From Roseimicrobium gellanilyticum (GTDB lineage Bacteria; Verrucomicrobiota; Verrucomicrobiia; Verrucomicrobiales; Verrucomicrobiaceae), in NCBI RefSeq assembly GCF_003315205.1, contig NZ_QNRR01000015.1, positions 62,001 to 126,000 on the forward strand: a stretch of 64,000 nucleotides of DNA, given 5' to 3'. A program made the translations under genes and the position numbers. Position 1 is the first letter of the stretch; each line of letters starts with the position of its first letter. This document shows, in pieces, positions 1-64,000 of the stretch. The notes under the pieces are model-generated. The model saw only the letters and a list, made by a program, of their open reading frames with translations, did no database searches and was not told the DNA's origin.

Positions 1-928
1 AGTCGAGTCCATCCGTGACCTCGATGTCCACGATCGCGGCGGTGATCTCCACCATGTGGCGCGGCACATCCAGCTCGCGGATGAGATCTTCGTAGTAGCT
101 CCTGCGGCTTTCGAAATCCACGATGATCACCGCATTGCGCATGGGGTCCGAGGTGATGAGAGGTTCCCCTGCGGCGGGAGGATTGACGGGGTTCGCCAGG
201 AGGATGGTCTTGAGTATCTGCACCACACCGGCACTCTCCTTCACGGCGACTGCGGTGCTCTGGCTGGTGGTCAGCGTGAGGGCGCGCAGGCTGCTGCTCT
301 CCTGCTCTGCGCGGGCATAGCGCAGGGGGAAGAGCATGGGTATCATGCCTGCGGTATTCACCTTGGGCGGCTCCACATAAGCTTCGAGGCAGACGCCGAG
401 GAGGGTGACGGTCTCCATGACGTGGTCCTTGTAGGCCTGGGGGCCATTCAAGGTCAGGACATCGCTGCCATGCACGGGCTCGGTGCCGATGATGCCTGAC
501 TTCAGCGCGGTCTTGAGCATGACGGCGTGGGCATCCGCCAGCTTGTATTTTTTCTCCAGCTTGGGGCTGGGCTTGTACACCACCAGCTTGCGCTTGCTCT
601 TCAGGAAATATCCGTCGAGCCCGTTCTTCGCCAGGAGGTCGCACAGGAGCAGGCTGCGGGAGGGAGCCTCGGGAGGCTTGCACTCCTTGAATCCATCGAG
701 GGACTGCGTGACAAATGTGATGCCTTCATCCTGACAGATAGCTTTGAGATAAGCCTCCAGCTTCTGTATCTCAGTTCCCGTCGGTGGTGAGATGGTCACC
801 TTATCCTGCGGTCGCTTCCACGGGATGTCATGCAGTGGAGCTGCCTGGAGGATGGAAGCACACGCCACCACGGTGAAGATGAGCAGAGATGCCAGGCGCA
901 TGTGAAAGGGAGGACGGGAGGGACTCAT
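1..928 (-). CDS. Type III-type secretin, partial (C-terminus beyond window edge)
   Basis: 310 residues are visible and the gene continues past base 1. A signal peptide is followed by an N0-like domain (about residues 32-118). FPLRYARA (200-207) matches the N-domain F-P-L-+-Y-A motif of SctC secretins. DPMRNAVIIVD (261-271) and LIRELDVP (282-289) are the motifs that lead into the secretin core, as in YscC/HrcC. By family knowledge it would form an outer-membrane ring. The ATG at 928 is the only start that leaves a full signal peptide; M10 is an alternative. It starts 40 bp after the preceding secretin gene, so the two are probably co-transcribed. Odd: two SctC-like genes in a row. The missing C-terminal barrel domain cannot be judged. 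Confidence 0.85.
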   Translation of the reverse strand, partial: MSPSRPPFHMRLASLLIFTVVACASILQAAPLHDIPWKRPQDKVTISPPTGTEIQKLEAYLKAICQDEGITFVTQSLDGFKECKPPEAPSRSLLLCDLLAKNGLDGYFLKSKRKLVVYKPSPKLEKKYKLADAHAVMLKTALKSGIIGTEPVHGSDVLTLNGPQAYKDHVMETVTLLGVCLEAYVEPPKVNTAGMIPMLFPLRYARAEQESSSLRALTLTTSQSTAVAVKESAGVVQILKTILLANPVNPPAAGEPLITSDPMRNAVIIVDFESRRSYYEDLIRELDVPRHMVEITAAIVDIEVTDGLD

Positions 929-968
929 GGATGCAGCATTCAAGAGGAGCAGGCGCACTTCATTCCGT

Positions 969-3773
969 TCAGGGATTCACAGCCTTGCCAGAGGTTTTCC
1001 CATCTCCCACGAGATCGTTGACTCCAGCGCCAGACACTTCCGGCAGAGGCAGGGACTCCAGCGGCCCCAGTGGATGCGGCCCTGTGGGCTTCACGAGACG
1101 CGGTGTGATGAGGAAGAGGCGCTGCAGCTTCACATTCACATTCCGCCGGTCTTTGAAGGCCAATCCCACGAGGGGAATGCGGCTCAGCAAGGGGATGCCG
1201 CCATCCTGCTTCTGCTCGGCATGACGATAGCGCCCGCCCAGCAGCAGGCTCTGCCCCTCACGCACCAGGGCGCGGGTGTAGATGGTGCTCTCAGAAAGGA
1301 AGGCGGTGGGCTTGTTCGCAGGCAGCACCGGTGTGGCCACAGCGGGGTCCACCGGCACGCCGGTCACCGTGTCATCCTGGATCTCGATCTCCAGCAGGAT
1401 GAGCTGCTGCTCGCCGGGATTCTTGGGATGCATCACCACGGGCTTGATGCGGAGGGCGAGCGGCGCATTCACCTTGAAGAGGTCCGCATTGTGCTCGCCG
1501 GGCACGGGCAGGAGGAGCGAGTTGTTATCATAGAAGAGCGCTTCCGTATTCGCCACGGTGAGCAGCACGGGGCGCGAGATGACCTGCGCTTTTCCGTCGG
1601 TCGCGAGGGCCTGCAACCGTGCGGCCAGCTTCCCGCTGGTACCAGTGATGAGGGTGGAGGCATTCAACCCCACGGGATGGAAGACCTTGTCCGCGCCCAG
1701 GGTGCCCGCAGGTGTGGTGAGGACCTTCAATCCATTCGGTGATGCGATGCCGCCGAAGGGAAGACCGCCATCGAAGAGGGAGCTCGCCGTGCCCACGGCC
1801 TCGGTGATTTCCTCCTTGCCAAATCCAGCCCAGTCCACGCCCCACTCCACGCCGGAGTTCGCATTGATATCCATGATGGTCGCGCTGATCTCCACGAGAT
1901 TGGGCGGCACATCGAGTTCATTGATGATGCGCTCGTAGGCCGGCATGCGCTCTTCCAGGTCGCAGATGATGATGCGGTTCGTAGCGCGTTCCGCGATGAT
2001 GGCGCCGCGCAGCTCGGGCGCCTTCTCCTGGGTGGGCGCAGCCTCATGCATGGCGGCCGACTCCCCTCCGACCAGGCCCTGCCCCCTGCTGAAGACCGTG
2101 GCCTGGGTGGCCTCCTGCGGGATGAGGTCGCTCGGGTCCACACGCAGCACGCCCTCAGGAATCAGCTTCTCCACCGTGGGTGAGACACGCAGGCCGCGCC
2201 TATTGAGCAGTTCCGTGACTTGATCCTCGCCTCCGGCGAACTCGATGGGCCGGGATTCATTGGCACGCTCGCGCAGACTGGCAGCCTCGCGCAGCTGCGC
2301 GGATTCATTGATGCGAATGTCATCATCCAGCCTGCGGAGCTGGTCGATCGTCCCCGTGGGACCGGTGTATCCAGAATAGGCATATGGCTTGTAGTAGTCC
2401 GCACTCGTGGCGCTCTCCAGCAGGCGCGAGGCTTCCGTGAGCAGCAGGGCTTTTTCGAAATTGGCATCACCTCCGCTGGAGACGAGCTTCAGCGATCCTG
2501 CGCCGTACATCTTGTTCGCAATGGCCACGAGCGTCTTGGCCACACCGGGGATGCGCACTTCCGCGGGGAGGTCCGTAGCGGCATTCCCCGTCTTGGTGAG
2601 GGCCTGCCCTTCCACGGAGGCATGGCGGAGCTGGAAGGCTCTCATGCGCATCTTGCCAATGCTCACGCCCTTGTTCAGATCATTCTGGGTGGGGGCGGCC
2701 TCCAGCGTGCTCTCGCGAACGCGGGAGTTTCCAGCACCTCCGTCATCGGCAAGCGCATCACTGCCATCCGGCATGAGGCGGGCCCGCCTGCCCATGTCAC
2801 TCAGGGAGCCGTCGTTGGGCGGCACGTGCTCGTGATGATTTGGAAAGGCCGGGCCGGTGGCTCCGGGGATGAGCACACCGGATTCCTGGCGGCCACCTTT
2901 GCCACCAGGTTTCTCCGGGGGTGGCGCGGGCGCCGTGTAGGAGCCGAAGAGTCTGGCGCGGCGCAGTTTCTCCAGCTCGCCATCGAGCTCATCCATGGCT
3001 CTGGGATGCCCCTCCGCGCGGCGTCGCGTGTCAGAGTAGGCTTCCATCTGCACATTGGACCGCTTGTTCAGCGGCGTCTTGTCATCGGGAACGTTCAGCG
3101 CCTTCTTCCACTCATCATCTGTCGCGGTGAAGTACAGCTCGCCAGACTCCTCCCAGGGGCAGAAGTGCAGCGTGGGCAGTTTGTCCGATGGCACAGCAGA
3201 CAGGTGGAACCGCACGGGGTACTCGGCCGCCAGCCGATCCATCAGCTGGTGCAGGTTCTCAGGCTGGAAGCTGTCCCTCCACGCGGCGAATGACTCATTC
3301 ACATGAGTCTCAGAGCGGGGGTCCTGGCCGTGCTTCGTCGCCCATGCGACGTGGAATGCCGACTTCCTCCAATCGAGCAGGGACTCATCATTCTTGGAGA
3401 ATTCGATCTTCTCGACGAATGCCTTCTTATCACTCTGCGCGCTCTTGAGCACGACCAGAAGCTCCTTCAGATTGCCAGCACCTTGCACGAGGGTCCGCAG
3501 CTCATCCATCCTCGGGTCCGGAGCATTCGTGGCCGGGTCGGCTTCATTCGACGGATTGGGTGTAGCAGGATCACCGGCTCCTGGCAGTGCTCCCGGTATG
3601 CCACCACCACCACCCTGCCCGTTCTGCGGCAGTGCTCCCGGTATCTGCACTCCCGGAGGATGAGCAGGTGGGGGCGAGGCTGGAGTGCCGTGCTGTGCGC
3701 GTGATGCACAGGGAAGCGCCGCGACAAGCAGCGCGCTGAGGAAGAAGGTGGTGGAGGTCGCCGGTGAGAACAT
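969..3773 (-). CDS. Type III secretion-type outer-membrane secretin, long form
   Basis: 934 residues, longer than usual SctC proteins (about 550-700). Signal peptide at 1-26. A Pro/Gly-rich linker spans 31-85. The N-domain motif FQLRHASVEG is at 380-389 with VRIPGVAKTL at 407-416. ATNRIIICDLEERMP (597-611) and IINELDVPP (616-624) follow. The secretin core runs from about 700 to 894, with ISRPVLLTVANTEALF (732-747), VPGEHNADL (757-765), LLLGGRY (843-849) and IPLLSRIPLVG (860-870). This is the standard C-terminal pattern of the type III branch of secretins. The chosen ATG gives a clean signal peptide; an in-frame ATG 57 bp upstream would bury it. No Shine-Dalgarno motif is visible. The gene follows the protease by 38 bp. 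Insertions at 85-370 and 420-590 are unusual. Confidence 0.93.
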   Translation of the reverse strand: MFSPATSTTFFLSALLVAALPCASRAQHGTPASPPPAHPPGVQIPGALPQNGQGGGGGIPGALPGAGDPATPNPSNEADPATNAPDPRMDELRTLVQGAGNLKELLVVLKSAQSDKKAFVEKIEFSKNDESLLDWRKSAFHVAWATKHGQDPRSETHVNESFAAWRDSFQPENLHQLMDRLAAEYPVRFHLSAVPSDKLPTLHFCPWEESGELYFTATDDEWKKALNVPDDKTPLNKRSNVQMEAYSDTRRRAEGHPRAMDELDGELEKLRRARLFGSYTAPAPPPEKPGGKGGRQESGVLIPGATGPAFPNHHEHVPPNDGSLSDMGRRARLMPDGSDALADDGGAGNSRVRESTLEAAPTQNDLNKGVSIGKMRMRAFQLRHASVEGQALTKTGNAATDLPAEVRIPGVAKTLVAIANKMYGAGSLKLVSSGGDANFEKALLLTEASRLLESATSADYYKPYAYSGYTGPTGTIDQLRRLDDDIRINESAQLREAASLRERANESRPIEFAGGEDQVTELLNRRGLRVSPTVEKLIPEGVLRVDPSDLIPQEATQATVFSRGQGLVGGESAAMHEAAPTQEKAPELRGAIIAERATNRIIICDLEERMPAYERIINELDVPPNLVEISATIMDINANSGVEWGVDWAGFGKEEITEAVGTASSLFDGGLPFGGIASPNGLKVLTTPAGTLGADKVFHPVGLNASTLITGTSGKLAARLQALATDGKAQVISRPVLLTVANTEALFYDNNSLLLPVPGEHNADLFKVNAPLALRIKPVVMHPKNPGEQQLILLEIEIQDDTVTGVPVDPAVATPVLPANKPTAFLSESTIYTRALVREGQSLLLGGRYRHAEQKQDGGIPLLSRIPLVGLAFKDRRNVNVKLQRLFLITPRLVKPTGPHPLGPLESLPLPEVSGAGVNDLVGDGKTSGKAVNP

Positions 3774-3811
3774 TGCGATGGGTTCGCCTCGATGAAGTCG
3801 GATCAGGATGA

Positions 3812-4732
3812 TTAAAACGGGAGACCCCACGCGGTGGCCCAGCCCTTGATCTCCGCAAGAACGGTCGGAGTGATGCGCAGAGCCCAGTTGAACTCCACCG
3901 TGCCTGTGGTGTGGATGCCCACGGCATGGGCGACTCCTCCACTCAGGGTGAAGGTGGGACCGCCGCTCTGCCCATTCTCACTGTCAATCACGTGAGGCAG
4001 CACCGTGGCCGTGGGCGGACCCAACCGGCCTCCCGCCGCCATGAGTCGCTTGCTGTTATTGATGGAGGGATATCCGCCGAGAATCGTGGGAAGCCCCCAG
4101 AGCTGCTGATCTGCAAGGACGGTCAGCGTGAAGTGGGCACCTGGATGCGCTGCCGCCGGAGGCACCAGAATCAATCCATAGTCAAGGTGGGCACCCCAGT
4201 TGTTGAACCATCCTTGTGGAGTCCGGTACGCCATCGCACTGCTGGACGGCAGGACCGTCGAGCCATCGGCACGCAACCCCGGAAACACATTGACCTTGGT
4301 AGCTTTGCCAGCCTCATCCTCCAGGCAATGCGCTGCGGTCACCAGAAGACGCGGAGCTACATAAAAGGCCGTACCGCGTACCGCTCCCCCACCCGACCTC
4401 TCCACGGTGATATAGGCGACGGATGGCCACGGATACACCGTCTCCGTCACGAGCTGCATGTCATTATCCCCGTGGACGTTCTCCAGTCCGAAGTTACCCG
4501 CCTCCTCCAGTCCGGGGACATCAGTCTTCACCTCCTGCCTGACCTTCTTGACGATATCCGTGGGGATCTCGCTCAATCTCGCATCCATCTCCACCGGAGC
4601 TGCTCCTTCGCTGGGCGGCAGCTCACCCTCGAGTTTCTCCGACTGCCATCCTCTCCTGCCGCCTCTGCCATCAGTATGTTCCGAGGGACGCTCCATTCGC
4701 CCTCCGTGAAGGTTGCTTGGGTCTTGGGTCAT
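3812..4732 (-). CDS. Trypsin-like (V8/S1B-type) serine protease
   Basis: 306 residues. The catalytic triad is visible: TAAHC (His135), LDYGLILV (Asp184) and GQSGGP (Ser256). The His-to-Asp-to-Ser spacing and the short C-terminus resemble V8-like glutamyl endopeptidases. There is no N-terminal signal peptide: residues 1-80 are hydrophilic, with Gly/Arg/Glu-rich stretches, so either an unusual export route or a cytoplasmic or type III-type substrate is possible (inference). It is the first gene of the unit leading into the two secretins, so maturation of an envelope or secretion component is plausible. The ATG at 4732 is the only good start. Confidence 0.9.
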   Translation of the reverse strand: MTQDPSNLHGGRMERPSEHTDGRGGRRGWQSEKLEGELPPSEGAAPVEMDARLSEIPTDIVKKVRQEVKTDVPGLEEAGNFGLENVHGDNDMQLVTETVYPWPSVAYITVERSGGGAVRGTAFYVAPRLLVTAAHCLEDEAGKATKVNVFPGLRADGSTVLPSSSAMAYRTPQGWFNNWGAHLDYGLILVPPAAAHPGAHFTLTVLADQQLWGLPTILGGYPSINNSKRLMAAGGRLGPPTATVLPHVIDSENGQSGGPTFTLSGGVAHAVGIHTTGTVEFNWALRITPTVLAEIKGWATAWGLPF

Positions 4733-5256
4733 GGCGGATGGGTGAATGGAAGGGGGATGTAGTGCCGTGGGTTATTTCATGGGGGTAGGAAATTTTGAAG
4801 CGAGTCTTTTGGGGGGAAGGGAGGAAAAACGCAAATGTTTTCTCCTTCCTTTTTTCCAAAGGTCATCAGGGAATGTTGGTGGACCCCATGCTGTAACCGT
4901 GCCAATGCGGACGGATTTCACGCCCGGAGCAGTTTGAATGATCGTGCAGCCATCCGGAGAGGCATGGTTGTGCACGTGCTGACATTACCCAGTGTGTTGC
5001 GGCAGGCCCAAGGAACGGGAACGCCTCGTTCCCGTCAGCGGTCGGCATGCCTGGTGATGCAGCATGTCGAGCGCCCTGTATTCCAATGAGTGCTGCGGCA
5101 GATACACGCCACAAACCTTTCACCCACGGGAACGAGGCGTTCCCGCTCCCTGGGCCTGCCGCCATGCCATCGATGAATTCATCGCGCCGGGACGACATAC
5201 GACTGCATCCAGCGTGAGCGGTCCTGGCGCGCGAAGGGAGCGAGGTCGTGCTCAGC
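4733..5256. other. Intergenic region between protease and array, with one R1 element
   Basis: 524 bp without a convincing gene. It holds an R1 palindromic element (5005-5156). The rest shows no coding pattern. It separates the last array gene from the protease-secretin unit and may hold the promoter of that unit, but I see no clear -35/-10 pair. Confidence 0.5.
5005..5156. repeat. R1 palindromic element, copy 1
   Basis: A 152-bp element bounded by GGCCCAAGGAACGGGAACG and its near reverse complement ending in CTCCCTGGGCC. Each arm contains the palindrome GGGAACGAGGCGTTCCC. The core is homologous, in opposite orientation, to 6777-6930. MITE-like; no transposase is inside. Confidence 0.85.
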
Positions 5257-5832
5257 TCACTTCCCCGCGTGGTATTCCAACGGAGCGATGTGGCGATCTG
5301 GCTGCGGAGATTTCCCAACGGTATAGCCTGTGAGATGCCACACCATGTTATTGAACCAGAGGCAGACACGCTGCCCTCGCTTCTTCGTCACGCTGATGCT
5401 GTCATATTTGCTCGCGAGTGATGCGATATCGAGACGCGGCACACTGGCGTCCGGGACCAGGGCCTCAACACGCGCGGTGCCGTAGGGAGGAATGGGAGGC
5501 ACCGGCTTCTCCACATACCCACCACTGGGCACGAACTCGATCACACGATAGTGACCATGTCCTATGCTCGGATCACGCTTCTCAACGAGGCTCAGCTCCC
5601 AGAGGTAGATGGGATAGGGCCGGGTATTCCGCACCTCGATGATGAAGGGGACCAATATCTGCTCCATCTCCAAGCCGGGCATGCTGATCATCTGCCTTGA
5701 GGTCGTTCCTTGACCGATGTAGCGGAACTCAAGGGGATTCGCGGGGCTCCATGACATGGCGATGTAGGCCACGGGGATGACCAGCAGCACGAGGAAGACG
5801 CCGAGGAGGGTGAGCTTGGTGCGGCGGGGCAT
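5257..5832 (-). CDS. Family A member 1 (single-anchor envelope protein, unknown function)
   Basis: 191 residues. N-terminus MPRRTK, anchor about 7-27, SWSPANPLEFR at 27-37. The core motif EVRNTRPYPIYL (66-77) has Arg where most members have Ser. PPYGTAR at 115-121; ends in APLEYHAGK. It groups with members 2 and 13 through the shared G-Q/K-G-x-P-rich stretch after the anchor and the VP before the core motif. It is the array gene nearest the protease (524 bp away), 81 bp below member 2. No Shine-Dalgarno motif; an AT-rich ATTTATGATTT run precedes the start. Confidence 0.9.
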   Translation of the reverse strand: MPRRTKLTLLGVFLVLLVIPVAYIAMSWSPANPLEFRYIGQGTTSRQMISMPGLEMEQILVPFIIEVRNTRPYPIYLWELSLVEKRDPSIGHGHYRVIEFVPSGGYVEKPVPPIPPYGTARVEALVPDASVPRLDIASLASKYDSISVTKKRGQRVCLWFNNMVWHLTGYTVGKSPQPDRHIAPLEYHAGK

Positions 5833-5913
5833 CTCTATTGATGATTTATTATTTATGATTTGAGATTGTTGATTTCAGATGACGCGTGGGGAAGACGACG
5901 GAGCAGATGCATG

Positions 5914-6558
5914 TCATTCATGCAGCGCCTGCCCATCCACCGTGGTTCGCTCACCTTCCCAATTGGGAAGGTCCTTGAAGGTCCGGGCGGTCCACTCGGG
6001 AGCGCGCCGGTGCATCCATCCGTAGAAGCAGTGGACACGGTTCTTGGTAAGACTCACCCAGGAGCATGACACCTGGACTTTCGTCCAGTCCACGACCCTG
6101 GACAGGTCCTCCTTCACCAATAACTGACGGCGGATGATGCCGTAGGAGGAAATGGGCGGGTCCGCATACGCATAGAAGTTGGCCTGAGAATCGGCGTCCC
6201 ACACGCGCCGCGCACCTTTGAATTCACCCAAGTCGACCAGGTCATCGGCGTTCACGGACTTCACGGCCGGGGAGTGGTCGGCTGCCGGAAGCAAGTCCCG
6301 GCGAAAGATATCGATGTAGGCAGTATCGAGATAGATGGCGAAGGGCTGGGTATTCACCACCTCAATCTCGTAGGGTACGAAGATTGCCTTCGCACCGCGT
6401 TGCTCTGGATCTGCAGCTTCGACCGGTGTCCCCTTCCCCACCACGCGGAAGCGCAGCGGATCCTCCGCCGACCAGGAGAAATACAGATAACCCGCCATGC
6501 CCAAGCCCAGCAGCACGAGGAGAAACGCGGCGACGGTGAGCTTCGTACGGCGGGACAT
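5914..6558 (-). CDS. Family A member 2
   Basis: 214 residues. Start placed at MSRRTK, because 29 upstream in-frame codons are encoded by the AT-rich intergenic repeat. PLRFRVV at 34-40; EVVNTQPFAIYL (66-77) replaces NTS with NTQ; SSYGIIRR at 137-144 stands where PAHGTxR is usual. CSWVSLTKNR (165-174) is a clear version of the late W-S-x-T-K motif. The C-terminus lacks the usual APLE ending. Close to members 1 and 13. Its upstream gap of 437 bp holds an R1 element. Confidence 0.88.
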   Translation of the reverse strand: MSRRTKLTVAAFLLVLLGLGMAGYLYFSWSAEDPLRFRVVGKGTPVEAADPEQRGAKAIFVPYEIEVVNTQPFAIYLDTAYIDIFRRDLLPAADHSPAVKSVNADDLVDLGEFKGARRVWDADSQANFYAYADPPISSYGIIRRQLLVKEDLSRVVDWTKVQVSCSWVSLTKNRVHCFYGWMHRRAPEWTARTFKDLPNWEGERTTVDGQALHE

Positions 6559-6776
6559 GGGGGGAGTACGATTTGAGATTTTTGATTGATGATTTGTGAT
6601 TGGGAATCTTCCAGCGCGCACGTCGCGTGGGGATAGGGTTAACAAGACCGGATGGCATCAAAAAAAGAAGGGAGATATACCAAACAAAGTTGAAACCAAA
6701 TCTCCATATGAAAGACGCCAGACTACCTCAATTGGCTCATGCGACAAGGTTATCCATGGAACATCGACATGGCATG

Positions 6777-6930
6777 GGCCCAAGGAGCGGGAACGCCTCG
6801 TTCCCGTGGGCGAATGGGTTTATGGTGTGTACCCACCGGAGCATTCGTTGGAACACAGCGGCGCTCGACATACAACGTCACCAGGCATGGTGACCGCTGA
6901 CGGGAACGAGGCGTTCCCGCTCCTTGGGCC
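6777..6930. repeat. R1 palindromic element, copy 2
   Basis: 154 bp, inverted relative to copy 1, with the same ends (GGCCCAAGGAGCGGG...CTCCTTGGGCC), the same GGAACGAGGCGTTCC stem and a homologous 90-bp core. The surrounding 437-bp gap (6559-6995) shows no gene. Confidence 0.85.
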
Positions 6931-6995
6931 ACGCAGTCCAGGGCCTTCGGCACAGATTCCATATCCATGACCTCACGTTCGCCCCAGCGGTGCAG

Positions 6996-7562
6996 TCACT
7001 CAGAGGCCTCCAGCGGGGCCGCGGCGCGGTGCACCTCGGGCTCGGGCAACTGCTTGCTCCAGGACTTTGGCAGAAGCAGCCGCAGCGAGCGATACCATGA
7101 CAGGACGCGATGTCTGCTGCTGGAGACATAGTTGTATCCCACAGCGGACTCCTCCAGTGGCCAGGTCTCCTCCACCGTGAAAGGCAGGTGGATGCGGCCC
7201 TGCCAGCGCCCACGCGGCGGGAGCACCACGTCTTCCATCATATCGGTGCTGATGGCGCCATTGACAACGCGGTCCAGCAGAATGGTGCGCTTGCCAGTGC
7301 GGGGTTGGATTTCGTGCACCTCGGCCCCGTGCATGATCATAGCGGAGCCCATGCGCACGGTCGTGGAAGCAGTATTCTCCACCTCCAGATAAAGAACCCG
7401 GTGCGCTACCTCCAGCGGATGGAACTTGGACGGTGTCTCAATGTTCAGCATGCGGAAGCGCAGGGGATCCACCGGACGCCAGGTGAGCGTGACGTACGCC
7501 ATGGGAATAGCCAGCAGCACGAGGAAGAGCGCCAGGATGATGAGCTTCGTACGACGGGACAT
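6996..7562 (-). CDS. Family A member 3
   Basis: 188 residues. Near-consensus N-terminus; TWRPVDPLRFR at 27-37. EVENTASTTVRM at 60-71; LPPRGRWQGR (114-123) replaces PAHGTxR; YNYVSSSRHR near 143-152. Ends in APLEASE. The start is preceded by eight C residues and by TTATGAT heptamer repeats rather than a Shine-Dalgarno motif. The gap to member 4 is 32 bp. Confidence 0.9.
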   Translation of the reverse strand: MSRRTKLIILALFLVLLAIPMAYVTLTWRPVDPLRFRMLNIETPSKFHPLEVAHRVLYLEVENTASTTVRMGSAMIMHGAEVHEIQPRTGKRTILLDRVVNGAISTDMMEDVVLPPRGRWQGRIHLPFTVEETWPLEESAVGYNYVSSSRHRVLSWYRSLRLLLPKSWSKQLPEPEVHRAAAPLEASE

Positions 7563-7594
7563 GGGGGGGGATTTATGATTTATGATTTGAGATT

Positions 7595-8251
7595 TCAGGG
7601 CGAGCTCGTGGCAGTGGTGGGAACGGATTCGAATGGATTGATGTAGATGGGAGTGATGTCCGTCTTGTACCCAAGCGGCTTGAGGTGGTTCCGATATTTC
7701 TCAGGAAGGAGGGCGCGGCATCGGAAGAGCCATCTGTCCACGCGATGTTGGGTGGAAGTGCGCCATCTGTACAGGATATGAGCCTTGGCGGGATTGAATG
7801 CCACGGCGGCATCCCTGGTCATCACGGCGCTGTAGCGCAGGGCACCGTGCGCAGGCACGGGTGGCAGCTCGAAGAACGCGAGGACTGGCTGGGGCTTCGT
7901 GTCTGAGACCTGGGGATGGATCTGACCGAGGTACGCGGGGCTTTCCATGACGAACAGAAGCATCGCAGAATCGCTCCAGCCGGCCATGGGTGTTTTCCCC
8001 GCCAACAAGTGCGCTTCCCAGAAATGCATGCTGATGGCGTGCGGGTTCTCCACTTCGAAGTCGATGGCCACCAGGGAATCTGGGATGTCTCCCGCGACAC
8101 CTTTCTCGATCGTAGGCAGGAGTCTGGTGCCGGTGTAGCGGAAGTGCAGCCCCTCCCCTCGCACCGACCAGGTGAGGACCACATATCCACCCAAGAAGCC
8201 AGCCACCACGACAAGGAAGCAGGAGAGGATGAGCTTCGCGCGGCGGGACAT
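7595..8251 (-). CDS. Family A member 4
   Basis: 218 residues, among the longer members. The juxtamembrane motif is degenerate (TWSVRGEGLHFR, 27-38). EVENPHAISMHF at 66-77 has Pro in place of Thr-Ser. VPAHGALR at 132-139, with a longer loop than usual between the two motifs. YRWRTSTQHRVD at 161-172. A C-terminal extension (NPFESVPTTATSSP) follows the usual end. 82 bp below member 5. Confidence 0.88.
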   Translation of the reverse strand: MSRRAKLILSCFLVVVAGFLGGYVVLTWSVRGEGLHFRYTGTRLLPTIEKGVAGDIPDSLVAIDFEVENPHAISMHFWEAHLLAGKTPMAGWSDSAMLLFVMESPAYLGQIHPQVSDTKPQPVLAFFELPPVPAHGALRYSAVMTRDAAVAFNPAKAHILYRWRTSTQHRVDRWLFRCRALLPEKYRNHLKPLGYKTDITPIYINPFESVPTTATSSP

Positions 8252-8333
8252 CGCTATCTATTGATGATGGATGATTTTTGATTTGAGACTTTAAAGCGGA
8301 ACTGAGGAGGTGGCGCAGACGAAAGTGCAAGCA

Positions 8334-8879
8334 TCAGGGTGCGGGCTCCAGCAGCGTCTGTTCATAGGACTCCACCGGAAGGGGGATGCGGCCCTCAAGG
8401 AACTTCGGGAGGTATGGCTCGATGGCATCATGCAGTGCCAGCGCCCTCCGCTTTGAGCGGGTGAGATAGCCATAGGCAATCCTGAGATTTTGCTGATTCA
8501 CGGGATTGTCCGTTTTCTCAAGCTTCATGAAGAAGATGAAGTGCCCGTGGGCGGAGAGCATGCTCTCGGAAGCACTGCTTCCCGGCAGCGGTCGGGCATC
8601 CATGTGATGGATGATCCCAGCGAAAGTCGTGCCTGGGGGCGCATCGCCGTCCTCCACACCCGCCGCGGTCATCTCCACACCTGTGGCGGTGGTGTTGATC
8701 ACTTCAATGCGCACGAAGTCACCCGACTCGGCTGTGCCAATGATGGATTCCAATTCCTTGCCCACAAGACGGAACCGCAGCGGTTTCTCAACCTCCCAGG
8801 TGAGGAAGAGATAGATCCCAGGGATGGACAGCAATACAAGGAAAATGCCGAGGATGATGAGCTTCGTGCGACGGGACAT
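8334..8879 (-). CDS. Family A member 5
   Basis: 181 residues. PLRFRLVG at 33-40. EVINTTATGVEM (59-70) has Thr-Thr instead of Thr-Ser. SAHGHFIFF (109-117) is the only trace of the PAHGT motif. YGYLTRSKRRAL at 136-147. Ends in LLEPAP. The start follows CACCCCCTTCCCCC with no Shine-Dalgarno motif. It lies 69 bp below a family B gene. Confidence 0.88.
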   Translation of the reverse strand: MSRRTKLIILGIFLVLLSIPGIYLFLTWEVEKPLRFRLVGKELESIIGTAESGDFVRIEVINTTATGVEMTAAGVEDGDAPPGTTFAGIIHHMDARPLPGSSASESMLSAHGHFIFFMKLEKTDNPVNQQNLRIAYGYLTRSKRRALALHDAIEPYLPKFLEGRIPLPVESYEQTLLEPAP

Positions 8880-8948
8880 GGGGGAAGGGGGTGATACCTA
8901 TGATTTGAAATCTCAAAGCCGGGAGGCAGGAGGTGGCGGATGAACTTA

Positions 8949-9227
8949 TCATGTGTCCCTCTCCGGTGAGCTGAAGGTTCGGCGGCACCAGTCCTCGTAA
9001 GGTCGAAAGAAATCCTCAAGGCCTCCCTCGATGCGCACGAAGTGGTACGGAGTGCCATAGGTATTCACCCAGTCTGCGCTGGTATAGACAATCTTCCCCC
9101 TCCTCCGAGAGACCACCTTCAGCGTGAGCTCTTCCAAGATGGGGACGCTGAGGAAGTACAGGAGCAGTACGCCCATTACTGACGCAGTCCAGATAACATG
9201 GACTCTGCAGGACGAGGGGGCATTCAT
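8949..9227 (-). CDS. Family B member 1 (small single-anchor protein)
   Basis: 92 residues. One membrane segment (about 11-31) contains LLLYFLSVPIL, followed by a basic stretch (SRRRGK), a short outer region with Trp53, and YEDWCRRTF near the end. It shares this plan with five other small genes in the window. Start taken at MNAPSS, since longer in-frame extension upstream has no sequence in common with other family B proteins. Function unknown; the context suggests a role tied to family A. Confidence 0.75.
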   Translation of the reverse strand: MNAPSSCRVHVIWTASVMGVLLLYFLSVPILEELTLKVVSRRRGKIVYTSADWVNTYGTPYHFVRIEGGLEDFFRPYEDWCRRTFSSPERDT

Positions 9228-9336
9228 GCGAGGGCTCGGAGGAGAGAGAGGGATGGGTATCGGATTGCAAAGGGAGACCGGATAGGCAGTCGTATCTACG
9301 AGTGGCTGATAGCTAATGATCCATGCTGCAAGTGCA

Positions 9337-9915
9337 TCAAGGAATCTTGCGCTCCGCAGGCTGGACTGTAGCAGGTTCGAGCGTGGCGGTGCTGAAGTTG
9401 TTGGGAAGGAAGAGAAGGCGGCTGCCGAGACTTTCCGGGAGCACCCCGTAGAGCCACTGACTCCCGCGCCAGACCATCTCTCGTGTACGCGAGCTCCAGG
9501 CGTAGTCGACAACCACTTCCCGGTAGGGCGTGTCCTTGGGCACATCCTCTTCGAATACAAGACGGTGCCGGATAGTCCGGCGGGATGGGATGATGGCAGG
9601 AAGAGCGTAGACAGCCTTTTGCTCTATCAATGACCCCAGCATTCCCAGGCCAGCGGGTTTTCCCGTGTCACCTTCATCGCGGGCGTAGTCAAGGTAGCCG
9701 TACCGCACCATGATCGTAGCGACGGACGTATTCTCCATTTCGACTTCCAGGACACGAAGCGGTTCCTTGTAGGAGGGACTGTGCTCCAGGTGCTCGGATA
9801 GGACTCGGAAGCGCAGGGGATTCTCCGGGCTCCAGGTGATCCACAAGAGCGTTGCAGTGCCGATGCCCAGCAAGAAAAAAATGCCGAGGGTGATGAGCTT
9901 TGCGCGGCGGGACAT
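9337..9915 (-). CDS. Family A member 6
   Basis: 192 residues. TWSPENPLRFR at 27-37. EVEMENTSVATI at 57-68. IPSRRTIRHR (109-118) replaces the PAHGT motif. YAWSSRTREM at 138-147. Most like member 46: both have L-R-V-L-x-V-E then ENTS, and a pattern of I-I-P...R, then E-E-x-V-P, then Y-x-W-x-S-R, although they lie 37 kb apart. The start follows a run of eight C residues. Confidence 0.9.
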   Translation of the reverse strand: MSRRAKLITLGIFFLLGIGTATLLWITWSPENPLRFRVLSEHLEHSPSYKEPLRVLEVEMENTSVATIMVRYGYLDYARDEGDTGKPAGLGMLGSLIEQKAVYALPAIIPSRRTIRHRLVFEEDVPKDTPYREVVVDYAWSSRTREMVWRGSQWLYGVLPESLGSRLLFLPNNFSTATLEPATVQPAERKIP

Positions 9916-10016
9916 GGGGGGGGAAGAGAAAGAGAGACGAAGGCAACAGGCACCCGGGTACTGAGGAGAATGGGCGCAGAGAAGTCTGGTATATCAGGAT
10001 ATGATGATGCGCGAGG

Positions 10017-10583
10017 TCACTTGCTTCCAGTGTGGGGCGGAACGTCGATGGGAGCGGCACCGCGGCTGGCGGAGGGTTTGGGGAGAAACCGGTGCCAGCT
10101 CTTGGGCAGCCGTGCTGCGAGCCAGTGGGAGGCGCGCGTGAGAGTGGCCTTGGGCCCGGATTGGAAGGCATAGCCCACATGTCCCCTGCCCTCTCCCATC
10201 TGCTGTCGTCGCTCTGGGGTGAGGTCGAGCAGGATGCGTGCGGAACCGTATGCGGGGACCCGCACGCGCCAGTAGCCCGGCACTCCCATGCTTTGCTCGA
10301 CCAAGGAGGTCATCAGCAGGCCATGCAGGGAGCTATCGGGCGGTGGACTATCCAGATACCACTCGGCCAGGATATCCACCGGCGTGGCCGTTTGATTCTC
10401 CGCGATGACCTCCACAGCGACGGTGCCCAGGGACCTCGTGAGAGGCACGGCATCAGGCGCAGGCGGTACATGGCGGAACCGCAGCGGCTCCACCAGACCC
10501 CAACCCCGGGCCACATGCATCACGGGGATGGCCAGCAGCACGAGGAAGATGCCGAGGGTGATGAGCTTCGCGCGGCGGGGCAT
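10017..10583 (-). CDS. Family A member 7
   Basis: 188 residues, start MPRRAK. Anchor ends in HVARGWGLVEPLRFR (23-37). The core motif is divergent (ENQTATPVDIL, 62-72). VPAYGSARILLD at 109-120. The VARGW sequence is shared with member 24. Upstream in-frame codons come from the CACAAAGG/GGCAACA repeat zone and were excluded. 149 bp below member 8, with a long heptamer array between. Confidence 0.87.
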   Translation of the reverse strand: MPRRAKLITLGIFLVLLAIPVMHVARGWGLVEPLRFRHVPPAPDAVPLTRSLGTVAVEVIAENQTATPVDILAEWYLDSPPPDSSLHGLLMTSLVEQSMGVPGYWRVRVPAYGSARILLDLTPERRQQMGEGRGHVGYAFQSGPKATLTRASHWLAARLPKSWHRFLPKPSASRGAAPIDVPPHTGSK

Positions 10584-10644
10584 GGGGAAGAAAAAGAGAG
10601 ACGAAGGCAACAGGCACAAAGGCACAAAGTGTGCTGTCGCGACA

Positions 10645-10738
10645 CTGACTACTGACTACTGACTACTGACTACTGACTACTGACTACTGACTACTGACTA
10701 CTGACTACTGACTACTGACTACTGACTACTGACTACTG
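10645..10738. repeat. Heptanucleotide tandem repeat (CTGACTA), about 13 units
   Basis: 94 bp of near-perfect 7-bp repeats. It includes the TAG stop codon of member 8 (10733-10735). Same unit as the shorter inverted run at 11997-12028. Confidence 0.95.
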
Positions 10739-11314
10739 CATCGGCGTGGTATCAACACTCTTCGCAAAAGAGCTCTCCACCGCAGTCTGCGCCGACTGAT
10801 TGAAACCCTGGTGCAGCGCCTCGCTCATCGACTCCGGAAGCAGTTCGCAGAGGTGGTGATAGAGCTCGTAGGTGGCCTTCCTGCTGTGAGAGTCGTAGTA
10901 GTAGACGATATGTGCCGCGCTCAGGTCAGGAGGGCCTTCTTCGGTCCGCAATAGAAACGCCTTGCCACGCCAGCTCCCGCGGGCTGGTACGCGGACTGGA
11001 CCATAGAGCTCGGCAGGCTTGGGATAGTCCGCCTCCTGGAGAAGGGACAGGTGCTGTCCCTGCGTCCGTGCCGTGGCACTGTCCCGGTAGAGGATGCCGG
11101 TGTAGAGATACACCGGAATGGCGCTGGTGTTCCGCACCTCGATATAATACCAGTTCCAGCTGCCGCCAAAATCCAGATCGCGCTCGAACTCATGGGCCAC
11201 GATGCGGAAGCGGAGCGGGTCAGGCACCCGCCACGAGTAGCAGACATAGCCGAGGGGTATGCCCAGCAGCACGAGGAAGAGCGCGGCGATGAGGAGCTTT
11301 GAGCGGCGGGACAT
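10733..11314 (-). CDS. Family A member 8, stop codon inside a heptamer array
   Basis: 193 residues. MSRRSK start; SWRVPDPLRFR at 27-37. EVRNTSAIPVYL at 59-70 is canonical. VPARGSWRGKAF at 109-120. It belongs with members 10 and 11 (shared SRRSKLL, ALFLVLLGIP, V-P-x-P-L-R-F-R, GSWRGxA). The reading frame ends at a TAG supplied by the CTGACTA repeat, so repeat contraction could change the C-terminus. Only 10 bp from member 9. Confidence 0.9.
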   Translation of the reverse strand: MSRRSKLLIAALFLVLLGIPLGYVCYSWRVPDPLRFRIVAHEFERDLDFGGSWNWYYIEVRNTSAIPVYLYTGILYRDSATARTQGQHLSLLQEADYPKPAELYGPVRVPARGSWRGKAFLLRTEEGPPDLSAAHIVYYYDSHSRKATYELYHHLCELLPESMSEALHQGFNQSAQTAVESSFAKSVDTTPMQ

Positions 11315-11324
11315 CGTGGCGGAT

Positions 11325-11945
11325 CTATGATTTGAAATTTGAGATCTGAGATTTCAAATCAGAAGAGGTAGATGCGGGAAGTGGGTTGGGGATTTCCAGA
11401 GGTGCGACATCATACTGGCCATCGAACACAGGGAAACGGTTCTGAAGGGAGGCAGGGCACCAACTCCGCACAAGGAAGAGCCACTCCAGGAGGCGATATT
11501 TGGTGTGAGTGACATGGAGGCTACCCATCTCCGGCTGGATGCTGGTGAGCACTTCGGGCGTACTCCCAGGCGAAGTATAGGTGAATCGGACGGCGTCATG
11601 CGCTTTGATGATCACGGGGTCTGACATGCCAGACGTGGCTGCGACACCAAATCCCACGCCCCGATGACTGAACATGCCAGTGGGTATGGTGGCATGACTG
11701 CGGCTCGTCACCGCGAGATCGATGAGGTGGATGGCAACGGAACTCGTATTCCGCACTTCGATATCAAAAGGAATCTTGTATACGGTGTCACCGAACAGCC
11801 CCGGCCCAGCGACAGGCTCCCTGTGCCCGACCAGACGGAAACTCAAAGGCGCCTCCACCGCCCACGTGAGGCAGGCATACGTCGCGGGAATCGCGGCGGT
11901 GAGCACCACGACTGCGACGAGGATGAGCTTCGTGCGGGAGAGCAT
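11325..11945 (-). CDS. Family A member 9, C-terminus encoded by intergenic repeat
   Basis: 206 residues, start MLSRTK. TWAVEAPLSFR at 27-37; EVRNTSSVAIHL at 63-74; a long loop replaces the PAHGT motif (IKAHDAVRF). FDGQYDVAPLEIPN near the end resembles member 15 (FDGQQGAAPLEIPG); the two form a subgroup with an SRTK start lacking the second Arg. The last 12 residues (SDLKSQISNFKS) are translated from the AT-rich heptamer-type repeat usually found between genes. Confidence 0.88.
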   Translation of the reverse strand: MLSRTKLILVAVVVLTAAIPATYACLTWAVEAPLSFRLVGHREPVAGPGLFGDTVYKIPFDIEVRNTSSVAIHLIDLAVTSRSHATIPTGMFSHRGVGFGVAATSGMSDPVIIKAHDAVRFTYTSPGSTPEVLTSIQPEMGSLHVTHTKYRLLEWLFLVRSWCPASLQNRFPVFDGQYDVAPLEIPNPLPASTSSDLKSQISNFKS

Positions 11946-11996
11946 GGAGGAGGAAGGAGGCAACAGAGCGGGATGAGGCAGGGTAGCGTGTCGTGA

Positions 11997-12081
11997 AGTC
12001 AGTAGTCAGTAGTCAGTAGTCAGTAGTCAATGACCAATGACCAATGACCAATGACCAATGACCAATGACCAATGACCAATG
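11997..12081. repeat. Two abutting heptamer arrays (AGTCAGT, then CAATGAC)
   Basis: 11997-12028 holds about 4.5 units of AGTCAGT, the reverse complement of the unit at 10645. It runs directly into about 7.7 units of CAATGAC (12028-12081). Two different 7-mers joined without a spacer. Confidence 0.93.
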
Positions 12082-12157
12082 TCGAGCCGGAACGTCACCG
12101 TGCGAAGGATGGGGGTGTTATTCAAGGGTGCGTGGCCCACATAGTGACTGGTGAACA

Positions 12158-12754
12158 TCAGGGAGCCTTCGCGTTGTTCACCGAACCCTGCGCAGCACTG
12201 AGCTCCACGGGAGCTGTTGCGCGCTGATAGAATTCTACATCGAACCGTTGCTTGATGGAGTCCGAAAGGTAGAGACACGCGCTCCAGTAGCGGTGCAGGA
12301 TCTCAAGCCTCGGGGGTGAGGCGTATTGATAGCGCATGGTGAGCTGACTGAGATCCACGACATCCGCATTGGGCCGCCGCCCGCGAGCCCTGCCGCGCCA
12401 GGTACCGTGAGCCGGGATGTACACCGGTTCACGGATCCCGTCGAACTCCGGAAGCAGGCCATCCTCCGAGTCGAGTGATGTGAGTTGCATCCATGGCCGG
12501 TACATGGCCGCGGCAGTCTTATCGTGGAAGAGCACTCCGCTCGCAAGATAGACCGGCACGGAACTGGTGTTCTGTACCTCAATCCGCAGGTGGTGCGTGG
12601 TTTCGGGTACTGGCACCTCAGGCTCGACCTCATGCGCCACCACCCGGAAGCGCAGGGGTTCCGGAACATTCCACCCATAGAGCACATAGCCGATGGGTAT
12701 GCCCAGCAGCACAAGGAACAGTGCGGTGATGAGGAGCTTCGAGCGGCGGGACAT
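12158..12754 (-). CDS. Family A member 10 (tandem duplicate of member 11)
   Basis: 198 residues, same length as member 11. GWNVPEPLRFR at 27-37; EVQNTSSVPVYL at 59-70; IPAHGTWRGRARGRR near 113-127. The second half is almost identical to member 11, ending in the same AAQGSVNNAKAP tail. Residues about 40-110 differ more. The two genes are offset by 744 bp, including homologous flanks, so this is a recent tandem duplication. Confidence 0.92.
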   Translation of the reverse strand: MSRRSKLLITALFLVLLGIPIGYVLYGWNVPEPLRFRVVAHEVEPEVPVPETTHHLRIEVQNTSSVPVYLASGVLFHDKTAAAMYRPWMQLTSLDSEDGLLPEFDGIREPVYIPAHGTWRGRARGRRPNADVVDLSQLTMRYQYASPPRLEILHRYWSACLYLSDSIKQRFDVEFYQRATAPVELSAAQGSVNNAKAP

Positions 12755-12901
12755 GGCGGAGTGCCTAGGATTTGAAAATTGAGATTTGAGATTTCAAATC
12801 AAGAGAGGGATGAAGGAGGGCGAGGTGGTAGGGAGGGTTGGCAAGGCAATGACCCATGACTTCGAGGAGGAGAACGAGTACGAGCACGAAAGAAGGGTCC
12901 A

Positions 12902-13498
12902 TCAGGGAGCCTTCGCATTGTTCACCGAACCCTGCGCAGCACTGAGCTCCACGGGAGCTGTTGCGCGCTGATAGAATTCTACAACGAACCGTTGCTTGAT
13001 GGAGTCAGAAAGGTAGAGACACGCGCTCCAGTAGCGGTGCAGGATCGCAAGCCTCGGGGGCGAGGCGTATTGATAGCGTATGGTGAGCTGACTGAGATCC
13101 ACGGCATCCGCATTGGGCCGCCGCCCGCGAGCCCTGCCACGCCAGGTACCGTGAGCAGGGATGTAGATGGGCTCACGGATGCCATTGAAATCCAGAGTCA
13201 GGCCGGTCAGCGAGTCGGGGGGCTCCAGCGAAGTCCACGGATTGTACATGGCGGCATTTGCCTTATCCCGGAAGAGTACTCCACTCGCAAGATAGACAGG
13301 CACGGAACTGGTGTTCCGCACCTCAATCTGCATGTGGTGCATGGTCACAGGGACTGACACCTCAGGCTCGGTTTTGTGCGCCACCATCTGGAAGCGCAAC
13401 GGGTCCGGAATATTCCACCCATAGAGGACATAGCCGATGGGTATGCCCAGCAGCACGAGGAAGAGCGCGGCGATGAGGAGCTTCGAGCGGCGGGACAT
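12902..13498 (-). CDS. Family A member 11 (tandem duplicate of member 10)
   Basis: 198 residues. GWNIPDPLRFQ at 27-37; EVRNTSSVPVYL at 59-70; IPAHGTWRGRARGRR as in member 10. Differences from member 10 cluster between the anchor and residue 110, while residues 111-198 differ at only a few places. 17 bp below member 12. The 147-bp gap to member 10 is AT-rich and holds GATTTGAAA/GAGATTTCAAATC-type repeats. Confidence 0.92.
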   Translation of the reverse strand: MSRRSKLLIAALFLVLLGIPIGYVLYGWNIPDPLRFQMVAHKTEPEVSVPVTMHHMQIEVRNTSSVPVYLASGVLFRDKANAAMYNPWTSLEPPDSLTGLTLDFNGIREPIYIPAHGTWRGRARGRRPNADAVDLSQLTIRYQYASPPRLAILHRYWSACLYLSDSIKQRFVVEFYQRATAPVELSAAQGSVNNAKAP

Positions 13499-13515
13499 GA
13501 TTCGCGAAAAGATGA

Positions 13516-14118
13516 CTATGGATGGATACCACGCGGTGGCGTGCTTGCGGAGCGCAGGATGCCCACATTCTCCAGAGGAGCATCGCCATGGCGCCAGGTG
13601 GGAAGAGTGACACGTCCCCTGATGAATACGGGACTGTAGGGCGAGAGCCTGTCACCGAGCTGCTTGAGGCGATGCTGGAAGGCGGTTTGATAGAAGTAAT
13701 AGATATTGAGAGGAGACCGCTCCAGGATGTCCCGCTCGCCACCCCTGACGATGGCGGTGTAGTAGACCTTGCCCCGGGATGGAATGGAGGTGAATGCGGC
13801 CGGCTTCGCAGGTGTGTAGTGCGGCGGGATGACCCGGTCTCGCAGAAAGGGAAATGAGGCATAGGTGGCCCCATCCACGTGCGCCCCCGTATTGAGCCAG
13901 TTGAGCCCGGCAGTGCTGAGGACCACGCGTGTGGCGCTGCGATTTCTGACCTCGACGATGAACTCCCGCTCCAGGTCACCCGGCGGCCTCGCACGCTCCT
14001 CCACCAGGCGGAAGCGCAAGGGATACTCCACCTCCCACGTGCGCGCGAGATGGATCACGGGAATACTCAGCAGTACGAGGAAGACCCCGAGAATGAGGAG
14101 CTTCGTGCGGCGGGACAT
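13516..14118 (-). CDS. Family A member 12
   Basis: 200 residues. TWEVEYPLRFR at 27-37. EVRNRSATRVVL (56-67) has Arg in place of Thr. IPSRGKVYY stands in for PAHGTxR. YYFYQTAFQHRLK replaces the usual W-x-S-x-T-K. GDAPLENVG occurs before a 16-residue tail. The start is preceded by ATAGAGAACG with no Shine-Dalgarno motif. Confidence 0.88.
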   Translation of the reverse strand: MSRRTKLLILGVFLVLLSIPVIHLARTWEVEYPLRFRLVEERARPPGDLEREFIVEVRNRSATRVVLSTAGLNWLNTGAHVDGATYASFPFLRDRVIPPHYTPAKPAAFTSIPSRGKVYYTAIVRGGERDILERSPLNIYYFYQTAFQHRLKQLGDRLSPYSPVFIRGRVTLPTWRHGDAPLENVGILRSASTPPRGIHP

Positions 14119-14181
14119 CGTTCTCTATGGATGATGGATGACTTGAGATATCACTCAGGGAGCGTAGCGCGGGTACGCGTG

Positions 14182-14775
14182 TCAGTGTGGCGGCACTTCG
14201 TTGGGCATGTCCAGCGGAGTCTCGCCGGGGGTCGTGGTATCAATACCGGAGTGCTCCACGGGGATGAGGTCATGGTGCACCGCTGGCAAGGGCAGGTTGT
14301 ACTCGAAGAGGAACCGAAGCCACCGGGCCACCGCCACCATACACAGGCGTACATATTCCCTGGTGGTCGTGTCCCAATCGCAGTCCATGAGCATCTCCTT
14401 TCCCACCAGGCTCAGGGCCACGTCCGGAGGGACATGGAGCTCCCGGCGAAGGGTGTCACCGGGTGACAACTGGTCCATCCCAAAGGGTGTGAAAATCGTG
14501 TCCGAGGGATCGTTGCGCACTTCGCGAATCAACCAGCACCTGTAGAGGCGGAGGCTCGCGTGGGAGGTATTCTCCGCTTCCAGGTAGATGGGGACCATGA
14601 GCGCTTCCGTGGACTCGAAGATGCCCTCCTCCCGGTGCCTCTCCGGCTTCCCCTGCCCCACGTAGCGGAAGCGCAGGGGATTCGTCACCGTCCAGGTGAG
14701 TGCCACGTAGCTGATGGGCACCACGAGCAGCACGAAGATGAGGCAGAGAAGGGTGCGCTTCGTGCGGCGGGACAT
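14182..14775 (-). CDS. Family A member 13
   Basis: 197 residues. TWTVTNPLRFR at 27-37; EAENTSHASLRL at 66-77; HVPPDVAL in the PAHGT position; CDWDTTTREYVR is the late W-x-T-T-R motif. Shares GQGKP after the anchor with member 1. It is divergent from the plus-strand gene at 14896, with 120 bp between the two starts, so this interval probably holds promoters for both. Confidence 0.88.
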   Translation of the reverse strand: MSRRTKRTLLCLIFVLLVVPISYVALTWTVTNPLRFRYVGQGKPERHREEGIFESTEALMVPIYLEAENTSHASLRLYRCWLIREVRNDPSDTIFTPFGMDQLSPGDTLRRELHVPPDVALSLVGKEMLMDCDWDTTTREYVRLCMVAVARWLRFLFEYNLPLPAVHHDLIPVEHSGIDTTTPGETPLDMPNEVPPH

Positions 14776-14895
14776 CAGGCAGTTATCGTTAGAAAGTTGG
14801 ACCGTGCGATTTCAGACTGGCACATGGGGAGACCTGAACCTCCGTGGCAAAAGCTTCATTTGACTTTTTGTCCACCAGAAGGAGAAAGGGAGAAG

Positions 14896-15519
14896 ATGAT
14901 CCATGCTACGCTTGAACAAGACATGTTTGAGGCGTTTTCCAATGAGAAGTTCATTTGGTTCTGGTCAGCCCACAGTTATGGCACGCGCTGGCTTTCCTTC
15001 TTTGGCGAGGTCGACCGGAAGCCTCCCCTCCATGCACGCTACATTGTAGAGCTCGAGGGCGGCCTCTACGCATCCACGCAGGCCATCCGGCGGGGCACGA
15101 GAGTTCGCAATGCGGGGGAGATTCTTGGCACGCTCAACGTGATGGCCGGCAGCCTCTACTGCCACGGCGCGCGCCTCACCTTCGACGAGCCTGGGATGCC
15201 CCAGCGGAAATGGACCATCAAGAGAGACGACTTCGCTCTCATCGAGATCGAGGGTGATACCGTGTCATGGAAGATCGAGTACACCGAGCTCGACAACGAA
15301 GACTGGACGCTGGCCTGCTTCTCGGAAGGCAAGCTCGTCTTCCAGTATTGCGTTCCCAGCTTCCGGGACATGTTCACGCGGAAATACTGGAGTCGCATTT
15401 CCCAGTTTGAGTGGGGATGGCACGGTGTGGCCCGCGGCGGGCCGGATTTCTCAAAGCACCTGCCCGCACTGCTGTTTCTCCTCCAGTATGGGAACAACGG
15501 CTGCCCCGACCGCTGCTGA
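14896..15519 (+). CDS. Hypothetical 207-residue protein, only plus-strand gene in the array
   Basis: 207 residues, no signal peptide or membrane segment, Trp-rich (FIWFWSAHSYGTRW at 19-32, FEWGWHG near 176). Alternating beta-like segments; I recognise no family. The ATG at 14896 is preceded by AAGGAGAAAGGGAG, one of the few clear Shine-Dalgarno-like sites in the window. It runs against the array and converges on member 14 with a 9-bp gap. Probably an insertion into the array or an unrelated regulator or partner. Confidence 0.85.
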   Translation: MIHATLEQDMFEAFSNEKFIWFWSAHSYGTRWLSFFGEVDRKPPLHARYIVELEGGLYASTQAIRRGTRVRNAGEILGTLNVMAGSLYCHGARLTFDEPGMPQRKWTIKRDDFALIEIEGDTVSWKIEYTELDNEDWTLACFSEGKLVFQYCVPSFRDMFTRKYWSRISQFEWGWHGVARGGPDFSKHLPALLFLLQYGNNGCPDRC

Positions 15520-15528
15520 GGGTGGAGC

Positions 15529-16086
15529 TCACGGTGTGGTCTCCAGGGGTGCGTAGGATTTGTTGTATGTGGCTGGCTCTATCGCACCACTCCAAGAATC
15601 CGGGACGAGACTGCTGAGGGACCAGTACCAATCTACCAGCAAGTATCGCGTGCTGGACATGTAGCCGTAGCCCACCACGAGATCGCTGGGATCTGCAGTC
15701 TCCGTCTTGTGCCAGGAAACCAGGGCGCGTTCACGCCAGACTCCGCCGGCAGGAATCAGGATCTCCTCCGGAAGCTCTGCACTCGCCATGCTGCGCTCTG
15801 CAGTCTCCGGCTGAAGCTCAAGCCTCCCATACGGTGACCTCGTCAATTCCCGGTGATGGAAGAATACGGCATACGCGAGCCGGATGGCCGTGGAGCTGGT
15901 ATTCCGCACTTCGATGTGCAGCTCGCGGTGCACCAGCGAACCCGGCTGCTCTGGCAGGTTGCGCTGGCTCAGCACCTGAAATCGCAGCGGGTTCGCAGGC
16001 GACCATGTGAGAAACAGGTGCACCAACGGGATGGCGAGCAACACGAGGAAGAGAGCGAGAATGAGGAACTTTATCCGGCGGGACAT
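15529..16086 (-). CDS. Family A member 14
   Basis: 185 residues. TWSPANPLRFQ at 27-37; EVRNTSSTAIRL at 59-70; IPAGGVWRER replaces PAHGTxR; YGYMSSTRY late; ends in APLETTP. In-frame codons before MSRRIK are derived from the ATTTTTGATTGATGATTT repeat and were left out. It starts 990 bp below the next gene, the first large repeat-filled gap of the array. Confidence 0.9.
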   Translation of the reverse strand: MSRRIKFLILALFLVLLAIPLVHLFLTWSPANPLRFQVLSQRNLPEQPGSLVHRELHIEVRNTSSTAIRLAYAVFFHHRELTRSPYGRLELQPETAERSMASAELPEEILIPAGGVWRERALVSWHKTETADPSDLVVGYGYMSSTRYLLVDWYWSLSSLVPDSWSGAIEPATYNKSYAPLETTP

Positions 16087-17076
16087 CGCGGGGGTATTTA
16101 TGATTTTTGATTGATGATTTGAGATTGGGGATGGAAACCCTAGTGTGAATGGACGTGGGCGGACCCAGCCTACCACCAGCACTGGGGGTGTTCACAGCGT
16201 TTTGATTCAAACTGTATCCCGATGGAAATTCGCGTCGGAAGATCCATGCATACTCTTCGGTCCGACCGTGGGCACAGGCATCACACCAGCAGAGCCTGTG
16301 TGTGCGTGTGTGGCACCACGGGGGAAGCGAGATATACACCCATGATGCGGAAGCCGTGACGCGCAGCGTCCCTGGACTGCGCGCAGCCCTGCTGCCGCTT
16401 TCCTCAAGTGCAGCCCTGCTGCACGCTTCCCAGCGGCGCAGTCGCCAAGCTCATCCAGATGCATCACGCTACAAGCGAGTGTCACCATCGCTGCAGCAGG
16501 CTGCAGACTCTTCAAAGCGGTCCCGCAGAGCGCATGTGCGTCAGGATAAGGGATGGAAACTGCGGGCGTATCCAACAACGACCCTGGTGCGCTTTCATCT
16601 GGCACGTGGAAGGAACGCTTTGCGTCGTGGAGTGCGTGTGGCAAGCGTTAGCGCGACACCGCCTTGAGCGGAAAGGATGAGCATCATGGATCGGAATCAC
16701 GGTCCAAGTTCCAAGGTGCTCTCTCTCCACGGAGGCTCGTATGCTGGACTCCGCCAAAATGCCCCGTCATATCTGGACTGCAGCCCTCCGTTCAAGGCGG
16801 TGTCGCGGCCTCAAGGGAGGCTCTTGCCACCGCACTCCATGACGCAAAGCGAACTGGTGCGATGAGCGAATGTCCCTTGCGCCGTCTCCCTGCTGGAATC
16901 CTTCACGGTTTCTTAGCCTGACGCTCATGCGCAGAGCGGGACTGCGCGCAGTCCAGGGCCTTCAGCACGGTTTCCGTATCATTACCCTGACGTTCACGCG
17001 CACGCATTTTCCATGAAACGCTCCATGCCGGAGGGATAGGAACCGTTCCCCTCCTCCGCGATGGTTGCATCGTCAG
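16087..17076. repeat. Repeat island 1 (R5 and R4 elements)
   Basis: 990 bp with no gene. R5 (about 16355-16535) has GCGCAGCGTCCCTGGACTG and stems such as CAGCCCTGCTGC. R4 arms at about 16560-16680 (GCTTTGCGTCGTGGAGTGCG) and 16790-16870 are inverted to each other. An R5 arm lies at about 16925-17000. The same elements recur at 23.9-25.3 kb and near 57.0 kb. Confidence 0.8.
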
Positions 17077-17349
17077 TCATCTCGATTCGTCAACAAACGT
17101 ACGCTCACACCAGGCGTCGTAGGGCTTGAGCACCTTGCCGAGCGGCGTGTGATCGCGGGTCCACCTCCAGGGTGTCGCAAGGGCATGAAACCACTTGGGA
17201 CACCCATACAAGACCACGGCCTTTATCTTGAAAGGCATTCCGATGCGCTTTTCCATGATGGGGACGCCCAGGAGATACAGGAGAATGGTGCCCACGACGG
17301 CCAGTGACCAGCCAAGGGTGTGCGTGCGGTGGGCGGAGGGTGTTTGCAC
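17077..17349 (-). CDS. Family B member 2
   Basis: 90 residues. GWSLAVVGTILLYLLGVPIM (13-32) is the anchor with the family B LYLLxVPI motif. Then a lysine-rich stretch, YGCPKWFHAL, PWRWTRDHTPL and YDAWCERTF. The spacing of W...Y..P..W and the final Y-x-x-W-C matches members 1, 3 and 4. Alone between a repeat island and a heptamer array. Confidence 0.78.
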   Translation of the reverse strand: MQTPSAHRTHTLGWSLAVVGTILLYLLGVPIMEKRIGMPFKIKAVVLYGCPKWFHALATPWRWTRDHTPLGKVLKPYDAWCERTFVDESR

Positions 17350-17420
17350 GAAGCGAGCGAATGGGGTCTGATTTCTCAGGGACCAGAGGCAACACGCACA
17401 AGGACACCGAGTGCGACGCT

Positions 17421-17466
17421 GACTACTAACTACTAACTACTAACTACTAACTACTAACTACTGACT
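17421..17466. repeat. Heptamer tandem repeat (CTAACTA), about 6 units
   Basis: Imperfect first and last units are TGACTAC-like, which links it to the CTGACTA array at 10645. It lies in the 125-bp gap between family B member 2 and family A member 15. Confidence 0.93.
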
Positions 17467-17474
17467 CTCTGAAC

Positions 17475-18086
17475 TCACGGAGCGGGTACGGCATGCACGG
17501 GTGATGAAGGCACGGAAAGCGTGCCAGGAATCTCCAGAGGCGCGGCGCCCTGCTGGCCATCGAAGCTGGGCAGGTAGTCTTCCATGAAAGCAATGTAGTC
17601 ATACACGGCATCCAGCCAGGTCATGAAGCGGACCTGGGTCTGCGTCATGCCATCATAGCCGACGCCGGGCTGGACGGTGGTGAGCACACTGGGTGACTCT
17701 CCAGGCATGTAGCAGGTGAGTCTTGCCGTGCCACGAGCCGGAACGGGCTCCGGCAGAGCATGCTCCCTATGCCAGCCCGCGTATGTGGGTGTCACGCCCT
17801 GCCGCACAAAGACACCGGGAGCAATATCCGACTGCACATCACTCGTCACATACAGCGTAAAGACATGCATGGGAACGCTGCTTGTATTCTGCACCTCCAG
17901 GTCAAACCTCATGAGCTGGATCGGTGTGCCAAGAAGAGGCTCCGTCGCGGTGACGGGACCACCATGCCCCAGCAGGCGGAAGCGCAGCGGGTCGCGCACG
18001 GTCCACGTGAGGCAGGCATACGCCACGGGAATGGCGATGAGCAGCAGCACGACCGCGAGGAGGAGGAGCTTCGTGCGCGAGAGCAT
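17475..18086 (-). CDS. Family A member 15
   Basis: 203 residues, start MLSRTK as in member 9. TWTVRDPLRFR at 27-37; EVQNTSSVPMHV at 64-75; VPARGTARLTCY; FDGQQGAAPLEIPG near the end. Long loop 76-108. The late W-x-S-x-T-K motif is replaced by MTQTQVRFMTW. 46 bp below member 16. Confidence 0.9.
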   Translation of the reverse strand: MLSRTKLLLLAVVLLLIAIPVAYACLTWTVRDPLRFRLLGHGGPVTATEPLLGTPIQLMRFDLEVQNTSSVPMHVFTLYVTSDVQSDIAPGVFVRQGVTPTYAGWHREHALPEPVPARGTARLTCYMPGESPSVLTTVQPGVGYDGMTQTQVRFMTWLDAVYDYIAFMEDYLPSFDGQQGAAPLEIPGTLSVPSSPVHAVPAP

Positions 18087-18132
18087 GGTCATTTATGATT
18101 GATGATTTGAGATTTCAAATCCGATGTAGTGG

Positions 18133-18672
18133 TCAAGGTGAGATCTCCAGGGGTGCCGTATTCCATTGTGACCTCAGCTTTGGCGCCTTCTTTCTCCATG
18201 ACTCAGGGAGCCGAGTCACGATGGACCAGTACAGCGCCGAGATCTTCCCCTCCGTACTGGAGTGGCTGAGGTACAGTACATGAATGTTGTGCTGGTCCGG
18301 CTTCACGCCCTCAGGCCACGTACCGTAGGACTCTGACAGAATACGGGCGCCGGGATAGAGTGTGCCGTCTGCATCCACGCGCCCCGAGACGTGTGTGTGC
18401 ACGATTTCGCCGAACGAGGTCAAGATGGGTCCCGTGGGCAGTGAGCCTCCCCTCACGGTGGCAGCGGTCAGCCGTACAGGGACAGGGCTTGTATTGATGA
18501 CCTCCATCTGGACGACATTCCGAAAGTAGCTGTGGTCAGTCGTGGGATGCACCCCCACGAGGCGGAAGCGCAACGGATTCCGCGGGTACATGGTGAAGCA
18601 GATGTAGGTCGCGGGAATGCCGACCAGCAGGACGAAGAGTGCCATGAGGAGGTATATCTTGCGGCGGGACAT
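18133..18672 (-). CDS. Family A member 16
   Basis: 179 residues. MSRRKIY start; FTMYPRNPLRFR at 26-37 lacks the usual Trp. TDHSYFRNV then EVINTSPVPVRL (57-68) closely matches member 19 (PDHGYSKNL...NTCHVPVRV). No PAHGT motif; VLYLSHSSTEGK late. Ends in APLEISP. Start set at the family MSRR; the 71 upstream in-frame codons overlap member 17. Confidence 0.88.
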   Translation of the reverse strand: MSRRKIYLLMALFVLLVGIPATYICFTMYPRNPLRFRLVGVHPTTDHSYFRNVVQMEVINTSPVPVRLTAATVRGGSLPTGPILTSFGEIVHTHVSGRVDADGTLYPGARILSESYGTWPEGVKPDQHNIHVLYLSHSSTEGKISALYWSIVTRLPESWRKKAPKLRSQWNTAPLEISP

Positions 18673-18704
18673 GAAGGAAAGGCAGATGACTTTTCGAATG
18701 ATGT

Positions 18705-19331
18705 CTATGGAGAGGGTGTCACAGGGTGTGATGTGGAATGCTCCGGCTGGAGGTGGGTGACGGAGAGCGGGGCCTGGTTTCCCCACATGCTGAATCTGGG
18801 CAGTCGTCTGGCCATGCGGTCTGGCAGATGCTCTGCGAGATAACGACAGACGCTGTGGCACCTCTCCTTCCCACGGGTGGTCCATGCGTAGATGACATGC
18901 ATGTCCTCCCCACCCTTCCCCGCATGGATGCTCTGGAGTTCAGGCGCACCGATGAGCAGCTTCGTGCGCACGGTCTCGCGCGGACCAATGATCAGGGGCT
19001 TGCACTGGGGCAGCACGGATATCTGCACCTGCGCGTCAAGGCTTCCCGCAGGAAAAGGAGGGGCGCCATCCACCTGCTTGACCCTGCCCATGTAGAGCCA
19101 GACGGTCGCGCCGGAGGTATTCTCCACCTCCATCTCCTGCATCAGGAGAAGGCTCTTGCGAGCCTCGTAGGGGACAGGAGGCTGCACCTGCTGCGTGATG
19201 AAATGGAAGCGCAATGGATTCCGCGGACGCCACGTGTAGATGCTCCACGCCATGGCGATGCCGACCATCAGCAGCAGGACGAGGAGACAAAGCCCCCTGG
19301 CTCCCGGGATGAGATGACGTGCGCGGTGCAT
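18705..19331 (-). CDS. Family A member 17
   Basis: 208 residues from MHRARH, which aligns with MSRRAK. An ATG 18 bp upstream (19349) overlaps the stop of member 18 as ATGA and could be the true, translationally coupled start. TWRPRNPLRFH at 33-43; EVENTSGATVWL at 68-79; IGPRETVRTKL in the PAHGT position; YAWTTRGKER late. A Ser/Thr/Pro-rich tail follows. Confidence 0.87.
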   Translation of the reverse strand: MHRARHLIPGARGLCLLVLLLMVGIAMAWSIYTWRPRNPLRFHFITQQVQPPVPYEARKSLLLMQEMEVENTSGATVWLYMGRVKQVDGAPPFPAGSLDAQVQISVLPQCKPLIIGPRETVRTKLLIGAPELQSIHAGKGGEDMHVIYAWTTRGKERCHSVCRYLAEHLPDRMARRLPRFSMWGNQAPLSVTHLQPEHSTSHPVTPSP

Positions 19332-19345
19332 GGCAGCGGAGAGTC

Positions 19346-19972
19346 TCATGGAGCGTGCGGGGACGCAACGCGCGTGAACTCCACGCCCGCACTTCCCACC
19401 TTCAGCGGCTGGACGAAGTAGAAGCGGGGAAAGTCCTGGGGCAGCTTTTTGGCACTCCAGATGGAAAGTCGATACCCCAGCAACCGCCACCGATCCGACC
19501 AGTGATACTCGAACTCCATCGAATCGAGATCCATGCGCCTCGCGTACGAGGGTCTCACCTTCAGCTCAAAGCGGCTCGTGCCATGCGCGGGAATGATGTG
19601 CGCACCATCACTCGTGGCAGCAGCCAGCATCGTTTCCGTGTTGGCCCACATCTTGAACTCGACCATGACCTTGTCCCTCCCAGGCAGTGGTGGGGGAAAG
19701 GGCTCGCCCGCCGCCAGCTCGTGGCGCTGCGCATACAGCCACATGTACTCCAGATGCACGGGACATGAGGCGGTATTCTCCACCTCGAAGTAGAAGGGGA
19801 TCATATACGTGCTCTTGGAATAGGGCTCCTTGTTCAGCATCTCCATCCCGACACCCACCAGACGGATGCGCAGGGGATTCTCCACAGACGCGATATAGCA
19901 CACATATCCCACGAGAACGCCCAGCAGCACCAGCACGAAGGAAAGCAGGGCAAGCTTGGCGCGGCGGGACAT
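19346..19972 (-). CDS. Family A member 18
   Basis: 208 residues. The anchor is followed by SVENPLRIR (29-37) without the TW. EVENTASCPVHL at 63-74; a long insertion (75-123) precedes IPAHGTSRFEL; YHWSDRWR late. The C-terminus lacks APLE. 14 bp upstream of member 17 (or 4 bp overlap). Confidence 0.9.
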   Translation of the reverse strand: MSRRAKLALLSFVLVLLGVLVGYVCYIASVENPLRIRLVGVGMEMLNKEPYSKSTYMIPFYFEVENTASCPVHLEYMWLYAQRHELAAGEPFPPPLPGRDKVMVEFKMWANTETMLAAATSDGAHIIPAHGTSRFELKVRPSYARRMDLDSMEFEYHWSDRWRLLGYRLSIWSAKKLPQDFPRFYFVQPLKVGSAGVEFTRVASPHAP

Positions 19973-20040
19973 GGTGGCAGGTGGATGATTGCGGCGGTCT
20001 GATTTCAGGGGATGCAGTGGTATCGCAATCGACCAGCCAA

Positions 20041-20592
20041 TCACGGACTCTCCGCCTGCATCTCCACCTCCAGCGATGCTCTGCCTCGTTCATGCTCCGG
20101 GTCGGGCACCCACCCCTGCATAGGAGCTGGCAGGATATTGCGCAGCGCAGAGCAGAATCTCTTGAACTGCATCTCGGCGCGTCCCATGTAGTAGTAGTCC
20201 ACCCTGAGTGTGCTCAGGTCGGCCGGGAGGTCACTCGTATTCACATAGAACAAGAAATGCCCACGGGCCTGGGGACGGAGCAAGCCATCAGCATCCAGCG
20301 CGGAGCCGGAGAGTGCATAAAAGGAGCGGGGCTCCATGGTGGCAAGCCTGCGGGCAGACCCTGCAGGATGCAGCATGACATAAGGAACGCGCACAGGCAC
20401 GTGGCAGGTATTCAGCACATCCACTTTCATGGTGGAGAGATTTTTAGAATAGCCGTGATCCGGAGTCCTGTTCAGCACGAGAACGAAGCGCAGGGGATTC
20501 GCTGGTGGCCACTGCAGGTAGAGATTCCCGCAATACGCCCCCAGAAGGATGACGAACGTGACGGCGAGGGTGACCTTCAGACGATAGGACAT
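20041..20592 (-). CDS. Family A member 19
   Basis: 183 residues, start MSYRLK. QWPPANPLRFV at 27-37. DVLNTCHVPVRV (58-69) has Cys in place of Ser. ARGHFLFYVNTSDLP replaces the PAHGT region. Pairs with member 16. It is the first gene after a 678-bp repeat-containing gap. Confidence 0.87.
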   Translation of the reverse strand: MSYRLKVTLAVTFVILLGAYCGNLYLQWPPANPLRFVLVLNRTPDHGYSKNLSTMKVDVLNTCHVPVRVPYVMLHPAGSARRLATMEPRSFYALSGSALDADGLLRPQARGHFLFYVNTSDLPADLSTLRVDYYYMGRAEMQFKRFCSALRNILPAPMQGWVPDPEHERGRASLEVEMQAESP

Positions 20593-21270
20593 GACCGTCT
20601 AGGAATCAGATTTGAGTTTCGAGGTTGGAAATTTCAAACCGGAGTCGTGGTGGTGATAATGGTGCCCCAGCATGGAGGTGACGCATTTTACTGTAGGGAA
20701 TCGCCGGACGCTTGGGAACAGGAATCGTGTATCACGCGTCCATCGGGATGAAGCACGGTTCACCTATCCACCAGACCGCCACTCCCCCGCCCTGCCACGT
20801 CCACCCAGTCGCCACACGCGCACGCCTCCCCTGATGGCACGGAGATGAAGGTCAATCCCGTTGCCATTTCGCGAAGGCACAGTGTGGTACAACTATTGCT
20901 GTGACCGCATGTGGTTGCCTCACTGTTGCCACGTAGCATGAGGGATCGGCAAATTTGGAATGCTGGAGCTTGCTCCAGCTTTCAGGAGCAGAGCTTGCTC
21001 TGCGTGAAGCCGCCCACGATGTAAAATGATATGCTGGGAGACAGTCACCTCAGGTCTGGCTTCACGGCTGCAAGCTGCCTGCGCAAAGCTGTCCCGCATG
21101 CGGGATCCAGCACCCCAAATCACTGACCCTCGCGTGATGCGTTGCTGCGCATTTCAAAAGGTCCCGTGAAACAGGTACAGACGAACTTGAAAAGCTCTGG
21201 ATCATGCTCATCAAGGCCGCGGCTGTGCATGCGGCAAATGGAGCCCGCCACCCGTACAGGTCCCCCAGCC
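20593..21270. repeat. Intergenic gap with R10 element, interrupted copy
   Basis: 678 bp with no gene. 20904-20943 and 21112-21150 are two halves of a sequence that is contiguous at 30864-30955. They are separated here by about 165 bp of palindromic DNA (CTGGAGCTTGCTCCAG, GAGCAGAGCTTGCTCTGC, CATGCGGGATCC). This looks like an insertion of a small palindromic element. Confidence 0.75.
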
Positions 21271-21834
21271 TTATTCGATATCCACGTTATCCATCGAGGC
21301 GGAGAGGCTGGGCACGTGTGGCTGCAGGGAGCGCGGGCTGCGCGAGTGCAGCCACTCCAGGGCGCGGCCCACGAGGTACTGCGTGCGCGGCTGCCAGAGC
21401 ACATTCATGCGCAGATGCCCGCGTGAGTTTGCCGCGAGCACACCTGCCACCGGCACACCGGAGGTGGCATAGACGGTCCCTTTCGCCGGGACCACGATGA
21501 CCTCAGAAGCAGGACCACCGGACACTGGCGCAGATGACGACGGCTCGGGCGCAAGGGTGATATTGATCGCCGCTGTGCCAGACGTATCCGTCTCCGTGAC
21601 CCACATGCCGATGAGATGAATGGGCGCCGCGCCAGTATTCTCAATCGCGATGCTCTCCACACTGCACGGGCCGGAGAGTCCCGGCAGGAGCTCACGGGGC
21701 CCGGTGGTTTCCACGATGGAGAAGCGCAGCGCATCCGCCGGTGGTTTCCTGGTCATGAAGTACACCATGGAAATGCCCGTGGTCACCACAAAAAGGGCCA
21801 CAAGCGCAAGAAGAGCGCGACGGACGTGAGACAT
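21271..21834 (-). CDS. Family A member 20
   Basis: 187 residues, start MSHVRR, one of the more divergent members. RKPPADALRFS at 29-39; AIENTGAAPIHL at 63-74; VPAKGTVYAT; VLWQPRTQYLV late. No APLE end (MDNVDIE). Flanked by large gaps on both sides. Confidence 0.87.
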   Translation of the reverse strand: MSHVRRALLALVALFVVTTGISMVYFMTRKPPADALRFSIVETTGPRELLPGLSGPCSVESIAIENTGAAPIHLIGMWVTETDTSGTAAINITLAPEPSSSAPVSGGPASEVIVVPAKGTVYATSGVPVAGVLAANSRGHLRMNVLWQPRTQYLVGRALEWLHSRSPRSLQPHVPSLSASMDNVDIE

Positions 21835-22403
21835 ACGGGGGGGAACGAAGCGGTCTGCGGCAGAATAACTCAGGCGGAAGGCGCGTTTCGTAAAGTGCAG
21901 GTAAAGATAGAAAAGTGATGCTGCAGAAGTCTGCAAGCCGGGGCACTCCGGAAGAATGCATGACCCGTGCCATCACTCATGCGCCGCGATTCATTGGAAC
22001 CCTTCACGATAAATAAGGTTTCATCCCGCCTTGGGTTTCCAATCGCATTCTCCTTCTGCGGGCGATATGCACGAAGCGTTCGCGTGATCGCTTCAAGCCT
22101 TTTGCAAGGTGATGGTGTGAGGTGGATGACGTGCAAAGCGGGTCCCATGTACGGCTCGGGCTCACAGAGACGTACGACGCGAAATTTTATTAGAAGCCCG
22201 CGCAACCCCAGCTCACGACACACCATCGCGGACACCCTGATCCACGAGAATCATCGACGGATCATGTGTGTGTGCCGAAATGTGGTTTCCCGTTCTTCCG
22301 CTTTACCATGCCACTCGAAGGCAATTCTTTTTGATCTGACATTTCCCTCCTGCAATCCCCTCGCGCTCCATGATCATCCTGCGCACCCGCCCATTCGTCG
22401 CCA
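21835..22403. other. Intergenic gap without recognisable element
   Basis: 569 bp. An open frame exists on the plus strand but shows no family resemblance and overlaps member 21. The sequence is less GC-rich than the surrounding genes. I see nothing else that I can name. Confidence 0.4.
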
Positions 22404-22949
22404 TCAAGGAGCCGCCACGTGCGTGCGTGTCATCAGGATGATGGGGTACGAGAGTTTTTCCTTGAGTGCCCCGGGAGCATGCTGATACACCCACTGGCTT
22501 GGAGCCTGGAGTCGCCGCCGGGCTTTGGTGGTCCACTGATAGTGAATGGCCCTCTGGTGCTCCCGCAGAGAATCGTAAGTGAGCTCTGGAGCCAGCGCCA
22601 TGATGCAGCGCACCGTGCCGTGCGGAGGAACCACCCGCTCCTCCGGCTGCGGTGTGGAGCCCGCACCCGAGGTCCATCCAGTGCCGGGAAGGATGTACAA
22701 GCTCCTGTCTGACGAGACCTGCGCGCCAAAAAAGACGACCTCCACGCCGGAGGTATTCTCCACCAGCACTTCCACCTTTTGATACTCGATACCTCTCAGG
22801 TGCTCACGCGGAAGCGGGCTCACTTGATCCGGAGCCACACTGAAGCGCAGGGGATCTGCGGGCGTCCACGACCATGACAAGCCCACCGCCAGGACTCCCA
22901 GCAACGCGACCACAACGACGGTGAGGAGGAACTTCGCGCGGCGGGACAT
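22404..22949 (-). CDS. Family A member 21
   Basis: 181 residues. SWTPADPLRFS at 27-37; VENTSGVEVVFF at 63-74; VPPHGTVRC; YQWTTKARRR. C-terminus MTRTHVAAP without APLE. 82 bp below member 22, a gap with CATTTCACTTCACC-type 5-mer repeats. Confidence 0.9.
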   Translation of the reverse strand: MSRRAKFLLTVVVVALLGVLAVGLSWSWTPADPLRFSVAPDQVSPLPREHLRGIEYQKVEVLVENTSGVEVVFFGAQVSSDRSLYILPGTGWTSGAGSTPQPEERVVPPHGTVRCIMALAPELTYDSLREHQRAIHYQWTTKARRRLQAPSQWVYQHAPGALKEKLSYPIILMTRTHVAAP

Positions 22950-23031
22950 CTGGGAGGTGGGAAATGGGAGATGACTTGATGCGATTGCATTTCATTTCAC
23001 TTCACCACACTTCACTTCACTCCACCTCGCA

Positions 23032-23658
23032 TCACGGAGCGGGTGTGGTGCTGCGTGTCGCCGGCAGGTGCAGTCCCTGGGCATTCACGAGGGCGGTATT
23101 TCTGTCCGTGGAAGGAAAGGACGGTGGCGCGGTGGCGCCTCTGGCGAGCAGATGCTTCTGCACCCAGGAAGTGACACCCAGCATCACCTCCTTCGTACCG
23201 GACATCCATTCATACGCAATGTGTATCTGACCCGTGCTCATGATGGCCGTGGCATCCTGGTAGATGCCCGCAGTGCACCGCACCTTCCCATACGCCGGCA
23301 CCGTGATCGCATCCTCCAGGATGGTGTGGGAGAGCGTGCGGTCCGCGAAGTGCGCCGTGTCATCCTTTCCCAGGAATCCCACAATGCCGGAGCTGCTGAT
23401 GGGACCCAGTACGGTGTCGTACTCCAACCCCACCTCGCCGTGGAGGATGCGGATGGGCACGCCGCTCGTATTCTCCACCTCGATCTCGTACACCTGGAAG
23501 TCGACATGCTCCCGGCTCCGGTAGTGCTGCTCCCGCAGCGCCGTCGCCCGGAAGCGCAGCGGGTCCACCGGCCTCCACGTGAACCACGCATAGCCCAGCG
23601 GAATGCCGAGCAGCACGGTAAACAGACAGGCCAGGATGATTTTCGCGCGACGGGACAC
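23032..23658 (-). CDS. Family A member 22, GTG start
   Basis: 208 residues. The family start MSRRAK appears as VSRRAK, so I place initiation at GTG (23658); no ATG lies near in frame. TWRPVDPLRFR at 27-37; EVENTSGVPIRI at 60-71; VPAYGKVRCT; YEWMSGTKE late. The tail is Ala/Pro/Thr-rich. It is the first gene below the largest gap of the array. Confidence 0.9.
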   Translation of the reverse strand: MSRRAKIILACLFTVLLGIPLGYAWFTWRPVDPLRFRATALREQHYRSREHVDFQVYEIEVENTSGVPIRILHGEVGLEYDTVLGPISSSGIVGFLGKDDTAHFADRTLSHTILEDAITVPAYGKVRCTAGIYQDATAIMSTGQIHIAYEWMSGTKEVMLGVTSWVQKHLLARGATAPPSFPSTDRNTALVNAQGLHLPATRSTTPAP

Positions 23659-25378
23659 GAGGAAGGGAACAGGTGAAACCGGAGGATGAAAAGTAAAAAG
23701 TGAAAGACGGTTATGTGGAGTACGAACGAGCCCCGTGCCTGCTTTGTAAAAAACAGGGGTACAAGCACACAGACACGCACACCTCGCGTCGGGCATCGCA
23801 GACCTGGCTACTTGCTCATTCCATTCTACGGCAGGCGCTCAGCGGCTTCCAGCACCGCCAGAGAAAGACAGCACCACACACGATTGATCCGGACGCTGTG
23901 ACGCGCAGCGTCCCTGGACTGCGCGCAGCCCTGCTGCCGCTTTCCAGAGTCCGCAGCCCTGCTGCAGCGATGGCGACACTCGCTCGCAGTGATGCCCCTT
24001 CCAGAAGAGCTTGGCGACTGCGTCGCGGTGAAACGTGCAGCAGGGCTGCACTTCAGGAAAGCGGCAGCAGGGCTTCCGCAGTCCAGGGCCTTCGGCACGG
24101 CTTCCACATCGTATCGCTGACGTTCATGCGCACTACCGACCCAGATCAAAAGAGCAGGACTATACCAGAGAAGCACGGCACCACACATGAATGTTCCGGA
24201 CACTGTGACGCGCAGCAGCCCTGCTGCCGCTTTCTGGAGTCTTTTAGAGCGTTTCAGGTTGAACTGCAGCCGTTTTTACGCCGAAGGCGTTGTACATTGT
24301 CCAGCCCAAGGTCAGCCTGCGAAGCAGGCGCCACCTTGGGTGAGATGAAGGAACCATCGGAACTCTGAAAGAGTTCTACAAAGACACGGCCAACGTTGAC
24401 ATAGGGCATTTATCCCCCCAGCAACGCTTCTGTGGAACGCTTTCAGCGTTCAGCGTTTCGATGTCACAACCCAAGGTGGCGCCTGCCGCTTCGCGGCGAA
24501 GCTTACCTTGGGCTGCACAGTGTACAACGCCTTCGGCGTACTCCTGAATCAGGCTACAGTTTTAGTGAAAATGCTCTAATTGATACTGTAGCCATCCTCC
24601 CACCATCCCGAAGGGATGATAGCCTGTAGCCGGTGGTTGAGCGTAGCGACACCACCGGAAAGGTGATTTTCCCCTTTGCTCCCCGGCAGGGGTGCCAGCG
24701 GGGTTGTGGGATGCTCCATACCGCACTTGCTACGGCGCTGGCATCGCCTTCGGGATGCGAGTGATGCTCTATCTTTTCCGGTGGTATCGCTACGCTCAAC
24801 CACCGGCTACAAGCTGCCATGCCTCCGGCATGAAAGGCCACCCGCTTTGTTTCAGGTCACGGCTATCATTCAACCTAACATATTCCTGAGTCCACAGCCT
24901 GCTGCAGCGATGGCGACACCCGCTCGCAGGATGACGCTTCCAGAAGAGCTTGGCGACTGCGTCGCGAGGTAACACATGCATGCGTCGGGTCAAACAACTG
25001 GGATGTTTCAACAGCGAGATGGCGCCTTGCATACAGATGCATGCCTCCAGGTCGCTTTGCGTCGTGGAGTGCGGTGGCACAGGCCTCCCTTGAGGCCGCG
25101 ACACCGCTTTGAGCGGAGGGATTTCCCTTGGACGTCCTGGAGAACGTGAGTGGAACCCAGCTACCGAAGTTGCCAGGTGGGAATACACCCCTGGAAACTG
25201 GACCGTTACACCGATGCATGATGCTCGTCCTCTCCGGTGAGAAGCGGTGTCGCGCTAACGCTTGCCACACGCACTCCACGACGCAAAGCGAGCTCTCCAC
25301 GTGCCGGATGAATGCGGGCCGAAGTCGTTGCTCGAAGTGACTGCTGTTTCCAGGTATCGGCTGTCATTATTGCAGCTT
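23659..25378. repeat. Repeat island 2, 1.7 kb (R5, R9, R3, R4 elements)
   Basis: No credible gene. In order: R5 (23893-24130 and 24200-24240); R9 (about 24243-24545), whose arms carry GCCGAAGGCGTTGTAC and its inverse GTACAACGCCTTCGGC around CCAAGGTGGCGCCTGC; an R3 pair in inverted orientation (24590-24870); an R5 piece (24889-24975); and R4 arms (25050-25120 and 25233-25310) inverted to each other. This is a composite of at least four element families, possibly a preferred insertion site or a deletion remnant of array genes. Confidence 0.8.
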
Positions 25379-25987
25379 CTATTTCTGCGACTGCTCCGGC
25401 TTCTGCTGCTCCGGCTCCGGTACGCGCGTGGGAGTGGGCACTTCCACATCGGCAGAGGAGAAGTCCATGATGAGGATATCGTCACTGCTGGTGGGATGCT
25501 TCTTCAGGCGGCGCAGGGCGGCATTCATGGCACGCACAGCCCGCTCGCGCACGTTCGAGACCCAGGTGTACTTGATGACCGCGCGACCCGAGGTGAACAG
25601 CGGAGCGAAGTTTTCATGCACACACGCGTGGCCTCGCACCGTGCTGTGTGCGGGGACGGACAGCGCGACGTACTGGCCGGACGCGAGCTTCGTGCCGCTG
25701 GCCCTGTCCAGATAGCCAAGGGAGCCGGGCATGAGACCTCCAACGGCATTCTTCACATGGATGCTGCCACCATCGAGGTGGATGGCGGCAGCACTGGTAT
25801 TCACCACCTCCACATCATAAACACGCATGCTGTTGTCATAGCGATACTCACGATACCGACCGTCGTCAGGAATGACGCGGAAGCGGAGGGGACGCTCCGG
25901 ACTCCAGGCGACGATGGCATACACAATCGGCACGCTGAGCAGCGCGAGAAATAACGCGGTGATGAGGACCTTCGTGCGGCGGGACAT
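25379..25987 (-). CDS. Family A member 23
   Basis: 202 residues. AWSPERPLRFR at 27-37; EVVNTSAAAIHL at 60-71; VPAHSTVRG; YTWVSNVRERAVRA. The usual C-terminal end is replaced by a Pro/Glu/Gln-rich tail (PEPEQQKPEQSQK). 28 bp below member 24. Confidence 0.9.
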   Translation of the reverse strand: MSRRTKVLITALFLALLSVPIVYAIVAWSPERPLRFRVIPDDGRYREYRYDNSMRVYDVEVVNTSAAAIHLDGGSIHVKNAVGGLMPGSLGYLDRASGTKLASGQYVALSVPAHSTVRGHACVHENFAPLFTSGRAVIKYTWVSNVRERAVRAMNAALRRLKKHPTSSDDILIMDFSSADVEVPTPTRVPEPEQQKPEQSQK

Positions 25988-26015
25988 GGATAAGGGAGAA
26001 CAAAGGGTGGCCGGA

Positions 26016-26588
26016 TCACGGTGGGGAGACGGCCATCTCCAGCGGCGTGGTGGCACTGTCCGTCCTCGGCTTGGGCACGTGGCGGGCGAGTTTCAAGGGC
26101 ACCTGCTGGATCAGATACAGGGAAAGGTCAAAGCCCCACTGCTTGGGCCCCGAGAAGTACACGTAGGCGATGGTGGGGGCGCTGGAATCGAACCGCGCAG
26201 CCGCCTCCTCTGGAATACGAACCTCCGTACGTCGCGAGGTGCCAGGCAGCATGGGCGCAAGCTTTGCGGCAAAGGGATCGCCGCTGAATGAGGTGATGGG
26301 AAGATAGAACTTCTCCAACTCCGCATAGACGTGACGACGCCCGCGAGCGGGATTGTAGGCGAGGAGCTTCGCGTCCGAAAGATAGATGGGCACGGTGCCG
26401 GTATTCGTGATCTCGATGGTGAGCGTGCGTGCGCTGAGGGGACCAGCATTCCCCTCTGGCGCTGTTTGCCCGACCATCCGGAAGCGCATGGGATTCACCG
26501 GAGCCCATCCGCGAGCGACGTGCACCACAGGAATGGCAAGCAGCACGAAGAAGACACCGAAGATAAGAAGCCTTGCGCGGCGGGACAT
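26016..26588 (-). CDS. Family A member 24
   Basis: 190 residues. HVARGWAPVNPMRFR (23-37) resembles member 7. EITNTGTVPIYL at 59-70. The PAHGT position reads IPEEAAARF. VYFSGPKQW late; ends in TTPLEMAVSPP. Upstream in-frame codons (PVACCLL repeats) are translated from the GGCAACA heptamer array and were excluded. Confidence 0.9.
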   Translation of the reverse strand: MSRRARLLIFGVFFVLLAIPVVHVARGWAPVNPMRFRMVGQTAPEGNAGPLSARTLTIEITNTGTVPIYLSDAKLLAYNPARGRRHVYAELEKFYLPITSFSGDPFAAKLAPMLPGTSRRTEVRIPEEAAARFDSSAPTIAYVYFSGPKQWGFDLSLYLIQQVPLKLARHVPKPRTDSATTPLEMAVSPP

Positions 26589-26603
26589 GGGTGGAAGGGC
26601 TGA

Positions 26604-26677
26604 GGCAACAGGCAACAGGCAACAGGCAACAGGCAACAGGCAACAGGCAACAGGCAACAGGCAACAGGCAACAGGCA
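26604..26677. repeat. Heptamer tandem repeat (GGCAACA), about 10.5 units
   Basis: Perfect 7-bp array 16 bp upstream of the start of member 24. On the minus strand it reads as an open frame with the repeating residues PVACCLL. A two-unit-like remnant (AGGCAACAGGCAC) occurs upstream of members 6 and 7. Confidence 0.95.
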
Positions 26678-26765
26678 CAAAGGCACAGAGTGCGTGGAGA
26701 CTGACTCAGACCACCGACTATCAACGACGTGCCCACCGTTTGTCCATCCCTACCGTGCGGAGCTT

Positions 26766-26828
26766 GAGCGTCAGGGTGAGCGCGCATCCACGCGTGGTGC
26801 AGGTGGAGGAAGGCCCTCCGGGCTATCC
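26766..26828. repeat. R2 element, copy 1, overlapping a stop codon
   Basis: GAGCGTCAGGGTGAG at one end and GGAAGGCCCTCCGGG at the other. On the minus strand it supplies the last codons and the TGA stop of member 25. Confidence 0.85.
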
Positions 26829-27388
26829 GCCTTCACTCGATAGAAAGCAGCGGTGCCCGCGGGAATGGGCAGGGCGATGATGGATTCATCCAGGGTGGAG
26901 ACTGGCAGGTGACGTCTCCAGGACTCCGGCAGGCAGTGGGGCACCCATGCCACGCACTTGAATACCGTACCCCTGCTTCCTGAGATGCTTCGAAAGCCGA
27001 CCCACAGGACGTCGTTGTCCACCTGGGCCAGGGTGAAGTCATCCGGGAGCAGGTAGGTGCGCACACTGCCATGAGCTGGCACGGTGCGCCAGATGTCCTT
27101 GAGCGATCGCTTATCCACCACGGCAGCTTCCCTTTTTCTGCCCAGATGATCGCGGGTCATGATCCAGCAGTTTTTGATATGCACGGGGCTGGCACCGGTG
27201 TTCTCGATGATGACGGGCAATGGCACCATGTCATCACGACGCCGCTTGCGAGCCTCCTCCGCCATGTCCAGATCCAGCCGGACCTTCAAGACATCTCCAG
27301 ACCTCCACGTGCGTCCGACATGGATCACGGGAATGCCAAGCAGCACCAGGAATAACAATAGGAGGACAACCTTGGTTCGGCGGGACAT
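26771..27388 (-). CDS. Family A member 25, C-terminus encoded by R2 repeat
   Basis: 205 residues. Divergent juxtamembrane motif (TWRSGDVLKVR, 27-37). IENTGASPVHI at 61-71; VPAHGSVRTY. The last residues (GLPPPAPRVDARSP) are translated from the R2 element. The same peptide would be read from other R2 copies, so the native C-terminus has been replaced or extended by the repeat. 14 bp below member 26. Confidence 0.87.
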   Translation of the reverse strand: MSRRTKVVLLLLFLVLLGIPVIHVGRTWRSGDVLKVRLDLDMAEEARKRRRDDMVPLPVIIENTGASPVHIKNCWIMTRDHLGRKREAAVVDKRSLKDIWRTVPAHGSVRTYLLPDDFTLAQVDNDVLWVGFRSISGSRGTVFKCVAWVPHCLPESWRRHLPVSTLDESIIALPIPAGTAAFYRVKADSPEGLPPPAPRVDARSP

Positions 27389-27402
27389 CGAGGAAGCAGC
27401 TA

Positions 27403-28083
27403 CTACCGGACGCTGGTGGTGGCAACTCTCCCCTGCCCCATTCCCGGCGCCGATTCGAGCTGCTCTTCCTGATAATCCACGGTGCCACTCTCGTCTTCGA
27501 GTTTCAGCATGGGGAGGCGCGGCTTCAGCGAAGCGGGCGCACGCTGGCGAATCCAGGACATGGCGCTGCTGGTGAGATGACGCGGCTGCGAGATCCAGAG
27601 GTATCTGATGCGGAGATGACCGCCCTGCGAGATCACTCCGTCTCCCTCCAGCATGCGGATGCGGCAGGTGCGGACACCGTGTGATGGGATGACGAGGCCC
27701 CTGCCGGGTAAGAGGCGATATCCACGCGCCGACTTCGCGCTGCCCGGGCGGGAGCTCCAGCCACTCAAGGTCGCCTCGATGTCGAGCTGCGCAAAGAACG
27801 GTGCAGGTGCTGGAGAGGAGACAGGCGCACCGGAAATGCCGCGGCTCGATGCGTTGCCGAAGTCCATCCAGAGAATGCCATCATACAGCCGGATGGGGAC
27901 GCCACGGGTATTCACCACTTCCACTTCATACACCTTCACATCTGCATGGCTCTGCCCCGGCACAGGTGCAAGGCGGAAGCGCAGCGGCTCCTCCGGACTC
28001 CAGGTGAAGGTGAGATACACCATGGGGATGACCGCCAGCCCAAGGAAGAGGGCGAGGAACCAGAATCTGGCGTGGCGGGACAT
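27403..28083 (-). CDS. Family A member 26 (longest)
   Basis: 226 residues, start MSRHARF. TWSPEEPLRFR at 27-37; EVEVVNTRGVPIRL (53-66); IPSHGVRTCR; IRYLWISQPRH late. A longer loop 80-130 explains the length. The tail is GQGRVATTSVR. Upstream lies a 643-bp gap with nested R1 elements. Confidence 0.88.
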   Translation of the reverse strand: MSRHARFWFLALFLGLAVIPMVYLTFTWSPEEPLRFRLAPVPGQSHADVKVYEVEVVNTRGVPIRLYDGILWMDFGNASSRGISGAPVSSPAPAPFFAQLDIEATLSGWSSRPGSAKSARGYRLLPGRGLVIPSHGVRTCRIRMLEGDGVISQGGHLRIRYLWISQPRHLTSSAMSWIRQRAPASLKPRLPMLKLEDESGTVDYQEEQLESAPGMGQGRVATTSVR

Positions 28084-28726
28084 GGCATGTCACGGCTGGA
28101 AGGTTTCTCAATATAGAGGCAAGGAACGTGGGAAGTGTGAGGCTCTTGGCAGGCGGCGCATGCAGGAGCACCGCAGCATGCCGCAGGATGTATTTCGGCA
28201 GTTATATCAGATGGCACTGCCCATGACGAGATCGCAATTCATGCCGCCGACGCGGGTTGACGCAAGTTTGGCAGATGATGCTGAACCCTTCTGGCAAAGA
28301 GTGCGATTCCCCTTTTCGAGTTGGCTATGCAGCAGAGACATCGCATAGGCCCAGGGAGCGGGAACGCCTCGTTCCCGAAAGGTGTCGCGCATTCGCGGAT
28401 TCATCCATCTCCCACTGACCATGCACACGTTCAAGGAGTGGGGACATTCCTGTCCCCATGGTGATCTGTTACGTGGCATCACTTGGGGAGCTGGATCTCC
28501 TGACTCGACTGTGGCTGGCCGGTTTCGCCACCCGCCATCGCATGTGCATTTCATCTCAAGACGCGGCGGCGTCATGCATGGGGACAGGAATGCCCCCACT
28601 CCTTGAGAGATGCCATGTCCTGGAGGAAAGTACACCTGGAGACGCGCGGCACCTTCCGGGAACGAGGCGTTCCCGCTCCTTGGGCCTGCTGCAATGTCAT
28701 GGGTGGAAACTCGCGTGACGCCTCCC
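28084..28726. repeat. Intergenic gap with nested R1 elements (copy 3)
   Basis: Outer R1 element at 28348-28686 (GGCCCAGGGAGCGGG...CTCCTTGGGCC, GGAACGAGGCGTTCC stems). Inside it lies a second one at 28432-28605, whose stems read GGGGACATTCCTGTCCCC and GGGGACAGGAATGCCCCC. No gene in this gap. Confidence 0.85.
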
Positions 28727-29335
28727 CTAGGGAGATGGTGGATGCACTTTGGATGATGCATCCACAGGGAGTGGATTCAGCGGGCTGTGGTCCCTTCCAA
28801 ATTCCACCTCTGGTATCACGGGATCAAAGGCCTCCGGCAGGCGTATGCGCAACCACTCGCACGCCTTTCTCAAGTGAAGCCGGGGATATGCGCACCAGAT
28901 GTAGGCCATCGTGATGCCCGTGGTCTCCTTCTCACGCAGAGCCGGGACCTCCTCGGGCGGGACATAGCCCATGGCATACAGGCTGCCGTGCGGCGGCACG
29001 CGGAGGCTGTCATACGCTCCAAAGGTGCGCTCCATCTCCGGAGGCCTCATGAGGTTGATTGAGCCAATATCAGGACGCTGCCCGAGAGCCGACTGCATCC
29101 TCATCAGTGTGGCAGATGCCATGTAGATGGGCGTCTCACTGATATTCGTCACCTTGACGAAGATGGTCTTGAAGTGCGTTGCGACAGGCGGGTCACTCCA
29201 CATCCACGGCACCTCCTCCACCATCTGAAAGCGCAGCGGATTCTCCGGATGCCACACGTGCACGATATGAATGGCAGGAATGCCCAGCAGCGCGAGGAAG
29301 ATCGCGGCGATGATGAGCTTTGTGCGGCGGGACAT
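28727..29335 (-). CDS. Family A member 27
   Basis: 202 residues. VWHPENPLRFQ at 27-37; KVTNISETPIYM (61-72) carries NIS instead of NTS; VPPHGSLYA; YIWCAYPRLH late. Ends SPLNPLPVDASSKVHPPSP. The start follows ATATCCCCC and a run of GATTTGT/GATTGAT heptamers. Confidence 0.89.
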   Translation of the reverse strand: MSRRTKLIIAAIFLALLGIPAIHIVHVWHPENPLRFQMVEEVPWMWSDPPVATHFKTIFVKVTNISETPIYMASATLMRMQSALGQRPDIGSINLMRPPEMERTFGAYDSLRVPPHGSLYAMGYVPPEEVPALREKETTGITMAYIWCAYPRLHLRKACEWLRIRLPEAFDPVIPEVEFGRDHSPLNPLPVDASSKVHPPSP

Positions 29336-29340
29336 GGGGG

Positions 29341-29392
29341 ATATTTATGATTGATGATTGATGATTTGTGATTTGTGATTTGTTATCTCAAA
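29341..29392. repeat. AT-rich heptamer-type repeat (GATTGAT/GATTTGT)
   Basis: Short stretch of 7-bp repeats upstream of member 27. It is the clearest example of the AT-rich tract that precedes many family A starts (TTATGAT, TTTGAGA and similar units). Confidence 0.75.
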
Positions 29393-29410
29393 CTGAGACC
29401 TGCCTTGGGT

Positions 29411-29475
29411 GGACCGTCAGGGTGAGCGGGAGACCACTCGTGGCGCAGGTGGGCGAAGGCCCTCGGGGCTATCCG
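29411..29475. repeat. R2 element, copy 2
   Basis: Same ends as copy 1; lies 33 bp after the stop of member 28 on the minus strand. Confidence 0.8.
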
Positions 29476-29508
29476 TGGTGCGGTGGAATGCATGGGCTCG
29501 CCTCTCGC

Positions 29509-30090
29509 TCATGGTGTAGCGGGTGGTGCACTGGTCTTCGGAGGCGAAATCGTCATGGCGCCCGCGTTCGCATTGACCAAAGGCACGTGCTCACGCCAGG
29601 ATGCCGGCAGACGCGCTGAGACCCACAAGCTGCCCTTGATGAGCCAGGCCTTCGTCCGGGAGACATAGAGGTACTGTACCTCGGAGTCCTTCGTACGCGC
29701 TGCGCCCATGGATCCCACCAGCACGGAGGTGTGCACCTGCACGGTGCTGTGTGCTGGAATCTCCTCACCCCACCAGATGATCTCCGGGGGCACCTCAGTA
29801 TGGTAGTGGGGAGACGCGCTATAGACGGGCGTGGTGCCGGCGGACTCCGGGACATGAGACAAACCCAGAAGGTGAATGGGCGTGGAGCTGACATTCTCCA
29901 CAAGGACGGGAACCGAGAAGAAATTCCCCTCACCTTCACCTTCCGTGGAGATGGAGTCCCAGGCAAAGGCAGGATCCCACCGCATGTGGAACGGATGCCC
30001 CGGAGACCATGTGAGGAACAAATACACCACGAGCGCGCCAATGGGCAGCAAGAAGAGTGCGGTGATGAAAAGCCTGGCGCGGCGGGTCAC
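29509..30090 (-). CDS. Family A member 28, GTG start
   Basis: 193 residues from GTG (VTRRARLF aligned with MSRRAKL). TWSPGHPFHMR (27-37) is a variant motif. VENVSSTPIHL at 64-74; IPAHSTVQVH; YLYVSRTKA late. Acidic loop 48-56. The anchor end VVYLFLTWSP is shared with member 37. Ends in MTISPPKTSAPPATP. Confidence 0.88.
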   Translation of the reverse strand: MTRRARLFITALFLLPIGALVVYLFLTWSPGHPFHMRWDPAFAWDSISTEGEGEGNFFSVPVLVENVSSTPIHLLGLSHVPESAGTTPVYSASPHYHTEVPPEIIWWGEEIPAHSTVQVHTSVLVGSMGAARTKDSEVQYLYVSRTKAWLIKGSLWVSARLPASWREHVPLVNANAGAMTISPPKTSAPPATP

Positions 30091-30236
30091 CGGCCCAGTG
30101 TGATGAAAATACGATGCGTGGGAAGAAAAAAGAGGCGCGGACAAAGTATCCGCAACGTGACGATCTAGCCTCTGGCGTGGCGACACCCATGCGGAGCACT
30201 ACCACCCAGCCCTCATGCACCCACCGCGACAACACC

Positions 30237-30818
30237 TCAGGGAGGCGGTGGATAGTCACGGAGCCGGGACACATCCAGCGGTGCTTCCGTAAGGTGCACC
30301 GTGAGAATGGCCCAGTCACCCTGCAGGAATGCCGGGAGTTCCTTCTCCACCTTGAGCAGCCATTCGTTCAGGCGGTGCTTCCATGCCGGGATCGAGATAT
30401 GAGTGATGACGTACTCCTCATCTCGGGAGAACCACTCAGGAGACTGCGTGCCCTCGTGGGCAGTAAACCAGGCAGTGCCCCCAGCGGGGATGGGAGCCTC
30501 CCCGTCGAAGAGCGCGGCAAACGTTCCTGGCGGCGTGTGTTGCATATCCAGGAAATGCATCACCTGCGCGGGAGGATTCGCAGGCTTCCGCAGAAATGAA
30601 TGCCTCAGCACCATATCGACGCGGCCCTCATTGCGCACCTCCACCAGGAAGATGGAGCCCCCGTAGTTCGGATCCAGCTTTTTGTGCCGCGAGTCCTCGA
30701 CAATGCGGAATCTCAAGGGCTCACGCGTGCCCGACAGCCACACCACATACGTGAGCGGCAGGACGAGGAGCACGAGCACTCCGCACAGGATGATCTTGGC
30801 ACGACGGGACAGGGACAT
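30237..30818 (-). CDS. Family A member 29
   Basis: 193 residues, start MSLSRRAK (two extra residues). GTREPLRFR at 30-38 without TW. EVRNEGRVDMVL (60-71) lacks the NTS. IPAGGTAWF in the PAHGT position. Late region (EEYVITHISIPAWKHRL) is divergent. Ends in APLDVSRLRDYPPPP. Confidence 0.87.
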   Translation of the reverse strand: MSLSRRAKIILCGVLVLLVLPLTYVVWLSGTREPLRFRIVEDSRHKKLDPNYGGSIFLVEVRNEGRVDMVLRHSFLRKPANPPAQVMHFLDMQHTPPGTFAALFDGEAPIPAGGTAWFTAHEGTQSPEWFSRDEEYVITHISIPAWKHRLNEWLLKVEKELPAFLQGDWAILTVHLTEAPLDVSRLRDYPPPP

Positions 30819-30863
30819 GCGGGATGAGGAGGAGTAGGGCGATTTTGGAGCAGTCTAAACTAT

Positions 30864-30955
30864 ACTACAACCGCATGTGGTTGCCTCACGATTGCCATGT
30901 AGCATGAGGAAGCGGCACTCCAAATCACTGACCCATCGCGTGATGCGCTGCCAGC
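30864..30955. repeat. R10 element, uninterrupted copy
   Basis: CCGCATGTGGTTGCCTCAC at one end, CAAATCACTGACC and CGCGTGATGCG toward the other. Matches the split copy at 20904-21150. Confidence 0.75.
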
Positions 30956-31021
30956 GTTGTAGAAAGCGGTGCGCTGCACGTCTTGCACCGCTATGACATC
31001 CATACCCCCCACCAGCACCCA

Positions 31022-31564
31022 TCAGCCGGCCGTGTGCGAATCTCCCGAGCCCTCACTCCGCGCGGCGGGAAGCAGAGGCGCGGAGCCTTTCGTCATTTGC
31101 GGATACGGAAGGCGGGCGCGCCAGGACTTGGGCAGGAGATCGAGGCACCAATAATAGACAACCCGGCAGCCATGCCGGGGCCGGGAGTTCCAGCCGTAGC
31201 TCACCCGGGAGTTTGCACTTCTCAGGGAGCGGGAGTCGATGACGGGGCCGACCTTCTGCTGAAAGCGTCCACCGGGTGGGATGAGCTCATAGGGCTTGCG
31301 TCCCTTCACCTTCCGGGACTGGGCCGCAAAGAGGAGTGCCGAGATATTCTGTCTGCTGGAGCCGATGGGATCATTGGTGGTGAATGCCGAATAAACAATC
31401 ACCGGGAATCGGCTCGTATTCTCCAGGGTGATGATGTCCGCATCTGCCGCGATGGTGCAGCGCAAGGGATTCTCCACCCGCCAGGCGCGCACCATGTCCA
31501 CCCCCACCACGCCCATCAACACCATGAAGACGGTGAGGATGACGATGCGAACGCGGCGGGACAT
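31022..31564 (-). CDS. Family A member 30
   Basis: 180 residues. RAWRVENPLRCT at 26-37. The spacer to the core motif is very short: LENTSRFPVIVY is at 47-58 instead of about 60-70. IPPGGRFQQKV; YGWNSRPRHG. Upstream in-frame codons before MSRRVR were excluded by family alignment. 94 bp below member 31. Confidence 0.88.
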   Translation of the reverse strand: MSRRVRIVILTVFMVLMGVVGVDMVRAWRVENPLRCTIAADADIITLENTSRFPVIVYSAFTTNDPIGSSRQNISALLFAAQSRKVKGRKPYELIPPGGRFQQKVGPVIDSRSLRSANSRVSYGWNSRPRHGCRVVYYWCLDLLPKSWRARLPYPQMTKGSAPLLPAARSEGSGDSHTAG

Positions 31565-31658
31565 CGAGGTGGACACTACAGCCTCAATCCAAATGCTCAA
31601 GCGGCTGCGCGCCTCATACCATATCACATCCTACCCCATCACATCACCTCATCCCACT

Positions 31659-32342
31659 TCAGGACCGGGGCGCAGTCTGCAAGGGGCAGATATTCCAATT
31701 GTCCGCGAGGACGGGCACCTTCGACTGGAGGCTCTGGGGGACGGAGGCGTGCAGCCAGCGCAGGCCGGCGGCGGCTTTGCGACGGGTGTCTGACATCCAC
31801 CGGTACTGGCACTGGAGTCCGCCAGCCGTGGCCTCAGCGAGCTTTTCATGCTCGACCCGTGCGGATATCTGAACGGAGCTGTGGCCGGGGATGACGATCA
31901 TGGAACGCCCGTCTTCCATCTGCCTCTCCGGATGCTCCATGGGGTGGAAGAGACCCACCCGGCCTGCCGAGTCTGGAGGCACCGGTTTTACCGCACCTGC
32001 CCCCGTGGACGCCGCAGGGGTCAGGTCCGCCTTGAAGAGGCAGACGGGAGTGGCGCTCGTATTCTCAATCACGACGCCGACGGAAGTGAAGGCAGCGCTC
32101 GATGTGGCGGTGGAAGTCGCGGTCGCAGTTTGCGGCTCGACGATACGGAAGCGCAGCGGCTCATGCGGCGCCCACGTGAACGCCACATACAGGAATGGAA
32201 TGACCACGAGCGCGAGGAGGATGAGCTTCGTACGGCGCGAGATCAGCGGTGTCTGCCGTGCGATGGCGGACAGCAAGTAACCAGAAAACCGGAGGGGCGG
32301 TTGATTCGCCCGGTGCGAGGCGGAGGAGGAAGGCGAATTCAT
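31659..32342 (-). CDS. Family A member 31, family start codon changed to ATC
   Basis: Where other members begin ATG-S-R-R-T-K, this gene reads ATC (32243-32241), preceded by CTG. The nearest in-frame ATG (32342) would add 33 residues with no family similarity, giving 227 residues. Initiation at CTG, TTG (32276) or ATC is possible. Counting from the ATC codon: TWAPHEPLRFR 23-33, a Thr/Ala-rich stretch, VIENTSATPVCL 58-69, IPGHSSVQI, YRWMSDTRRK. The coding frame is otherwise intact, so it is either a recent start-codon loss or an alternative start. Confidence 0.75.
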   Translation of the reverse strand: MNSPSSSASHRANQPPLRFSGYLLSAIARQTPLISRRTKLILLALVVIPFLYVAFTWAPHEPLRFRIVEPQTATATSTATSSAAFTSVGVVIENTSATPVCLFKADLTPAASTGAGAVKPVPPDSAGRVGLFHPMEHPERQMEDGRSMIVIPGHSSVQISARVEHEKLAEATAGGLQCQYRWMSDTRRKAAAGLRWLHASVPQSLQSKVPVLADNWNICPLQTAPRS

Positions 32343-32504
32343 GGAATGTGGAACTCGAGATGGAAGGACTCTTCCCACGTCAGGCCGTGAGGAGGGACGC
32401 TCGCTGCAGGGTGCTCGTGCCACCCAGTGCACCATTCACTGAATCGTTGCAAGAAAAGAAACGTTCAACGATGGCGCGGAGCCGCGCCGGATACAGGCGG
32501 GTGC

Positions 32505-32768
32505 TCACGGTGAAGGCCGACGGCCCGCTCCTGTCATCTTCTGGTGAACCCAGTAGGAGTACTCTGCCATCAGCGGCTGGAGGAAGGTGTGATCCCCCAG
32601 CCACACCCACGGCCGCACGTACGCCTCCAGCCAAGCCGGACTTCTCTTCAGCTCCACGGCATATTTCTCCCACAGGATGGGCACGCTCAACAGATAAAGG
32701 ACCGGCACCGCGAGGACGGACAAGGACCAGCCCATGATGGACGCGCGGTGTGGTGAGGAGTCAGCCAT
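32505..32768 (-). CDS. Family B member 3
   Basis: 87 residues. GWSLSVLAVPVLYLLSVPIL (13-32) is nearly identical in layout to member 2 (GWSL...LYLLxVPI). Then WLEAYVRPWVWLGDHTFL and YSYWVHQK. The position of W-x-x-Y-x-x-P-W matches member 4. Begins 259 bp below member 32. Confidence 0.8.
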   Translation of the reverse strand: MADSSPHRASIMGWSLSVLAVPVLYLLSVPILWEKYAVELKRSPAWLEAYVRPWVWLGDHTFLQPLMAEYSYWVHQKMTGAGRRPSP

Positions 32769-32825
32769 GGATGAAGGGAGGAAGTTATCTAGAGCAGTTC
32801 AATTGATACCAAAGGCATTCATTCT

Positions 32826-32892
32826 ACCACCATCCCGAAGGGATGATAGGCCACCCGCCTTGTTTCAAGTCACGACTATCATTCAAGCTAAG
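32826..32892. repeat. R3 fragment
   Basis: ACCATCCCGAAGGGATGATAG followed by GGCCACCCGCCTTG and CACGACTATCATTCAA, matching the outer ends of R3 but lacking the central CCGGTGGTAT palindrome. Confidence 0.6.
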
Positions 32893-33027
32893 ATCCTCTA
32901 CCATTCCAAGAACCGCAGAGCATCGCAGGGAGCACGCACTGGGCAAGGAACGCGCGAATCGTTCCGCGCACTCTCACCGACCGGCTCCTGCCCCTGCCCC
33001 TGCCCCTTCACCTCACCTTATCTCCTC

Positions 33028-33636
33028 TCACCTGCCGCTGGCAGGCGCACTCGCTGCAGGCAGGGTGGAGACAGGCGCATCCAGCGGGCAGCGCGCCACT
33101 TCCAAGGATGGCTTCCCGATGCGAGAGCCCAGACGCTCAAGGTCGAACTTCTTGCATAAATCACGCGCATGGCCCACCAGCGACATGACCTTCAGTTTCG
33201 TCCGCGATATCCAGCGCAACTCCACCATCGTCCCGGTGTCGGTGAGAAACGCCGTCTGATTCCCGGCCCTGATATGCGCCGTGCACAGCTGGGTACTACG
33301 AGCGGGTACCATGCCCGCGCCAACGACCCACTTCTGCCGGGGAGTCGGGAGCGACTCCACCGTGCCGTAAATCGTCATACGGACCTTTCCCGCACCTCGC
33401 GAGACCAGGTATGGCCCGCCCACGATCTCGATATCCGCCGCGCTGCTGTTCTTCACCTCCACTTCATAGAGGCGCAGGCTCCCCCACTTCGCATCAGGGA
33501 CCGTCGTCCCGAGATCACGGACAACGCGAAAGCTGAGCGGCTCCACCGGCGACCAGGTGATGCACGTCCGATACGCGAGGAAGACCGCCAGCAGGACCAC
33601 CAGCAGCGCAACGGCGAAAATCAGTCGGCGGTGCAT
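33028..33636 (-). CDS. Family A member 32
   Basis: 202 residues, start MHRRLIF. TWSPVEPLSFR at 27-37; EVKNSSAADIEI at 60-71 (NSS); VPARSTQLC; LRWISRTKLK late. C-terminal tail Ala/Ser-rich. 10 bp below member 33. Confidence 0.88.
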   Translation of the reverse strand: MHRRLIFAVALLVVLLAVFLAYRTCITWSPVEPLSFRVVRDLGTTVPDAKWGSLRLYEVEVKNSSAADIEIVGGPYLVSRGAGKVRMTIYGTVESLPTPRQKWVVGAGMVPARSTQLCTAHIRAGNQTAFLTDTGTMVELRWISRTKLKVMSLVGHARDLCKKFDLERLGSRIGKPSLEVARCPLDAPVSTLPAASAPASGR

Positions 33637-33646
33637 ATGGTCTCAC

Positions 33647-34222
33647 TCAATGTCCCTGCGCAGGACCTGTGCTCGCGAGAGTCAGCCCGGCCTGCCGCGG
33701 AGTGAAGAACGTGAAATACGTATCGAACCCCTCTCCAAAAAGCAGGCTCTGCCGGGCAAACCACGCATGCGCCCGGTAGCGGCGCTCAGAGGCCCAGTAG
33801 TATTCGATGTGGGGCTCCTTGTCACCGATGATGAAGTGGCACTCCAGTCGGGCGGTGCTGCGCGGTGGAATGACCATGGGATACCAGACGGAGACGGACG
33901 TGGCTGAGCTGATATCTGACCCCATGCCGCGTATGGAGACCGGCTGAAAGCCCCCGCCAGGCGAGATCCCCTCCGGGTCCGGCAGCACCGGGCTCATGTA
34001 GGCGCTATGCAAATGCACCGGCGCATCGCTGGGATTCTCCACATCAATCTGGTAGCGATGCCCCTGCAGCACGCCCACACCCAGATACTCCCTGGAGGCC
34101 ACCTGGATGCGCAGGGGATTGGCTATCTCCCGCTTCAGATACACCCATGCAGAGCCCAGGAGCAACAACGGGAGGACAAGCATCCCAATAAGGACGCGCT
34201 TCTTACGTCGGGAAAGATACAT
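33647..34222 (-). CDS. Family A member 33
   Basis: 191 residues, start MYLSRRKKR with a strongly basic N-terminus. The TW motif is replaced by KREIANPLRIQ (30-40). DVENPSDAPVHL at 60-71 (NPS); IPPRSTARL; YYWASERRYR. The C-terminus has no APLE. It follows a 984-bp gap made of palindromic elements. Confidence 0.88.
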   Translation of the reverse strand: MYLSRRKKRVLIGMLVLPLLLLGSAWVYLKREIANPLRIQVASREYLGVGVLQGHRYQIDVENPSDAPVHLHSAYMSPVLPDPEGISPGGGFQPVSIRGMGSDISSATSVSVWYPMVIPPRSTARLECHFIIGDKEPHIEYYWASERRYRAHAWFARQSLLFGEGFDTYFTFFTPRQAGLTLASTGPAQGH

Positions 34223-35206
34223 GACGCCATCAGCAGGTTTACACCGGCATTCTCCCATGACGCGCGCGGGATGTCAGTAGAAAAATTTTCGGCACTGATG
34301 CACCTCTTTCTTGTCAACGGAGCCGTCTTCCGCGCGAAGCTACCTTGGAGCATTTTAGCTAAACCTGTCACTGATGACGCATTTAAAAAATGCGCGTATT
34401 TGTCCCGGAGGGACATTGGAAGGTAGCCGGTGGTGGAGGCCTGTAGTCAGGCCGGGAACCACCGGATCATGGATGCCAAAGCTACTCCGTCCCGGATGGG
34501 ACGGCGGAAGAGGCGGCCATGGTTTCTTTCTCGTGCCGGGAGTTTATGGCGCTTTTCCCGACGTCCCATCCGGGACGCATGAATATTTGGCTTGTTGATC
34601 CGGTGGTTGCGGTCGCTGAGGCTCCCTCCACCACCGGCTACCTTCCAGTGTTCCTCCGGGACAAGCTGCCCACGCCAATCCCATGAGGCCATAACTCACA
34701 GAACGCCGTCGAACGGCATCTTCGAAACTGCCGCCTGAAGGGCTGCGGGAGTCCAGCCGAGGTTAGGGAGTCTTGGCGACCGGCACCCTGGGTGGTGTAC
34801 ACAAATACATCCCACCCTGAAGGGGTGGAGAAGCACACAGCTGCTTGTGCCGGGTAGCGCGTCAACAACCACGTCAGAAACTATTGAGCCTTGTGCAATA
34901 GACTGACTTCGAATGCACATCCGCGAGGCAGTTCCAGGCCGAAGGCCTGAGATATGCCAGCCCAGGGCAACGCCCTGGGAAAACGGCCCAGACATCCAAG
35001 CCCTGAAAGGGCGTGACAGAGCGTCCACCTGAGGTGCGCCCATATTTCGCCCTTTCAGGGCTCTGTTCATTTGCCACTTATCCCAGGGCGTTGCCCTGGG
35101 CTGGCATATCGCAGACCTTCGGTCTTCAGGAAGGCAGAACATTCCACCCAACGTCAGTCTATTGAGCAAGCCTCAATAAGCCGGTGAAACGCCATGGAAG
35201 AGACAC
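34223..35206. repeat. Repeat island 3 (R7, R8, R6 palindromic elements)
   Basis: 984 bp without a gene. R7 (about 34398-34682): arms TGTCCCGGAGGGACAT...GGTAGCCGGTGGTGGAG and the inverse, around GTCCCGGATGGGAC hairpins. R8 (about 34737-34835): GGTTAGGGAGTCTTGGCGACC and CCACCCTGAAGGGG, also present near 54.8 kb. R6 (about 34925-35135): outer AGGCCTGAGATATGCCAGCC arms with CCCAGGGCAACGCCCTGGG and GCCCTGAAAGGGC hairpins. Three unrelated palindromic elements lie end to end. Confidence 0.8.
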
Positions 35207-35707
35207 TCATGGCATCGACGGCTCGGGTGCCATGTTGATATTTGAGGAAGGATATGGCAGATACGAGTGGAGGGATGCAGGAGAGTGCTCGCGAAGCCAG
35301 CTGACAGCCTGCACGGCCTGCGCGTTCACCCAGGAGCGCCACATGTACTCGACCCAGTGCCTTCCTGCATACGCATCCAGCTCGGCGCGCGTCACTCGCA
35401 AGCTGGTGCGATGCGTGCTGCGTGGAGGGATGCTGGCAAACATCGGGCTGCTCATCTGGCGAAAGCCGCTCGAGTCTGGAGAGAGGTCCCCGGTGAAGGA
35501 GGACCAGAGATAGAGGAACTCGACGGTCGTGGCGCTGGTATTCTCAATGGCGATGATGAATGTCCCTCCATCCTTCTGGCTCGTGTCCGGCTCAAGACGG
35601 AAGCGCAAGGGATTGCCCGGCGACCAGGTGAGCGCGACGTATGCGGCCGGGATGGCGAGCAACACCAGGAAGATGGCAAGGATGATGAGCTTGGCGCGGC
35701 GGGACAT
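35207..35707 (-). CDS. Family A member 34 (shortest)
   Basis: 166 residues with a perfect consensus start. TWSPGNPLRFR at 27-37; AIENTSATTVEF (53-64); IPPRSTHRTSL; YMWRSWVNAQA. The loops on both sides of the core motif are short, which accounts for the length. Ends SSNINMAPEPSMP. 35 bp below member 35. Confidence 0.9.
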   Translation of the reverse strand: MSRRAKLIILAIFLVLLAIPAAYVALTWSPGNPLRFRLEPDTSQKDGGTFIIAIENTSATTVEFLYLWSSFTGDLSPDSSGFRQMSSPMFASIPPRSTHRTSLRVTRAELDAYAGRHWVEYMWRSWVNAQAVQAVSWLREHSPASLHSYLPYPSSNINMAPEPSMP

Positions 35708-35742
35708 GGAGGCATCAAGGGACGCGGGAAGCAGCAGCAGGG

Positions 35743-36297
35743 TCAAGGCCCCACCGCCTCCAGGGAGGTCGCATCCACTCCGAGGGCGGGCTCGGGCAGG
35801 AAGCGGGACATGCTCTTGGGCACTCGACGCACCATCCATTGCGAGACGGAGTGGATGAGAAACTTGCCGACGGACATCCACTTGTACTCCGCCACCAGCT
35901 TCCCGGCTCTCGCATCCTCCACGCGTTCATTGAGGATAAACGCCGCCGTATGGATGGTGCTGTGCGCGGGCACCAGCAGGTAGTTCTCCTGCGGTCCGGC
36001 CTTGTGCGCCCGCTGCTCCCGGGAAACCACGGCGCCAGACACCTTTCGCATATGGGGAGCCCACGCGGGACTCGGGATGGTCATGTACCGGAGATAGATG
36101 GGTACGGAGGTGACATTCTCCACGGCCACGGTGACCTGCGTGTCCGTGTGATAGTAGGCCATGGGTGGCAGTGCAGTCTCCACCACCCGGAAGCGAAGCG
36201 GACTCCGCGGATGCCAATGGAAGGCGAGATACACCGCGGGGATGGCGAGCAGCACGAAGAAGATCGCGAGGATGATGAGCTTCGTGCGGCGGGACAT
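35743..36297 (-). CDS. Family A member 35
   Basis: 184 residues. HWHPRSPLRFR at 27-37; AVENVTSVPIYL (58-69) with NVT; VPAHSTIHTA; YKWMSVGKF. Ends in TSLEAVGP. The start sequence has no Shine-Dalgarno motif. Confidence 0.9.
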   Translation of the reverse strand: MSRRTKLIILAIFFVLLAIPAVYLAFHWHPRSPLRFRVVETALPPMAYYHTDTQVTVAVENVTSVPIYLRYMTIPSPAWAPHMRKVSGAVVSREQRAHKAGPQENYLLVPAHSTIHTAAFILNERVEDARAGKLVAEYKWMSVGKFLIHSVSQWMVRRVPKSMSRFLPEPALGVDATSLEAVGP

Positions 36298-36389
36298 CGG
36301 TATAGGTCATGTATGACTTGAGATGGATGATTTCAAATCATTCATTCGGAGTCACCCGCGGACAGATGGAGAAGACAGTTTGAGGGCTC

Positions 36390-36410
36390 GAACGTCAGAG
36401 TGAGTGGGCA
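36390..36410. repeat. R2 fragment
   Basis: GAACGTCAGAGTGAGTGGGC, the first third of R2, located 25 bp after the stop of member 36. Confidence 0.5.
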
Positions 36411-36435
36411 TATCCATGGAAGGAGGCGGCACTGG

Positions 36436-36963
36436 CTATGGCGCGGGCTTGCAGGGGACGACTTGGATATTTGGGCGGACCTCCGGGATGATCGGATGGA
36501 GAAACGCGGGACTGCTATCATAACACCAGTCCAGGAACTGAATGGCAAGGGCCTTGGTGGAGGAAGCGTAGGCACACAGGAGACTCTCGGGAGGTGCAGC
36601 AGCGGACAGGGTGCCTTTGGTGAACAGCTCCGTGGGAAGGGTGCTACGCGGAGGAATGACGTCGTGCCGGTCCTGCTGGAAATCAATGCGGTCCTCCCGG
36701 GAAAGCATGGAGTAGAAAGGGACACCGAAGTGCTCGAAGGGTCCGTCCCGCCTGAACACATACACATGCAGAGGCACGGAGGACGTATTCTCCACCAGCA
36801 TGTGATGCTTCACAAAGCCGACAAAGTCTGATTCGTGAGCTTCCGGAAACACGCGTATGCGGACCTGCTCGTGTGGGCTCCACGTGAGGGCGATGTAGAT
36901 GCCACCTGCAGCGATCACGAGCAGCAGCATGACAATGAGGGCACGTCTGGTCCGGCGGGACAT
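36436..36963 (-). CDS. Family A member 36
   Basis: 175 residues, MSRRTRR start. TWSPHEQVRIR (27-37) is a variant juxtamembrane motif. LVENTSSVPLHV at 56-67; IPPRSTLPTEL. The late W-x-S motif reads CAYASSTKAL. Short C-terminus (IQVVPCKPAP). Confidence 0.89.
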   Translation of the reverse strand: MSRRTRRALIVMLLLVIAAGGIYIALTWSPHEQVRIRVFPEAHESDFVGFVKHHMLVENTSSVPLHVYVFRRDGPFEHFGVPFYSMLSREDRIDFQQDRHDVIPPRSTLPTELFTKGTLSAAAPPESLLCAYASSTKALAIQFLDWCYDSSPAFLHPIIPEVRPNIQVVPCKPAP

Positions 36964-37067
36964 GGAGTAGATCTCTGGTTCTTGGCGAGGCCGGGGAGGT
37001 TCGATCACATCGGTATCACAGAGCTACCACCTCGCACGCGATCGGCCACCTTGGTGGCAAAGATTTT

Positions 37068-37652
37068 CTACGGTGCCGGTGGGGTGCCCTTCCCCGCAGT
37101 CTCGATGACGCCGCTGCCCAGGGAGCATGCGATCCCAGGCATGCTATGCTGCCAGAACGTGTGCTGGGGCCAGCGCCGAAAAAGCCACATCCACCCCTCT
37201 ACAAAACGGAACTTCGTCTGGGAGATGTACACATACCCGGCCCTGACTCCCCCTGCTTGGGCGCTGGCAGCTTGTTCCGGCGTCACGAGGACTACTGTGC
37301 GCTGCGTGCTGTGCGGCGGAATCGTCTCTGCCGTCCACGCCTTGATCTGCGCCAGGTGGAGAGGCGAGTTCATGGAGGCCCGGACGCGGGCGTCCGATGC
37401 GGCATCCAGGTCATCCTCATGCCAAATCCCCAGGAGATGCATGGGAGCAGAGCCCGTATTCTCCACCAGCAAGGAGAGCATGACGCGCGCCTCACCGCCT
37501 GCCGTGGCCGGCCCTGCTTCCATGGGCGTGGCTGTATCCACCCGGATGCGAAAGGAATTCTCCGGTGACCATGTGAGAAACAGATACACCACAGGGACCC
37601 CGAGGAGCAGGAGAAACAGGCCGGACAGGATGAACTTCGTGCGACGGGACAT
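37068..37652 (-). CDS. Family A member 37
   Basis: 194 residues. VVYLFLTWSPENSFRIR (21-37); LVENTGSAPMHL (62-73); IPPHSTQRTV; YVYISQTKFRF. Shares its anchor and LL-VENxxSxPxHLLG stretch with member 28. The C-terminus (GKGTPPAP) lacks APLE. Confidence 0.9.
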   Translation of the reverse strand: MSRRTKFILSGLFLLLLGVPVVYLFLTWSPENSFRIRVDTATPMEAGPATAGGEARVMLSLLVENTGSAPMHLLGIWHEDDLDAASDARVRASMNSPLHLAQIKAWTAETIPPHSTQRTVVLVTPEQAASAQAGGVRAGYVYISQTKFRFVEGWMWLFRRWPQHTFWQHSMPGIACSLGSGVIETAGKGTPPAP

Positions 37653-37705
37653 CGAGATGGATGATTGGGGATTTCAAATTGGGGAACGATAGCCGGGCAG
37701 CGCCG

Positions 37706-38332
37706 TTACTTTGCTGTGGCGCCTTTTGCATCCCCGGGGGCCGGTGCCTCAAGGTCAGCATAGTCGAGTTCGAATCCCGCGGACATGAAGGTGAATCTAT
37801 ACACCCAGTTCAGCCTCTCGCGAATCCAGTAAGAAATGCGATAGGCGCGGCCCTTGGTGGCAGAGATCCACACGTAGAGCATGCTGAGCTCGTCATCGCG
37901 AAACTGGTGCGCCACTCCCGGGGCCGTCCACATGCGCACGCGCATCACACCATAGGCTGGGATGGGTGGCGGGAGAGGTCGGGCATGGTTGGACACTGTG
38001 CACAGGTCCTGGATGCTGATGACAGTCTTCCGATCAAGATCACCGGCAGCGAAAGGGTCCGAGTTTTTGGGGTTCCTGGGCGCAATGAGCCTGAGATGCC
38101 CGAGATGAATGGGAAATGGCTGCGTGTTTTGCACATCGAGGTCGAATGCCACCGCCTCGAGCTCTGGAGTGCGTGAGGCACCTGCTTCATCAGATTGCTC
38201 CTCCGGCACCCGGGCGATGACATGGAAGCGCAGCGGACGCTCTGCAGACCACGAAAGGCCTACATATCCCATCCAAAGGGCGATCACAGCAGCGGTGACT
38301 ACAAAGAGGATGACCTTGGCGCGACGGGACAT
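37706..38332 (-). CDS. Family A member 38
   Basis: 208 residues. SWSAERPLRFH at 27-37; DVQNTQPFPIHL (66-77) has NTQPF as in member 2; IPAYGVMRV; YVWISATKGR. The loop 80-115 contains basic and acidic patches. DYADLEAPAPG near the end. Preceded by ATTTCAAATC repeats and by the TGACCAC heptamer array 100 bp upstream. Confidence 0.9.
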   Translation of the reverse strand: MSRRAKVILFVVTAAVIALWMGYVGLSWSAERPLRFHVIARVPEEQSDEAGASRTPELEAVAFDLDVQNTQPFPIHLGHLRLIAPRNPKNSDPFAAGDLDRKTVISIQDLCTVSNHARPLPPPIPAYGVMRVRMWTAPGVAHQFRDDELSMLYVWISATKGRAYRISYWIRERLNWVYRFTFMSAGFELDYADLEAPAPGDAKGATAK

Positions 38333-38440
38333 GGGAGGCTATTGATGACCGATGATTCGAGATTTCAAATCCCAAATTTCAAATCAGAATCCATGTGACA
38401 GCAGAGAGTGCAGGATATTCCACACAGTGGCAGAGCACTA

Positions 38441-38527
38441 CTGACCACTGACCACTGACCACTGACCACTGACCACTGACCACTGACCACTGACCACTGA
38501 CCACTGACCACTGACCACTGACCACTG
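38441..38527. repeat. Heptamer tandem repeat (CTGACCA), about 12 units
   Basis: 87 bp, essentially perfect. One base away from the CTGACTA unit at 10645, suggesting related units. Confidence 0.95.
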
Positions 38528-38730
38528 GCTTCAAGGCAAATGCCTCACTGAAACGTCTCGTGACACGAGCAGACCACGTGAGTCTATCGAGGCGAGGCCT
38601 TTCGACCAGCCACCGTTTACAGGATGACAATTACACAACTCGTGTGGCGTCACATATGTTGCTTTCACTATGTCGAGTCCTTGTGTCCACCTCCAGATGA
38701 CTCAGCTATCATGCAAAGATATCGCACACC

Positions 38731-38886
38731 TCCAAGGAGTGGGGGCATTCCTGCCCCCATTTGGGTGTCGCAGCCGATTACCGATGAAGCTTCCGATTTG
38801 AGTACCATGGCACCTCGCGGACGCTTGATGTGAAGACGCGCTGCTGGGATTCCCATGGGGACAGGAATGCCCCCACTCCTTGGGCC
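38731..38886. repeat. R1 element, copy 4 (variant stem)
   Basis: Ends TCCAAGGAGTGG and CCACTCCTTGGGCC. Stem GGGGGCATTCCTGCCCCC on one side and GGGGACAGGAATGCCCCC on the other, as in the inner element at 28432-28605. Confidence 0.8.
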
Positions 38887-39042
38887 TGTGCGATGCCTCT
38901 GCCAAATGGTTGGCTCATCAGGAGGTGGACACATTCTTGAGCAAAAGGATTCGATCCTATGGAGGGGGTCACGTACGTGACACCACACCAGGCTGGCCAC
39001 CTCACGAGACTTGCCAGGAATCTGTGGCAACCTTTCATGGCA

Positions 39043-39102
39043 GAACGTCAGCGTGAGCAGGTGTCTACCCGTGGTGCGGGTGGAGGAAGGCCCTCCGGGC
39101 GG
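39043..39102. repeat. R2 element, copy 3
   Basis: GAACGTCAGCGTGAGCAGG...GGAAGGCCCTCCGGGC, nearly identical to the copy at 40041-40100. Together with the adjacent gene fragment it forms one duplicated block. Confidence 0.85.
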
Positions 39103-39119
39103 CTCGCTCCTATCGATTC

Positions 39120-39285
39120 AAGAGCTCGGAGGACCAGGCTTCAGCGGGACTGAATCCTTCCCGAAGGTAGGCATGGGCACCAGCGGCTTCCATCGCAGGG
39201 GCAGCTTCTCCTCCAGCCATCCGCAGACGATCAGGGCATAGTGCTTCGTAAAGCGCAGCACACCGTGCGATGGTGCCCGCACGCC
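39120..39285 (-). pseudogene. Truncated duplicate of family A member 39 with internal deletion
   Basis: 39121-39248 matches the 3' end of member 39 (about 40133-40258) almost base for base. It then jumps directly to sequence equal to 40334-40365, so about 75-80 bp is missing and the anchor half is absent. Homology stops near 39285. It is a remnant with no start or anchor. Confidence 0.85.
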
Positions 39286-39509
39286 GCCCGGAGAAGTTCA
39301 CCCGCAACTGCAAGGACTGGCTGGTACGGATGTGGTTCCCCCTGCACCTCTGGGAATGCCCCGCCGACGGCGAGGAAGCGTGGTCACGCTTGATACAAGC
39401 GGCTGCATTGCAGCGCCGGCCCGTGGTGACGCATGCCCAGTTTTATGCGGCGTGGAGGAATCTCAGGAGTGGGATGAAGGGGTGAGTAGTGGTGCAAAGA
39501 ATGCACGCC

Positions 39510-39785
39510 TCAACCCGGCAATCGATAGGGTGTCGCCAGCCAGAGGATCAGCATGAATACAATGCCCCAGAACGACAGCTTGTCGTTCCAGGGGAAAACG
39601 CAGATAGCGGCCGCAAGGACGATGAGTGCTCCAGATTCCTGCATCTCCTCAATCACGAAAGGCTCGGTCCACCATGACAGGTCGCGGGGCATGCCGAACC
39701 TCAGCAATGCTGGCAGCATGAAGAGGCTGTAAGCTCTGAACATCACCACGGACACAATGACGGTCCAGAAAGCCACGCAGGCCAT
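39510..39785 (-). CDS. Small three-segment membrane protein, unknown
   Basis: 91 residues from the ATG at 39785; a GTG at 39827 would add 14 residues. Three hydrophobic segments: about 2-27, 51-65 and 71-89. Between the first two lies GMPRDLSWWTEPFVIEEMQE. No family A or B motifs. I recognise no family. It lies between the truncated gene copy and member 39. Confidence 0.6.
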   Translation of the reverse strand: MACVAFWTVIVSVVMFRAYSLFMLPALLRFGMPRDLSWWTEPFVIEEMQESGALIVLAAAICVFPWNDKLSFWGIVFMLILWLATPYRLPG

Positions 39786-40040
39786 GCGTTTGAAAGAAGG
39801 CCGCTTGAGGAAGGAGGAGGAATTCACGTGCGAGTTTTGCCTCTTGAGATTCTGAGCGGAAACTGCCGCATAGAGAAGAGATATTCGATGCGAATGACAA
39901 GACGGCGCCATCCCCCTCAACAACGCACACGCTGAAGCCCCACGCCGAAGGTGTTCCACAAAGACAGCCTATCGGCAAGCCACACCGTCCCGCCTTCGCA
40001 TCGGTTTGTACAACGTCTCCGCCATAAAGGCTTGCGGGCA

Positions 40041-40100
40041 GAACGTCAGCGTGAGCAGGTGTCTACCCGTGGCGCAGGTGGAGGAAGGCCCTCCGGGCGG
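40041..40100. repeat. R2 element, copy 4
   Basis: Directly after the stop of member 39 (about 25 bp). Belongs to the block duplicated at 39043-39285. Confidence 0.85.
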
Positions 40101-40125
40101 CCCGCTCCTATCGATTCAAGAGGAC

Positions 40126-40683
40126 TCAAGAGCTCGGAAGACCAGGTTTCAGCGGGACTGAATCCTTCCCGAAGGTAGGCATGGGCACCAGCGGCTTCCA
40201 TCGCAGGGGCAGCTTCTCCTCCAGCCATCCGCAGACCATCAGGGCATAGTGCTTCGTATTCGACGCCCAGACGCATCCCACGCAGAGCTCATCGGAGGCG
40301 AGGTCCTTTGCCGCATCCCGCACCGGCACCTCAAAGCGCAGCACACCGTGCGATGGCGCCCGCATCGGGTACTGGCCTAGCACTCCCACACCCGTGAGGC
40401 GTAGGGGTTGCCCCTGGGGCGCAAGAATCACTCCCCGCGGTCCGTGCGCTCCAGCGGCGGCAGTTCTCTCCAGCATGGCAGCGTAGATGTGGAGCGGTAC
40501 GGAGCTCGTATTCTCCAGCTCGATCTCCAGCACCTGAACGCCGCGCATGGAGTCAACCTGCGCCGTCACCTGACGGATGCGCCAGGGATTCCGCGGATGC
40601 CAGGTGAGGGCGAGATACACCACCGGGATGGCAAGCAGCACGAGGAAGATCGCGAGGATGATGCGTTTCGTGCGGGGGGACAT
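40126..40683 (-). CDS. Family A member 39
   Basis: 185 residues, start MSPRTK. TWHPRNPWRIR at 27-37 (Trp for Leu). ELENTSSVPLHI at 55-66; APSHGVLRFEVP; CVWASNTKHYAL. Parent of the truncated copy 1 kb downstream. Ends in VPLKPGLPSS. Confidence 0.9.
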   Translation of the reverse strand: MSPRTKRIILAIFLVLLAIPVVYLALTWHPRNPWRIRQVTAQVDSMRGVQVLEIELENTSSVPLHIYAAMLERTAAAGAHGPRGVILAPQGQPLRLTGVGVLGQYPMRAPSHGVLRFEVPVRDAAKDLASDELCVGCVWASNTKHYALMVCGWLEEKLPLRWKPLVPMPTFGKDSVPLKPGLPSS

Positions 40684-40750
40684 CGACTGCTTATGATTGT
40701 TGATTTCTGATGTGAGATTGATCCCGTGTGGATGAAGGCCCCGGGGCCAT

Positions 40751-41278
40751 TCATTCTCTGGAAGGCACGCTCATGGGCACACTGTCATAATACAAATGCT
40801 GCGTGGGAAAATAGCCGCGGAGCCACTGGGGGCTGTGGGCGTGCACCCAGCCCAGGACTTTCAGCCCACGCATCTTGGTCGAGGTGTAGCAGGCGTACTG
40901 CATCCAGTAGCGGCCATTCTCTTCCTTCAAGTCAGCCTCCCTGATGAAGTGCCAGGTGCGCACCTCTCCTCCCGCTGGGATGAAACGCGCCTGCGAATGC
41001 GTGCTATCAAAAGGGCCCCTGGGCTTATACCCGAGGGGTATGGAGTAGGTGTACGAAGTGCCCACGGTGTACTCCAAGAGGTGGATGGGAGCGGGGCTGA
41101 CATTCTCCACATAGATCTCCAGATTCCGCCAGCCCACAGGTGCGGTGCTCCCCTCCACCAGCACGGCCCGGAACCGGAGCGGATTCTCCGGACTCCAGGT
41201 GACCGCCACGTACACCACGGGGATGGCGAGGAGGATGAGGAAGACGACGAAGACCAGAACTCTCAAACGGGGGCTCAT
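40751..41278 (-). CDS. Family A member 40
   Basis: 175 residues, start MSPRLR. TWSPENPLRFR at 27-37; YVENVSPAPIHL (56-67); IPAGGEVRTWHF; YACYTSTKMRG. Compact member; ends YDSVPMSVPSRE. Located between member 39 and a family B gene (59 bp). Confidence 0.9.
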   Translation of the reverse strand: MSPRLRVLVFVVFLILLAIPVVYVAVTWSPENPLRFRAVLVEGSTAPVGWRNLEIYVENVSPAPIHLLEYTVGTSYTYSIPLGYKPRGPFDSTHSQARFIPAGGEVRTWHFIREADLKEENGRYWMQYACYTSTKMRGLKVLGWVHAHSPQWLRGYFPTQHLYYDSVPMSVPSRE

Positions 41279-41337
41279 CGCGATGTTGGATGGGTGAGTT
41301 CTTGCTGAGGCATTGCCGGCCTTCCTTGCAGGCGTGG

Positions 41338-41628
41338 TCACGGAGCACCCATCATGCTGCGGCACCACTCGCTGTACTTGCGCATGGGGTCCTCAAAACT
41401 TGTGCCGGTAATCATCCACTCCGCCGGCGCCACGTATACGACCAACCACTTCGGAGGGCCGTAAACCCCGGGAGGTCGTGGGGCGACATCCAGCGCATAG
41501 ATGACCACAGGCGGCACGCTGAGGAGGTAGAGCACCGGCACGGCGACCAGCAGGCACAGCCCCCATGCGAGCCCGCGCGTGTAGGATGAGCCGTCGGCAT
41601 CGGAGGAGGCGGGGTCCGGTTCGTCCAT
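41338..41628 (-). CDS. Family B member 4
   Basis: 96 residues. An acidic N-terminus (MDEPDPASSDADG) precedes the anchor, with VPVLYLLSVPPV near its end. Then a Pro-rich stretch, PPKWLVVYVAPAEWM and YSEWCRSMM. An ATG 24 bp upstream is possible. The WLVVYVAPAEW segment aligns with WLEAYVRPWVW of member 3. Confidence 0.8.
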   Translation of the reverse strand: MDEPDPASSDADGSSYTRGLAWGLCLLVAVPVLYLLSVPPVVIYALDVAPRPPGVYGPPKWLVVYVAPAEWMITGTSFEDPMRKYSEWCRSMMGAP

Positions 41629-41749
41629 GGGATTCTCAACTCTGTACCCCACCCCATCATGCCAGACGCTCCCGGTGTCAAATCCTGAGCGGGCTGGGAG
41701 ATGGTCGGTGTAGCACGCTATGATACTTCCTGATAGGCCACGTGAGGTG

Positions 41750-41813
41750 GAGCGTCAGGCACCGTGGGAGTCCACTCGCGGCACGGGTGGAGGAAGGCCC
41801 TCCGGGCCATCCT
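41750..41813. repeat. R2 element, copy 5
   Basis: GAGCGTCAGGCACCG...GGAAGGCCCTCCGGG, ending 6 bp after the stop codon of member 41. Confidence 0.8.
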
Positions 41814-41819
41814 GCGCAT

Positions 41820-42398
41820 TCATGAGGCCCGGGCAGGTCTGGCGGCCGGCGGAAGGATATCGGTGGCATCCAGATGCATGGGGAGATACGGGATGATGCG
41901 CCTCAACGCGACGGGACTGTGCCTATACAGCCAGTGGCAGGCGCAGGCGGTGTGGTAGCGGGTGCTGGAGTACCACATGTGATACATGCGGATGCGGCCC
42001 CTGGCTGCACGCGGGATGGTGCTGACTTCGAAGTTGCAATCGGCATAGCTCACGCCGTGCGCAGGTACGATGAGCCACGGAGTCTCCCGGAAATTTGCCG
42101 TCTGCACCGGGTTGAACGTAGCGGGCTCGAAGCGGACGGTCCTGGAGTACTTCTCAGCGTCGTCAGAGTCCCACATGGAGAGCACATAGATGGGTGTGGG
42201 GGTGACATTCTCCACGGCCACCACGACTCTGCCAAAGGTGCGCTCCGCACCGACGGCAAAATTTTGCGGACCATGCAGCTCCACCATCCGGAACCGCAGC
42301 GGCGCACGCGGATGCCACGTGAGCGCCACATACGCGCCGATGGCCATGGCAAGCGCAAGGCCGGTGGCGAGAATCATGCGACGGAGTCGACGGGACAT
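41820..42398 (-). CDS. Family A member 41
   Basis: 192 residues, MSRRLRRM start. TWHPRAPLRFR at 27-37; AVENVTPTPIYV (61-72); VPAHGVSYAD; YHMWYSSTRY. Ends ILPPAARPARAS, past the usual end. Shares AVENVT with member 35. Confidence 0.9.
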   Translation of the reverse strand: MSRRLRRMILATGLALAMAIGAYVALTWHPRAPLRFRMVELHGPQNFAVGAERTFGRVVVAVENVTPTPIYVLSMWDSDDAEKYSRTVRFEPATFNPVQTANFRETPWLIVPAHGVSYADCNFEVSTIPRAARGRIRMYHMWYSSTRYHTACACHWLYRHSPVALRRIIPYLPMHLDATDILPPAARPARAS

Positions 42399-42508
42399 GG
42401 GGACATGAAAGAGAAAAACCAACCGGGTGAAAAGCGAAAAGGCGTGCCGCCAGCCGAATCCCGTGGATTCGCGAACTCAATATATCCACGACTTTTCAAG
42501 GAGCGGAG

Positions 42509-43087
42509 CTACCGCGAAGTGCTCCCCGCTTCACCGGCTTGCAGATGCGTCATTTCGCTCTGTGACTTCGGAGTCGGGAGAAAGCGCTTGGTCAATTCCG
42601 GGAAGTGCTGGACCATCCAGAACCAGCGCAGCGAGTATACTTCGTAGGTCCGCGAATCGAAATGGTAGCGCACCACGAGACCGCCCTCTCGTGCGATATC
42701 CACGGCCTCAGTGGTCACCGCGCCGGACACGAGGACGTCCTTGTAGGCGGGGATGATGAGTTGTCGTGGCGGGAACGACCGATAACGTCCCAAGCGAAGG
42801 TCTTGTGCGAGAATGCTGCCTGCACCGAAGCCCATCCTGCCGAGGCTCATGCCGGGCGCTTCCAGCTCCGCAGAATGAAAAATGATGGAAGCGGGGCTGG
42901 AGTTCTTCACGCGGACCTCGATGGGACGATAACCGTCCAAAGGATAGTCCGCCGCGGCAGGATCCATGGACTCCAGATGGAACTCGAGCGGCGCACGAGG
43001 GCGGAAGGTCAGGGCGACGTAGCCGGCGGGAATGCCGACCAGCATCAAGAGGACAATCAGAGTGGCGATCTTGATGCGAAGGGACAT
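42509..43087 (-). CDS. Family A member 42
   Basis: 192 residues, start MSLRIK. TFRPRAPLEFH (27-37), RVKNSSPASIIF (59-70), IPAYKDVLV. Forms a subgroup with 45 and, less closely, 50: shared PAGY, PL-x-FHLES and a long loop ending in ILAQ/MVLAQ. Late motif YHFDSRTYEV. Confidence 0.89.
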   Translation of the reverse strand: MSLRIKIATLIVLLMLVGIPAGYVALTFRPRAPLEFHLESMDPAAADYPLDGYRPIEVRVKNSSPASIIFHSAELEAPGMSLGRMGFGAGSILAQDLRLGRYRSFPPRQLIIPAYKDVLVSGAVTTEAVDIAREGGLVVRYHFDSRTYEVYSLRWFWMVQHFPELTKRFLPTPKSQSEMTHLQAGEAGSTSR

Positions 43088-43140
43088 GAGCTATTTGTGA
43101 TCTATGATTGATGAATTGAGAATTCAACCAGGCAAATCCC

Positions 43141-43710
43141 TTATGGAGTGAGCGGAGCGTCAGGGCGGGTCGATGGCGAAATGGGGGTGACATCCACATT
43201 CGGTGGCACGTGCGGGAGGAGATGGTGTTTCTGCAGAGACTTGGGAGTGTGGCGGTGGATCCATGCGAGGATGCCGATGACGGTGCGCTTGGGCGCGGAT
43301 GCCCAGACGTAGCTCGCTGATTCGTTCACTCTCTCTCCTTCCTTTGGCCAGAGTTCCGTGAAGACGACTGAGCTGTGGGCTGGAATCATGCCGGAGGAAA
43401 GGTGCGTGCGGAGGTCGCTATCCAACTGCGTGGCCGTCACATACGTGAGGTGCTCGTGGAGGTTGGCAGTCTCCTCGGAATGGGCTGTGCGAAGGGATAT
43501 CAAATACACCGGGATGGGACTGGTGTTTTCCACGGTGAACTCGATGTAGGTGTAGCCGTCATTTCGCAATATCTCCGGGGTCTCCACCAGCCGCTCCATG
43601 CGGATACGCAGGGGATTGGCGGGTGACCATGTGAGGAACAGAGCCACCACAAGGATGGTGAACGGCACCAGGAAAAGCGCGGCGACGAGGAGCTTCGTAC
43701 GGCGGGACAT
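43141..43710 (-). CDS. Family A member 43
   Basis: 189 residues. TWSPANPLRIR at 27-37; TVENTSPIPVYL (59-70); IPAHSSVVF; YVWASAPKRT. The C-terminal STRPDAPLTP overlaps a GGAGCGTCAGGG sequence similar to the R2 end. Start preceded by ATGAATAGATAGCC with no Shine-Dalgarno motif. Confidence 0.9.
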   Translation of the reverse strand: MSRRTKLLVAALFLVPFTILVVALFLTWSPANPLRIRMERLVETPEILRNDGYTYIEFTVENTSPIPVYLISLRTAHSEETANLHEHLTYVTATQLDSDLRTHLSSGMIPAHSSVVFTELWPKEGERVNESASYVWASAPKRTVIGILAWIHRHTPKSLQKHHLLPHVPPNVDVTPISPSTRPDAPLTP

Positions 43711-43849
43711 GGCTATCTATTCATGCATGGAACCTCAGGCATCCACAGAAACTTTGAATGCCCAGCTTGAGCGAAGTCTTGGGAAGCTTGTTTCTTTGTA
43801 CGGAGCTCCTCGCGAAAAATGATCCAGGAGAGATTCCACCCAGAAACGT

Positions 43850-44494
43850 TCAGGGGTTACCCATTACCTTGTTCAAGATACCTTCCGCCAGACCTGTCTT
43901 GAGCACCGGGAGCTTTCCGGGCGTGCCTTTACTCATGCTATTCTTGATGCTCTTCAGATCCTCAACAAACGATGGAATGTGCACGCTGAGTCTGTTGTCA
44001 TCTTTTACAGCGAACGCTCCATCATAGATGTCTGGCAGCGTCATCAACGTGATGTCACCACCATCGGCAATCGCTTCTGTGGGCTGGACGACAAGCAACC
44101 AGGATGTCCCCATGGCTGGATAAAGGTCTGAATCGCCGATATCCGGCTGCACTCTAGACCGGTGGGCTGGCGAAGCTGCGTAGAAGAAGACTTTGCTGAA
44201 TCCAGTGACAGATTCCGTAACCTCGAAGAAATAGAAACCATACCCCTTGTTGAGCAGGCCTTCATATTTCCTCAGGTCAATGACATCCAACTTCAACTTC
44301 CTGGCGGCGTCGTCCATTGAAATAGTCCTGGCCAGAACGATATGCTGATCCTTGCTCGTCAACGCATGGCTGAACAGTTCGATTGCCCTGTCCATGTTCC
44401 CCTGGTCCGTTGGGCCACTTTTGCTAGGCTCCGCTCCCCATGCTGCGTGAAGCAAGCACATGAAGATGATTGAAGGAAAGATGCAGGGGTTCAT
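43850..44494 (-). CDS. Exported protein of unknown function
   Basis: 214 residues. Signal peptide MNPCIFPSIIFMCLLHAAWG followed by AEPSKS. The mature part is mixed alpha/beta (MDDAARKLKLDVIDL, YGFYFFEVTESV, SWLLVVQPTE) and has no family A motif. I know no family. Start chosen at the Met directly before the hydrophobic core; Met at 44533 would give an atypical 13-residue lead. It interrupts the array, 139 bp upstream of member 43. Confidence 0.78.
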   Translation of the reverse strand: MNPCIFPSIIFMCLLHAAWGAEPSKSGPTDQGNMDRAIELFSHALTSKDQHIVLARTISMDDAARKLKLDVIDLRKYEGLLNKGYGFYFFEVTESVTGFSKVFFYAASPAHRSRVQPDIGDSDLYPAMGTSWLLVVQPTEAIADGGDITLMTLPDIYDGAFAVKDDNRLSVHIPSFVEDLKSIKNSMSKGTPGKLPVLKTGLAEGILNKVMGNP

Positions 44495-44574
44495 CTGGCA
44501 AGTTCGGCTATTTGGCATGGTGGATATCTGCATTCAAGGTGAAGCCTGTGATTCCCGACTCTTCGGGGAGTGAT

Positions 44575-45120
44575 CTACTGCCCGCTCACTTCGACGGGCA
44601 CGAAATCTCCATCCACATGTGGGTACCAGCGCGAGGAGACTGTGTGCGGCCATTTGCCGGACACATAGTCCAAAAGGTCCAGGTAGTTTTCCTTGGACCT
44701 TGAAAGGAAGGTGTAGGTCATTTCAGACCGGGCAAGTCCGGTGACATACGTGGCCTCGAACATCTCAAGGACAAGGCGACGAGAGCCGTGTGGGGGAATG
44801 ACCAAATCGTCCTCCGAGGCTGCAGACATGGTCTGCACGATGCTGAAGTGGACTCGACTGCCATCGGAATCCTCTGGACTGACCAGCTCCGCCCTCAGCA
44901 GATGGATGGTGGCGCCTGTGGTATTCTCCACGTCCACCTGGTAGCCCCCGACTTGGGCCGTACCGGCGCTGAATGATTTCTCCAGTTTCTCCGATGATGG
45001 CGGAATGATGCGGAAGCGCAGGGGCTTCTGTGGGGACCAGTTCACCATGAGATCCCCGACCGCGATGCTGAACGCCAGCAGCAGGATGGCGGTGATGAGG
45101 AGCTTCGGGCGGCGGAACAT
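44575..45120 (-). CDS. Family A member 44
   Basis: 181 residues, start MFRRPK. NWSPQKPLRFR at 27-37; DVENTTGATIHL (63-74); IPPHGSRRLV; YTFLSRSKEN. C-terminus VDGDFVPVEVSGQ. Preceded by TTTGAAATTTCAGATTTC tracts. Confidence 0.9.
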   Translation of the reverse strand: MFRRPKLLITAILLLAFSIAVGDLMVNWSPQKPLRFRIIPPSSEKLEKSFSAGTAQVGGYQVDVENTTGATIHLLRAELVSPEDSDGSRVHFSIVQTMSAASEDDLVIPPHGSRRLVLEMFEATYVTGLARSEMTYTFLSRSKENYLDLLDYVSGKWPHTVSSRWYPHVDGDFVPVEVSGQ

Positions 45121-45166
45121 CGCTATCTATGATTTGAAATTTCAGATTTCAGATCGATTTCGGGTG

Positions 45167-45232
45167 GAGCGTCAGGGTGAGTGGGTGGCGACTCGTAGGG
45201 AGGATGGATGAAGGCCCTCGGGGCCATCCTGC
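45167..45232. repeat. R2 element, copy 6
   Basis: GAGCGTCAGGGTGAGTGGG...GAAGGCCCTCGGGGCC, 40 bp after the stop of the gene at 45273. Confidence 0.8.
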
Positions 45233-45252
45233 CTGAGCGGTGCGGTGGGAGC

Positions 45253-45272
45253 AAGGCTTCTGGAGAAGCCTT
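45253..45272 (-). terminator. Perfect hairpin abutting a stop codon
   Basis: AAGGCTTCT-GG-AGAAGCCTT, a 9-bp perfect stem directly after the TAG of the gene at 45273-45635. There is no T tract, so it could be a factor-dependent terminator or an RNA stability hairpin. A near copy lies at 50592-50611. Confidence 0.5.
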
Positions 45273-45635
45273 CTACGTTTTCTGCTCCTGCAGGATGTGG
45301 CCGCGCGCGAGTTCGTAGGGCCACTTGCGCAGGCGGCCACGCCGGGCCCACACGAGCCAGGGGAGTGGATACGGGACGTATTGGAAAAACTCCGCGAGAT
45401 CACCGGCGGCGAGCCAGACGAGCCAGGCATCGCACTCATGCGCATCCCACGTGTCCCAGGGCTCGTGGTATTCCCGTGCAGACGGCACCGCCTTCGCAAG
45501 GAGGATGCATGTGGGCGTGATGTACACGCGACCGGTATGGATGAAGGCGGCGAGGTCCTCCTCGAAGGTGCGTGTGGAATCGTCCCTGGTGTACAAGGCG
45601 AGAGCTTGCTGGAGGACGACGGTATTGGCGCTCAT
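45273..45635 (-). CDS. Hypothetical 120-residue protein
   Basis: No signal peptide and no membrane segment typical of families A and B. Trp-rich middle (YHEPWDTWDAHECDAWLVWL) followed by FFQYVPYPLPWLVWARRGR. Start MSANTV. I recognise no family. Located between members 44 and 45 on the array strand. Confidence 0.7.
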   Translation of the reverse strand: MSANTVVLQQALALYTRDDSTRTFEEDLAAFIHTGRVYITPTCILLAKAVPSAREYHEPWDTWDAHECDAWLVWLAAGDLAEFFQYVPYPLPWLVWARRGRLRKWPYELARGHILQEQKT

Positions 45636-45729
45636 GCGTGGAGCAGGAATGCAAAGTGGCGGTGTGGGCGTGGGTGGGCCGGAGGAGATGGCTTATGATA
45701 TCTGGATATGGAACGTGCATCCGCCTTCG

Positions 45730-46275
45730 TTATGGCCCGCCCTCAAGGGGGATGACCTCCTCCCACTCCTTGAGCTTGGGCACACGGTCGGTCAGCCATC
45801 TTGGCCCATAGTTCAGCAGCCATTGCTGGATGCTTGAGCGTGGGGAGGATTGCCACCGGTACAGGGTCCACACCTGCCCCTTTGGCACCTCGCTGATCAG
45901 TTCGGGAAGCAGGAGGGCATCTGCCACTACATGTCCGTTAGCAGGAATGACCAGGACACTGGCTCCACGATCGGACTGGGTCAGGCTTTGAGCCAAGACC
46001 ATGCCCGGTGGCGCATCCCGAAAGACGATGGCTCCGCCCTGGCTCAGGAGCGTGGCTCCGTGAAACTCGATGCTGCCGGGGCTCGTGTTCCCAATGCGCA
46101 CGCGGCGGGCCCGGTAGCTTCCGAGTTTGTTGTCATTTCCCACGGTTGGCTCGGTACTCTCGAGATGAAAGGTGAGAGGTGAAGCAGGATGCCACGTGAT
46201 GGCGAGGTAACCGGCTGGGATACCACATAGCACAACGAATATGCTCAGGATGGTGAGCTTCGTGCGGCAGGACAT
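45730..46275 (-). CDS. Family A member 45
   Basis: 181 residues, start MSCRTK. TWHPASPLTFH (27-37); RIGNTSPGSIEF (60-71); IPANGHVVA; YRWQSSPRSS. Resembles 42 along its whole length. C-terminal WEEVIPLEGGP. Confidence 0.89.
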   Translation of the reverse strand: MSCRTKLTILSIFVVLCGIPAGYLAITWHPASPLTFHLESTEPTVGNDNKLGSYRARRVRIGNTSPGSIEFHGATLLSQGGAIVFRDAPPGMVLAQSLTQSDRGASVLVIPANGHVVADALLLPELISEVPKGQVWTLYRWQSSPRSSIQQWLLNYGPRWLTDRVPKLKEWEEVIPLEGGP

Positions 46276-46340
46276 GGGTGCTTATGACTTTTGACCTTGT
46301 TTTATGATTTGAGGTTCTGCATCTCAAATCTCCTCGGATG

Positions 46341-46403
46341 GAGCGTCAGGGTGCACGGGTGGCCACTCGTGATGTGGGTCTTCGAAGGCCCTCCGGGCTG
46401 GCC
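46341..46403. repeat. R2 element, copy 7
   Basis: GAGCGTCAGGGTGCACGGG...GAAGGCCCTCCGGG, 15 bp after the stop of member 46. Confidence 0.8.
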
Positions 46404-46418
46404 AGAGATGCTCAATGC

Positions 46419-46958
46419 TCATGGAGGCGCTGCCAGGAGAGCCTGTCCATATTGCCTGGCCGGGCGCTTGAGTTTTCCGCCAATGTCTGACGGCAGGACC
46501 TTCCACAGCCACAAGACAAGCGCATCTGCTTGGATCGCCATCCGACTGTTCCAGGTGTACTTGACAGAGAATTCGTGAAGCGGCTTGTCCATGGGCACCC
46601 CCTCTTCCACCAGGAATTTGCGGAGGATTTTGCGGTGCGCAGGTATGATCACCGGCGGAGGGGATTCGTAGGTGATGATCAACGTGTCCATGCCCCCCAA
46701 TATCATGGGCTTGGCAGTAGCGGCCGCCTCCCCCAGATAGGCCCTGCGAATGCCCACGGTGACTGCGGAGGTATTCTCGACTTCCACCGCAAGCACACGG
46801 AGCTCCTCAGCATATGCGGGCATGTACTCCATGCGCTCCCCCACCACGTGAAAACGCAGCGGGTCCTCAAGCCGCCACGCGAGGACCACATAGGTCACCG
46901 GGATGGCGAGCAGCACCAGGAGGGACGCAGCGATGATGAGCTTCGTGCGGCGGGACAT
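46419..46958 (-). CDS. Family A member 46
   Basis: 179 residues. AWRLEDPLRFH at 27-37; EVENTSAVTVGI (59-70); IPAHRKILRK; YTWNSRMAIQ. Related to member 6. Ends in ALLAAPP. Start set at MSRRTK rather than at the upstream in-frame ATG 15 bp away. Confidence 0.9.
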   Translation of the reverse strand: MSRRTKLIIAASLLVLLAIPVTYVVLAWRLEDPLRFHVVGERMEYMPAYAEELRVLAVEVENTSAVTVGIRRAYLGEAAATAKPMILGGMDTLIITYESPPPVIIPAHRKILRKFLVEEGVPMDKPLHEFSVKYTWNSRMAIQADALVLWLWKVLPSDIGGKLKRPARQYGQALLAAPP

Positions 46959-47030
46959 GGGGTTGATTCGCAAGCGATGAACTCAAGACGACGGAACTCA
47001 AAGACTGAGCTTCCTCCAACATACCACGCA

Positions 47031-47594
47031 TCAATCCTGGAGCGGATCCAAATTGGCCTCGAAGCGATCCACATTCGGAAAGGGCACCTCCCCGGCGAAG
47101 CTCAGGACGTCGATGCTATTCAGTGTGTTGGAAAGCCAGAGGCACAGGGTGGTGACCTTGTGCTTGGCATCGGTGACACAGGTGTAGCGCACACGCATCT
47201 GCCCGGCATTGGCAATCGCCACCTCGTCCTCTGCCACGAAGGCGACGGTCTCGATGGCACTCTTCGCAGGTATTCTGATACCATCGGTGGTATCCGGCAG
47301 GTCTCCCGCTCGGATGCCGCCGAGGCTGCCTGTGGCCCACCCCTCGGGCTGGCTGATGTACATCAAGTCGGCGTAGTTGATGAAGATCGCTGTGGAAGAG
47401 GAATTCTCCACGCGGACTCCGAGGGGTACGAGGTCCTTGTTGACCTGCAACGTCCGTTGCACTGGGCCGCGCAAGGGCACCACTCGAAAGCTGAGGGCAT
47501 GCGACGGAGTCCAGGTGGCGGCACCCCAGACGATGGGAATGCCCAGCAGCACCACGAAGATGCCGAGGATGATGAGCTTCGTACGGCGGGACAT
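47031..47594 (-). CDS. Family A member 47
   Basis: 187 residues. TWTPSHALSFR (27-37); RVENSSSTAIFI (61-72) with NSS; IPAKSAIETV; YTCVTDAKHKV late. Ends DRFEANLDPLQD. 15 bp below member 48. Confidence 0.89.
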   Translation of the reverse strand: MSRRTKLIILGIFVVLLGIPIVWGAATWTPSHALSFRVVPLRGPVQRTLQVNKDLVPLGVRVENSSSTAIFINYADLMYISQPEGWATGSLGGIRAGDLPDTTDGIRIPAKSAIETVAFVAEDEVAIANAGQMRVRYTCVTDAKHKVTTLCLWLSNTLNSIDVLSFAGEVPFPNVDRFEANLDPLQD

Positions 47595-47609
47595 GGGGGG
47601 CGAAGATGG

Positions 47610-48149
47610 CTACTTTCCGGGAGCCTGCAGGGGTGTGACGTCCTCCTCTGCCGGGAAGCGAGGGACCAGGCCTTCCAAACTCGCCGGAAGGCGGGCACGA
47701 AGGTGCAAGGAGAGGACGGTCACCTTCCACTTCAACTTGGACGTCCATGTGTAGTGGACGAAGATGCCGTCCACAGGCGGAGTCTCCAACGTGACGGGAT
47801 CGATCGGCGCGGTGACGTCGACGCTTCCGCGGGCAGGAATGGTGAGCGTGTATCCACCGGGAGCGAACCAGGGAGCAGGATAGATGGGCCCGGAGTGATC
47901 CCCTGCTATCTCACCTGTCCCATTTCCCAAGCTGGCAGATACCAGATGAATTGGCGTGGAGCCCGCGTTCCCAATCTTGATGTGAACCGTGCGTAGCGCC
48001 GCCGGATCGTCAGCTGCGGCTTCCTCCACCCGCTCCATACGGAACGTCAGAGGATTGGCCGGACGCCACATGAGCATGGCATACACCGCCGGAATCCCAA
48101 GCAGTAAGGGAAGGAGGACGAAGAGGATCAGCTTGGTGGGGCGGGACAT
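47610..48149 (-). CDS. Family A member 48
   Basis: 179 residues. MSRPTK start (second Arg replaced by Pro; an ATG one codon upstream also exists). MWRPANPLTFR (27-37); KIGNAGSTPIHL (58-69); IPARGSVDVT; YTWTSKLKWK. Ends DVTPLQAPGK. Confidence 0.89.
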   Translation of the reverse strand: MSRPTKLILFVLLPLLLGIPAVYAMLMWRPANPLTFRMERVEEAAADDPAALRTVHIKIGNAGSTPIHLVSASLGNGTGEIAGDHSGPIYPAPWFAPGGYTLTIPARGSVDVTAPIDPVTLETPPVDGIFVHYTWTSKLKWKVTVLSLHLRARLPASLEGLVPRFPAEEDVTPLQAPGK

Positions 48150-48200
48150 CACTATTGATGATTTTTTGATTTATAATTTTAGATTGGGAGTTGGGGCATT

Positions 48201-48782
48201 TTAGGGAGGAGTCGAAGGCGACTGAACACTGGAGACATCGAGCGGCACCAGGGTGGTAGTTACGTCGATGAGCGGGAGATGTTCGGACCATGCCTCGGGC
48301 GCGTACCGCTCCAGGCCATTCTCCAAACAACTCTCCAGCTTGTCGAGGACGCTGGGTGTCCAATTGTATCGGACGTCAGGCTTCTCCTTGGCCATAGCAG
48401 GCACGTTGAGAGTATTTGGGTGATATGTGATGCGAAGGCTTTCGTGACCTGCGATGGTGATCTGGGGGTAGCGAATCAAGTCTTCCGGCTCCATCCCTGG
48501 CGCTTTCACATAGCTGAACCCTCCGTCATATCCGGCGACACCCGGGCCTTCGAACTCGATGTAGTACAGCACGATCGGGAAGGAACTGGTGTTCCGCAAT
48601 TCTATCTCAATGGGGGTGCTGTCCGTGTCACCAAAGGTGGGAGAATTCACGAATGCAGGTGCGCTGAGCAAGCGGAACTGCAGGGGATCACGCACCCTCG
48701 CGGCGAGGAGCAGGTAGCCGACCACGATGGCGAGCGTGATGCCAAGAATTGCGAGCGTGGCCAGTTTGATGCGGTGGGGCAT
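48201..48782 (-). CDS. Family A member 49
   Basis: 193 residues, start MPHRIK. ARVRDPLQFR (28-37), no TW; ELRNTSSFPIVL (61-72); IAGHESLRITY; YNWTPSVLDK. Ends DVTTTLVPLDVSSVQSPSTPP. The upstream in-frame codons come from R3 and were excluded. Its 401-bp upstream gap holds an R3 and an R2 element. Confidence 0.89.
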   Translation of the reverse strand: MPHRIKLATLAILGITLAIVVGYLLLAARVRDPLQFRLLSAPAFVNSPTFGDTDSTPIEIELRNTSSFPIVLYYIEFEGPGVAGYDGGFSYVKAPGMEPEDLIRYPQITIAGHESLRITYHPNTLNVPAMAKEKPDVRYNWTPSVLDKLESCLENGLERYAPEAWSEHLPLIDVTTTLVPLDVSSVQSPSTPP

Positions 48783-48887
48783 GAGGGGGCAAATTTGTTT
48801 TTGTAATCTACCCCGATGGAGATGTCGATTCTTGGGAAGAAACCAGGGACCAGGGAATTTCGGTGGGGGCGTGGAACGTTCCGCACC

Positions 48888-49045
48888 CCGCTTGCGACGG
48901 TGCTGGCATCGCCTTCGGGATGCGAGTGATAGCCTTTCTCTTTCTTTTCCGGTGGTATCGCTACGCTCAACCACCGGCTACAAGCTGCCATGCCTCCGAC
49001 ATGAAAGCCACCCGCTTTGTTCCAGGTCACGGCTGTCATTCAACT
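48888..49045. repeat. R3 palindromic element
   Basis: CTGGCATCGCCTTCGGGATG, then CCGGTGGTATCGCTACGCTC...ACCACCGG, then GCTACAAGCTGCCATGCC. The central CCGGTGGT/ACCACCGG arms form a hairpin. Other copies: 24590-24870 (pair), 53325-53466, 62658-62770. Confidence 0.85.
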
Positions 49046-49086
49046 TAACATGCGCAAAGATTCCAAATCTGCAGTGCGCAAGGGTG

Positions 49087-49150
49087 GAACGTCAGGGTGA
49101 GTGGGTGGCTACTCGGGCCACGAGTGGACGAGGGCCCTTGGGGCTATCCG
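49087..49150. repeat. R2 element, copy 8
   Basis: GAACGTCAGGGTGAGTGGG...GAGGGCCCTTGGGGC, 33 bp after the stop of member 50. Confidence 0.75.
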
Positions 49151-49183
49151 TGACCTGACGTGGGAGGACATGATGCGTGAAGG

Positions 49184-49777
49184 TCAAGGGCTGGCATGTG
49201 GAGTTGCAGAATCGGGAACGCTGGGCTCAAGTTCACTTTCCAACGGGGCCACGTCGGTAATGGGCCGTAGGGAGTTGATGGAGTTCTGAACCAGCGGTGG
49301 GCTGTGCTTGTGGAGCCACGTGAGGAATCCGCTCCATGTTCTCCTGGGTTGGGATTCCCAATAGTGATGACCAAGAAGGTCTCCGCGCTGTGCAGCGCGA
49401 ATGTGCTCCGGGAGAAGCTCTCCCTCGAGCTGAACCCTGCGATGGGGTCCGATGATCATGGCGCCTGGAACGGTCGGGACGGAACCTCCGCTCTGGTACT
49501 CTTCGATGACGATGCCGGTCGGATTGGCCCAACTCGGCTCCTTACCCGGCACTTCGATGAGGATGGCCACCAGATAGATCACCGCGGGGCTGGTATTTTC
49601 CACGCTGATGCGGATATCGCGATAGCCCAGAGGGTCGTGTTCGCTCATGGGCGCGATGTGCTCGAGACGGAGGATCAGAGGTTTGTACGGTTGCCAGGTG
49701 TACGTGAGATACACCGCTGGGACGGCGAGCAGCACGAGGAAGATCGCGGCGATGATGAACTTGGTGCGGCGGGACAT
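49184..49777 (-). CDS. Family A member 50
   Basis: 197 residues. TWQPYKPLILR (27-37); SVENTSPAVIYL (58-69). Long loop 75-115. IIGPHRRVQLEGELLPEHI replaces the PAHGT stretch and aligns with the same region of 42 and 45. Ends VAPLESELEPSVPDSATPHASP. Confidence 0.89.
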   Translation of the reverse strand: MSRRTKFIIAAIFLVLLAVPAVYLTYTWQPYKPLILRLEHIAPMSEHDPLGYRDIRISVENTSPAVIYLVAILIEVPGKEPSWANPTGIVIEEYQSGGSVPTVPGAMIIGPHRRVQLEGELLPEHIRAAQRGDLLGHHYWESQPRRTWSGFLTWLHKHSPPLVQNSINSLRPITDVAPLESELEPSVPDSATPHASP

Positions 49778-49891
49778 GGAGACTTGTGAGGTTAGACGGC
49801 CATCAAATGGGATGGAAGACTGGAGAGGCGAAGCTGCTGCGAAGGTCGGGGTGCGAGCTGCATGACGATAAGGATGCTTCGGGGCAATCAG

Positions 49892-50455
49892 TTACTTGAA
49901 TGCCGCATCCACCTCTACTGGAGCGGAGCCGGAGGGGAACTCAAACGTGGGAAACTTGCTCCACCAGGGCGCGGGACACAGATCATGCAGCCAGTTGAAT
50001 ACCGAGCTGACTTGCTTCTGCGTCTGCGACAGTGCGTAGTAATTGGCGCTCAACCTGCCCTGCTTCGCCTCTTTCACAAGGTTTGCCTGCAGAGAAGCAG
50101 TGGCAAGGATGGCACGCCCTGGTGGGAGAATGAACGCACCAGCTTCGGCATGAGTGCCGGCTTCCTTCTGATGCCGTGGGTCGATCGTTCCTGGCGGAAT
50201 CATGGTCAATTCAGGAGTGTCTCCAGTAAACTCCAAGCGGACAAAATACACATGAATGGGCATGGAGTTTGTATTCTCGACGCGCATCCGGACCATGCGG
50301 AAGCCGAACTCATCCTGATGCTCCTCGGGATAGAGATGCATCAACCGGAAGTGCACCGGTCGGGAGATGCGCCATGTAAGGGCGACATAGATCGCAGGAA
50401 TCGCCAGCAGCACGAGGAAGAGCCCGAGGATGATGAGCTTCGTGCGGCGGGACAT
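49892..50455 (-). CDS. Family A member 51 (promoter-proximal end of array)
   Basis: 187 residues. TWRISRPVHFR (27-37); RVENTNSMPIHV (58-69); LPPGRAILATASL; YYALSQTQKQ. Ends APVEVDAAFK. As the gene with the highest coordinates it begins the array in the direction of transcription. 250 bp separate it from the terminase stop. Confidence 0.9.
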   Translation of the reverse strand: MSRRTKLIILGLFLVLLAIPAIYVALTWRISRPVHFRLMHLYPEEHQDEFGFRMVRMRVENTNSMPIHVYFVRLEFTGDTPELTMIPPGTIDPRHQKEAGTHAEAGAFILPPGRAILATASLQANLVKEAKQGRLSANYYALSQTQKQVSSVFNWLHDLCPAPWWSKFPTFEFPSGSAPVEVDAAFK

Positions 50456-50591
50456 GGGACGCTGTCTATGATTTGAGATTACAATTCTGAAGGAGGGTGG
50501 ATATCAAGACGCGATTCGGGAATGCGCTGTCACTTTGCATGTTTCATTTCTCACTTTTCATTTTGCATTGGGAGCGGCACTTCACCACTGA

Positions 50592-50611
50592 AAGGCTTCT
50601 GGAAGAGCCTT
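50592..50611. repeat. Imperfect copy of the hairpin at 45253
   Basis: AAGGCTTCTGGAAGAGCCTT, followed by TCTACGTT as at 45273-45280. It lies in the 250-bp gap between terminase and array, next to small hairpins (GGTCGGAAGACCCAAC, AGGCCAGAAGGCCTAA). Confidence 0.5.
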
Positions 50612-50705
50612 CTACGTTACGTGTCACGCGGGTGTCTGATTTGCCTGCTGTCGGGTCGGAAGACCCAACGCCCACTGTCAGGCCAGAAGGCCTAACCTCC
50701 GTCAT

Positions 50706-52286
50706 TCAAGTGCCGCGGACGCCCATGAGGACTTTGGGTTTGGGCTCGTGGCCGGTGTGGGTGGTGACGAGGCCGGCGGCATGGGCCTCGGCAAAGGTGC
50801 GGAACGCATCGGCGCTGTGCGAGCAGGCGTCGTGGAGGGGCATGGGACGCAGGGCTCCGCCGGGGGTGGGCGGCTGCTTGCGATAGGCTTCCAGGCACTG
50901 GAGGCCGGAGGGGAGGTCGCGGCCCTCGAGGCTCTTGCGCGGTCGGTCGGTGCGGGTGTGGAACCAACACTTGGGCAGGATATCCCGCACGTCATTGATG
51001 CCGGTCCAGATATCGGGCGTGCGCGGGACGATGCGAATGCTGTGGCGCGAGATACCGGCGGCTGAGAGTTGATCCACATAAGTGCGGCCGGAGCCTTTAT
51101 CCCGGATATTCGCATCATGCGGGAGGAAATGCATGGCGATGCGGCGGGCGAACATGGACTCCCAGGAGCGGATGACATCAGCGACATGGGCTGCGCCCTG
51201 GCCTTCGCCTTCGTGCCAGGCGAGGATGAGGAGGTCGCGACCGGAGGGCTGGATGAGCCAGCCGGAGGTGTAGTCACTGATGCCGAGGTCCCAGGCAGTG
51301 AACATGGGCATGCTGCGCTCGTGGCTGAAGTCCTTCACACGGCCCTGGGTGCGGAGGGTGGTGATCTCCGGATAGATGGGGTCGCGCGTGGTGGCCTTCA
51401 CGCACTCATCCGCGGTGGAGGGGAACTGGGTGTACATGCTCTCGCGCTGCTCGGCGGCCTTCCGCTCGTACCATGCCTGCCGTTCCAATTGGATGGTGAT
51501 GCCGTGCTTTGATTTCAGCTCGCGGAAGTAGCGCTCGGTCTCGGGCTTGCGCGGGGCGTGGTGTGGGAGGGTGTAGGAGGGATGGTGATACCAGGGGAAG
51601 AAGTGGAGCTTCCAATCGAGTGGCGAGAGCTGGCGGCCGGTGGCATCGCAGGCGAGGCGGAAGATTTCATAACATTCGCCCAGGGGTCCGCCTTCCATGG
51701 TGGTCTCGATGTCGATGATGCCGGTGGCAGGGACGGCATTGAAGGAACCCTGACGGACGCGGGCGGCGGCTTCGGGTCGCTGGGCGGCGAGGGGTCCGTA
51801 TTCAGATATGTGAAGGCGACGCGGGGTGCCACCCATGAAGGACATGTTTGCCTCTTGATGACTGCCGTTGCTCCAGGCGAGGCAGGAGTCGTTGGACTTT
51901 ACGAGTTTGAGTTTGGCGTGGAGGCCGCGCCAGATTTGGGCGATGGCGGGATTGGGATGCTCGGGACCACGCTCCCAGGCGAGGCGGGCGATGGCGAGTT
52001 TCTTGGTGGCATCATCCTTGCGGAAGTCGACGTGGGCGCAGTGGGTGTCCTTATTCCAGAGGCACTCGTCGAGGTAGTCGATGACGATGAAGGTGGACAT
52101 GCCGAGCTTGCGCGCCTTGGGCACGAAGTTTCGCGTGTGACGCGCCTGCATGAAGGTCTCCTGCTCAGCGCGGAGGACAAGGGGGATGAGGCCAGTGTCG
52201 TTACTATCCTCCGGGAGGATGAGGTAAAGGTGGCGGAGGCGCCAGGCCTTATCCGAGAGGACTGAGGTGAGTTTGTCGGCAAGCAT
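50706..52286 (-). CDS. terL: Phage terminase large subunit
   Basis: 526 residues. Packages DNA into the prohead: ATPase plus nuclease. ATPase domain: KARKLGMST (57-65) in the Walker A position and RLHISEYG (157-164) in the Walker B position. RNase H-like nuclease domain: TAWDLGISD (330-338, Asp333), LPHDA (388-392) and HDACSHSADAFR (485-496), the usual last catalytic Asp and AD-x-FR signature. Full length for the family. It lies on the minus strand with terS 246 bp upstream, facing away from the head genes. Confidence 0.92.
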   Translation of the reverse strand: MLADKLTSVLSDKAWRLRHLYLILPEDSNDTGLIPLVLRAEQETFMQARHTRNFVPKARKLGMSTFIVIDYLDECLWNKDTHCAHVDFRKDDATKKLAIARLAWERGPEHPNPAIAQIWRGLHAKLKLVKSNDSCLAWSNGSHQEANMSFMGGTPRRLHISEYGPLAAQRPEAAARVRQGSFNAVPATGIIDIETTMEGGPLGECYEIFRLACDATGRQLSPLDWKLHFFPWYHHPSYTLPHHAPRKPETERYFRELKSKHGITIQLERQAWYERKAAEQRESMYTQFPSTADECVKATTRDPIYPEITTLRTQGRVKDFSHERSMPMFTAWDLGISDYTSGWLIQPSGRDLLILAWHEGEGQGAAHVADVIRSWESMFARRIAMHFLPHDANIRDKGSGRTYVDQLSAAGISRHSIRIVPRTPDIWTGINDVRDILPKCWFHTRTDRPRKSLEGRDLPSGLQCLEAYRKQPPTPGGALRPMPLHDACSHSADAFRTFAEAHAAGLVTTHTGHEPKPKVLMGVRGT

Positions 52287-52430
52287 CGCTATTTATGATT
52301 TGTGATTGATGATTTTTGATTGGGGGCGTTGCCGGGTGTCTTTGGTGGATGGGAGTGGTGCGTCGGTTTATTTGGTCGCAAAGCAGCGGAGTCGCTAAGG
52401 GGGATTGGGGCGGGATTGGGCTGCGGGTGT

Positions 52431-52477
52431 TCAACGCAGAGACACAGAGACGCAGAGGAACTTCGGAGACTGAGAAG
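52431..52477. repeat. R11 element, copy 1
   Basis: TTCAACGCAGAGACACAGAG then ACGCAGAGGAACTTCGGAGA. Preceded by a G/T-rich stretch as in the other copies (56859, 59041, 60156). Lies in the terL-terS gap. Confidence 0.85.
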
Positions 52478-52497
52478 GGAGTGCGGGTTGCGGAGTG

Positions 52498-52529
52498 TGA
52501 CCGATGACCGATGACCGATGACCGATGAC
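52498..52529. repeat. Heptamer tandem repeat (TGACCGA), about 4.5 units
   Basis: Directly before the terS stop codon; same period as the array-associated heptamers. Confidence 0.9.
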
Positions 52530-52532
52530 TAC

Positions 52533-53234
52533 TCACTTCAGCAGTCGTGAGAGGGCTTCTTCGACGGCGGGTGAGGTGAGGCTTACGTTGCCTTCGACTT
52601 TGGAGGGGGCCTGCCAGCCGCAGAGGGTGGCGAGGAGTTTGGCGGCATCGAGCTTGCTGGGGAGTTTGGTTTTGCTACGGAGGAGGATGGGAGGTGGTGG
52701 TGTAGCATCGGACTGGGTGGACTCTGAGGGTGCGGCGAGTTTTGTGGAGGGTTTGGCTCGCGAGGAGGTGGTCCTCTTCCCAGCGCTGGAATAGTCCGAG
52801 GACGCCATCTGTGTTTTCTGCCCCTGGACGGCATTGGGGCGGCGTCCGCTGGTTGTGAGCTCGTCGCGGGTCCACTCCTGGCACTGGCGGTGATGCTGGT
52901 CTACGGTGCTGACGGGGGTCTGGATGGTCTCCACGAGGAAGGCGATGAGGTCGGCCTTGCTGAAATGCGCCTGATGCGTGGCGATGTGACTGGCCTCTCG
53001 GCGGAGGGTGGTGATGCGGGCGGTGATGGCCGGAGACCCCAGGAGCTGTGCAGCTTTCTTCTTCGCGGTGGCACCCGTTCTGCAACGGTAGAGGCGAAGG
53101 CAGGTTCCGACCGGATCTTCTCCAATGGAGACGGCCTGGGCGAAGGCTTCGAGTTTCTGATTGGCGAGTGGCGGGTCTACGTTCGAAAGCGTGTCCAAAA
53201 CCGGCTCAACGGTTGCGTTGTCATTGCAATGCAT
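52533..53234 (-). CDS. terS: Probable phage terminase small subunit
   Basis: 233 residues. Residues 26-80 (KLEAFAQAVSIG...CRTGATAKKKAAQLLGSPAI...RITTLRREA) follow the helix-turn-helix pattern of terminase small subunits: feature of a recurring A-A-x-x-L-L-x-x-P-x-V/I and R-I-x-x-L. It would recognise the pac or cos site and load terL. The C-terminal half (Ser/Thr/Pro/Lys-rich, about 130-200) is longer than in typical small subunits and looks unstructured. Start ATG at 53234. Confidence 0.78.
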   Translation of the reverse strand: MHCNDNATVEPVLDTLSNVDPPLANQKLEAFAQAVSIGEDPVGTCLRLYRCRTGATAKKKAAQLLGSPAITARITTLRREASHIATHQAHFSKADLIAFLVETIQTPVSTVDQHHRQCQEWTRDELTTSGRRPNAVQGQKTQMASSDYSSAGKRTTSSRAKPSTKLAAPSESTQSDATPPPPILLRSKTKLPSKLDAAKLLATLCGWQAPSKVEGNVSLTSPAVEEALSRLLK

Positions 53235-53324
53235 GGTACCAGAAAGTACATTCTGAGCATGTGAGTGTCAACGAGGGCAGTCGGCAGGGGTGGCAAGTGA
53301 GATCGTGTGACGCCACGCTCCCCG

Positions 53325-53466
53325 CTTGCCACGACGCTGGCATCGCCTTCGGGATGCGAATGATACTCTTTCTTTTCCGGTGGTATCGCTACGCTCAACC
53401 ACCGGCTACAAGCTGCCATGCCTCCGGCATGCAAGCTGAGGCCCCGGCTTGTTCCGGGCCACGGCA
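53325..53466. repeat. R3 element between terS and the next gene
   Basis: CTGGCATCGCCTTCGGGATG, CCGGTGGTATCGCTACGCTC and GCTACAAGCTGCCATGCC as in the other copies. A host-type repeat inside the phage block. Confidence 0.85.
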
Positions 53467-53518
53467 ATGGTTTGATTCGAAATGCTCTGGTCCCCTGCCC
53501 TACCGACTTACCCAAGCG

Positions 53519-54250
53519 CTATTGTCCAAGCCATTCGGTGGCGGCGATTTTCCAGGCTTCGTCGATGAGGTCTTCGTCTTCATCGATGCGGTCGATGACG
53601 CGCTCCAAATCCTTCTCGACGGCTTCGTAGAGGATTTCGTTCTCGTCTTCATCAACGATCTTGCCGTCGTGCCATTCACGGAGGCTGGCTTTGAGATCCT
53701 TGATGAGGACGGAGCTTAGTTCCATCTCGGTGAGCCACTCGGGGGTATGGAGCTTGTCCTTGTCGGTTGCACGGAAGGGTTCAACGAGTTTTCTGAAGTG
53801 AACTTCGATGGAAACCTTTTGGGGTTCGGTGGCCTTGAGGCTGGGGTTTTCGATATAGGGGCGCTCGAAGGGGACGCGGATGGACTGGGTGAGTCGCGCC
53901 TGAAACTCGGCTCCGAGGGTACGCTGGTAGATTTCCGTATTGGCGGCGCGTGGGGCGGCAGCATGCTCGGACTCGAGGCCGGCGACCTTGAGCTCGTGAT
54001 AGAGGTAAAGGGAGTAGACGGCTTTGCGATCTTTCTCGCTGAGCTTGGCGTCGTGGAGGAAATCGACGAGGGCGAGGATCCAGACGCGACCCTGAAGGGC
54101 GGCGAAGGTGATCTCTTCTGATGTTTTTGGCCGGGCGATGGCGCTGGTGGGGGCGCTGAGGATGAGGCCGGTGATGAGCAGGAGGCCGAGAAGTGAGAGT
54201 CGGGAGCTGGGGCTGGATCTGGATTGGCGGAAGGGAGCTGAGGTGTTCAT
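53519..54250 (-). CDS. Exported protein of unknown function
   Basis: 243 residues from MNTSAPF; a Met 7 residues upstream is possible. A hydrophobic segment (SLLGLLLITGLILSAP, about 19-34) ending in an AIA-R site looks like a signal peptide. The mature part is charged and mainly helical; the C-terminal 60 residues are very acidic (DEDENEIL, IDEDEDLIDEAW). No phage homology seen. It separates terS from family B member 5. Confidence 0.72.
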   Translation of the reverse strand: MNTSAPFRQSRSSPSSRLSLLGLLLITGLILSAPTSAIARPKTSEEITFAALQGRVWILALVDFLHDAKLSEKDRKAVYSLYLYHELKVAGLESEHAAAPRAANTEIYQRTLGAEFQARLTQSIRVPFERPYIENPSLKATEPQKVSIEVHFRKLVEPFRATDKDKLHTPEWLTEMELSSVLIKDLKASLREWHDGKIVDEDENEILYEAVEKDLERVIDRIDEDEDLIDEAWKIAATEWLGQ

Positions 54251-54418
54251 GCGGTGGAGGGAGGAATGCAAAGTGGTGGGGGAGATGGCGTGCGGAGAGG
54301 AGGGAATGGAGTACGAGAAGGACTTTTGAGGTAGATGAGGGAGGCGCGACTCTGTAGGGTGGGTGCGTGGGGCTGTCTCGCTTGGACGGGGGCAGTGGGA
54401 GGTTCGTTCACGTCACTT

Positions 54419-54733
54419 ATGAGAAATACCCCGGAAGAAGATGCAGACTCGCGGGCGGAGCGTGGCCGGGTGGGCAAAGCGATGGTGTGGATGCTTGCGA
54501 CGGGGGTGATGCTGGTGGTGCTGTATGTGCTGAGCGCTCCGATGGTAGAGCATCGAGCGATGAGTGCTGCACCTGGAGGCACGTTCTTCAGCAAGAGGCC
54601 GGAATGGCTGCACCGCTATCTGCAGCTTTGGGATTGGCTGGTGCGCATCCGGGTGCTGGAGGGGCCGATGACGCAGTACCAGATATGGTACTATGAGCGG
54701 GTGTATGACGTGCAGGTGGAAGAGGTGCGATGA
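54419..54733 (+). CDS. Family B member 5
   Basis: 104 residues. Anchor with LVVLYVLSAPMV (about 36-47), then KRPEWLHRYLQLWDWL and YQIWYYERVY. Same plan as members 1-4 but on the plus strand and outside the array, beside the phage genes. Start taken at MRNTPEE because the 28 upstream codons have no matching sequence in other members. Confidence 0.75.
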   Translation: MRNTPEEDADSRAERGRVGKAMVWMLATGVMLVVLYVLSAPMVEHRAMSAAPGGTFFSKRPEWLHRYLQLWDWLVRIRVLEGPMTQYQIWYYERVYDVQVEEVR

Positions 54734-55305
54734 GCGGGCGAGTCCGGCACTCTCCTCGCTGTGGCGAACGGGACATGCTGCCACTCCACGGGCTATCACT
54801 TTCTCCTGGACCCCTTCAGGGTCCGAGCTTTTTTCTACGTTTACCCAGGGTGTCGGTCGCCAAGGCTCCCTAACCCTGGGCTGGGCTCCTGTGCCCCTTC
54901 AGGGCACGAATGCGGCAGTCGTTTCAAAGGAGTTGATGCGGCAGTCGTTTCAAAGGAGTTGTGGAGTTCGATTGTGGATATGTGAAGGAGTGAGCATGCA
55001 ATGGTGCGGTGCGAACTCTGTGGGAGGATGCCGGGTGCGAGACTTGAAGCCGCATGCCCCGGGTCCGGAGTTCCCCAGCCAAAGCGGTGCTTCGCACGCG
55101 CACTCCAAAGCGCTCCGCGCAACGTGGTGCTGTTTGGCGAATGATGGGGCCAATCGGGTCGGTCATCTCACGGGACTTGCCAGTTCGGGCTTAGCCTGAC
55201 CTGTGACTCCGCATTTTTTCAACACTTCACGGCATTGGATAAACAAGGATGCAGATAGATGGGGAGGGAGTTTGCTCTTTGGTGATTCTGGACTGTCGCA
55301 GCTGC
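54734..55305. repeat. Gap with R8 element and a 27-bp direct duplication
   Basis: R8 at about 54805-54910 (CCCTTCAGGGTCCGAG, GGTCGCCAAGGCTCCCTAAC), inverted relative to the 34.8-kb copy. 54909-54960 repeats ATGCGGCAGTCGTTTCAAAG twice in tandem. No gene. Confidence 0.75.
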
Positions 55306-55647
55306 ATGAAGACGAAACCGGAAGCGTGGATGAGGGACCCGTATGCGCCATCGCGCTTCAAGAGGTGGGTATGGCTGGGTGTGGTGGTGGTGATGGTGTA
55401 TCTCCTGAGTGTGCCGCCGATATCCATCTGTGTGACGACGGGATGGCCTCTCTCGATCGCGTACGCGAAGCGTGGGGCGAAGCCGGAGGGCTGGGTGAAG
55501 ACCTATCGGGTGCCGTATGAGTGGCTGGCGGGGAAGGCTTTTGCGAAGGGGGTGCTAAGAGGATATGAACGCTGGTGGCTGGATGTGATGATTCCGGTGA
55601 GGGAGGGAGGAAGGCGGCTGGGCGACGGAGGGTGGAATGCAAAATGA
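55306..55647 (+). CDS. Family B member 6
   Basis: 113 residues from MKTKPEAW; an ATG at 55249 would add 19 residues. Anchor VWLGVVVVMVYLLSVPPI; then KPEGWVKTYRVPYEWLAGKAF and YERWWLDV. The W-V-K-x-Y-R-V-P-x-x-W segment lines up with WLVVYVAPAEW of member 4. Next to member 5 on the same strand. Confidence 0.75.
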   Translation: MKTKPEAWMRDPYAPSRFKRWVWLGVVVVMVYLLSVPPISICVTTGWPLSIAYAKRGAKPEGWVKTYRVPYEWLAGKAFAKGVLRGYERWWLDVMIPVREGGRRLGDGGWNAK

Positions 55648-55848
55648 AAAGTGAACAATGAGAGACCGACCTGATTTCACTCTGTCATCTGCCTAACCCA
55701 GCCAGAATTCGATACTTCAAGAACGTTGAAGGTGTCCAGACCTCTGTACTGCAAGGGATGGCCTGGATGCGGCGGGATGAGGGCATGATGGTGGGGGGGG
55801 GAGAGAAGATTTTGTTGGACAGGGGAATTGGGGAGCTTAGAATGGGCA

Positions 55849-55861
55849 GGTACCAGAAAAC
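55849..55861 (+). promoter_or_regulatory. Conserved 13-mer GGTACCAGAAAAC (copy 1)
   Basis: GG-N-ACCAGAAAAC recurs at 62960-62972 and 63198-63210. Here it lies 18 bp before the ATG of the next gene. It is a candidate phage promoter or translation element. Confidence 0.45.
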
Positions 55862-55879
55862 ATGTTTTGACGTGTGACT

Positions 55880-56317
55880 ATGAGTGTTGATGGGTTTATC
55901 ACGATGCCTTCTTTCAGGCCGGATGGGAGCCTGGACAGGCTGAACCACGGTGGCGGGTCGAAGCTGCCGAAGACGATCCCGGGAGAGCCAACGAAGGTGC
56001 AGAAGTATCCGGACTTCTTCCGTGCGGTGCTCTTGATGGCGCACCAGAAGGCTGCGGGGGTGAAGAAGGTGGACCCGGAGTTGGGATATACCATTCCGTA
56101 TGGCCAGGGGAACTTGCAGGGCTCGAAGGGTGCAGGGCAGTCACCTGCGCAGCAGGCAGGCACCACGGCGGGAACAGGGATGTCCGGGCAGCGGACTGCG
56201 CCTGCGGCCACCTCTGCGGAAGGAGGTGCGATGGCGCCCAGGAAGAAGAGAACCCTGCTCTCGGGTGGTGGGGCTCTTTCGCAGCCGTACGGGTCCGATA
56301 CGATTCTGGGTGGATGA
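55880..56317 (+). CDS. Small phage structural-type protein (Gly/Ala-rich)
   Basis: 145 residues from ATG 55880; GTG 55874 is an alternative. N-terminal half mixed. The C-terminal part is low complexity (QSPAQQAGTTAGTG...APAATSAEGG) and ends KKRTLLSGGGALSQPYGSDTILGG-like: a basic patch, then T-L-L-x-G-G and a final L-G-G. Short proteins with this tail are often found near the portal gene of podoviruses. Role unknown. Confidence 0.65.
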   Translation: MSVDGFITMPSFRPDGSLDRLNHGGGSKLPKTIPGEPTKVQKYPDFFRAVLLMAHQKAAGVKKVDPELGYTIPYGQGNLQGSKGAGQSPAQQAGTTAGTGMSGQRTAPAATSAEGGAMAPRKKRTLLSGGGALSQPYGSDTILGG

Positions 56318-56365
56318 CCAAGGGTGATGGACAGGTATCGAAAAGAAAGGTGAGGCAGCAGGCTT

Positions 56366-56770
56366 ATGAGAATGATCGATGGATATGATTATACAAACTA
56401 TGCGAAGACGCAGCCGAATGGGAAGCTGACGCGGTATCACTTTGGCGGGGGCAGGAGCCAGGCACCGCCCCCACCGAAGCAGGAGCCAATCAAGATTCCG
56501 CCGATGCCGAAGATTCATCTTCCGCCTCCTCCGGCCCCGGCACCGTCTCCTCCCCCACCCCCGACGGCGACGAGTGCGGAGGTGGCGCAGGCGGATGAGC
56601 AGGCGCGCAAGGATATGAACCGGCGCAAGGGTCTGCGCAAGACGGTGCTGGCGGGTGAGACGGGTGGGTATGGATATGGGTCAGGATATGGATATGGCGG
56701 CAGTGCGTCCGGAAGTGTGCTGGGTGGTGGGACGCTGCTGGGTGGAAATCAAGGGGGTGGCGTCGTTTAG
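56366..56770 (+). CDS. Small phage structural-type protein (Pro-rich)
   Basis: 134 residues. A Pro-rich centre (PPPPAPAPSPPPPP) is followed by DEQARKDMNRRKGLRKTVLAG and a Gly/Tyr-rich end (GYGYGSGYGYGG...GGTLLGG). The basic RRKG-L-R-x-T-x-L-x-G then TLLGG pattern matches the previous gene, so the two may be related. Similar small proteins accompany podovirus head genes. Start MRMIDG. Confidence 0.68.
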   Translation: MRMIDGYDYTNYAKTQPNGKLTRYHFGGGRSQAPPPPKQEPIKIPPMPKIHLPPPPAPAPSPPPPPTATSAEVAQADEQARKDMNRRKGLRKTVLAGETGGYGYGSGYGYGGSASGSVLGGGTLLGGNQGGGVV

Positions 56771-57256
56771 GGAACCACTCATGGACACTAACGGGACGCT
56801 TATATGAGTGGTGGTGGGGTTGGCTCTGGAGTGGATGGGTGTGGTGGGGTGCAGTGAGTTCAACACAGAGACACGGAGACGCAGAGGAACTTCGGAGACT
56901 GAGGACTCGTGGGCGTTTCTTGGTGAGTGGGGTGTGGCAGCGTTGGGAACCGTCGATGTGAGGGTGGGTGAATCGAGAGGGCGTATGAGAGATTTTTCCG
57001 AGGGTATCAGGACAGAAGCGCTCCGTTCAAAGCGGTGTCGCGGCCTCAAGGGAGGCCTGTGCCACCGCACTCCAAGACGCATAGCGACCTGGTTCCTTGA
57101 GTGGCTGTGTTTCATGTCAGCCCCCTGCTTAAGCTCTTCCCTACTTTATGTTAGAATCAGAGGTGCAACGAGGGCTCGGGAGGATGTTCAGCGATGGGTG
57201 CTGAAGGGAGGCTGTTGGTGGACGGTGATGATTGAAACTTTTATCTGTTTTATCTG
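56771..57256. repeat. Gap with R11 copy 2 and R4 arm
   Basis: R11 at 56859-56904 and an R4 arm at 57019-57092 (CGGTGTCGCGGCCTCAAGGG, CACCGCACTCCAAGACGCAT). 486 bp lie between two phage genes and no gene is evident. Confidence 0.75.
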
Positions 57257-58948
57257 ATGAGAAGCGAGAAGGAGATTGTGGAAGAGTGTGTGGCGACGTA
57301 TGAGGCGCGGAAGAGTGCCCGGGCGCCATGGGATGCACAGTGGCAGGTCATTGCGGACTATTTCTGTCCGAGGAAGGCGAGCATCACGAACAGCAGTCAC
57401 CTGCCGGATGGGCAGAAGGAGGCGCAGATCTATGATGGGAGCGGGTACTATGCGCTGGATGTGGCGGTGAGGGGTCAGACGTCCGACATCATCCCGCATG
57501 ACCAGGTGTGGTTCTCCTTTGACCCGCCGCCGGGGATGGCGGGTGAGTTCCGGGTGCAGCAGTGGTGTCAGCAGGCAACGAGGCTGGTGAGACTCTACCT
57601 GAGCGCCTCGAAATTTTATCCACAGTCCTATGAGTTTGTGAGTGACCGGACGTGCTTTGGCACGGCGTGCCTGTACTCTGAGGAGAGTGATCTGGATCCG
57701 AATGTGCCGGTGGTGTTCCGGCATCATCGCATCGGCTCATACACGATGGCGGAGAATGCGGATGGGGTGGTGGATTCGCTGGATTTTGAGAGGCGCTTCA
57801 CGGCGCGGCAGCTGGTGGAGAAGTTTGGCCGGGAGGTGGCGAGTGCGAAGGTGCGGGAGTGCTTTGATGCGGGGCGCGGGAAGCAGGATACGCAATTCAC
57901 GGTGCTGCACTGTGTGTATCCACGCGCGGAGGCGGAGCGCATCCTGGGCAAGATGGATGGTCGGAACAAGCCGTATGCCTCGGTGTGGCTGGAACGGGAT
58001 GCGAAGCAACCCTTGCGTGTCTCTGGCTATGATGAGATGCCTTTCAGTGTGTCGCGATGGAGCACGTGGGAGGGGAATGAGGAGACGGCGCCGTATGGAT
58101 ATTCGCCGGCCTTTATGGCGCTGCCGGATATGCGTCAGCTGAATCTGCTGCAGAAGTGCCTGGATGTGCTGGCGGAGAAGAAGGCTAATCCCCCCTTGCT
58201 GATTCCGACGGGGTTCAAGGGAGATATTGACTATCGCGCGGGTGGGATCACGTGGTTCGACCCGGCGACGGGGGATGCGGCGAGGCCGCAGGCGTGGGGG
58301 ATGGAGGGTGACTATGGCCTGGGGGTGCAGCGCGCGGACCAGAAGCGGAGCCAGATTGAGGCCTTCTTCCAAGTGAACATGTGGCTGGCGATCTCGCGCA
58401 TGGAGAGGGCGAACATCACGGCGGAGGAGGTGCGGGCGCGTGTGGGTGAGCAGGCGAGGCAGTTCTCCGCGACGTATACGCTGCTGGTGACGGAGTGGCT
58501 GACGGCGCAGTTGATGCGCTTCTTCCGCATTCTGCTGCGGCGCGGGATTCTGCCGCCGCCGCCGCAGGAGATGGTGAGTGATGATGGGCGGGGGAATCTT
58601 TTCATCCCGGAGCCGCAGGTGCTCTTCTCTTCAAGAATCGCGCTGGCGCTGAAGGAGGCGGATAATACGGCGGTGGGGAGTGTGCTGAATCTGGCGGGGG
58701 CGATTGCGCAGATGGCGCCGGATGTGATGGATAACTTCAACCTGGATGAGATGATTCGCGGGAGTGCGCGGAATCGTGGATTGCCGCCGGAGTATCATCG
58801 GGACCCGGATGAGGTGGCGGCGATGCGTGCGGCGCGGGCGCAGGCGCAACAGCAGATGCAGCAGGCGGAGATGATGGAGCAGATGAGCCGGGCGGCGGCG
58901 AATGCGGGGAAGATTCCGAAGGATTCGCCGATGATGGGGCTGATGTGA
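57257..58948 (+). CDS. Phage head-tail connector (portal) protein, T7 gp8 type
   Basis: 563 residues. The N-terminus (W-D-x-x-W-x-x-I-A-D-Y-F-x-P-R) and the segment SDIIPHDQVWFSF follow the podovirus head-to-tail connector family. It forms the dodecameric portal at the capsid vertex. The C-terminal 45 residues are Ala/Gln/Met-rich (RAAR-AQAQQQMQQAEMMEQM), typical for the channel/barrel end. Length is within the family range. ATG preceded by TTTTATCTG, no Shine-Dalgarno motif. The next genes follow at unusually large distances. Confidence 0.93.
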   Translation: MRSEKEIVEECVATYEARKSARAPWDAQWQVIADYFCPRKASITNSSHLPDGQKEAQIYDGSGYYALDVAVRGQTSDIIPHDQVWFSFDPPPGMAGEFRVQQWCQQATRLVRLYLSASKFYPQSYEFVSDRTCFGTACLYSEESDLDPNVPVVFRHHRIGSYTMAENADGVVDSLDFERRFTARQLVEKFGREVASAKVRECFDAGRGKQDTQFTVLHCVYPRAEAERILGKMDGRNKPYASVWLERDAKQPLRVSGYDEMPFSVSRWSTWEGNEETAPYGYSPAFMALPDMRQLNLLQKCLDVLAEKKANPPLLIPTGFKGDIDYRAGGITWFDPATGDAARPQAWGMEGDYGLGVQRADQKRSQIEAFFQVNMWLAISRMERANITAEEVRARVGEQARQFSATYTLLVTEWLTAQLMRFFRILLRRGILPPPPQEMVSDDGRGNLFIPEPQVLFSSRIALALKEADNTAVGSVLNLAGAIAQMAPDVMDNFNLDEMIRGSARNRGLPPEYHRDPDEVAAMRAARAQAQQQMQQAEMMEQMSRAAANAGKIPKDSPMMGLM

Positions 58949-58949
58949 A

Positions 58950-58977
58950 TTTGAGATTTGAGATTTGAGATTTGAGA
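58950..58977. repeat. Heptamer tandem repeat (TTTGAGA), 4 units
   Basis: Right after the portal stop codon. Same AT-rich heptamer type that precedes family A starts. Confidence 0.85.
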
Positions 58978-59040
58978 TCTCAGATTTCGGAGGGCGGTGG
59001 GGTTGGTTCTGGAGTGGGTGGGTGTGGTTGGGTGCAGTGG

Positions 59041-59086
59041 GTTCAACGCGGAGACACAGAGACGCAGAGGAACTTCGGAGACTGAA
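59041..59086. repeat. R11 element, copy 3
   Basis: Same core as copy 1, and the same G/T-rich lead (GGGTGGGTGTGGTTGGGTGC). Between portal and the next gene. Confidence 0.85.
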
Positions 59087-59156
59087 CCGGAGGCTGAGGT
59101 TGATAGTTGATAGCCTGAGAGGGCTTGATGAGGGAGACTCTATCTTTTGATGTTTT

Positions 59157-59486
59157 ATGATGGATAATGGTATACCGGTTTTGGGGCAGGCGGAGTTGGC
59201 GGCAGAGGGGTTGAGAAGGAGGCAGGAGGAGGAAAGGGAGTTGGGGAAGATGTATGCGAGGGTGTTTGGGACGAAGGAGGGGCAGGCGGTGCTGAGGGAC
59301 CTTTGTGAACATTTTCCTCATACCCGGCCGAGGTTTGATGCGGTGGCGACGAAGGGGAATGCGGTGGCGGCGCTGATTGGGGGGATTCACTTCGATGGGT
59401 CGGCAGCGGTGGTGAGGTATGTGATGGAGAGGATGGAGTCGGCGAAGGGGAAGATGGAGGAGGCGCCGGTGGTGGTGGGGGCATAA
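59157..59486 (+). CDS. Bbp19-like phage protein
   Basis: 109 residues. MYARVFGTKEGQAVLRDLCEHF (about 31-52) matches the V-F-x-T-x-x-G-x-x-V-L-x-D-L signature of small phage proteins encoded beside the portal (Bbp19 type); exact role unknown. The start is MMDNGIP; either Met is possible. Confidence 0.7.
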   Translation: MMDNGIPVLGQAELAAEGLRRRQEEERELGKMYARVFGTKEGQAVLRDLCEHFPHTRPRFDAVATKGNAVAALIGGIHFDGSAAVVRYVMERMESAKGKMEEAPVVVGA

Positions 59487-59624
59487 GCGGTGCGGCGGTG
59501 ATCGAAGGGGAATGCAAAATGAGAAGTGAAAAATGAAAAACGCAAAGTGGGCCGGGGTTGATGCGGTGAGCGGTGAGACGGTGGTAGAGGCGACGACTAG
59601 CGGAGAGGATGTAATTTTTTTGAT

Positions 59625-59984
59625 ATGACGAAGGCTAAGATAATCACCAAGGGGAAGAAGAGGAAGGGTGTGGGCGGCGTGGCGAAGAGACCGGTAGATG
59701 GGCGTGCGGTGCAGGTGAGTCCAGAAGCTGTGGATGAGGTGGGTGTACTCCCCTGCCCTGTGCCGACGGACCCGGCGATGGGGGACAAGACGCCGGAGGT
59801 GATGGCATGGTATCGAGAGCATCGGCCGGAGGAGTTTAGGAGGAGATATGGGAATCGGGTTTGTCCGGAGGTGGATGATGTGGTGCGGTGTGGTGTGATG
59901 GGTGATGATGATGCGATGGGGCCGGTGTCGGATTTTGAGGATGATGAGGTGGTGGTGGTGAAGCCGAGGGTGATTATGGGGTGA
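59625..59984 (+). CDS. Hypothetical phage-region protein
   Basis: 119 residues. Basic N-terminus (TKAKIITKGKKRKGVGG), centre with AWYREHRPEEFRRRYG, acidic C-terminus (DDDAMGPVSDFEDDEVVVV). No family recognised. The centre resembles a short helical motif seen in capsid-assembly or virion proteins, but this is a guess. Confidence 0.6.
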   Translation: MTKAKIITKGKKRKGVGGVAKRPVDGRAVQVSPEAVDEVGVLPCPVPTDPAMGDKTPEVMAWYREHRPEEFRRRYGNRVCPEVDDVVRCGVMGDDDAMGPVSDFEDDEVVVVKPRVIMG

Positions 59985-60010
59985 AGGAGGGAGGGATAGA
60001 GGGGCAGCGG

Positions 60011-60106
60011 GTGCTGAGGTGCTGAGGTGCTGAGGTGCTGAGGTGCTGAGGTGCTGAGGTGCTGAGGTGCTGAGGTGCTGAGGTGCTGAGGTGCTGAGGT
60101 GCTGAG
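60011..60106. repeat. Octamer tandem repeat (GTGCTGAG), 12 units
   Basis: 96 bp, exact 8-bp period, between phage genes. Different period from the heptamers elsewhere. Confidence 0.96.
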
Positions 60107-60155
60107 GGGTTGTGGGGTTGTGGGCGGAGAGGATGGGTGTGGTTGTGTGCATTGG

Positions 60156-60202
60156 ATTCAACGCAGAGACACAGAGACGCAGAGGAACTTCGGAGACTGA
60201 GG
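60156..60202. repeat. R11 element, copy 4
   Basis: Identical core to copy 1. Preceded by GGATGGGTGTGGTTGTGTGC. Confidence 0.85.
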
Positions 60203-60716
60203 ATGAGGCGTTGGGAAGGTAGAGAGTATTGGGGTGCTTGGCGCTTTCCGCATGCCGGTTCCACGCCGCCTCCGCCCATCTGATTTGGAAGCCGGCGCAG
60301 CGGCTCCCCACCGGTTCATTGGTGTGCCGAGCGGTAGACCAGAGGGACGCCAGGCTGCCGCCGTATTGCGCGAGTTGATTCGCCAGGTCCATGGCTCCCT
60401 CCGCGCGTTCATCCATGAGCGGCAGGTGCTCGTCCTCCCAGGGGGTGCGAGCCTGATTTGCAGGATGTGACATGGTGTGAACAGCTCTCGGGGTGAGTGG
60501 TGAGAGGGTTTCAGAGGAGTGGGGTGATGGTGCGCGGTGGGGAACGGGGCGTCCCCCGTCCTTTGGCCTGTGGCGGTGCCTTGGGATGGGGATGTGTGGT
60601 GGGAGATGGTGAGTCTTGAGGCTGGCGGGAGGAATTCAGTTCAAGGTGGGCTTTGCGAATGCGAGGGACATTCTATTTTTTGATCACAAACCAAATAACC
60701 AACGAGTGATATTGAT

Positions 60717-61598
60717 ATGAGTGAAGATGCGACTGGCAGTGGGCAACAACAGCAGGATGGTTCGTTTGTGAACCATGGAAGTGGTGCGGGATGGAATGGT
60801 GGTGGTGGTGGCACTGCTGGAGTTTCGGGAGAGTGGGTGGTGGATGGGAAGTTTGCGCAGGGGCTTTCTGCCAAGTTGTCTGATGATTTGAAGCCTTATG
60901 CGGGATCCATCCGGAAGTTTGAGGGGACGCCGATTCAGGATGTGCTGCGATCGTATGGTGAGCTGGAGAAGAAGCTGGGGCAGCGGATGCAACCGCCGGG
61001 GCCGGAGGCGAGGCCGGAGGAGGTGGCGGCGTGGAGGAAGAATCTTGGGGTGCCGGAGAAGCCGGATGGCTATGGGATTGCGAGGCCGGAGGATGTGCCG
61101 GTGGAGCTCTGGAATGAGGAGATGGTGCGGGGCTTTACGGCGGTGGCGCACAAACATCACATCCCGGCAGCGGCGGCGCAGGAGCTGGTGCAGTGGTGGA
61201 ACGGGCAGCAGATGTCAGCGGTGTCGCGCTATCACACCGAGGCTGTGAATCATCGTGAGGCGCTGGTGCAGGGGCTGCAGAGTGAGTGGGGAGAACGGTA
61301 TGAGACGAATCTGCAGGGAGCGCAGCGGGTGGCGGCGATGGCGAGACTGGATGTGAATGACCCGGCGATTGGCGATAATCCGACGGTGATCCGTGCGCTG
61401 CATGCGATGGCGTCGCTGGTAAGCGAGGATCGCCAGGAGACGGGCGGGAGTGGTGCGCTGAGGCTCACGCGGCAGCAGCAGGCGGATGATATCCAGACGA
61501 ACAAGTCCAATCCGCTGTATGGGGACTATCACGGGGCGAATGGATCGGAGAGGCAGGCGATGGTGGCGGAGCAGATAAGGAGGCTGCGGATGGGGTAG
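60717..61598 (+). CDS. Probable phage capsid scaffolding protein
   Basis: 293 residues. The Gln/Gly/Ser-rich N-terminus leads to a helical middle (about 45-250) with W-R-K-N-L-G-V-P-x-K-P-D-G-Y, seen in podovirus assembly/scaffold proteins. LQSEWGERYETNLQGAQRVA follows, and the last 50 residues are polar with a basic end (IRRLRMG). It precedes the major capsid gene, as in T7-like gene order. Its role is to shape the prohead, by context and composition. ATG at 60717; no Shine-Dalgarno motif. Confidence 0.75.
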   Translation: MSEDATGSGQQQQDGSFVNHGSGAGWNGGGGGTAGVSGEWVVDGKFAQGLSAKLSDDLKPYAGSIRKFEGTPIQDVLRSYGELEKKLGQRMQPPGPEARPEEVAAWRKNLGVPEKPDGYGIARPEDVPVELWNEEMVRGFTAVAHKHHIPAAAAQELVQWWNGQQMSAVSRYHTEAVNHREALVQGLQSEWGERYETNLQGAQRVAAMARLDVNDPAIGDNPTVIRALHAMASLVSEDRQETGGSGALRLTRQQQADDIQTNKSNPLYGDYHGANGSERQAMVAEQIRRLRMG

Positions 61599-62014
61599 TT
61601 TCGGTGCGACGGTGCGACGGTGCGACGGTGAGCGTTGAGCGGCTTATGAAAGGGGACCGCTAATGGACGCCAACGGGCGCTGGGGGGAAGGGTCAGGGGT
61701 GGTTTGAGATGTTGGGAGGTGGCTTGAGGTCAACCACTCATGGAAGCTGATGGATATCCATGCCGTGAGTGCCGGATGTGGCGCAGGAAACCGTTGGAAG
61801 AGGTTGCTCCCCGGGGATGGGGGAACGGCTTGCCGTGCATCAGTTTCACACCACCTTCGCCTGCCTGCTCAGGAAACCGGCGCAGCGGTTCTCCACCGGT
61901 TCATTGGTGAGCGACATGATAGACTGTTGGAAGGCGACGAGGAACGGCAGAGGGCCAAGATCATCGGATGCACCAGTCTGAGGCCGGGATGTTGCCAGGG
62001 GATTGGTGTTGCCA
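61599..62014. other. Gap with a second copy of the TNEPV-CAGF coding block
   Basis: On the minus strand 61846-61918 encodes MSLTNEPVENRCAGFLSRQAK, similar to TNEPVGSRCAGFQIRWAE at about 60275-60330. The shared DNA core is GGCGCAGCGG, then CCACCGGTTCATTGGTG. It may be the end of a small gene or a repeat; no full gene is certain here. Confidence 0.5.
61603..61629. repeat. Octamer repeat (GGTGCGAC), about 3.4 units
   Basis: Just after the scaffold stop codon. Confidence 0.85.
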
Positions 62015-62488
62015 CTACCTGACAGGCAGGACGTGAATGGCGTGGGCGGCGCGGAAGAGAGCTGGTCTGTTGAAGTCGAAGATACCGGGGCTGACTTCGT
62101 CAAGGTAGTCCGTGGCGGCGGCGAAGATGAGGCGGAAAGAGACCTGGGGGAAGGTGGTATCCGGAAGCTCTGCGAGCGCGAGGTCCTCGGGGACGCCCTC
62201 AAGTACGATGGTCAAGAGAGCGACGGCGCGACGCATGAAGCTGATGAACACGTGCGGTCTTCCTGCATAGAGGCGCTCAGCGGCCTCGCCAAAGAGGGCG
62301 AGCTCTGTATCCGGCAGGGTGAAGGTCTCTCCTTCGAAGGTGTAGGTGTTGTCATACAGTCTGCCGAATCTAAGGACACGCGACCTCACGGCCTCGGGGT
62401 CGGGATGATCTGCGGCATAGCTGGCGTGCCGAAAGGTCTCCAGGAATTCCTTGGGGTTGAGAGGTAGGGTGACGCGGGTGGGCGACAT
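62015..62488 (-). CDS. Hypothetical 157-residue protein inside the phage block
   Basis: Runs against the head genes. MSPTRVTLPLNPKEFLETF start; VLRFGRLYDNTYTFEGETFTL, then a more hydrophobic helical part (FISFMRRAVALLTIVLEGV). I recognise no family. The position between scaffold and major capsid genes is unusual and suggests a moron or insertion. Confidence 0.68.
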   Translation of the reverse strand: MSPTRVTLPLNPKEFLETFRHASYAADHPDPEAVRSRVLRFGRLYDNTYTFEGETFTLPDTELALFGEAAERLYAGRPHVFISFMRRAVALLTIVLEGVPEDLALAELPDTTFPQVSFRLIFAAATDYLDEVSPGIFDFNRPALFRAAHAIHVLPVR

Positions 62489-63225
62489 GGGTGGCGCTGC
62501 AGGGGATGTGGCCTCGGCTGTGAAAGGGTATGCCGGGGGCGCTGGGATGGCAAGGTGGGTGTGAGTGAGGAATCAACCACTTCATCTGTGGCACGCATTT
62601 TGTGGAACACATACCTTCGGAAACGAGGGAGGGCGTGGACGCCCTGTACCACTTGGCTCGACGCTGGCATCGCCGTCGGGATGCGATGACTGTTCTCCCT
62701 TATCCGGTGGTATCAGTACGCTCAACCACCGGCTACAGGCTGTCATACCTCCGGCATGTGAGCTGCCCTGTCTGCGACAGGCGGCGGGCAGGATTTGAGT
62801 TCGGATGCTTGAAGGCGAGTGTGGTGTCACGCACGTTTCTTCAAGGCTCCGCACCCAGCATGCTGACTGCCGGCACTAAGGCTAGTGCCGTTCCCCGCGG
62901 GGGCATCTTTGTGGTGGAGCGACAGCGATGGGTATGTTTTCATGATTTTTGAGTTGCACGGGACCAGAAAACACGTTATGAGTGTGGGGTGCTGCTATTG
63001 AGCCGGGGCCATGAAGCTCTGACAACTTGGTGGCGGTGACTTTTTCTGCCTCATCCAGCAGCCAGCGGGTGCTGACAACTGCGAGTGACGGCTCCCTGAA
63101 TCTATACAGGAACTGGAATGTCTGTGTCCCCTTCCCTCCCCTGCCCCAGTGTGGCCGATGTGATGGCCTGATTGACGGTGGCGGGTGCGTGAGCAGCGGA
63201 ACCAGAAAACTCGCAAGATAACGAT
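62489..63225. repeat. Gap with R3 element and two regulatory-like 13-mers
   Basis: R3 at 62658-62770 (CCGGTGGTATCAGTACGCTC). Two copies of GG-N-ACCAGAAAAC (62960-62972 and 63198-63210). After the first comes a 7-codon frame beginning ATGAGTGTG, like the start of the gene at 55880. No credible gene otherwise. Confidence 0.65.
63198..63210 (+). promoter_or_regulatory. Conserved 13-mer GGAACCAGAAAAC before the capsid gene
   Basis: 15 bp before the capsid ATG; matches 55849-55861 and 62960-62972 with one variable base. Confidence 0.45.
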
Positions 63226-64000
63226 ATGTCATTGGATATTACGCAATTTTACCCGACGGAGTTCGAAAGGAACTGGACTCATGTGGCTCAACAGATGGAC
63301 TGCCGGCTGCGCCAGGCGGTGATGCCGGGTGGGAATCTGACGGGCAAGAGGAAGTCATTCAATCTGCTGAATGACTATGAGATGGACGAGGTGACGACCC
63401 GCAAGGGTGACACGCCGGATGGCGATACCTCGGGTGAGAAGTACTGGCTGTATGCGCGGAAGTTTGAGAAGGTGATCACGTTCGATGAGGATGATGAGCG
63501 CCAGCTGGGGCAGATTGTGCTGCCAGACTCGGACGAGGTGCGCAATATGGCGATGGCGTACAATCGCAAGGTGGATGATATGATCATCGCGGCCTTCGAT
63601 GCGACGCGGTACATTGGTGAGGATGGGACGACGACGGACCCCTTCCCTGCTGGTCAATCCATCGCGGTGGACTATGTGCCGAGCGGTGCGCCGGCGAACA
63701 GCGGGCTGACGTTTGCGAAGATTCGCGAGGCGGCGCGCATCCTGAATGTGAATGAGGTGCCGGAGAGTGAGCGCTTCTTTGCGTACGGGGCGAAGCAACT
63801 GGATGACCTGCTGGCCATCACGGAGGCGACGAGCCGGGACTTCAGTGACCTGATGGCGCTGAAGGACGGGAAGATCAGCTACTGGATGGGCTTTACGTGG
63901 ATTCCGACGCAGCGCCTGAGCCGCAATGTGAGCACGGATGTGCGTTCCTGCTTTGCGTGGCACAAGTCGGCGGTGAAGCTGGGTGAGGGTTCACGCAACA
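63226..64000 (+). CDS. Phage major capsid protein, partial (runs off the right edge)
   Basis: 258 residues visible. MSLDITQFYPTEFERNWTH opens it. The ARKFEKVITFDEDDERQLG and NRKVDDMIIAAFDATRY stretches, plus SYWMGFTWIPTQRL later, fit podovirus capsid proteins of the portal-scaffold-capsid cluster. Builds the icosahedral shell. Preceded by AAGATAACGAT rather than a Shine-Dalgarno motif. The stop is outside the window. Confidence 0.85.
   Translation, partial: MSLDITQFYPTEFERNWTHVAQQMDCRLRQAVMPGGNLTGKRKSFNLLNDYEMDEVTTRKGDTPDGDTSGEKYWLYARKFEKVITFDEDDERQLGQIVLPDSDEVRNMAMAYNRKVDDMIIAAFDATRYIGEDGTTTDPFPAGQSIAVDYVPSGAPANSGLTFAKIREAARILNVNEVPESERFFAYGAKQLDDLLAITEATSRDFSDLMALKDGKISYWMGFTWIPTQRLSRNVSTDVRSCFAWHKSAVKLGEGSRN

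Follow-up and report, generated by a model that had tools for sequence, protein, structure and literature searches.

A podovirus-type late gene module with constrained particle genes and repeat-bearing gaps at one chromosomal place in two Roseimicrobium species

Gene content and layout of the locus

Positions 50706 to 64000 of the window (the whole 64,000-nucleotide stretch analyzed here, from contig C15 of Roseimicrobium gellanilyticum) hold the left portion of a late module of podovirus type that ends near coordinate 87753, 24 kb beyond the window. A first-pass annotation had described these positions as a loosely packed, podovirus-like head module, and that range covers only part of a larger element. 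The genes that it named (terL, terS, the portal, Bbp19-like, scaffold-position, and major head genes) lie where it placed them, as judged from PHROG and Pfam matches (Table 1), and the gene set is indeed podovirus-like. For comparison we used a sister species of the same genus, likewise a soil bacterium (G061; a strain that has been cultured in R2A medium [PMC7330248]). Two genomes of the genus were thus available. In both species, the packaging, head, and tail-nozzle set is complete: the terS, terL, portal, scaffold, capsid, gp11-like, and gp12-like genes all have open frames. Matches to PHROG 394 and PHROG 376 in the module also point to tailed-phage ancestry of its proteins. For the full-length capsid protein the Pfam match is PF19821 (E 4e-71), and its structure model (pLDDT 75) resembles phage capsids (TM about 0.6). 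Counterparts of the 134-aa ORF precede the portal in several relatives.

Table 1. Features of the locus in window coordinates. Each gene is taken to start at the first ATG, GTG, or TTG in its ORF; identities and dN/dS values refer to the sister species.
Feature	Coordinates	Strand	Evidence and remarks
Paralog array, 51 of 52 members in window	5257..50455	-	N-terminal helix and Ig-like domain predicted
p133 homolog (small gene after terL in relatives)	45273..45635	-	tblastn E 2.5e-8; dN/dS 0.20
terL, terminase large subunit, 526 aa	50706..52286	-	PHROG 2 E 7.8e-11; PF17289 below cut-off; 94% identical, dN/dS 0.082
26-mer copy	52448..52473	+	terL-terS gap
Heptamer tandem array	52498-52529
terS, terminase small subunit, 233 aa	52533..53234	-	PHROG 51 E 4e-7; 61% identical, dN/dS 0.41
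31-mer copy	53377..53407	+	Upstream of terS
250-aa ORF, no assigned function	53519..54271	-	No Pfam match; in sister species too, 77% identical over aligned part
147-aa ORF ahead of portal	55874..56317	+	No Pfam or PHROG match; in sister species too, 51%
134-aa ORF	56366..56770	+	PHROG 831 E 0.0013; dN/dS 0.24
26-mer copy	56877..56902	+	Ahead of portal
Portal (head-tail connector), 563 aa	57257..58948	+	PF12236 E 2e-101; 95% identical, dN/dS 0.093
Heptamer tandem array	58949-58987
26-mer copy	59060..59085	+	Portal-Bbp19 gap; one in matching gap of sister species
Bbp19-like protein, 109 aa	59157..59486	+	PF25181 E 3e-7; equivalent position in relatives
p119, 119-aa protein	59625..59984	+	Equivalent position in many relatives; dN/dS 0.55
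Octamer tandem array, 12 copies	60010..60107	+	p119-scaffold gap
26-mer copy	60175..60200	+	p119-scaffold gap; one in matching gap of sister species
Scaffold-position protein, 293 aa	60717..61598	+	PHROG 3742 E 7e-36; PHROG 458 "protease" E 3e-7; dN/dS 0.22
Octamer tandem array	61602-61630
157-aa ORF between scaffold and capsid	62015..62488	-	No Pfam or PHROG match
31-mer copy	62704..62734	+	Scaffold-capsid gap
Major head protein, 298 aa	63226..64000 in window, gene to 64122	+	PHROG 3437 E 1e-53; 94% identical, dN/dS 0.098
151-aa ORF of late module	68898-69353 (beyond window end)

The inversion of terL and terS relative to the head genes, noted in the first pass, was confirmed: both lie on the minus strand, while the head genes lie on the plus strand. 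This arrangement is present in both Roseimicrobium species and in no relative in which terL was seen, since terL is codirectional with the portal in 19/19 such loci among free relatives (20 loci examined out of at least 80 fetched) and, among 10 chromosomal loci searched in relatives from other genera, in all five that matched terL. The p133 homolog, which is retained in the sister species, now lies inside the paralog array; this position points to inversion of one terS-terL-p133 block.

The whole locus spans about 98 to 104 kb, ~2.5 times the 35 to 40 kb of free-relative records with a related capsid, although these records carry no completeness estimate and may be incomplete, which weakens the argument from length. 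Phage early genes, including a DnaC-like gene, lie upstream of the paralog array. We set aside the idea that they form a separate prophage, given that free record G072 has the order DnaC-like gene, terL, p133, portal. DNA polymerase A was found in none of eight free records. In both species, the array sits between the DnaC-like gene and terL, with 52 membrane-anchored paralogs here and 42 in the sister species, and the family is genus specific among the candidates scored (at most 49 per genome). A model of an array protein (pLDDT 89) gave only generic Ig-like matches in Foldseek (TM about 0.3).

Three free IMG/VR podovirus-type records (G068, G072, and G073) share the late-gene order from portal to ejection proteins, with portals 37 to 42% identical, and G072 also has the DnaC-like gene, terL, and p133. 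Records of this type differ from the present locus in that terL and the portal are codirectional, gaps are shorter, the length is 35 to 40 kb, an integrase-family gene is present, and the array is absent.

Gaps, repeats, and selection

The loose packing claimed in the first pass is borne out by gap lengths. The gaps measure 208 bp (portal-Bbp19), 138 bp (Bbp19-p119), 732 bp (p119-scaffold), and 1,627 bp (scaffold-capsid), and, further on, 438 bp (151-aa gene-gp11-like) and 102 bp (gp11-gp12-like), against -44 to 223 bp for most corresponding gaps in two free relatives, one of which has 851 bp between scaffold and capsid. ORF coverage, a crude measure, was rejected as evidence of compactness because it fails to separate the module (0.91 to 0.93 in both species) from nine free relatives (0.86 to 0.94; shuffled control, 0.69), and the looseness claim therefore rests on gap lengths. 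The minus-strand gene reported between scaffold and capsid is the 157-aa ORF, which has no counterpart in 240 kb of the sister species (tblastn); the scaffold-capsid gap there holds a different minus-strand ORF of 1,182 aa.

The gaps contain host repeats, as had been proposed, in that their 26-mer and 31-mer are dispersed throughout the genome. The 26-mer has 67 genome copies (3 mismatches allowed), 8 of them within the 37-kb late module, where 0.31 would be expected if copies were spread evenly (Poisson P 2e-9, uncorrected for the module's larger noncoding share), and two of the six genomic copies of the 31-mer lie in the module. The accompanying claim that the short tandem repeats also occur outside the module held for the heptamer arrays, which are found elsewhere in the window, but not for the octamers, both arrays of which were seen inside it. 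The first-pass repeat classes R3, R4, and R11 did not correspond one to one to these repeats. Both species have the 26-mer in three gaps (portal-Bbp19, p119-scaffold, and 151-aa-gp11); since these repeat-bearing gaps are common to both, at least these three are old.

The products of terL, the portal, capsid, 151-aa, and gp11-like genes are 94 to 95% identical between the two species, with dN/dS values of 0.08 to 0.11, and most other module genes fall between 0.09 and 0.22. The host median is 0.078 in 71 genes (each pair 100 aa or longer with coverage of 80% or more; host percentiles were taken from this set). These values support purifying selection on the packaging, head, nozzle, and lysis genes at about the level of host genes; terS and p119 appear weakly constrained by the same measure. 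Synonymous divergence was ranked against 68 host genes, with three pairs left out for a dS that was undefined or not above dN. In terL, the portal, Bbp19, capsid, and gp11-like genes, dS lies in the lowest 4%, and in terS, DUF1353, the lipoprotein, and the early genes it is host-like. GC3 correlates with dS (rho -0.49) and accounts for part of the low head-gene dS, and later exchange between the species is a possible further source.

Chromosomal place and the distal end

On the right, one and the same pair of ORFs (judged by eye to be sigma-factor-like and copper-ATPase-like) follows the locus in both species. On the left, the order of host anchors matches. Ahead of the early genes, 240 kb of the sister genome showed no collinear host DNA; a whole-genome search placed the anchors ~88 kb further out there, and part of the extra DNA matches other R. 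gellanilyticum contigs.

A functional temperate phage has a recombinase with attachment sites, a receptor-binding fiber, and complete packaging, head, and tail-nozzle genes. The suggestion that one look beyond 64000 turned up tail-nozzle and lysis genes, but neither an integrase nor convincing attachment sites. Integrase domain PF00589 had no match on C15 (analyzed from position 2001 onward) or in the stretch of the sister species, and resolvase domain PF00239 had none in either genome, whereas an integrase-family gene was found in each of three free relatives taken whole. The stretches scanned around the locus contained no tRNA, and its borders no convincing att repeats; shared stretches of 22 and 15 bp near the borders in the sister species were rejected as att sites, being similar by eye to a dispersed repeat. 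A complete inducible phage, the outcome that would have contradicted the first-pass reading, is on these grounds not favored.

From ivpC onward, the two species are barely alike, and the start of R. gellanilyticum ivpD matches Verrucomicrobium BvORR106 rather than the sister species, which argues for an exchange of parts with other phages, either by the locus itself or by its ancestor. The ejection protein reads as two overlapping frames in R. gellanilyticum; the sister species keeps a 1,920-aa ejection ORF. The sister species also has two fiber genes; no tail fiber match was found in R. gellanilyticum, in a search that an unrelated fiber would escape, and the position is taken there by an IS transposase fragment and host-like genes. 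Signs of decay are confined to this distal end of the R. gellanilyticum locus. The ORFs that follow the ejection proteins are alike in their N-terminal stretch (70 to 86% identical) and differ in their C termini, where Zeta_toxin (E 2e-8), Tox-MPTase4 (E 3e-15), and MuF_C (E 4.5e-5, below cut-off) were matched; the counterpart domains in the sister species are MuF_C, LPD3, Kinase-PolyVal, Tox-MPTase4, and LPD37. This ejection and toxin end is the fastest-changing part of the locus.

Polyvalent proteins, as portrayed in PMC5512222, are multidomain proteins encoded among virion genes and carrying effector-type domains. The 1,920-aa ORF of the sister species has these features (LPD3, E 1e-20; Kinase-PolyVal, E 2e-11; MuF_C below cut-off), and in R. 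gellanilyticum the effector-type domains are spread over several ORFs. The large protein of the sister species and the variable toxin-like ends resemble polyvalent proteins and MuF-type polymorphic toxins of phages, from which the present case differs in having several separate ORFs in which the N-terminal stretch recurs, within a seemingly immobile locus.

A candidate domesticated particle locus

We favor, with moderate confidence, reading the locus as an immobile, mostly vertically inherited particle locus resembling a gene transfer agent (GTA). In PMC9662315, GTAs (viriforms) are described as built from proteins derived from tailed phages, packaging mostly random host DNA, fully endogenized in the host genome, encoded by a locus too long for one particle, inherited mostly vertically and codiversifying with the host, and delivering DNA to other cells. 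At the present locus we found tailed-phage ancestry (PF12236, PF19821, and PHROG 2, 394, and 376) and, as regards endogenization, the same place in both genomes of the genus with no integrase or resolvase nearby. Head, packaging, and tail genes that are fixed in the host genome and constrained, with no integrase found, are a further likeness, and to judge from the length of the free records, the locus may also exceed what one particle can hold. Unlike the GTAs described there, this locus combines podovirus-type genes in Verrucomicrobiota with early-type genes and a 42- to 52-gene array inside and an exchanged ejection block. Vertical inheritance would fit the same place, shared gaps, and shared array in the two species available, against which stand the low head-gene dS and the exchanged ejection block.

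The ancestor would have been a temperate podovirus, with free relatives whose records are about 35 to 40 kb, most likely resident as a provirus at one chromosomal place since before the split of the genus's two known species. It has no detectable integrase, and its terminase block was inverted. A genus-specific family, now 42 to 52 membrane-anchored paralogs, would have grown in the stretch that separates the early genes from the late ones, and host repeats would have settled between the late genes. Packaging, portal, capsid, tail-nozzle, and lysis genes are under purifying selection, and we infer that particles are built and that the cell most likely gains from them. Since the locus is ~2.5 times as long as the free records, such particles should hold part of it only, or other DNA, and ejected proteins whose ends are toxin-like may be carried along. 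The outcome would be GTA-like working, perhaps with effector delivery. A bolder version, which we offer tentatively and think rather unlikely in full, is a podovirus-derived Verrucomicrobiota viriform: an immobile locus of ~2.5-fold length with a conserved core, an exchangeable toxin-tailed ejection block, and an exported family inside, passing DNA and effectors between related cells.

The first pass had left "decaying or domesticated" side by side. That the locus is an ancient prophage in slow decay and of no use today, its low dN/dS a leftover of past selection, would suit the enlarged gaps with repeats, the absent integrase, and the split ejection protein, lack of a fiber match, and IS remnant with host-like genes at the distal end. 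However, the shared repeat-bearing gaps imply that the locus had loosened before the species split, and at a synonymous divergence of 0.3 to 0.5 the terL, portal, capsid, 151-aa, and gp11-like genes contain no stop and have dN/dS near 0.1. Unused genes would be expected to drift toward a dN/dS of 1, and we regard this history as unlikely. Because at least three gaps are old and the core genes are constrained, domestication is favored over plain decay for the core, on its host-level dN/dS and shared place, and signs of decay appear at the distal end only. The pattern suggests continued use of the shell and packaging genes by their hosts.

Mobility would offer another explanation, namely, that the phage is still temperate and active, or that the two species were entered independently at one hot spot by related phages. 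The late genes and some early genes are present, head-gene dS is below that of most host genes, the ejection block has been exchanged with other phages, and the sister species retains its fibers and 1,920-aa ejection ORF, its stretch having a viral entry in IMG/VR with a length of 102,245 bases. Yet no integrase or resolvase lies nearby, the terL inversion, array, and repeats are common to both species, terS, DUF1353, the lipoprotein, and the early genes are host-like in dS, and the locus is far longer than its free relatives, and searches with the portal or terL as the only query gave no close free virus; we consider this improbable. We give as little weight to the proposal that particles chiefly deliver toxins to rivals rather than DNA, through a polymorphic-toxin cassette from which array proteins or neighboring ORFs protect the producer. 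The shared N-terminal stretch with variable toxin-like C termini, the domains of the sister species, and the rapid change of the ejection end would fit, but ordinary phages commonly have polyvalent ejected proteins too (PMC5512222), an immunity role of neighboring ORFs is only putative, and R. gellanilyticum has no fiber match for aiming. A tailocin was set aside because the terminase, portal, and capsid genes are open.

The locus also raises the question why a predicted exported family of 42 to 52 members grew just where the early genes of a resident virus give way to its late genes. Domesticated particle loci are hard to distinguish from dying prophages, and two species with one shared place offer a direct test: the spacers turned over and gained host repeats, and the particle genes stayed constrained. 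Among the open-access papers listed in our literature searches, none was an earlier report of a GTA-like system of podovirus type in Verrucomicrobiota; should particles be formed, this locus would be one.

Gene content and surroundings of the late module

In the R. gellanilyticum genome (7.93 Mb, 32 contigs), gene calls and profile searches assigned terL and terS to the minus strand and portal, Bbp19-like, scaffold-position and major head genes to the plus strand, all at the positions proposed by the first-pass annotation; the gaps and repeats that it had described in this late module of podovirus-type genes were also confirmed. The window end interrupts the capsid gene. Following the module past position 64000, as the annotation had recommended, we found tail-type genes and a match to a tail-lysozyme PHROG, with the module ending near contig position 149753 (window coordinate 87753). 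Plus-strand G-over-C skew is strong in window 50001-64000 (maximum, 0.415 at 58001-60000) and, within the late module, is similar in coding (0.22) and noncoding (0.26) parts.

Features of the element in R. gellanilyticum (C15, contig NZ_QNRR01000015.1)
Feature	Location	Strand	Match	Remark
DUF1376 protein	C15:58192-59148		PF07120, E 3.8e-9	adjoins DnaC-like loader
DnaC-like loader	C15:59135-59857		PHROG 50, E 1.5e-23	matched by viral early proteins
Paralog array, 52 members	C15:59913-112455 (window 5257-50455 plus C15:59913-60491)	-		between early genes and terL
Homolog of small gene following terL in relatives	window 45273-45635	-		inside array
Portal		+	PF12236, E 2e-101	
151-aa protein	beyond window			downstream of capsid
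gp11-like tail protein	beyond window		PHROG 394, E 5e-54	
gp12-like tail protein	beyond window		PHROG 376, E 1e-194	
Ejection-protein-like and toxin-like ORFs	beyond window			after tail genes
Lipoprotein-like ORF, small membrane ORF	beyond window			both named by eye
DUF1353 protein	beyond window		PF07087, E 9e-19	
Small protein	beyond window		tail-lysozyme PHROG, E 4e-19	

The whole element covers approximately C15:52000-149753 and, in the sister species Roseimicrobium sp. ORNL1 (84% ANI; PMC7330248), positions 2549440-2653600 of a 7,957,748-base chromosome. ORNL1 retains the DnaC-like loader and DUF1376 genes (dN/dS, 0.20 and 0.32, respectively) and has 42 array paralogs between these early genes and terL. 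Among the 68 family genomes searched, the paralog family was detected only in the two Roseimicrobium genomes, and nearly all members lie within the element (at most 49 candidates scored per genome). The proteins are predicted to be N-anchored and Ig-like and are very diverse (~16 to 31% identity to the first of 20 aligned). Since the homolog of the small terL-following gene is a minus-strand member of the array region, it seems to have been inverted together with terS and terL as a single block. A secretin gene (window 969-3830, minus strand; PF00263, E 4e-24) and a second, secretin-like C-terminal ORF recognized by eye (C15:61048-61950, minus strand) both sit near the array start, between the array and the DnaC-like gene.

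Relatives in family genomes and free viruses

Portal matches were found in 9 of the 68 family genomes, R. gellanilyticum included. ORNL1 is the sole close relative among them (95% identity); the other seven portals, two of them from Verrucomicrobium sp. BvORR034 and BvORR106, are 29 to 38% identical. One family genome, G014, holds three portal loci (contigs C6, C4 and C29), and its C4 locus is permuted, with gp12-like and ejection genes upstream of portal and scaffold. At least 511 relatives were confirmed in IMG/VR, and portals of the best 80 are 37 to 42% identical, the ORNL1 copy excepted. That copy is a 102,245-base record whose fetched 21.7-kb stretch is identical to ORNL1 and which, judged from coordinates, spans approximately positions 2551192-2653436; scans of virus records with portal alone and terL alone gave no other close match. 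terL is codirectional with portal in all 19 free loci showing terL (20 of the best 80 examined). All three free records analyzed over their full length (36.7, 37.1 and 39.5 kb) carry an integrase-family gene (PF00589; one match above the curated cutoff, two below), and one free-virus record, G068, has a DnaB-type helicase gene. Our search of open-access papers turned up no Verrucomicrobiota locus of this kind.

Conservation and change between the two species

The element occupies the same chromosomal position in both species. Its right flank in each starts with a sigma-factor-like ORF (84% identical) and then a copper-ATPase-like ORF (83%), both named by eye. Two left anchors (C15:42891-43970 and 45312-45827, corresponding to ORNL1 2754861-2753791 and 2742537-2742022) agree in order and direction, with ~88 kb of extra DNA in ORNL1. 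Late-module genes share ~70 to 91% DNA identity, and most gaps are unalignable. Nei-Gojobori dN/dS between the species was 0.082 for terL, 0.093 for portal, 0.098 for capsid, 0.105 for the 151-aa gene, 0.097 for gp11-like, 0.10 for DUF1353, 0.13 for lysozyme-like, 0.22 for both gp12-like and scaffold, 0.29 for Bbp19-like, 0.41 for terS and 0.55 for p119 (a 119-aa ORF after the Bbp19-like gene). Host control medians were 0.90 for identity, 0.80 for dS and 0.078 for dN/dS (71 genes, two distant stretches). Compared with 68 host genes, six late-module genes (terL, portal, Bbp19-like, capsid, 151-aa, gp11-like) have dS values in the bottom 4%. Low dS accompanies high GC3 in host genes (rho = -0.49), which partly accounts for these values; the low dS of the head genes leaves room for exchange.

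A 26-mer repeat has 67 copies in the R. gellanilyticum genome and 60 in ORNL1, with 8 (0.31 expected) and 4 (0.44 expected), respectively, in the late module. Three of the four ORNL1 module copies lie in gaps that also bear one in R. gellanilyticum (portal-Bbp19, p119-scaffold and 151-aa-gp11; the R. gellanilyticum copy in the last has one extra base and is outside the counts of 67 and 8), implying either uptake before the species split or two separate hits. A 31-mer, with five of six copies on C15 and none in the ORNL1 module, suggests that some repeats arrived later. The scaffold-capsid inserts differ by species: a 157-aa ORF in R. gellanilyticum versus, in a 6.7-kb gap in ORNL1, a 1,182-aa minus-strand ORF without a Pfam match (C1:2588502-2592050).

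Several differences show exchange or fast change at the distal end. The ejection protein is a single 1,920-aa ORF in ORNL1 and two overlapping frames in R. gellanilyticum. Neither ORNL1 fibre gene has a match in R. gellanilyticum; the corresponding region is occupied by part of an IS transposase gene, an ORF for a TylF-like methyltransferase and another resembling a membrane protein. Of the ejection protein genes, ivpB is 72% identical, the ivpC match is limited to the first 212 residues (33% identity), and the start of R. gellanilyticum ivpD matches BvORR106 (31%) and nothing in ORNL1.

A putative particle factory

We found no means of movement for the locus, which is ~2.5 times as long as free records with a related capsid (34 to 45% identical). 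Together with the constrained packaging, head and nozzle genes, these features suggest that the locus is most likely a kept particle factory; the divergence of the distal end and the low dS of the head genes speak against this reading. Given its length, its particles would be predicted to hold partial or foreign DNA. The ejected end bears toxin-like domains: Zeta_toxin, Tox-MPTase4 and MuF_C in R. gellanilyticum and MuF_C, LPD3, Kinase-PolyVal, Tox-MPTase4 and LPD37 in ORNL1. This arrangement resembles polyvalent proteins as described in PMC5512222. Tandem ORFs at window coordinates 73975-80528 have a common N-terminal stretch and different C termini (Zeta_toxin, Tox-MPTase4 and MuF_C). Two of the six features of gene transfer agents (GTAs) given in PMC9662315 were found. 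Judged by its anatomy, the locus may work in the manner of a GTA, but we do not class it as one.
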